Positions 1-23,865 of a stretch of DNA of 23,865 nucleotides are shown piece by piece. The notes beneath the pieces are model-generated. The model ran no database searches. It was not told where the DNA came from and saw only the letters and a list, made by a program, of their open reading frames with translations. The DNA is from a virus: the IMG/VR virus record IMGVR_UViG_3300030061_003503, positions 501 through 24,365 of that record; one strand, given 5' to 3'. The position numbers and the translations under genes were made by a program. Position 1 is the stretch's first letter; every line of letters starts with the position of its first letter.

Positions 1-319
1 ATTGAGACGCTATGGAAATTAGAGAGATGTTAGAGTAACCATGATATTTATTTCGATATTGTGTGCCTCTTGTTGGATGGATAGCTAAATTACTTGATGG
101 AGCTGTAAATTTAAGTTCATCACCATAAACACCTGAACCACTTGTGTAGAACATAACATTTAGTGAATCCCAATGACTTTGAGATGGGTGATTTACTGAA
201 CCAGAAACTATTTTATGATTTACAATACCAATAGAGGAAGTTGTAAGGTTCTGAGTATAATTTACAATATTACTCTCGATTAGTGTTGATGATTTATCAA
301 TCTCTCCGAATACATACAT
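1..319 (-). CDS. Virion-type protein, 3' end cut by window edge
   Basis: An open frame begins at an ATG at 319-317 and stays open for 106 codons to the left edge, so only the N-terminal part is visible. The protein starts MYVFGEIDKSSTLIES and contains Ser/Gly-rich stretches (VSGSVNHPSQSHWDSL, FYTSGSGVYGDEL) similar in style to the adjacent structural proteins. A stop codon lies in frame four codons upstream (TGA at 331-329), which limits the start to this ATG. The upstream gene ends 13 nt away, and no strong Shine-Dalgarno is seen in between (only a GATGGG stretch). I do not recognise the family. Position at the end of the structural block suggests a virion protein, which is an inference from context only. 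Confidence 0.75.
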   Translation of the reverse strand, partial: MYVFGEIDKSSTLIESNIVNYTQNLTTSSIGIVNHKIVSGSVNHPSQSHWDSLNVMFYTSGSGVYGDELKFTAPSSNLAIHPTRGTQYRNKYHGYSNISLISIASQ

Positions 320-332
320 AAGAACCCATCAA

Positions 333-1448
333 TTAATAAGTTAGTTTTACTTTAATTGTTGCCTCTGAAGTAAAGTTTTTCTTTAATGGTGTTGAAAGAT
401 TTCCTACAGCTACCATATCACCATTTCTATTATACAATTGAACTGATGATATAAATGAAGTTGGATTACTTCTCATTGTTTTTTGTCTTAATTCATTTAA
501 TGAACCTGAAACAAATGTTGGATTGTTTGAGAAATTCATTTGTCCACTTCTTACTCTACAGAAATATTGAGCACTTACTTGGTCTTCTTCATCTCTAAAT
601 GTCATAGTTCCACCAGTGTTTAAACAATTTATAAGTCTTAAAGCAGTTTTTGTATTAGCTACTGATGAAGTTGAATATGCAAAACCAAGATGTTTTCTTT
701 GACCAAATTGAACTGCTGTACTGTGAACATCTACACTTGAACCACTACCTGGAATTGAAGCAGATAACTCTTGAGCACTTAATACTAATACACCTGCATC
801 TGGATAAAAGAAACCATAATTTTTATAAGTAGCACCACTACCACTAATTGTTCCAGCTGCACCACTAACAATATTATATCTATCACCAACAGGAGTTGAA
901 GTAGGAGATTCATTCGCACTATCATCTGTTAATGAAAGAGATGCAGTTACATTAGAACCAATAATAGAAGAAAAAGAACCACTAAATAATAATGTCCAAG
1001 TTCCTTTATTAATTCTATCTTTCATATTACCTCTTCTAGCAGACATAACATATATTTCTTCATCTTTACCAGTTGAAACAGCAGAATTACTTCCAGGAGA
1101 AGAAATAAAGAATCCACCAGTTACTTCTGTAGGAGCCAAAAGTAAACTAGCATATTTTTTATAAATAGCTTCTGTTGGAGGTTTTATATCGCCACCATTA
1201 TTATTAGAACCATATCCATTTGTACTACCAAATGCCACATTAAATTCTTGAGTTGTTAATGTTGCACTATTTGAAATACCAAAAAAATATTTTTCATTTG
1301 TATCTGTTAAAGATGATGATCTTATAGTACTACCTTTTAATGATGTCGAACCATCCGAAAAATATGGAGAAGTTACTTTCTCTGTTTGAGAAATTTTATC
1401 CATTCCCTCCGTTGAATCTAATCTTATATTTCCGCCTGCTATAGCCAT
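333..1448 (-). CDS. Putative virion structural protein (371 aa)
   Basis: A 371-residue protein starting MAIAGGNIRLDSTEG. It has no signal peptide, membrane segment or recognisable catalytic motif. Its composition is rich in Ser, Thr, Gly and Asn, with repeated SGS/GSGS patches typical of beta-rich phage tail or fibre proteins. Near the C terminus, after SGSLNELRQKTMRSNP, it has a segment running QLYNRNGDMVAVGNLS, then PLKKNFTSEATIKVKLTY. Endings of the form 'LYN..g.lvAvg.LS.Plkk...' are, as I recall, common in phage structural proteins. The start is well supported by an AGGAG 8 nt upstream of the ATG. It lies 21 nt after the 236-aa gene and is probably co-transcribed with it. Structural role is inferred from context and composition; the exact function is unknown. 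Confidence 0.75.
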   Translation of the reverse strand: MAIAGGNIRLDSTEGMDKISQTEKVTSPYFSDGSTSLKGSTIRSSSLTDTNEKYFFGISNSATLTTQEFNVAFGSTNGYGSNNNGGDIKPPTEAIYKKYASLLLAPTEVTGGFFISSPGSNSAVSTGKDEEIYVMSARRGNMKDRINKGTWTLLFSGSFSSIIGSNVTASLSLTDDSANESPTSTPVGDRYNIVSGAAGTISGSGATYKNYGFFYPDAGVLVLSAQELSASIPGSGSSVDVHSTAVQFGQRKHLGFAYSTSSVANTKTALRLINCLNTGGTMTFRDEEDQVSAQYFCRVRSGQMNFSNNPTFVSGSLNELRQKTMRSNPTSFISSVQLYNRNGDMVAVGNLSTPLKKNFTSEATIKVKLTY

Positions 1449-1456
1449 TTATTTAT

Positions 1457-1461
1457 CTCCT
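1457..1461 (-). promoter_or_regulatory. Shine-Dalgarno for the 371-aa gene
   Basis: On the minus strand the sequence reads TTTAGGAGATAAATAAATGGC. AGGAG lies 8 nt before the ATG at 1448. The same AGGAGATAAA context precedes the 236-aa gene, and GGAGATAAA precedes the gp6-like gene, so it looks like this phage's standard strong initiation signal where a gene is not coupled to its neighbour. It fixes the start of the 371-aa protein. Confidence 0.85.
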
Positions 1462-1469
1462 AAATTATT

Positions 1470-2180
1470 TTAATTACCTGAACGAACTGTTGAAAGTACC
1501 GCTCTTGGATTTTTTGTCGCATTATTAATAACTCTAAATGAAGCATATGCACCAGTTTCAATATGAACCACATATACATTTGTTTCTTTACCTTTAGTAT
1601 CTTGTGGTATTGGTCTTAAACCAAAACCTTTACCACTAAATCCATACTGTTGAGCAAATGGGATGTCTTGTTCATTTAAAAATTGTCTACTTGTTCCACT
1701 TAAATTTTTCATAATTGAACCATCTGTTTCAAGAAGTGATGGGTTTTGGATAACATAATAATATGAAAATCCTTGTATAGTTGCTCCATTACCATTTGAA
1801 TAACCAACTAATTGAACACTTATGTCTCTATAAACACCTATGTCTGCATCTTTTAATGTTAAAAGATTAGCACCTTGAGAATCTAAATTACCCAATGTAA
1901 TTGCAGGAATAGCAACTGTGTTTTGATTTAAACTTATTAGTCTATTTCTTAAATTATGTTCTGAATGAACACTTGCTTCCAACATTGGTGTATTCTCAAT
2001 AGCTTCACCATATTTAGCTGAACCACTCGGATGAGTTGGATTCCATAAAGTATAATCTACCTGTGTGTCTGAAAGTGTGAATGAAGTGATATTTAAATTA
2101 CCACCATTTTTTAAAATTTCTCTACCTTTTTTTGTTAAGACTGCATCAACCGTAATTGATGAATTATCTAAATATCCCAT
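1470..2180 (-). CDS. Conserved phage virion protein, MGYLDN-type N terminus (236 aa)
   Basis: The 236-aa protein opens MGYLDNSSITVDAVLTKKG and continues with ILKNGGNLNITSFTLSDTQVDY, then TLWNPTHPSGSAKYG and AIENTPMLEAS. I recall this N-terminal pattern (a 'YLDN.tItVDAvLTkkGRe.L' block, then a 'F.LsD..vDYtLwn..HPsGs' block) from structural proteins of large tailed phages, but I cannot name a characterised member. The remainder is beta-rich with no catalytic motif. It follows the largest spacer in the window and has a strong AGGAG 8 nt before the ATG, so it may be the first gene of a sub-operon with the 371-aa gene. The virion role is inferred from the recalled family pattern and position. Confidence 0.78.
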   Translation of the reverse strand: MGYLDNSSITVDAVLTKKGREILKNGGNLNITSFTLSDTQVDYTLWNPTHPSGSAKYGEAIENTPMLEASVHSEHNLRNRLISLNQNTVAIPAITLGNLDSQGANLLTLKDADIGVYRDISVQLVGYSNGNGATIQGFSYYYVIQNPSLLETDGSIMKNLSGTSRQFLNEQDIPFAQQYGFSGKGFGLRPIPQDTKGKETNVYVVHIETGAYASFRVINNATKNPRAVLSTVRSGN

Positions 2181-2256
2181 TTTTTATCTCCTAAATTTCG
2201 AAATACTTTAATTCATATATAAATATAAATAAAATAAAAAAATACTCGAATTTAAA
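2181..2256 (-). promoter_or_regulatory. AT-rich intergenic spacer, possible promoter
   Basis: This 76-nt gap between the 1613-aa and 236-aa genes is the only spacer in the window longer than 25 nt. On the coding (minus) strand it starts with a T-rich run just after the stop codon, passes through TTTATATTTATATATGAAT and ends with AGGAGATAAAAAATG. The region offers several -10-like hexamers (TATATT, TATATA) but no convincing -35. No GC-rich stem precedes the T-run, so an intrinsic terminator is not supported. A 10-nt palindrome, ATTTCGAAAT, sits at 2195-2204. The T4 late-promoter word TATAAATA occurs twice, but only on the plus strand, which is the wrong orientation for these genes. A promoter or processing site is plausible but unproven. 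Confidence 0.3.
2188..2192 (-). promoter_or_regulatory. Shine-Dalgarno for the 236-aa gene
   Basis: The minus strand reads TTTAGGAGATAAAAAATGGG, placing AGGAG 7-8 nt before the ATG at 2180. It is almost identical to the signals of the 371-aa and gp6-like genes and supports the chosen start. Confidence 0.85.
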
Positions 2257-5200
2257 TTAACCATAAATTATTTTATTATCACTACCCTTTGTTGGATTAC
2301 CACTACCAACTTTAATTTGATTCTCACCACCAGTTACTTTTACTCTATAGAATGAAGCACTTGAGTAGTCTTCATATCTTACATTTAAAGTTCCTGGATT
2401 TGTGTTCTGTGTTCCTTCAATCATTTGTTCTTTAAATGGTTGACTAAATTTGGTAATATGATTTTCTGGTAAAGTAATAGTACCATCAGAACCAGTTCTA
2501 AAGTATCTTGTTTTACCCATCATTCTACCTGTTTGGTTTGTATTCGCTCCACCAATTAAAGATTCATAACTTACATCTGCATGAACGCCTGTATCTATCA
2601 TTAATCTATTATGGAAATTTTTAGTATTTGAAAAATTAGAGCTATTTGATCCTGAATAAAACTCATTGTCACCAATAGCGTGAAATACAAATCTTGTATC
2701 TATATGATAAGTATTATACTTATCAGTAGCATTAGTAGAACCTGTATTAAAGTAATTTATAAAGTACACATCGTTTACACCTCTTCCCCAATTATCGTGT
2801 ATATTTACAAAAGATTTATTAGCGTGAGAAGCGTAATCAATAGAACCAGAATGAGGTAGAACCACAGTTGAACCTGAAAATGATGGTAGTGGTGATAATG
2901 AACCTGATTTAGGTCTTTCATAAGTTGTAGTGTTTGTAACATTAACACTAATTGAACCTGTTTTTGGTTGTTCATAAGTTGTAGTGTTTGTAATATTAAT
3001 ACTAACTGAACCTGATTTTGGTCTTATGTATTCCGATGTTAATGAACTTACAACTGGATTAATACTACCTGTTATTGTATTTGGATTTACTTCAACACTA
3101 TGTTTTTCATGTTCATATTTTTGTTTTTCTAATATGGTTGGTTTTATCTCAACACCAAAATTAGAATTTCTATCACTAAATGTTGAACGAGCTGGAACTA
3201 ATGATTTTATTCCCTCAGCTATAGAACTATTAAACATACTTTCATGAGCTCTTATGAATTTATTAACATCAACTTCTATTGGATGAGCATTAAAGAAATT
3301 TTCTCTAAAAGTATTAAACTCATCATATGATTGAGAATAATAATTAATTGGATTTCCATATAATTTTTCTAAATTAAATCCACTTAAATTATCTAAAATA
3401 AAATTATCAACGAATGTTTGTGGTGAACGATATAATTCCAACTTAGGTGATGTTTTAAATAATGGTTTACTATTTTCTTGTGTTAATGGTTTAACTGATG
3501 ATTGTAATGGACTTAAATCAGAAACAATATTTTTTCTTGGATTTATTAAAATTGTATTATCATTTCGTTTAGAAATATTATCTTGTAATGTTAATGTGTT
3601 TTTATCCACATAGTCAAAATTATAAACAGAACCTGTAAAAAATGTATCAGCTTTTTTAGTAAAATTATAATTAGAATAATTTATTGTTGGTGAAGAATCA
3701 AAAATTGTCATATTTTGAGTCGAAGATGATATTGCATGAGAAACACTTGATGTTAATTCAGTTTCTAATCCATAATTTTCATTTAATTTAAAATGATAAA
3801 CCAATTCATCTTTGTGAGAATTAATTGTATTACCAACAGTGGAAAATTTATTCAATGTATGTTGTCTGAATTTAGATGTACTTAATGCAGTAGCCCAACC
3901 TCTTAATTGGGATAAGGAACCAGTTAAAGTTTCACCAACAAATAAGTTAGATGATGATAATGGATGTCTTGAACCACTTGACATCCAATTTTGATTAGCT
4001 AAATTATTACTATCTATACTTATCCCACCACTAACTGACATTGTTATATAATTATAAGTTTTTATAGTTTTACTATCTTGTAATGAACTGTGTAATCTAT
4101 ATTCATTTGTAATATTTGTTGATGTGCTACTAGTCATTCTTTGTAACATTACATTCCACAATTGACCATCTAAAATTTTAGAATAATTAGTTGACATTGA
4201 TACAGCACTACCAGTAATGTTTAATGAACCAGTTTCTGAATTATTTAATCTAAATTCAAATGATGAACTAACTCCATCTGAACTTGGAATTAATCTTAAA
4301 TCCCACAAATCTTCATTACCACTACCACTACTATGTAAAATTGTTTGTGTTTGTGTTGTATCAGTATGTTTATAAACAAATTGAATTGTATTTAGATTTG
4401 CACCATTCATCCACCAGTCTAAATTTAAAATTCTATTATCTTTAGAACCAAATCTATAATTATGTAATATTTTTCTGTCTGTGTTAAATGAAAAACTTCC
4501 ACTTACACGACTTAAATCTAAATCAACTCCACTACTACTTGGTGGGGTATTTAGAAAAACTCTTGGATTTGATTCTTCTGTTGAACCACCAAATTCTTGA
4601 AATTCTAAAACATCAGGTGGATAACCATAAGTGTTTAAAAGTGCTCTAACTGAATTTTTTGTTCCTTTTGATTTGTAAATGTATATTAAATTATTAAGTG
4701 TTTTTCTCCAAGTATTATTTTTTATATCATCAATTGAAGTAACACTTGTTAAATAATTTCCTAATGTATTTTCTAAACTTCCGCTAAATGGATTAATAGC
4801 TTCCCAACCCATATTTGATAACAACATTGGTAATGTATTATCAGGTGGTGAATCAGTTTTCTTATATCCCCTTTTATGAATTGTACCCATTGAATCAATA
4901 TGGTTTCTAATTAAATCATATTGTTCACCTTGTAGATTTAAAAAGTCTTTCATATCATTGTAGTCGGAACTCTCTTGAATGTAAAGAGGTAAATTGTTTT
5001 CAAATGAATGTATGTTATCAGTATCAAAGTTTTCTGCTTTTGTTAACATATCATTATACCAACTAGTCCACTCAGTTGAAGTTGTTTTATAAACATTATC
5101 AAATGGTAATACATTTGTTGGATTCTGTAATGTGACTTTAACATCAGTCATAAATGATGATGTTACTTCACCCAAATCACCTTGAAAATAAATCCTAAAT

Positions 5201-7098
5201 AATTCACCCGCTGGCATACAAGATCCTTTAAATGGTGCACCACTTTGTGTTACAACAGTTGTTGGATACCTACCTGTAGAATCTTTTATTTGATAAGAAC
5301 CTGTTTTAACACTTCCATTTAAAATCGTTATACTATCATCAGAAACAAAACCTTCACCACCAATATCTGATGGTAAATCTGCAAAATCTATACCTTGATT
5401 TGGTATCCAATATGATTGAGAAGTTTGATAAATAAATCTTCTATATTCACTTCCTGTAATTGTTGGAACTTGAAGAGAATTTTGATAAACTACAGATTTT
5501 GGTAATGGTATACGAAGTCCATTAATATTATCTCTTTGTCCAATTTTATCCCATTTTAAACCTGTACTTCCACCAGCAGATATGATAGCATCACCTTTTA
5601 ATACAAATGATAAATAAATTGAACCACTATAATTAAAAAATGGTTTTTCTTGTACACGATAAGTATTAGAAAATAAATCAATTGTAGAATCTACTCTAGG
5701 ATTAAGTGATGAATCGGTTGTATGTTGATAAACAACATTAAAGCCATCGTGATTATTTAAAACTACTAAATCATCATTACCAACAGGTGCTCTATTTGTG
5801 TGTGCATAATTTTTTAAAGCAGGAGCTGATGCTGTTGATTCACTTTGAGCATCATAGTATAAAAATCTTTCATAAGGTGAAAATGTTTTTATTTCTTTAT
5901 TAATTTTATCAAATAAATTTTTTCTGTTTTGAATTACAAAAGTTGAATCACCATTGATTGAACTTGATATAGAAAGTGAACTTGATATATCAGAATAGTA
6001 AGATTGAATAGTTGTAATTTTTGTGTTAAAATTTTCTAATTTCTTTTTAGCAGAACCAAAAAATGTATGGTTAGCAAATTCATTAAAATCTGTATTTAGA
6101 TTTGGATAATTGTATTCACTGGATGATATTAAATTATCTAATGTAAGACTATCAAGTGAACCACTTAATTCATCATAGTTTTCAAATCCAATATTATTAC
6201 CATCAGGATTTATCCAATTCTCTTGTGCATCTGGTAATAAACCATCACCAAAAAATACATCAGGTACATCAGAAAAATAAAATATGTCTTGAGTTAAAGT
6301 TGTTAGAACTTCTTCTTCAAGTGTAACCATTGATAGATTTCCAACATTAGTTGGTAATGGTTCGTAAAGTTTTAAAATTAAAGATTGATTATCCGAACCA
6401 TCCGTTACTTTATCGAATTGATAGTTCATTATTCTAATATGGTCACCAGTTCCAATATTCAATACATGTCCGAATTGATATTTGGTTAATGTTTGATTAG
6501 GAGTGCCTAATTTTCTATTAAGTGCTTCGGTTATAGTATCAATCGTACTTGAGTTATTTTCAATGGGTGATAATTCACCATTTGGATTTAATAATTTTAA
6601 ACGAACTTCTTTTCTTGAAGTTGAAATTTGTTTTATAATAAATGGATAAATATTTTCACTTGATGGATTTAATTGTCGTAAAAAATCAATTTGTAATTTG
6701 TAATCACCCTGAGGTAATTCAAATTCATTAAATATTTCATTTGGTTTTATATATATATTTGCAGTTATAGAAGTTCCTTCACCACTATATATTTTGAAAT
6801 CATTTGATTCTGAAGTACCCACTTGTCTTACATTAAATTCATCCAATCCAGCACCAAATGGTGATGTATTTATACTAAAAGGAGTTCCAGAGGTGTAAGG
6901 GGTAGAATAAAATATAGCTTGACCATTTACACCTTTAGTTTCGTCCTCTAAAGTAACAATATTATTAATTGCTTCAGTTGGATAAATGGTTAAACGCATG
7001 TAATGCATCATCTGTACATTACTATTAAAATTACCAGCTTCTTGACTAATAACTAATTCTTTATCTTGTTGATTAAATTCAAATTCAAAATCAGGCAT
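2257..7098 (-). CDS. Giant baseplate-type protein with tail protein I/gp7-like core and LamG-like domain (1613 aa)
   Basis: This 1613-aa protein appears modular. Residues 1-290 are beta-rich (for example LKLYEPLPTNVGNLSM), as in phage virion proteins. Around residues 713-836 it reads LPMLLSNMGWEAINPF, then WRKTLNNLIYIYKSKG, then TKNSVRALLNTYGYPPDVLE. This resembles the 'R.lI.n...i.r.KGT..ai..lL..yG' signature of P2 gpI, the structural counterpart of T4 gp7 in the wedge. Residues about 886-1073 look like a LamG/concanavalin-type sandwich (NLDWWMNGANLNTIQFVYKH near its start, LSQLRGWATALS near its end). Residues about 1340-1400 hold an 18-aa tandem repeat. The last 120 residues include FRTGSDGTITLPENH. 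The start overlaps the preceding stop as TAATG with GGAG upstream. Since gp6 and gp25 are present and no other gp7/gpI candidate is seen, a wedge role is reasonable. Coding status is certain; the gp7/gpI match is a recalled motif, not a search result. Confidence 0.65.
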   Translation of the reverse strand: MPDFEFEFNQQDKELVISQEAGNFNSNVQMMHYMRLTIYPTEAINNIVTLEDETKGVNGQAIFYSTPYTSGTPFSINTSPFGAGLDEFNVRQVGTSESNDFKIYSGEGTSITANIYIKPNEIFNEFELPQGDYKLQIDFLRQLNPSSENIYPFIIKQISTSRKEVRLKLLNPNGELSPIENNSSTIDTITEALNRKLGTPNQTLTKYQFGHVLNIGTGDHIRIMNYQFDKVTDGSDNQSLILKLYEPLPTNVGNLSMVTLEEEVLTTLTQDIFYFSDVPDVFFGDGLLPDAQENWINPDGNNIGFENYDELSGSLDSLTLDNLISSSEYNYPNLNTDFNEFANHTFFGSAKKKLENFNTKITTIQSYYSDISSSLSISSSINGDSTFVIQNRKNLFDKINKEIKTFSPYERFLYYDAQSESTASAPALKNYAHTNRAPVGNDDLVVLNNHDGFNVVYQHTTDSSLNPRVDSTIDLFSNTYRVQEKPFFNYSGSIYLSFVLKGDAIISAGGSTGLKWDKIGQRDNINGLRIPLPKSVVYQNSLQVPTITGSEYRRFIYQTSQSYWIPNQGIDFADLPSDIGGEGFVSDDSITILNGSVKTGSYQIKDSTGRYPTTVVTQSGAPFKGSCMPAGELFRIYFQGDLGEVTSSFMTDVKVTLQNPTNVLPFDNVYKTTSTEWTSWYNDMLTKAENFDTDNIHSFENNLPLYIQESSDYNDMKDFLNLQGEQYDLIRNHIDSMGTIHKRGYKKTDSPPDNTLPMLLSNMGWEAINPFSGSLENTLGNYLTSVTSIDDIKNNTWRKTLNNLIYIYKSKGTKNSVRALLNTYGYPPDVLEFQEFGGSTEESNPRVFLNTPPSSSGVDLDLSRVSGSFSFNTDRKILHNYRFGSKDNRILNLDWWMNGANLNTIQFVYKHTDTTQTQTILHSSGSGNEDLWDLRLIPSSDGVSSSFEFRLNNSETGSLNITGSAVSMSTNYSKILDGQLWNVMLQRMTSSTSTNITNEYRLHSSLQDSKTIKTYNYITMSVSGGISIDSNNLANQNWMSSGSRHPLSSSNLFVGETLTGSLSQLRGWATALSTSKFRQHTLNKFSTVGNTINSHKDELVYHFKLNENYGLETELTSSVSHAISSSTQNMTIFDSSPTINYSNYNFTKKADTFFTGSVYNFDYVDKNTLTLQDNISKRNDNTILINPRKNIVSDLSPLQSSVKPLTQENSKPLFKTSPKLELYRSPQTFVDNFILDNLSGFNLEKLYGNPINYYSQSYDEFNTFRENFFNAHPIEVDVNKFIRAHESMFNSSIAEGIKSLVPARSTFSDRNSNFGVEIKPTILEKQKYEHEKHSVEVNPNTITGSINPVVSSLTSEYIRPKSGSVSINITNTTTYEQPKTGSISVNVTNTTTYERPKSGSLSPLPSFSGSTVVLPHSGSIDYASHANKSFVNIHDNWGRGVNDVYFINYFNTGSTNATDKYNTYHIDTRFVFHAIGDNEFYSGSNSSNFSNTKNFHNRLMIDTGVHADVSYESLIGGANTNQTGRMMGKTRYFRTGSDGTITLPENHITKFSQPFKEQMIEGTQNTNPGTLNVRYEDYSSASFYRVKVTGGENQIKVGSGNPTKGSDNKIIYG
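2900..3027 (-). repeat. 54-bp in-frame tandem repeat (18 aa) in the 1613-aa protein
   Basis: Two full 54-bp units (2900-2953 and 2954-3007) and a partial third (3008 to about 3027) lie head to tail. They encode the 18-residue units SGSVSINITNTTTYEQPK and TGSISVNVTNTTTYERPK, followed by SGSLS. A diverged 19-residue copy beginning TGSINPVVSS lies just N-terminal of them. The two full DNA units differ at only about five positions, so the last duplication looks recent or is kept homogenised. The Thr/Asn/Ser-rich repeat with a Pro-Lys hinge looks like an extended beta stalk or linker between folded parts of a fibre-like protein. Confidence 0.9.
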
Positions 7099-10000
7099 TA
7101 CAATGCTCCATCTTTATTTCCAGTTTTCTTTGGAACTTTTATAAATGAATCTCTTCTCATATCTTGACCTTTTTTAACTTTTTTAATTTTATAGTCACCA
7201 ATTAATAGTCCTTTGTTTGTATTACCACTCGTATCCAAAATAGATTTACCAGTTATATTTCCAGTATTTAATTCTAATTTACAACTTTGTTTTAATTCCA
7301 AGTCCTGATTATCAGTTATAAATATCTGTCCAACTGAACTTTCCTCTGGAAATTTATTTATATCACCACTCCAATAATTATAATCATCGTATTTACTTAC
7401 AACTGAAGCGATTGGTATATTATCTACATTAACCCAATCTTGTATATCTTCTGGATATGTATATTGAGTTGGAAACGGTACATTATCTACAAATAAGTAA
7501 TTAACTAACGCAGATATATCTGGTCTTCCGTTGACAATCCATGTAGTTATATCTAAAGTTTGAATAGCTCCGTCATTATTAATATCAAACTCATCAAAAT
7601 ATTTTGGAAATGGTAAAGTTGATAAATACTCTGGTGTTGTATCTGTAAATAAATTTGGTGGTTCATCTGAATCAACTATTTCAATATTTTTAATATCAAA
7701 TGTTACCCCAACAGGTGCTTTTATTAAAAGTATGGATTGTTCATCTGATTGAGCGGTGTATGAGGCTTCAAGGGGATAAAATCCATTTAAAAGAGAACCA
7801 TTATATATATCAATATGTGATAATTGAAAAAAAGTAGAAGTGGTTCTTTCATCCATATCAGTTCCATGTTGAAATTCAATTTGAGTTCCTTCTGGTATAT
7901 CATCAGGACTTTCCCATTCATCATATATGTTAATTTCAAAATATAATTTATAAGTATGATTTCTTATGGTTTGAGCATAATCTGTAGAATATTCTATAGT
8001 CTCAGTAAAATTTGATGATGACCATCTAAGTCCATATAATTCATCATAATACCATTGTGATAATAAATTATTACCAAGATCAATACAACCCAATGGTAAA
8101 CCATATTCGTCCCCAGCTATAAAACCATATGGTTGGTCAGATAAATCAAATAAATTTGTTTCTAAGTATTCTTCTTGTGTTTCAGTATTAAAAAAGTAAC
8201 TTGAATTTTCTTGTGGAGAACTAAAAATAATGTCTTCAATATTAATTAATTTATTTATACCATATGGTTTGTTAAAATATCTACATTGTTCTAAATCCAT
8301 TGTTTCAATATTTTTCCCCATTTCATCATTATCCAAATCATCAACTAAAAACTTTTCATCAATAATATCAAATTCACCTATTTTACCACCACTCAATGTA
8401 TCTTGAATACTTTTTTTATATTTTGAATCATCACTAACACCACCAATGATAGGTGTTGTGAATGGCCATGGAATTGTTGTGTAGTTATTACCACCCACCT
8501 CACTAAAGTCTGGATATCTATTTGGTGGTATATCTAAATAAATTCTTGATGTACAGAGTTTCCATCTTCCAACTTCAAAATCTGGAGAATCATCTGCTCC
8601 ACCATTACCATCAAAAACACTAAACATTATGTATTTAATATTTTTAATTCCAGGTGTGGTATAAATATTATTTAATTTAGGTATATCATAATTTAAACTT
8701 GAATTATAAACAAATGTAAGCTTATATAAATTTTGATTTTGTAATTCTAAATAATCAAATACATTTTCAGGTCTTGATTCTAACCAATCATCAATGGTTT
8801 TAAATTTATCATCTGTATCATTCCAATCAATTACAAAATAATAATATTTTAAATCAATATTTGGTGGTAAAACATTACCATCAGGATTTACAAAATCAAT
8901 ATCAAAAGTAACATTCAATGGAGCAGATGCTCTCATAATTGAATTAAAACCAATATTATAACTTTGTAAATCTACATAATTGTAACCAAGTTGATTATTT
9001 TGACTAAATCCAAATGTTGTTATTGGGATGAAATCAAGATGTCTCGATGATGCATCAGAACTATTAGAATCCTGTATGTTATCAAGTTGTAGTTTTGGAT
9101 TCAAAAAACCCACCCATTCAAAATCTTTTAAGGTATTTTCATTTATTGAATTTGCAGGTAAAACTTCAGATATAATATTTTCATAATTTGAAACACCTGG
9201 AAAAATATTTTTAACACCAGCTGATGTGTTAATGTTTAATCTAAGATTGGTTACTCTCCAAGCAGCTTGCTGAGCTCCACCTCCACCATCGCCAGTTCTT
9301 GAGGTGGTAGCTGAAGTGAAATTAAGTTGGGTAACTTTACCTACATCGATAGTACCTACTTTATCAAATAAATCAGTATTACTGATTTTAAAAACATCAT
9401 ATCTTCTTTTTCTCTCATCAGTATTAATTGGCCAAAACACTTTTTTATGACCTTTCATATAAATAACAATATAAATAGGATTAATTTCTCGCTGATTAAA
9501 TAAACTGGTTAATAAATCTGCTTCAGCTATAGTACTAAGCTCAAATGCTTCAGGTAAATCATCTACTGCCATAGTCATTCCCTCAATATCCCCCAGTTCA
9601 ACATTATCTGAATCAGAACTGAAGTTAGAAACTATTGGAGTTTGTTCTACCTCAACGATGTTTCCAATATCAGTTCCTTGAGATTTATTACCAAATCCTT
9701 GTGAATAAAATTTCCACTCGTCTTTCATTTTATTTTTTATTGTACTATATCCATCTTGCGATGGATCACCTCCATAAGCTTTTCCAGAAAATATCCAACC
9801 AATGATATGATTACTTTTTGTCGTACCATCCACACCAGTGTTGGAAATATATAAATTTTCAATATGTATACGAGAGTCACCTTCAAATTTAAGATTCTTT
9901 TCAATAATAGCTTCATTTACTTCATCACCAACACAATTAGTAAATAAATCTTTATTTTGAAACTTATCATTATTTTTTGGTAAACCAGTTGAATTTTCAT

Positions 10001-10877
10001 ATTCATATTCACCATCATCTTGATTATCATCTTGATTAAAATTATATTGACTCCTATCACCCAATTTAGGTTGATTGACTATTATTCGTTTATCATAGGA
10101 TATTAAAGGATTAACCACTGGAATTGGTTGTGGTAGTGATGGTTCACCAGTTCCACCACCTGTTGGTTCATCAATTGGAGGAAGAGGAGTATTTGGTGGA
10201 TACTCTTCAGTAAGTATAAAATTCAATATTTCATTACCAATATCAGGTCTTCCAACTTGATTCCAATTACTTACGTCTCTAATAGTTAATTCACCATCAT
10301 TGTTTCCATCATAATCTTCAAAATAAACTGGATCTGAAGAACCATCATATCCAGCTAAATCACCAAGTATAGACTCTTCAGCAGATTGAAGAGTATCGTG
10401 AAGCTCTACTAAATCACCTGATGTATGATAACCAGCACTTGTTGTTCCAACTCCCCTTTCTACTTCTATATTAACCAAAGGATTATCAGTACTGAAACTT
10501 GGATAAACACCAATAACATAAGTGGGATATGATTCTTCTACTATCCATCTTGTAATCTTTATTATTTCAGCATCTTGACCAAAATTTGCATGTATTGCTA
10601 AATAATAATCATTGAAGAAGTCGTCTGTGTTAAAGTTTTGTTGAGAACCAAAAAATGTATTATCAGTAAATTGTTGATAAGGAGAAAAATCTAGTGAACT
10701 TGGATTAGATGGATCTGCAGAAAAATTATAACCAATGTAAGCATTATAATAACCACCAACCACAAGTAGAGTGGATGAAGGATTATAAAAACTCGTTGGA
10801 AAATTAGAGTTATTATATAATGATGGTTGAGTTGAATTAACCAATCCAGATAAAGTAGTTTGTCCAATAAAAGCCAT
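7098..10877 (-). CDS. Giant modular virion protein with dockerin-like Ca loops; paralogue of the 1643-aa protein (1259 aa)
   Basis: A 1259-aa acidic protein (rich in Asp, Asn, Glu) with no signal peptide. Residues about 136-160 contain VERGVGTTSAGYHTSG, matching the 'tRG..GTtaa.H..G' motif common in phage tail and baseplate proteins. Residues about 184-214 carry a dockerin/EF-hand-like loop and helix (DGNNDGELTIRDVSNW, then GRPDI), followed by a Pro/Gly-rich linker near 230-260. Residues about 655-810 look like a degenerate PKD fold (VIDWNDTDD, then IYTTPGIKNI) ending at TPIIGGVSDDSK. Next come DLEQCRYFNKP (about 864), a CBM-like sandwich (about 960-1075), and a second dockerin-like unit (about 1090-1131: DINNDGAIQTLDITTW, GRPDI). 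The C terminus, SGNTNKGLLIGDY through DGAL, resembles that of the 1643-aa neighbour. The ATG overlaps the preceding stop as TAATG, with GGGG upstream. I infer a peripheral baseplate or fibre component that binds calcium and perhaps glycans. Confidence 0.6.
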   Translation of the reverse strand: MAFIGQTTLSGLVNSTQPSLYNNSNFPTSFYNPSSTLLVVGGYYNAYIGYNFSADPSNPSSLDFSPYQQFTDNTFFGSQQNFNTDDFFNDYYLAIHANFGQDAEIIKITRWIVEESYPTYVIGVYPSFSTDNPLVNIEVERGVGTTSAGYHTSGDLVELHDTLQSAEESILGDLAGYDGSSDPVYFEDYDGNNDGELTIRDVSNWNQVGRPDIGNEILNFILTEEYPPNTPLPPIDEPTGGGTGEPSLPQPIPVVNPLISYDKRIIVNQPKLGDRSQYNFNQDDNQDDGEYEYENSTGLPKNNDKFQNKDLFTNCVGDEVNEAIIEKNLKFEGDSRIHIENLYISNTGVDGTTKSNHIIGWIFSGKAYGGDPSQDGYSTIKNKMKDEWKFYSQGFGNKSQGTDIGNIVEVEQTPIVSNFSSDSDNVELGDIEGMTMAVDDLPEAFELSTIAEADLLTSLFNQREINPIYIVIYMKGHKKVFWPINTDERKRRYDVFKISNTDLFDKVGTIDVGKVTQLNFTSATTSRTGDGGGGAQQAAWRVTNLRLNINTSAGVKNIFPGVSNYENIISEVLPANSINENTLKDFEWVGFLNPKLQLDNIQDSNSSDASSRHLDFIPITTFGFSQNNQLGYNYVDLQSYNIGFNSIMRASAPLNVTFDIDFVNPDGNVLPPNIDLKYYYFVIDWNDTDDKFKTIDDWLESRPENVFDYLELQNQNLYKLTFVYNSSLNYDIPKLNNIYTTPGIKNIKYIMFSVFDGNGGADDSPDFEVGRWKLCTSRIYLDIPPNRYPDFSEVGGNNYTTIPWPFTTPIIGGVSDDSKYKKSIQDTLSGGKIGEFDIIDEKFLVDDLDNDEMGKNIETMDLEQCRYFNKPYGINKLINIEDIIFSSPQENSSYFFNTETQEEYLETNLFDLSDQPYGFIAGDEYGLPLGCIDLGNNLLSQWYYDELYGLRWSSSNFTETIEYSTDYAQTIRNHTYKLYFEINIYDEWESPDDIPEGTQIEFQHGTDMDERTTSTFFQLSHIDIYNGSLLNGFYPLEASYTAQSDEQSILLIKAPVGVTFDIKNIEIVDSDEPPNLFTDTTPEYLSTLPFPKYFDEFDINNDGAIQTLDITTWIVNGRPDISALVNYLFVDNVPFPTQYTYPEDIQDWVNVDNIPIASVVSKYDDYNYWSGDINKFPEESSVGQIFITDNQDLELKQSCKLELNTGNITGKSILDTSGNTNKGLLIGDYKIKKVKKGQDMRRDSFIKVPKKTGNKDGAL
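7106..7109 (-). promoter_or_regulatory. Shine-Dalgarno inside the 3' end of the 1259-aa gene
   Basis: The minus strand reads GATGGAGCATTGTAATGCC. The codons GAT-GGA-GCA-TTG-TAA end the 1259-aa protein as D-G-A-L-stop, GGAG provides the ribosome binding site for the 1613-aa gene, and TAATG joins the stop and start. The same layout occurs at the end of the 1643-aa gene, where the codons encode N-G-A-F. Confidence 0.75.
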
Positions 10878-13800
10878 TAAAACGCCCCATTCTGTTTAGA
10901 TGTTTTGAATATACTTTTTAATTTATTTTTTTCCACCCTTAAAGTTTCTTCATCAAATTTAGGATTAAAATCTTGAATTGATAAACCATAATTTTTATTT
11001 CCACTTTTATCATTAAAAACTTCAACATCATTTTTTTCATTAACAATGTTTATTAATAAATTTTTATTTGATTCTTTTTCATCAGTTATTGGGCCATTTA
11101 ATGGAAATAATATTTTATTATTTGGATAAGTATGAGGTAATACATTTCCATTATCATCTGTTTTAACCTCTAAAAATCTACCATCCAAACCATACTTTGG
11201 TAATACAGGATAATAAGGAATATTTTCATTTTCATCTGGTAACCAATCTTGTTGTGAAAAAATATCTATAAATTCATCACTCACTCCCTCTCTATTGAAA
11301 ATAGAATAATTTTGAGGAATAATGTTTTTCCAATATCTTGGATGAATAGGAACACCAAAATCTGTTTCTGTGTTTTCTATAATGGAATCTTCGATTGGTG
11401 CTGGAGCTGTTGTAACAGGTATGATTATTTCTATAACTGATTGAGGTGGAATATTTAATGATATACCTGATTTCATATCTGACCAAGTTGCATCGTCATC
11501 TATACTTTGTTCAAACCAATATAATGTTACAAGTTCTGGATGAGTGAATTGTTTACTTGTTGCAGATTCATTTACTATCTGAATCCATTTTGGGTTATTT
11601 GGTGGTGGTGTGTATTCTTCAATTTCGTTTCGATAATTAGATAAATCAACATCTGTAAGAGAACCAAACCAATCAAATCCTTCATAATAAGTTGCTGTAC
11701 CATCATTTGATGATTTTACAAACAATCCATCTATAGAGGTATTGAAATAACTTGGATTGAAAAATTCTACAATTGTACCAGGTATGAAATCTTCACCTAT
11801 TGTTTCCTCTATGTCTTCTGTGTCTTGTTCATTAAGAGTTCCTTCAAATCCAAATAATTCCCAAATTGATTTTGGTTCATTGTAATATTTTACATTTGTT
11901 AAATCACAATCTCCAATTCCTTTTCCTAATTCTTCTTTTATTGGTGAGATACCATTGTATATTATTTTGTCTGGCTCAACATAAGTATCAGGTAATATTG
12001 GCCAATATATACCTTCTACATCATCTTCGGGTATGAGTGTGTTACCACCAATTAACATAAATGAATAAGTTTTTCCCGTTTCAAGTCCATCATTTAATAA
12101 ATTACCAACCCAAGGATCTATATCAGGAGGCATATTGATGGCACGAGCTGCAACTGCACCATCACTTCTATCAATCCTTATTACTTCCATTGGTATATTA
12201 TCTTCATTTATTTCTAAATCTTGAACTGGCCAAACTAATGTTTGATTATTAAAAAGATTATATGGATTAGCTAATGATTGAATTGCATCCCAATAAAATC
12301 CATCAACATTTACATTAAATCTATAAGTATTTCCTGTTACTAATGTTAGTAATGTTCCTGCAAATCCTACATCTTCAATGTACAAGGTACTCAAATTATT
12401 TTCATTATCCGTTATTGCAAATATACCCTCTGTGGGTGCAGCTGGAAAATTAGGGTTACCATTATCATCAAATAGATTTAAATCAGGGCCTGGCCATTCA
12501 AGGGTATTATATGTATCATAAAATGGATCACCAATTGTCCCCATATATAATAAATAAGGAGGTACTGAATCACCAAAAACAATTCTAGGAATCATATAAC
12601 TTGGTAATACTTCTAAATCAGAATCACTTTGGTTTTCCATTTTTAAAAGAGCTAATTCAGTTTTTAACTTATCACTTTTGTTTTTAAACTCTATACTTAT
12701 TTTTGGTCTTGGTATTGTGTTGTATTTTATATCCGAGATACTACTCCATTCATTTACATAATCAGGATATATCCAATTAGGACCACCTGTATCAATTCCT
12801 GTTCTAAGTTCAAATAAAAATGTTCTAATGTCTGGTCTACCAGCTGCTGGGTCGTCAACATAGACGACTTTACCATACCAAAGTAGTTCATCTTCAGTAA
12901 AATCAGAAGAAAAATTATCGTCAATAAGACCATTTTGATTAATATCAAACTCTTCAATGTATTTTGGAAATGGTAAATTTGATAAAGTTTCTATCTGTTG
13001 ATTCATATCTTCTGGAGTATAATCATCAGGTAATGGTTCAAAATCATTATTTATAAAATCCTCTATATTTCTTAATTCTTCAACTTGTGTGTCGTCATCA
13101 GTTTCTATTTTATTCAGAAAACCAAGTTGTCTTTTTATTGATTTATAATAATTACTTTGTTTTGATATTCCACCTATGATTGGTACAGTGCTTTTATATG
13201 GAATAAATGAATAACCATCACTTCCAAAATATTGAAAATCTTCATCCAATCCAGGATTAACATTAATTCTTAATTTAAATTTTTTATTATGTACAACACC
13301 TTGTATTTCACCTTTATTATTAACTTTTACTCGCATCATCAGTCCAGTAACTTCAAACACACCATTGGTTTCATATGTATGATATAATGCTTTTTCTTCA
13401 TCTATTTGTTCAGGTTTAGATGTAAATTCATTTGGTGTTCCATCACCCCAATTAACATCATAGATATAAAATCTACCTTCTTTAAAATCTTGATAAATCG
13501 GTAGTCTTTCTACAAATGTTTCATCGGTTGGATATTGTGGATAAAAATAAAATTGAGCCTCCAATGGACCTATTGTATCTTTATATTTTTCAGGTTCTAT
13601 TTCTTTATCATAATATTTTGTTAAATCTGCACTACCATATTTACCAACAGATAATTTTTTTCTAACATCCACTTCAGGAATGAACTCATATGATTCAAAA
13701 CATTCAATGTCATCAATCAATACTCTACCTCTAAAATTATTTCCAGATTGTAAGAATAAATGTAAATTACCCAAACCACCAGTTGGAAATTCAGATTCAT

Positions 13801-15808
13801 TATCAATGTATTGATCTATTCCAATTATACCTTGTACACCCTCTATAGTATCTGCATATAATCTAGCTATAATAAAACATTCATCATTTGGAGTAAATTG
13901 TCTTCCAGAACTATAACCTAAATCATTATCGTAACTCCATCTTTCCCCATCCCAATAAGTTACAAACATCTCTGGTTGTCTATTTTGAAAATCACCATCT
14001 GTCAATTCCACCCCTTGTCCTATATTACTACCAACATACATTAAATAAGCTTCAAGAAATCTACCATTAGATTGAAGTCCTGTTGTCTGAGCACCACCAT
14101 CTGGATCACCTAAAGCACTCCATATTGTCATATACCCTAAAGTTCCTGCTGGACTACATGTTACCGTAACTTCTTCTCCACTTGGAGAAGTCATATAAAA
14201 TTTATCACCTGGTATTAGTGTATCAGTTGATTTATAACCTGGAACTTTAAAATATATTTCACCTAGATTGTGGGTTGGACCTCCATAACCAACTTGATCT
14301 CCTGAAGCTATGGCCATATTATTAAGTAAAATTTCCACCTCTCCTTGATTGTATTCTTGGTTTCCTTGTTCACCAAATGTACCACCATAAGGAACTCCAT
14401 ATATTTCTTTACGATTTAAATGGTCTTCTGTTAAATTAAAATTAAATTCAAAAGTTTCCCATTCATTCATAATTGAATTTTGAAATCTATTCTGTCCACC
14501 ATTTGGAGAATATCTTTTATCCTCATAAGTATCACCATTGAAGTATCTATTTGAATTAAATTTACCACTTGGTAAAAGCTCTAAGTCAGAATTTGAAAAA
14601 TAATTTGGTAATGAATTAACACCTGTTTTTGGTGTTTCATTCCATTGTGATGGTAAAACACCAACTTCAACTTGAGGCGCATAACCTAAATCTTCATCTA
14701 ATGGATTTTGAAAAAACAACTCACTTTCATCAGCGTCAGAAATTGTATTACCAGGTGGAAAAACAAGTGTTGTTTTCATTTTAAATCTTATTTTCAATGA
14801 ACTGTATGGATTAATAATTTCATCATTGAATTTATCATAAATTTTTTGTACTTGATTCAATACTCTGTATTGATTATTTTCTTCTTTAATATCACTCTCT
14901 AATGGGAAATTAGTCTGTAGTTCACCATTCAGATGAATATCATCTTTATAAAACCAATTCCAAATATGTTTACCAGTCTGGTTATTACCATCAGTATATG
15001 CAAATTGTCGCTGATAAGCTTTATCCCATATCCATAAATTCATAAAACATAAACATCTATTATTTGAGTAAGCTTCATCACTTACTATCCAAGATGCTAT
15101 ATGAGGAGCATTACCCGCATCAAAGCGCCAAGTTTGGTAATCACCTTCACTAAAATTGTTTATTTCACCATCAGCTAAATCATCCTCTATATCTTGCTGT
15201 GTGATTGTACCACCTTGAAATCTTTCCATATACGCTAACCAACCACCACTAATGGTATAACCCGAGTTATTAATATAATCGTCAAAACCTCCCCAATAAT
15301 TAAAACCCGTTGAACCATCTATTTCCAATGATAAAGGAATGTAATTACATTTACCACCATAAGGTAAAAATCCTTGTTCATCTGAATTTGAAAAATCTAA
15401 TGTAGAAGAATCATATAAAGATAAAAATCTCCAATTATTTTCAGGTTGTACAAAAAACACTTGAGTTTGTTCATTTATTCCAGCTGAATATGTATATGAT
15501 AATAAGTTTTTTTCTATAAATTTACAATCACCATTTTTTACTAAATTTGTTTTTGTTATTCCTATAAATGGAGCTGAAGCAATATCTGGAAAATTATCAG
15601 AAGCAAAATTATCATCATCGAATGAAAACATACCTAATTCAATTCTACCATCTTGATTTGAATCTAAAAGTCCTTGATTTGTATTTTGAAAACTACCTGT
15701 ATTAATATCCATTCCACTATATGGGTCATATGGATTTAATAGTGTTTGTTCAATCGTAACACCATCAACACCGAATCCTTTTGAAAATGATTCTGAAAGA
15801 AAACTCAT
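10877..15808 (-). CDS. Giant modular virion protein with PKD, CBM-like and EF-hand-like units (1643 aa)
   Basis: The largest gene in the window. Residue about 49 begins a calcium-type loop, DSNQDGRIELG. Residues about 90-710 are beta-rich, with at least one CBM-like sandwich ending in GRVLIDDIECFESYEF (about 697), a closing strand typical of carbohydrate-binding modules. Residues about 735-880 form a PKD-like domain with the hallmark VNWGDGTPNEF (about 786) and HTYETNGVFEV, ending at VPIIGGISKQSNYYKS. Residues about 948-1000 hold a dockerin-like loop (FDINQNGLIDD) followed by an insert and GRPDIRTFLFEL. DLTNVKYYNEP lies near 1306, and the C-terminal tail is SGNKNYGLSIQDFNPKFD through NGAF. 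Several of these units recur in the 1259-aa protein in a different order. The start has AAGG upstream and lies 1 nt after the previous stop. A peripheral baseplate or host-recognition role is inferred; no enzyme motif was seen. Confidence 0.6.
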   Translation of the reverse strand: MSFLSESFSKGFGVDGVTIEQTLLNPYDPYSGMDINTGSFQNTNQGLLDSNQDGRIELGMFSFDDDNFASDNFPDIASAPFIGITKTNLVKNGDCKFIEKNLLSYTYSAGINEQTQVFFVQPENNWRFLSLYDSSTLDFSNSDEQGFLPYGGKCNYIPLSLEIDGSTGFNYWGGFDDYINNSGYTISGGWLAYMERFQGGTITQQDIEDDLADGEINNFSEGDYQTWRFDAGNAPHIASWIVSDEAYSNNRCLCFMNLWIWDKAYQRQFAYTDGNNQTGKHIWNWFYKDDIHLNGELQTNFPLESDIKEENNQYRVLNQVQKIYDKFNDEIINPYSSLKIRFKMKTTLVFPPGNTISDADESELFFQNPLDEDLGYAPQVEVGVLPSQWNETPKTGVNSLPNYFSNSDLELLPSGKFNSNRYFNGDTYEDKRYSPNGGQNRFQNSIMNEWETFEFNFNLTEDHLNRKEIYGVPYGGTFGEQGNQEYNQGEVEILLNNMAIASGDQVGYGGPTHNLGEIYFKVPGYKSTDTLIPGDKFYMTSPSGEEVTVTCSPAGTLGYMTIWSALGDPDGGAQTTGLQSNGRFLEAYLMYVGSNIGQGVELTDGDFQNRQPEMFVTYWDGERWSYDNDLGYSSGRQFTPNDECFIIARLYADTIEGVQGIIGIDQYIDNESEFPTGGLGNLHLFLQSGNNFRGRVLIDDIECFESYEFIPEVDVRKKLSVGKYGSADLTKYYDKEIEPEKYKDTIGPLEAQFYFYPQYPTDETFVERLPIYQDFKEGRFYIYDVNWGDGTPNEFTSKPEQIDEEKALYHTYETNGVFEVTGLMMRVKVNNKGEIQGVVHNKKFKLRINVNPGLDEDFQYFGSDGYSFIPYKSTVPIIGGISKQSNYYKSIKRQLGFLNKIETDDDTQVEELRNIEDFINNDFEPLPDDYTPEDMNQQIETLSNLPFPKYIEEFDINQNGLIDDNFSSDFTEDELLWYGKVVYVDDPAAGRPDIRTFLFELRTGIDTGGPNWIYPDYVNEWSSISDIKYNTIPRPKISIEFKNKSDKLKTELALLKMENQSDSDLEVLPSYMIPRIVFGDSVPPYLLYMGTIGDPFYDTYNTLEWPGPDLNLFDDNGNPNFPAAPTEGIFAITDNENNLSTLYIEDVGFAGTLLTLVTGNTYRFNVNVDGFYWDAIQSLANPYNLFNNQTLVWPVQDLEINEDNIPMEVIRIDRSDGAVAARAINMPPDIDPWVGNLLNDGLETGKTYSFMLIGGNTLIPEDDVEGIYWPILPDTYVEPDKIIYNGISPIKEELGKGIGDCDLTNVKYYNEPKSIWELFGFEGTLNEQDTEDIEETIGEDFIPGTIVEFFNPSYFNTSIDGLFVKSSNDGTATYYEGFDWFGSLTDVDLSNYRNEIEEYTPPPNNPKWIQIVNESATSKQFTHPELVTLYWFEQSIDDDATWSDMKSGISLNIPPQSVIEIIIPVTTAPAPIEDSIIENTETDFGVPIHPRYWKNIIPQNYSIFNREGVSDEFIDIFSQQDWLPDENENIPYYPVLPKYGLDGRFLEVKTDDNGNVLPHTYPNNKILFPLNGPITDEKESNKNLLINIVNEKNDVEVFNDKSGNKNYGLSIQDFNPKFDEETLRVEKNKLKSIFKTSKQNGAF
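10885..10888 (-). promoter_or_regulatory. Shine-Dalgarno-like GGGG inside the 3' end of the 1643-aa gene
   Basis: The minus strand reads AATGGGGCGTTTTAATGGC. The final codons AAT-GGG-GCG-TTT-TAA encode N-G-A-F-stop and supply a purine-rich GGGG ahead of the overlapping TAATG start of the 1259-aa gene. It is a weaker Shine-Dalgarno match than GGAG, so translational coupling probably contributes. Confidence 0.55.
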
Positions 15809-15809
15809 T

Positions 15810-17531
15810 TTAATCTACCTTAAAACCACGAGCTCGTAGTAAGTCTGATTTAGATATTATTTCAACTTTACATCTATTTCCTAAACCTGAGTAAGATGTG
15901 TAGGATTCACCATCAGCTTGAATATGATTTAACCAATAATCTGGATTTGTATTATTGAAATCAGAATTATCTTCATCAACATTAGGATTAAACGAAGCAC
16001 ATATAAAATACCATTCATTAAAATCTTCAGGTATGTAGGTTGATTGTAAAAGTCTTAATTCATCAGTTCCAAAATTTGGATTAATTTCACCTACATTGTA
16101 TGACTTCCTACCATTTCCAATTACATTACCACCAAATGTTAAATCACCACCTAACCCAATATGAGAATCTCTTAATCCAACATCATCACCTGTTAGTGTT
16201 ACATCACCGGACTCTCTAACTTGTAATCTAACGAATCTAGCAACATCTGAATCTTTGAATATTCTTTCATCATAACCAGGTCCTAGTTGAAATGTTCCTT
16301 CCTCAACAACTTGACCCCAAGTTCTGTCTGGAGCTGAAGTTGAATATAAATCATTTTTATTCAATACATAAGTTTCTAATTTAAATCCAAATGGATTTTC
16401 TTCTCTTAATGGATTACCAAAATTAAACAATGTACCCTCTGATACTTTATCTAAAAATTTAACCCACATTGATATTGTAAAACCTGTTTCTAAATAATCT
16501 CTCGTAATTGGATTTAAACCCTCGACAAATTCTTGATTTGTATTACGAATAATAATACCTTGATTTGGATTTCTGAATTGTAAATATCCACTTGATTGAT
16601 TTCGATATTCAGGTCTATCATCTTGGGGAGTAATTGGTTCTTCCAATATATCTGTTAAATAAGGTAAAACTCTATTGTAAATATCTTCAATTGTTCTATT
16701 TTGATTTGTAGAATTTGGATCTACTACACCACTACCTTGTTTTAATCTATGAAAGTATGCATCTTCTTCATCAATGAATCCATCTGGCATATCTTGAGCG
16801 TATGAAATACTATTATTTTTAGTATATGTAAGTGAATTAATCCAATTACCATCTGCATCTCTATCAACTCTACCATCTTCATCTTCATCAAATTCAGGTA
16901 ATGTTGGTGGAAGTAATGCATTTAATTCTTGAAAGAATCTAATGATTCTAGCTTGTCTTGTATCACCTGTTGGTAGTAATTCAAATATATTTGTATCTAA
17001 AAATTCTTCAGCTTTATCAATATCCACTATGGATTTTAATTTTTGTAATGGTATGAATTGACTTGTATTTGAAAATATTCCATCACCTACAATTAAATCA
17101 GTAATATCTATACCTCCAGTTGGAAATCCACCACCTACAATTGATATAACTATAAATCTATTATCACCTGTATTTACATTTTCTGAACTAACAACTTTTA
17201 TTGAGTACTCACCAACAATTCTATCAGCTATATTTTGTAATTTACTTACAACCTCACCACTATTTAATTCAATTGTTTCTTCTAAATCTTCTTCATTAGC
17301 CCTTATATCTTTTTGAAAAAGAGCTAATACACCTTCACCTTGTCCTCTTTGTAATTGTCCATTACGAATAAATTTTTGATTTTTTTCTACATCAGACGTA
17401 TCGATAGATGGACTTTCTATTAAAGCATCAGCAATTAAATCTAAAAGTTTTTCTAAATCTCCTGTACCTACAGGTCTAGTGTTAAGAGTGTTAAGATTGG
17501 TATCTTCTGGTCCATATTTATAATCAGCCAT
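15810..17531 (-). CDS. LamG-like virion protein with paired calcium-type loops (573 aa)
   Basis: A 573-aa acidic protein. Residues 1-110 are largely helical (for example DLEKLLDLIADALIE) and may anchor it to the baseplate. Residues 115-150 form a short Gly/Ile-rich segment. Residues 214-230 (DEDEDGRVDRDADGNW) and 247-259 (DMPDGFIDEEDAYF) carry Asp-rich DxDxDG-type loops that look able to bind calcium. Residues about 316-545 look like a LamG/concanavalin A-like sandwich: SGYLQFRNPNQGI begins it, FTISMWVKFLD is the typical 'fTisaWvk' strand, and EWYFICASFNPN the typical 'W.hia.t' strand. It lies between the DNRLRE protein and the first giant protein, 3 nt after one and 1 nt before the other. 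AAGGA precedes the ATG. A glycan-binding or adhesion role at the baseplate periphery is inferred from the LamG-like fold. Confidence 0.7.
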   Translation of the reverse strand: MADYKYGPEDTNLNTLNTRPVGTGDLEKLLDLIADALIESPSIDTSDVEKNQKFIRNGQLQRGQGEGVLALFQKDIRANEEDLEETIELNSGEVVSKLQNIADRIVGEYSIKVVSSENVNTGDNRFIVISIVGGGFPTGGIDITDLIVGDGIFSNTSQFIPLQKLKSIVDIDKAEEFLDTNIFELLPTGDTRQARIIRFFQELNALLPPTLPEFDEDEDGRVDRDADGNWINSLTYTKNNSISYAQDMPDGFIDEEDAYFHRLKQGSGVVDPNSTNQNRTIEDIYNRVLPYLTDILEEPITPQDDRPEYRNQSSGYLQFRNPNQGIIIRNTNQEFVEGLNPITRDYLETGFTISMWVKFLDKVSEGTLFNFGNPLREENPFGFKLETYVLNKNDLYSTSAPDRTWGQVVEEGTFQLGPGYDERIFKDSDVARFVRLQVRESGDVTLTGDDVGLRDSHIGLGGDLTFGGNVIGNGRKSYNVGEINPNFGTDELRLLQSTYIPEDFNEWYFICASFNPNVDEDNSDFNNTNPDYWLNHIQADGESYTSYSGLGNRCKVEIISKSDLLRARGFKVD

Positions 17532-17534
17532 AAT

Positions 17535-18671
17535 TTATTTCCTTTTCACTACAAATTCAAAATCATCATCAAACACTTGTTCTTGTCCATCATCATATTT
17601 TAATTTCAATAAAATTTTATAAACCCTATCAGGATAAAATCCATCTAAGTATTGTATAAAATAATTTGAGTCACTATCACAACTAAGTTTTGTATAACTA
17701 ACTCCCTCTTTATCTTCAAAGGGAACAATGAACTCATCAGTAGCAATATCTTTAATTGCATATGAACCACTACCATTGGTTATAAAGGAACCAGTTACAT
17801 TTTGAACTGATGTATTAAAAGTTTTTTGAATGTATCTTTTTCTAGCACCAACTCTAAACTTAACTCTCTCACCTACTTTATATTCCTCCCTTAAACCTTT
17901 CATATATAAAAAGTTATCAGCTAATCCACTCATTGTTAATTCATTTAATGAACCAGTAGAGAATGATGAATCATCCCACCTGACTTCGAGTTTAGGTGAA
18001 TAAATCGTATGTGTGTTTCTTGAGAAGAATTTTAGATGTCCGAAATGAGTTGAATCGGTTTCTTGTGTTCCATTAAATCTAATTAACATACCATAGTTTT
18101 GTTCTTCACCATTTAACCACATACGAAACATATTAGTTACATCAACATTTATATCAGGTGATTCATTTTCAAATACTTGTGCAGAAGCACTAACAGTTAA
18201 TACAGTAGTACCTGCATTAGCCCAAGCAGTAGCAGTTCCACCAATTGGATTTGTACGATTCTCCCAACTACACCCATCTGTATTTTTAGGATTGTCACTA
18301 AACTTACCACTACCTTCTTTCCAAGATTGTGATATTGGTTGAATAGCTAATCTGTAAGATGTATCGTTCAGTTCAGCATTACCTTCGGCTTCATAAAGTC
18401 TTAAATAAACTTTAGTACCACTTACACCAGTTGGTGATTTAGGTTGAGGTATAGTCCCATCAGCAATTGATTTAGATAACTCTGTAAATTCCGTTCCACT
18501 AAAATTAACTAATGCTCTTGTTGGATGATCAAATGTATTATTAAAAAATTCTTTTTTGACTTCAAGTATTTGGTCTCTTCCAAAGTTTTGGTCTCTAAAG
18601 GATTCACCTGTTATAGTTGACGAACCACTTGAAATCCAAGTGTCCTGTGATGGAAAAATAAAATGATGCAT
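17535..18671 (-). CDS. DNRLRE-type beta-sandwich protein next to gp6 (378 aa)
   Basis: Residues 1-235 match the DNRLRE-type sandwich: an N-terminal DTWISSGSSTI strand (10-20), FRDQNFGRDQILEVKK (25-40), ALVNFS (53-58), KVYLRLYEA (87-95), SQSWKEGSGKFSD (114-126), then DVTNMFRMWLNGEEQNYGM (177-195) and SPKLEVRWDD (225-234). The 'V...W.eg' and 'DvT..v..Wl.g..n.G..i' blocks are characteristic of this family, which is known from surface and carbohydrate-binding proteins. The remaining 140 residues form a second beta-rich domain ending DFEFVVKRK. The gene starts at a TAATG overlap with the gp6-like gene, behind a strong GGGAGG. I see no resemblance to T4 gp8 as I remember it. Its location between gp6 and the large adhesin-like genes suggests a baseplate connector or receptor-binding part, which is inference. 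Confidence 0.7.
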   Translation of the reverse strand: MHHFIFPSQDTWISSGSSTITGESFRDQNFGRDQILEVKKEFFNNTFDHPTRALVNFSGTEFTELSKSIADGTIPQPKSPTGVSGTKVYLRLYEAEGNAELNDTSYRLAIQPISQSWKEGSGKFSDNPKNTDGCSWENRTNPIGGTATAWANAGTTVLTVSASAQVFENESPDINVDVTNMFRMWLNGEEQNYGMLIRFNGTQETDSTHFGHLKFFSRNTHTIYSPKLEVRWDDSSFSTGSLNELTMSGLADNFLYMKGLREEYKVGERVKFRVGARKRYIQKTFNTSVQNVTGSFITNGSGSYAIKDIATDEFIVPFEDKEGVSYTKLSCDSDSNYFIQYLDGFYPDRVYKILLKLKYDDGQEQVFDDDFEFVVKRK

Positions 18672-20962
18672 TATCTAACCCTCCCTTGTATGTTTTGATT
18701 TGGATTCTTTAATTCAAAAACCGTTGGTGTTGATGTGTTTGGTGGTAATACAATTGTACCATCAGTAGATAGTGCAGTTTGAAAATTATATTTATAACCA
18801 TAACCAGCAGTACCTTCACCATTGTCTCCTGACTGGTCTACAAATCCACCATCTATTGTACCATCACCATCTATATCAGCTCCCTCACCAGATGAACTAA
18901 ATGAATAAGTGTATGTTGGTGAATTTAATACTTCATCATTACCAATATAATCTTCATATTGAGTCAATGTGACATGTCCTATTGAACGAACTCCTTCAAC
19001 GCCCATTAATTCAAATTCTAAATTAGATTTAAAAATGGGTTGATTGAATTGCATTTTTTCAATTCTAAAATAATCTTTTATTTTTTGTATACAATTTAAT
19101 TTAACTTCTTGTTTATTTGCATACTTTTCAGCTATTACATCAAATATAACACCGAAGTTTACAATGTACCCATCGTGGATTGCCACCACATCTGTCATTA
19201 ATTTAAAGTTTTCTAAATATCTTTTTATATTCGTTGTAAGTGTTAATGGTAAATTATCAGTTGTTCCCAATGCATTTGAATTTGCGTTACCAATTAATTG
19301 TTTTTTATTATTATACCCCAATACATAAATGTTTATTGTTCCCAATTCTAATTCTCTAGCTAAATCACTTAAAATTATGTCTGGTGTTTGTGGTGGTAAA
19401 TTATCAGAAACAGTAATATTATTAAGATAGCCAAAAATTGCAGTTATTATACCAGGTACATTATTACCTTGAACCTGTTCAGCAAATTCTGTACTTTGCA
19501 TATACTCTTGAACATTTCCAATTTGAGTATTAAGATTCCCAATAAGTAAATTCCTAAAGTTCAAAGTATCTGCAATATAGTCTTGTAGTGCGGTTAAATT
19601 GGACTCACCTGCAATTGTAGGAGCTTCTCTTGTCACATATGCTTTTGCAATATTTCCATACTTTGCTGGAACATTCAATACTCTAGCTTCATAATCTTCT
19701 TTAGTAACACATCTGTTTTGTGTTGTGAAGAACGCTTTAGCTCTTTCCTTTATTTCAATTGTATCCTCTTCATCTTTACCACCACGAGCTGGAGTGTTGT
19801 TTGTAACACTCGTTAATGTTGAAGAACCTAAAGTAGGTGTCGTGGTTGGTAAAGTTGTTATGTCACCAGCTTGAACATTTGAATTAATTCCACCACCAAC
19901 ACGATAAGTAATGGTTAAAGTTGTTTGATTTGGCGTTTCACCAAGTGTTGAATACTCATCACCCAACAATGGATTAATTGATTGATTTAAATCATTTGTT
20001 TGACCAGGTATTACAATACCAACTTGTTCCATATCAATAAAACCTTCATCAACAAGTTGTCCATCTTTTAATACTCCATTACCAAACACAAGTGAAGTTG
20101 TATTATCGTTATTTGTTTCACGAGTAAATCTTTTTGTTGTTGTGATATAAGTTAATGAATAAGGAACAGCTTCAATTGATGTATTTCCTTGAAAGTCAAC
20201 ATATGCAGATTCTCTGTTTATATCATCAGAATAATGAGTAGAGATTGGAACTTTATCTTGTGCTAAGAAATCCACTTCATACCAATTCTGATTATTTGAA
20301 TCCACGCAAGAAATAATGTCAACAACATTTGTATCAGGTATGGTAATGGTTTTAAATTTTTCAGGTATTCCCACTTGAAATGTAATTGTTTTTTGTGTCG
20401 CACTAACAGCTCTTGTGGTTCTTGATAATGTATATGTTGAAGCTAAACCACTAGCATCTGTTGTTCCAATTGTTTCAGTATCATTTGATTCTGTAATTCT
20501 AAAATCAATTGGTTCTAATGTTGTAAAAATAACATCTGAATTAACTGACGATACTAATTCAATACCAGCATCAAACATACCTGCATGTGAATAATCTACG
20601 TTTGATGGATCTCCACTTGAAACATTTACATTAGAGGTAAAAGTTAAATCTACAAAAGATGGAACGATTGGTTTTACTTTATAACCAAACATTTTAGCCA
20701 TTGTGATTATGTTTCTTCTTTCTTCTGCCAATGGTAATAACATCTCACGATATTGTTGGTCGATATAAAATGATAGTGTGTCACCAACATATGCATTCAT
20801 TTCCAATAACATCATACCAGGTGATGTTTCATTGAAATCACGATATGTATCTGGAAAATAAGATTTAGCATAATTCATTAATGATTGTTTTAATGCTGTA
20901 AAATCTTTATTTAAATAATTTACATTTGATTCTTTAAAATTTTCTTTACCATATGTTGGCAT
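18671..20962 (-). CDS. Baseplate wedge protein, gp6/baseplate J-like (763 aa)
   Basis: In T4 two copies of gp6 with one gp7 form the wedge core and close the inner ring of the baseplate. The N terminus here is characteristic: YLNKDFTALKQSLMNYAKSY (17-36), DFNETSPGMMLLEMNAYVGD (42-61), then LSFYIDQQYREMLLPLA. Residues about 393-430 carry the baseplate J/gp6 segment GGKDEEDTIEIKERAKAFF followed by RCVTKEDYEARVLN. The length of 763 aa is somewhat above T4 gp6 (660 aa). Residues about 694-708 hold an unexpected calcium-type loop, DIDGDGTIDGG, inside a Ser/Gly/Asp-rich C-terminal stretch, which could account for part of the extra length. The start has GGAG 8 nt upstream. It lies 13 nt after gp25-like and overlaps the DNRLRE gene by 1 nt. 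Identification as gp6-like is secure from the motifs. Confidence 0.93.
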   Translation of the reverse strand: MPTYGKENFKESNVNYLNKDFTALKQSLMNYAKSYFPDTYRDFNETSPGMMLLEMNAYVGDTLSFYIDQQYREMLLPLAEERRNIITMAKMFGYKVKPIVPSFVDLTFTSNVNVSSGDPSNVDYSHAGMFDAGIELVSSVNSDVIFTTLEPIDFRITESNDTETIGTTDASGLASTYTLSRTTRAVSATQKTITFQVGIPEKFKTITIPDTNVVDIISCVDSNNQNWYEVDFLAQDKVPISTHYSDDINRESAYVDFQGNTSIEAVPYSLTYITTTKRFTRETNNDNTTSLVFGNGVLKDGQLVDEGFIDMEQVGIVIPGQTNDLNQSINPLLGDEYSTLGETPNQTTLTITYRVGGGINSNVQAGDITTLPTTTPTLGSSTLTSVTNNTPARGGKDEEDTIEIKERAKAFFTTQNRCVTKEDYEARVLNVPAKYGNIAKAYVTREAPTIAGESNLTALQDYIADTLNFRNLLIGNLNTQIGNVQEYMQSTEFAEQVQGNNVPGIITAIFGYLNNITVSDNLPPQTPDIILSDLARELELGTINIYVLGYNNKKQLIGNANSNALGTTDNLPLTLTTNIKRYLENFKLMTDVVAIHDGYIVNFGVIFDVIAEKYANKQEVKLNCIQKIKDYFRIEKMQFNQPIFKSNLEFELMGVEGVRSIGHVTLTQYEDYIGNDEVLNSPTYTYSFSSSGEGADIDGDGTIDGGFVDQSGDNGEGTAGYGYKYNFQTALSTDGTIVLPPNTSTPTVFELKNPNQNIQGRVR

Positions 20963-20969
20963 TTTTTAT

Positions 20970-20973
20970 CTCC
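20970..20973 (-). promoter_or_regulatory. Shine-Dalgarno for the gp6-like gene
   Basis: The minus strand reads AATTGGAGATAAAAAATGCC; GGAG lies 7 nt before the ATG at 20962. It lies in a 13-nt spacer and matches the GGAGATAAA context of the 236-aa and 371-aa genes, so this gene has an independent strong start. Confidence 0.85.
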
Positions 20974-20975
20974 AA

Positions 20976-21467
20976 TTAATATCCACCACCACTTGTTGTA
21001 TTTGATTCTGGTTCTGTTATATCACTACTAAAATCTAAAGTGATAGAATCCAAAGTGTTTGGGTCCTGTTTAATGTTAAATAATATCTTTACTCTAATTT
21101 CGTTTACTCCAATGTCTGTAGTGTTATCTCTACTTAAAACTTGAATATCTCTTACCTCAACAAAAGGTAACCAAAATTCTATTTTATCTAATATAGCATC
21201 TTGTACACCAATTAAATTTTCATTTGTAATATGTTCAAATAATAATGTCCTTAAATTTAAACCTAAGTTAGGTTGAAAAAATCTTTCACCTTCATTGGTT
21301 TGTAATAAATTTCTTATATTGTTTTTTACAGCTTCAATAGTGGTTGAAGTTGATGCAAAAAATCCATCTAACCCATCACCTCTACGAATTGGTAAATCAA
21401 TACCAATTTTTACTTTAGTATCATTATCCTCAATATAAGGTTTCCTTGATGTATCTTTAATAGCCAT
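20976..21467 (-). CDS. Baseplate wedge protein, gp25/GPW family (163 aa)
   Basis: gp25-family proteins sit at the inner baseplate near gp6 and gp53 (T4) or their P2-type counterparts, and are widespread in contractile injection systems. This protein has the family hallmark at residues 58-78: NEGERFFQPNLGLNLRTLLF, where the EGER loop and the 'P..G..L...LFE' pattern are diagnostic. It continues with VQDAILDKIEFWLPFVEVRD. T4 gp25 is 132 aa, so this is a little longer, with an N-terminal extension and a Ser/Gly-rich tail (ESNTTSGGGY). The ATG overlaps the stop of the preceding 180-aa gene as TAATG, with GAGGA about 10 nt upstream in that gene's last codons, which indicates translational coupling. 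It is followed directly by gp6-like, as expected for interacting wedge parts. Confidence 0.95.
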   Translation of the reverse strand: MAIKDTSRKPYIEDNDTKVKIGIDLPIRRGDGLDGFFASTSTTIEAVKNNIRNLLQTNEGERFFQPNLGLNLRTLLFEHITNENLIGVQDAILDKIEFWLPFVEVRDIQVLSRDNTTDIGVNEIRVKILFNIKQDPNTLDSITLDFSSDITEPESNTTSGGGY

Positions 21468-22009
21468 TATAATAAGTCCTCAATATCTTCTCTAATTAAC
21501 TTAACAGTTGTAAATTCTCGTTGGCCATTTTCATCCTCTACATCAAAATCATCCTCTGAATCAGGTGGTTCTCCAATAAATACATAACCAGTTGATTCTA
21601 ATCCACCATCATCTTTACCTAAATCTAAAGGTGGTAATATTGAACCACCCTTCAATAGAGGAGTAACAGCTTTTTCTATTTCACCTTCTAAATTATCAAT
21701 TAACGCACCAAGTCCAAGTGGGTCACCTATTTTTTTTAAAGTTTTTAAAACAGGTTGATATTCACCTAATAAAGTTTCTAATTCAACATTTACCAATTGT
21801 TCTGGTATTCTAAATTTATCCATAACAACAGGAGCATTTAATTGTGTAATTCTAAACTCACATTGAGTTAAAAAATTAGCTATCGCTTCCGTTTGATAAT
21901 GAGCTAATCTTTCTGAAAAAGTTCCATCTGATAAATCAGGTGGTTCTTCAACTCCAGCATCAGCTGATGCTTGTAATATCGCATCTAATAAATCTGCTTT
22001 TAATCCCAT
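21467..22009 (-). CDS. Unrecognised small baseplate-region protein (180 aa)
   Basis: Starts MGLKADLLDAILQASADAG. Residues 1-105 look mostly helical (TFSERLAHYQTEAIANFLTQ at 29-48, then FRITQLNAPVVMDKF). Residues 105-145 hold a hydrophobic Leu/Gly/Pro-rich stretch (IGDPLGLGALIDNLE; KGGSILPPLDLG). The C-terminal 35 residues are very acidic (PPDSEDDFDVEDENGQ). No catalytic or membrane motif is evident. It lies 2 nt after the 131-aa gene and overlaps gp25-like by 1 nt. Size and position between the spike and gp25/gp6 would suit a wedge or chaperone component such as a gp53 counterpart (T4 gp53 is 196 aa), but I see no sequence motif to prove it. The Shine-Dalgarno is weak (GGAA). Confidence 0.55.
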   Translation of the reverse strand: MGLKADLLDAILQASADAGVEEPPDLSDGTFSERLAHYQTEAIANFLTQCEFRITQLNAPVVMDKFRIPEQLVNVELETLLGEYQPVLKTLKKIGDPLGLGALIDNLEGEIEKAVTPLLKGGSILPPLDLGKDDGGLESTGYVFIGEPPDSEDDFDVEDENGQREFTTVKLIREDIEDLL

Positions 22010-22011
22010 TG

Positions 22012-22407
22012 TTATTTTCCGTATTTTTGTTTTTGTTTTTCATCAGTTTTTTTTAAAACTTCTCTATAATCTTTATTTAAGAATTGTGACATTGGGTCAC
22101 TAGATGGAACTTGTTGTGGTGATGTATTCATCATATCACCATATTGTCTACCAACTAATTCATTCATTCTATCAGTTGTAAACTCACTACCCCCCAATGT
22201 TTTCCATTCACCATCTTGAGCTGTTTCATTCAATACATCATTCAATACTGAATTATTTGTAAATGATTTTTTTTCAACTATTTTTTTAGGTTGTGGTTGA
22301 GATTCAATTGGTTGTCTTAATTCAGCTATTACTTCTTGAATTGCCATAGCAACTTCTTCTCTAACGATTTGTCTTATTGTTTTTCTTGTAGTTGTTTTCT
22401 TTTTCAT
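22012..22407 (-). CDS. Unrecognised basic small protein (131 aa)
   Basis: A 131-aa protein with a lysine-rich start (MKKKTTTRKTIRQIVREEVA) running into an amphipathic helix (IRQIVREEVAMAIQEVIAEL, residues 11-30). A Pro/Gln/Lys linker (QPIESQPQPKKIVEKK, 32-47) follows, then a polar C-terminal half containing WKTLGGSEFTTDRMNELV and a charged, lysine-rich end. No enzyme, membrane or known binding motif is visible. It sits 2 nt after the spike gene, with AAGGAT upstream inside the spike's last codons (Q-G-stop). The layout resembles a small tail-assembly or chaperone-like factor more than a shell protein, but that is a guess. The T4 baseplate genes I can recall do not resemble it. Confidence 0.5.
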   Translation of the reverse strand: MKKKTTTRKTIRQIVREEVAMAIQEVIAELRQPIESQPQPKKIVEKKSFTNNSVLNDVLNETAQDGEWKTLGGSEFTTDRMNELVGRQYGDMMNTSPQQVPSSDPMSQFLNKDYREVLKKTDEKQKQKYGK

Positions 22408-22409
22408 AA

Positions 22410-23657
22410 CTATCCTTGTTCTATTTTATGTTTTGTACTTGTAATGTTTAAAATTTTTGTTCTAATACTTTGTATGTCCGGTTCTATTGTTGGTAATGGT
22501 GATTGATTACCCAGTTGAGTCAATATTGTAATTGATGGTATTAAATCTATAATATCAGATAACACCTCTTGTAATTTTTCACCCAATACCATTGGCTCCA
22601 TAGTAGCTTTATTAGGATTACCAATGTTTACATTTTTTGATAAGATATTTAAACTTGTATCTGAACCAATTGATAAATGTCTTCCAGCACCAATGTGAAT
22701 ATCTTTAATTGATGAAACAAAAATATCATCAAGTTTTGAATTTAAAGTTATTCTATCTGAATGTAACAACATTTGGTTACCATCATATCCATAAATAGTT
22801 TCTTGAATATCAGCTCCATTATTTAAATTAGATTGAATATCACCAATTGGATATGTATTGTTTTCAACACCATCCGAAGCTAATGTAAAACCAAATACTC
22901 TCTCGTTTGATGATTCTTCAAATTCTAAAGTACCCTTGACATAACTTGGAAAGTGTTGAGCTAATGTCCCATTTGAAGTTATAGTTACTAAACTACCATC
23001 ACCTAAAGTTTCAGAATAATTACCACTACCTCTATCATTTGAGATAAAAATATATGGGTTATTACTTCTACTACCAACACGAATACTATTACCGTGTCTG
23101 CCTTCAATCATATAATCACCAACAACTTCATTAATTATTTTTCCATAATCTAAATCTTCGTTTCTAAATTTTTCCAATCTACTATATAAAACTTCTTTAT
23201 TAAAATTTAAACTTTCACCTTTTTCACCCCTTTGTGTATTTTGTAATGTATCTGAATTACTCATAGTTAATTCTTTTTTATAATTTAAATCATCATTCCA
23301 TGTTGGACTATTATTAATCGTGTTTAAAGGCCCGAGATAATAATTTATTTTTCCTATTGTACATAATAAAACTGGATCTCCCTTTGATGGTACATCTCCG
23401 TGATTTCTCAATAGAGGAAAATATCTACTATCTTCACTAAAAGATTGTTGTCTTCTTTTTCCAGTTGTATTTGGAACATGTGATACAGCATAAATGGAGT
23501 TAATCGTCTGGTCACCCTTGTAACCAAATGACTCTACAGAATGTACAGCTTGTGCACAATATCCAGGTACGAATTGTAAAAATACAGGTACAGAATATTC
23601 TTTACCTGCAAATCCTTTTACTTTTTGTCCTGAGAATGTTGTAAATGTTGAACCCAT
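22410..23657 (-). CDS. Baseplate central spike, gp5/VgrG-like, no lysozyme domain (415 aa)
   Basis: gp5 trimers form the membrane-puncturing spike beneath the tail tube. Residues about 76-115 fit an OB-fold (RYFPLLRNHGDVPSKGDPVL, then INYYLGPLN), as in gp5 N-terminal domains. Residues 178-205 read VVGDYMIEGRHGNSIRVGS followed by NPYIFISN, a block I recall from gp5-type spikes of aquatic T4-like phages. Residues about 296-350 show short alternating strands (LLHSDRITLNSKLDDIFVSS, KDIHIGAGRHLSIGS, LNILSKNVNIG) typical of the intertwined beta-helix. EPMVLGEKLQEVLSDIIDLI (354-373) is a common C-terminal helix in spike proteins. T4 gp5 has a lysozyme domain between OB-fold and helix; here the interval (about 115-178) is too short and has no lysozyme-like motif. 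It begins immediately after the upstream stop, with GGAG in that gene's last codons. Confidence 0.8.
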   Translation of the reverse strand: MGSTFTTFSGQKVKGFAGKEYSVPVFLQFVPGYCAQAVHSVESFGYKGDQTINSIYAVSHVPNTTGKRRQQSFSEDSRYFPLLRNHGDVPSKGDPVLLCTIGKINYYLGPLNTINNSPTWNDDLNYKKELTMSNSDTLQNTQRGEKGESLNFNKEVLYSRLEKFRNEDLDYGKIINEVVGDYMIEGRHGNSIRVGSRSNNPYIFISNDRGSGNYSETLGDGSLVTITSNGTLAQHFPSYVKGTLEFEESSNERVFGFTLASDGVENNTYPIGDIQSNLNNGADIQETIYGYDGNQMLLHSDRITLNSKLDDIFVSSIKDIHIGAGRHLSIGSDTSLNILSKNVNIGNPNKATMEPMVLGEKLQEVLSDIIDLIPSITILTQLGNQSPLPTIEPDIQSIRTKILNITSTKHKIEQG

Positions 23658-23865
23658 TTAACTCTCCGAATATCCTTTTGAAATAGTTTTGTCTTTTATT
23701 GTTTCAAGTCTTTGACTTTCTTTTTGTAAATCATCTACTGTATCTTGAAGTGTTCCCATTAATTCTTCTTTTTCTTCATCACTTAATAACATTGATTCAT
23801 CAGAATCACCTTGTGATTTAGAAATAATTCTTTGTAATACACCAGCAAGTTTTACCAAGTGTTCA
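23658..23865 (-). CDS. Small acidic coiled-coil-like protein, 5' end cut by window edge
   Basis: The open frame runs off the right edge. It can be read from a TTG at 23858, but the frame remains open upstream (codons for Glu-His before it), so the true start most likely lies outside the window and this is a C-terminal fragment of at least 68 residues. The visible part is helical and charged with heptad-like spacing (LSDEEKEELMGTLQDTVDDL, then QKESQRLETIKDK), consistent with a coiled coil. It ends G-Y-S-E-S-stop; the TCG-GAG-AGT codons supply the GGAG that serves the spike gene starting at the next base. No family is recognised. Its place directly before the spike suggests a tail or baseplate assembly role, by context only. 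Confidence 0.6.
   Translation of the reverse strand, partial: EHLVKLAGVLQRIISKSQGDSDESMLLSDEEKEELMGTLQDTVDDLQKESQRLETIKDKTISKGYSES

Follow-up and report, generated by a model that had tools for sequence, protein, structure and literature searches.

Two giant genes lie side by side in the DNA analysed here, a stretch of 23,865 nt (the window; positions 501-24,365 of the metagenomic record IMGVR_UViG_3300030061_003503, which is 24,365 bases long), and the locus raises the question whether they are tandem paralogues whose modules were rearranged after duplication. The open reading frames, lengths and coordinates first given for the 1643-aa and 1259-aa proteins are correct. These genes are called A and B in the following, and the adjacent gene of 1613 aa is called C; L-numbers denote the loci of relatives. 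Relatives were gathered from IMG/VR (80 loci via gp6 and 6 loci via C), with A orthologues in about 39 loci and B orthologues in 26. The features of the window are listed in Table 1.

The operon is encoded on the minus strand in the order 415-aa protein, two small proteins, gp25-like protein, gp6-like wedge, 378-aa protein (p378), 573-aa protein, A, B and C. By its position and look, the 415-aa protein is putatively gp5-like, and the protein before the gp6-like wedge is a putative gp25-like protein, judged from its position. p378 has a match to CBM96 (E 7.4e-7), and the match of C to Pfam Tail_P2_I is below the cut-off (E 0.07). The window is a baseplate operon segment of an uncultured, probably marine phage. 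The 573-aa protein preceding A (window 15810-17531) has an EF-hand-like stretch of its own (EFDEDEDGRVDRDADG), which is absent among the matches of the module profile described below.

Table 1 Features of the baseplate operon segment (positions of the window; residues of the respective protein)
Feature	Position	Strand	Evidence
Gene A, encoding a large protein of 1643 aa, probably of the virion; N-terminal half specific to A, C-terminal part common with B	10877..15808	(-)	ORF; orthologues; HHalign to B
Gene B, 1259 aa, half-paralogue adjoining A	7098..10877	(-)	ORF; orthologues; HHalign to A
Gene C, encoding 1613 aa with a Tail_P2_I-like stretch; probable baseplate wedge protein	2257..7098	(-)	Sub-threshold Pfam; homologues in immuto, Mel-JY01, LR756508
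gp6-like baseplate wedge (Baseplate_J)	18671..20962	(-)	PHROG 219 E 1.3e-21; Pfam Baseplate_J E 3.5e-6
Region of A homologous to B, residues about 724-1643: PKD-like core, PIIGG, DL..KYYNEP, SGN tail, inserts between	10877..13639	(-)	HHalign
Region of B homologous to A, residues about 626-1259	7098..9002	(-)	HHalign
PIIGGISKQSNYYKS block of A (PIIGG, A876)	13139..13183	(-)	Sequence; invariant columns
PIIGGVSDDSKYKKS block of B (PIIGG, B809)	8409..8453	(-)	Sequence; BLASTP E 5e-7
DLTNVKYYNE block of A (DL..KYYNEP, A1302)	11876..11905	(-)	Sequence; BLASTP
DLEQCRYFNKP block of B (DL..RYFNKP, B861)	8265..8297	(-)	Sequence; BLASTP
Insert in A after PIIGG, residues 901-1034, missing from six close relatives reading GFL..EKI	12707..13108	(-)	Alignment; DNA
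EF-hand ("dockerin-like") module in A, residues 937-1028	12725..13000	(-)	Module HMM E 7e-23
EF-hand module in B, residues 1080-1155, canonical Ca-type loop DINNDGAIQTLD	7413..7640	(-)	Module HMM E 3e-27
Second EF-hand module in B, residues 182-234	10176..10334	(-)	Module HMM E 2e-12
Variable loop of B, residues 888-1165: window-specific 180-aa insert and EF-hand module	7383..8216	(-)	Alignment with short-loop B of L031, L028, L025
Insert in A, residues 1078-1281, with "WPDL" module at residues 1185-1252	11966..12577	(-)	Profile match to relatives
148-aa insert in A, residues 1335-1482; relative in B of L118, equivalent loop	11363..11806	(-)	Pairwise; HMM
Extra N-terminal module of B, residues 1-180	10338..10877	(-)	Missing in six close B proteins; related to N-terminus of L139 A

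All five blocks from which the original prediction derived a duplication are found in both proteins at the places it named. The PKD-like core lies at about residue 787 of A and 685 of B, and the SGN.N.GL tail ends in GAF or GAL. BLASTP of A against B detects the EF-hand/GRPDI block (E 3e-7), the PIIGG block (E 5e-7) and the YYN block (E 0.008); the tail is weak alone. The comparison of the two proteins by HHalign, which had been proposed as a check, establishes their homology: with family profiles from which inserts were removed, the A core (512-929) matches the B core (372-776) at 98.7 % (E 2.9e-16). As controls, comparisons of A and B with C and with six further families of the operon reach at most 1.6 %, and A against reversed B reaches 0.4 %. 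No homology was found between the N-terminal halves (HHalign 0.2 %). Together, these profile comparisons indicate that the postulated paralogy of the adjacent genes A and B holds for the C-terminal halves and fails for the N-terminal ones; tandem paralogy over most of the length was rejected. A WGDG..HTY PKD pattern is recognisable by eye. Pfam PKD gave no match in A or B of the window and reached 13.2 bits in the relative L033, against a gathering score of 23.5, and a sequence search of the PDB with the A and B profiles yielded none.

The order of the blocks is identical in both proteins in the HHalign alignment (PKD-like core, PIIGG, DL..YYN, SGN tail), which establishes their collinearity. 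What differs is the EF-hand stretch. It is absent from six aligned close relatives of A, in which GFL is joined directly to EKI; the insert boundaries rest on MAFFT alignments of uncultured contigs. Among relatives of B, the module is located in the same loop as in the window in L010 and inside the PKD-like region in L001 and L025, and there is none in L031 and L028. Since the insert is present or absent in relatives of A and B, and at differing loops, the apparent reordering is one mobile EF-hand insert that changes place, and the backbone is not rearranged. The differing block order described earlier came from counting this insert as a backbone block.

Two alternative histories of the backbone were weighed against these data. 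The model first put forward, in which the backbone modules were truly rearranged after a tandem duplication, would account for the five common blocks and for an EF-hand block that precedes YYN in A and follows it in B. Without the insert, however, the order is the same, the close A relatives have joined flanks at A's site, and among B relatives the module sits at different loops or is missing; rearrangement is refuted for the blocks of the window itself, and we regard it as very unlikely. If A and B were instead unrelated by descent, their similarity would stem from common inserts and low-complexity acidic sequence. The unrelated N-terminal halves and the low identities of single sequences are in line with such an origin, but the signal survives removal of the module region of B (98.5 %, E 3.3e-15) and is lost in the reversed and other-gene controls, which renders it the least probable of the readings considered here.

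A tree of the common blocks (28 sequences each) recovers A and B as reciprocally monophyletic, with a support of 1.0 for A and 0.78 for B, as expected for a single duplication before diversification. On this topology the duplication is old and predates the sampled phages, and module exchange looks more recent. From the proposed tandem duplication with subsequent module shuffling, an old duplication of C-terminal halves is retained, together with gain, loss and exchange of inserts in fixed loops; a rearrangement of the duplicated blocks is not.

The commonest insert is a single EF-hand unit of 75-100 aa with the pattern LPFPxYFEEFD...W...GRPDI. GRPDI-bearing EF-hand stretches of the window are found at about 939-1027 in A and at 1080-1155 in B, with an extra one at 182-234 in B. 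The canonical 12-residue Ca loop is present in 17 of 47 modules, which suggests that calcium binding may be lost in most of them; within the window, B 182 and B 1080 have this loop and A 937 does not. Similar to dockerin type I and EF-hands, the module has one D.[DN].[DN]G.[ILV]...D loop followed by a helix. Unlike in dockerin, the motif is single and is flanked by conserved LPFP and GRPDI stretches that are foreign to dockerin. An assignment to dockerin type I was rejected, as one motif is present instead of two duplicated F-hand motifs and the Pfam Dockerin_1 score (E 0.075, 13.7 bits) is below the cut-off of 22.9. In Pfam the matches stayed below the cut-off, and in the PDB they were marginal. 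The AlphaFold2 models, which are mediocre overall (pLDDT 67 for L010 B and 60 for L010 A), contain confident beta-rich regions; the EF-hand module in the B model (661-742) is helical at moderate confidence, and the common C-terminal parts are of low confidence, largely below pLDDT 50. Fold searches with the A model against viral structures and with the B model against PDB and viral structures returned no match at E 0.001.

The module profile matched 32 of the 35 contigs searched. Its positions and its occurrence across genes are established for 27 non-redundant cassettes having A, B and the start of C: the module is found in A in 15, in B in 16 and in C in 7 cassettes, at several different loops, the sampled phages being related to each other so that these counts are not independent events. 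Two cassettes, L113 (= L028) and L132 (= L089), have no copy. C of the window is without the module, and L031 has it in C and in neither A nor B. Outside of A, B and C, matches in the 35 contigs are confined to one divergent phage, L140, for which neither A nor B was detected. Here an 821-aa protein (3276-5741) at the A/B locus contains the module, as does a protein of 1704 aa (13755-18869) downstream of C. A few genes, namely A of L126, B and C of L130 and C of L133, are split into two overlapping or adjacent ORFs, by sequencing error, frameshift or real fission.

For 27 of 45 modules the nearest neighbour is found in the same gene (16 expected, p 0.001), and for the other 18 in another gene. 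This excess, combined with the cross-gene neighbours, indicates that the loops are partly inherited and occasionally refilled. The best cross-gene pair, A of L057 and B of L001, shares 56 % identity over 116 aa, linker included (E 1e-39), at non-equivalent sites, and the two modules are 76 % identical in DNA over 257 nt. Similarly, the modules of L130 C and L136 B have 73 % DNA identity over 281 nt. Modules of the same genome resemble each other no more than those of different genomes do (0.64 vs 0.66 identity, permutation p 0.90), which speaks against intragenomic gene conversion of modules; by the same comparison, exchange within a population pool appears to fit better than recent local duplication. 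No relative of the module was confirmed in bacterial or archaeal genomes. At the 5' edge of the module (TAT TTA xxx ACT TTA CCA TTT CCA), the choice among synonymous codons varies less than in the background (TTA in 40/43 Leu codons, p<0.001; CCA in 34/39 Pro codons, p 0.002), which is not seen in the 3' half, and the A and B modules of the window have 49 nt at 92 % in common at this edge.

Other readings of the module were considered. As a virion docking adaptor ("dockerin"), it would be position-independent, so that presence matters and place does not. Despite its varying position, the module is present somewhere in A, B or C of 25/27 cassettes, L031 has it in C while lacking it in A and B, and there is a precedent in phage 0305phi8-36, where domains repeated among virion proteins were proposed to be anchors (PMC2147016). 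However, independence predicts about 23.4 cassettes with a module and about 3.6 without, and L028 and L089 are the two without, so that an obligatory module is not supported; a docking role is unlikely, with an outside chance of being correct. A slightly slimmer chance is given to a related scheme, in which a common in-frame plug-in pool, moving among the three neighbouring genes, would include the EF-hand unit as a position-independent docking or calcium-switch unit, with its DNA-conserved 5' edge as recombination handle. The module might also be a selfish in-frame DNA element tolerated in coding loops, like the Rickettsia palindromic elements, given its many positions, its clean insertions and the synonymous codon conservation at its 5' edge. 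Such elements are characterised by palindromic or structured RNA and by insertion into unrelated genes, neither of which was found here: the one copy that was folded has no unusual RNA structure (z -0.68), and the module is limited to A, B and C save for the one divergent phage. The protein motif is moreover kept while the DNA diverges, and a selfish element is very unlikely.

At least four further insert types are found in both A and B: a CBM4_9-like domain, the "WPDL" module, the 148-aa domain and an N-terminal domain. The CBM4_9-like domain occupies two loops of A and one of B, with 49 % identity over 168 aa between L129 A and L123 B. "WPDL" occurs in all three genes (A of the window, B of L001, C of L133); the stretch of A preceding it (1098-1185) is similar by eye and has no match to other copies. 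The 148-aa insert of A is 30 % identical to its relative in L118 B over 138 aa (pairwise E 4e-17). CBM60 and HIHPDG inserts were seen only in A, each at one loop; Pfam CBM60 is found in 2/22 A members (best E 5.6e-10) and is absent from A of the window. The HIHPDG insert (68 aa, HIHPDG..MEGG.HN..GG..GHDFFD) is histidine-rich and located in the A loop after YYN in L112, L113, L115, L116 and L076.

The N-terminal region of A varies among the relatives. A Hint/intein-type domain is found in N-terminal extensions of L033 (residues about 92-254) and L052 (274-436), and by eye in L064. It scores 35.7 bits for PT-HINT (cut-off 27.7), starts with Cys, ends with His-Asn before Ser and has Gly-rich surroundings; it could self-splice or cleave. 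The N-termini of A in L033, L041, L048, L006, L068 and L054 have a histidine-rich motif around HNxDGHHHHxHxH that is possibly metal-binding. The A protein of L132 (= L089; L132:8074-19155) reaches 3693 aa through some 2290 additional residues at its N-terminus, and it matches cadherin/Ig-like domains weakly. GCTDPxAxNYxxxAxxDDGSC repeats are located in the N-terminal region of A of L041, L048 and L060, and also in L120 A; they resemble repeats of Bacteroidota surface proteins and would be a hint to the host.

In a tblastn search of a collection of 50,697 records, no homologue of A, B or two of the inserts was found in named phages, and viral contigs scanned with A alone or with single inserts as query gave nothing that was confirmed. 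In one relative, the portal and terminase have their nearest counterparts in Microcystis phage Mel-JY01 and Flavobacterium phage immuto, at about 48-54 % identity, and Rhodothermus phage RM378 is the next named phage for the portal (34 %, tblastn). These similarities suggest a far-T4 lineage near immuto and a host among the Bacteroidota, probably a marine one. Like the window phage, immuto and Mel-JY01 have homologues of gp6, p378 and C. In contrast, they are without A and B; the interval between p378 and C encodes a single protein, of 413 aa in Mel-JY01 and 112 aa in immuto, with no detectable similarity to A or B. A search among relatives for one ancestral gene at this locus, as suggested in the original prediction, therefore found none, and A and B look like lineage-specific additions.

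Taken together, we assign a probability of roughly 0.7 to the reading that A and B are scaffolds near the baseplate that show exchangeable modules in permissive loops, drawn from a pool common to A, B and C. Both would be large accessory proteins, encoded within the baseplate operon of far-T4-type phages that probably infect marine Bacteroidota, and would be located on the baseplate or tail tip with the modules displayed at the surface, as their gene neighbourhood suggests. Their common part would go back to an old duplication of the C-terminal half of one gene, or to a common C-terminal half joined to two N-terminal halves, after which the backbones would have diverged with their order kept. 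Permissive loops are placed at the N-terminus, after PIIGG, before IYNG, after YYN, after NREG and inside the PKD-like domain of B. Recombination among related phages would put in, remove and swap small modules in these loops, with one pool supplying A, B and the N-terminal region of C. Some modules resemble carbohydrate-binding modules (CBM60, CBM4_9), and the exchangeable modules most likely bind carbohydrate or calcium. The displayed modules may bind host-surface glycans in a Ca2+-dependent manner, and module swapping may tune adsorption. Given where the genes lie and the CBM-type inserts in relatives, a host-range role is plausible.

With conserved backbones, fixed loops and a pool serving three genes, the question of which module occupies which loop becomes countable and testable, in a phage group that is uncultured and seen in many metagenomes. 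The arrangement suggests that a virion surface can be re-equipped without altering the assembly scaffold.

Domain shuffling in phage tail proteins is already known, and phage receptor-binding and baseplate proteins show domain mosaicism (Smug et al. 2023, PMC10684548). Common fragments in differing virion proteins and an association with tail and baseplate functions are shared between those cases and the present locus. Under the rule of that study, contemporary mosaicism is a fragment of at least 50 % identity in otherwise differing proteins, and the module pair of L057 A and L001 B falls within it. Unlike those cases, three neighbouring genes here draw on one pool and receive its modules in fixed loops of conserved backbones. 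A second likeness, by description, is with Bacillus phage 0305phi8-36, whose virion proteins contain paralogous domain families proposed to form an anchoring system (PMC2147016): small repeated domains are spread across several large virion proteins in both. There, the domains are common within one genome, whereas here their position varies between close relatives.
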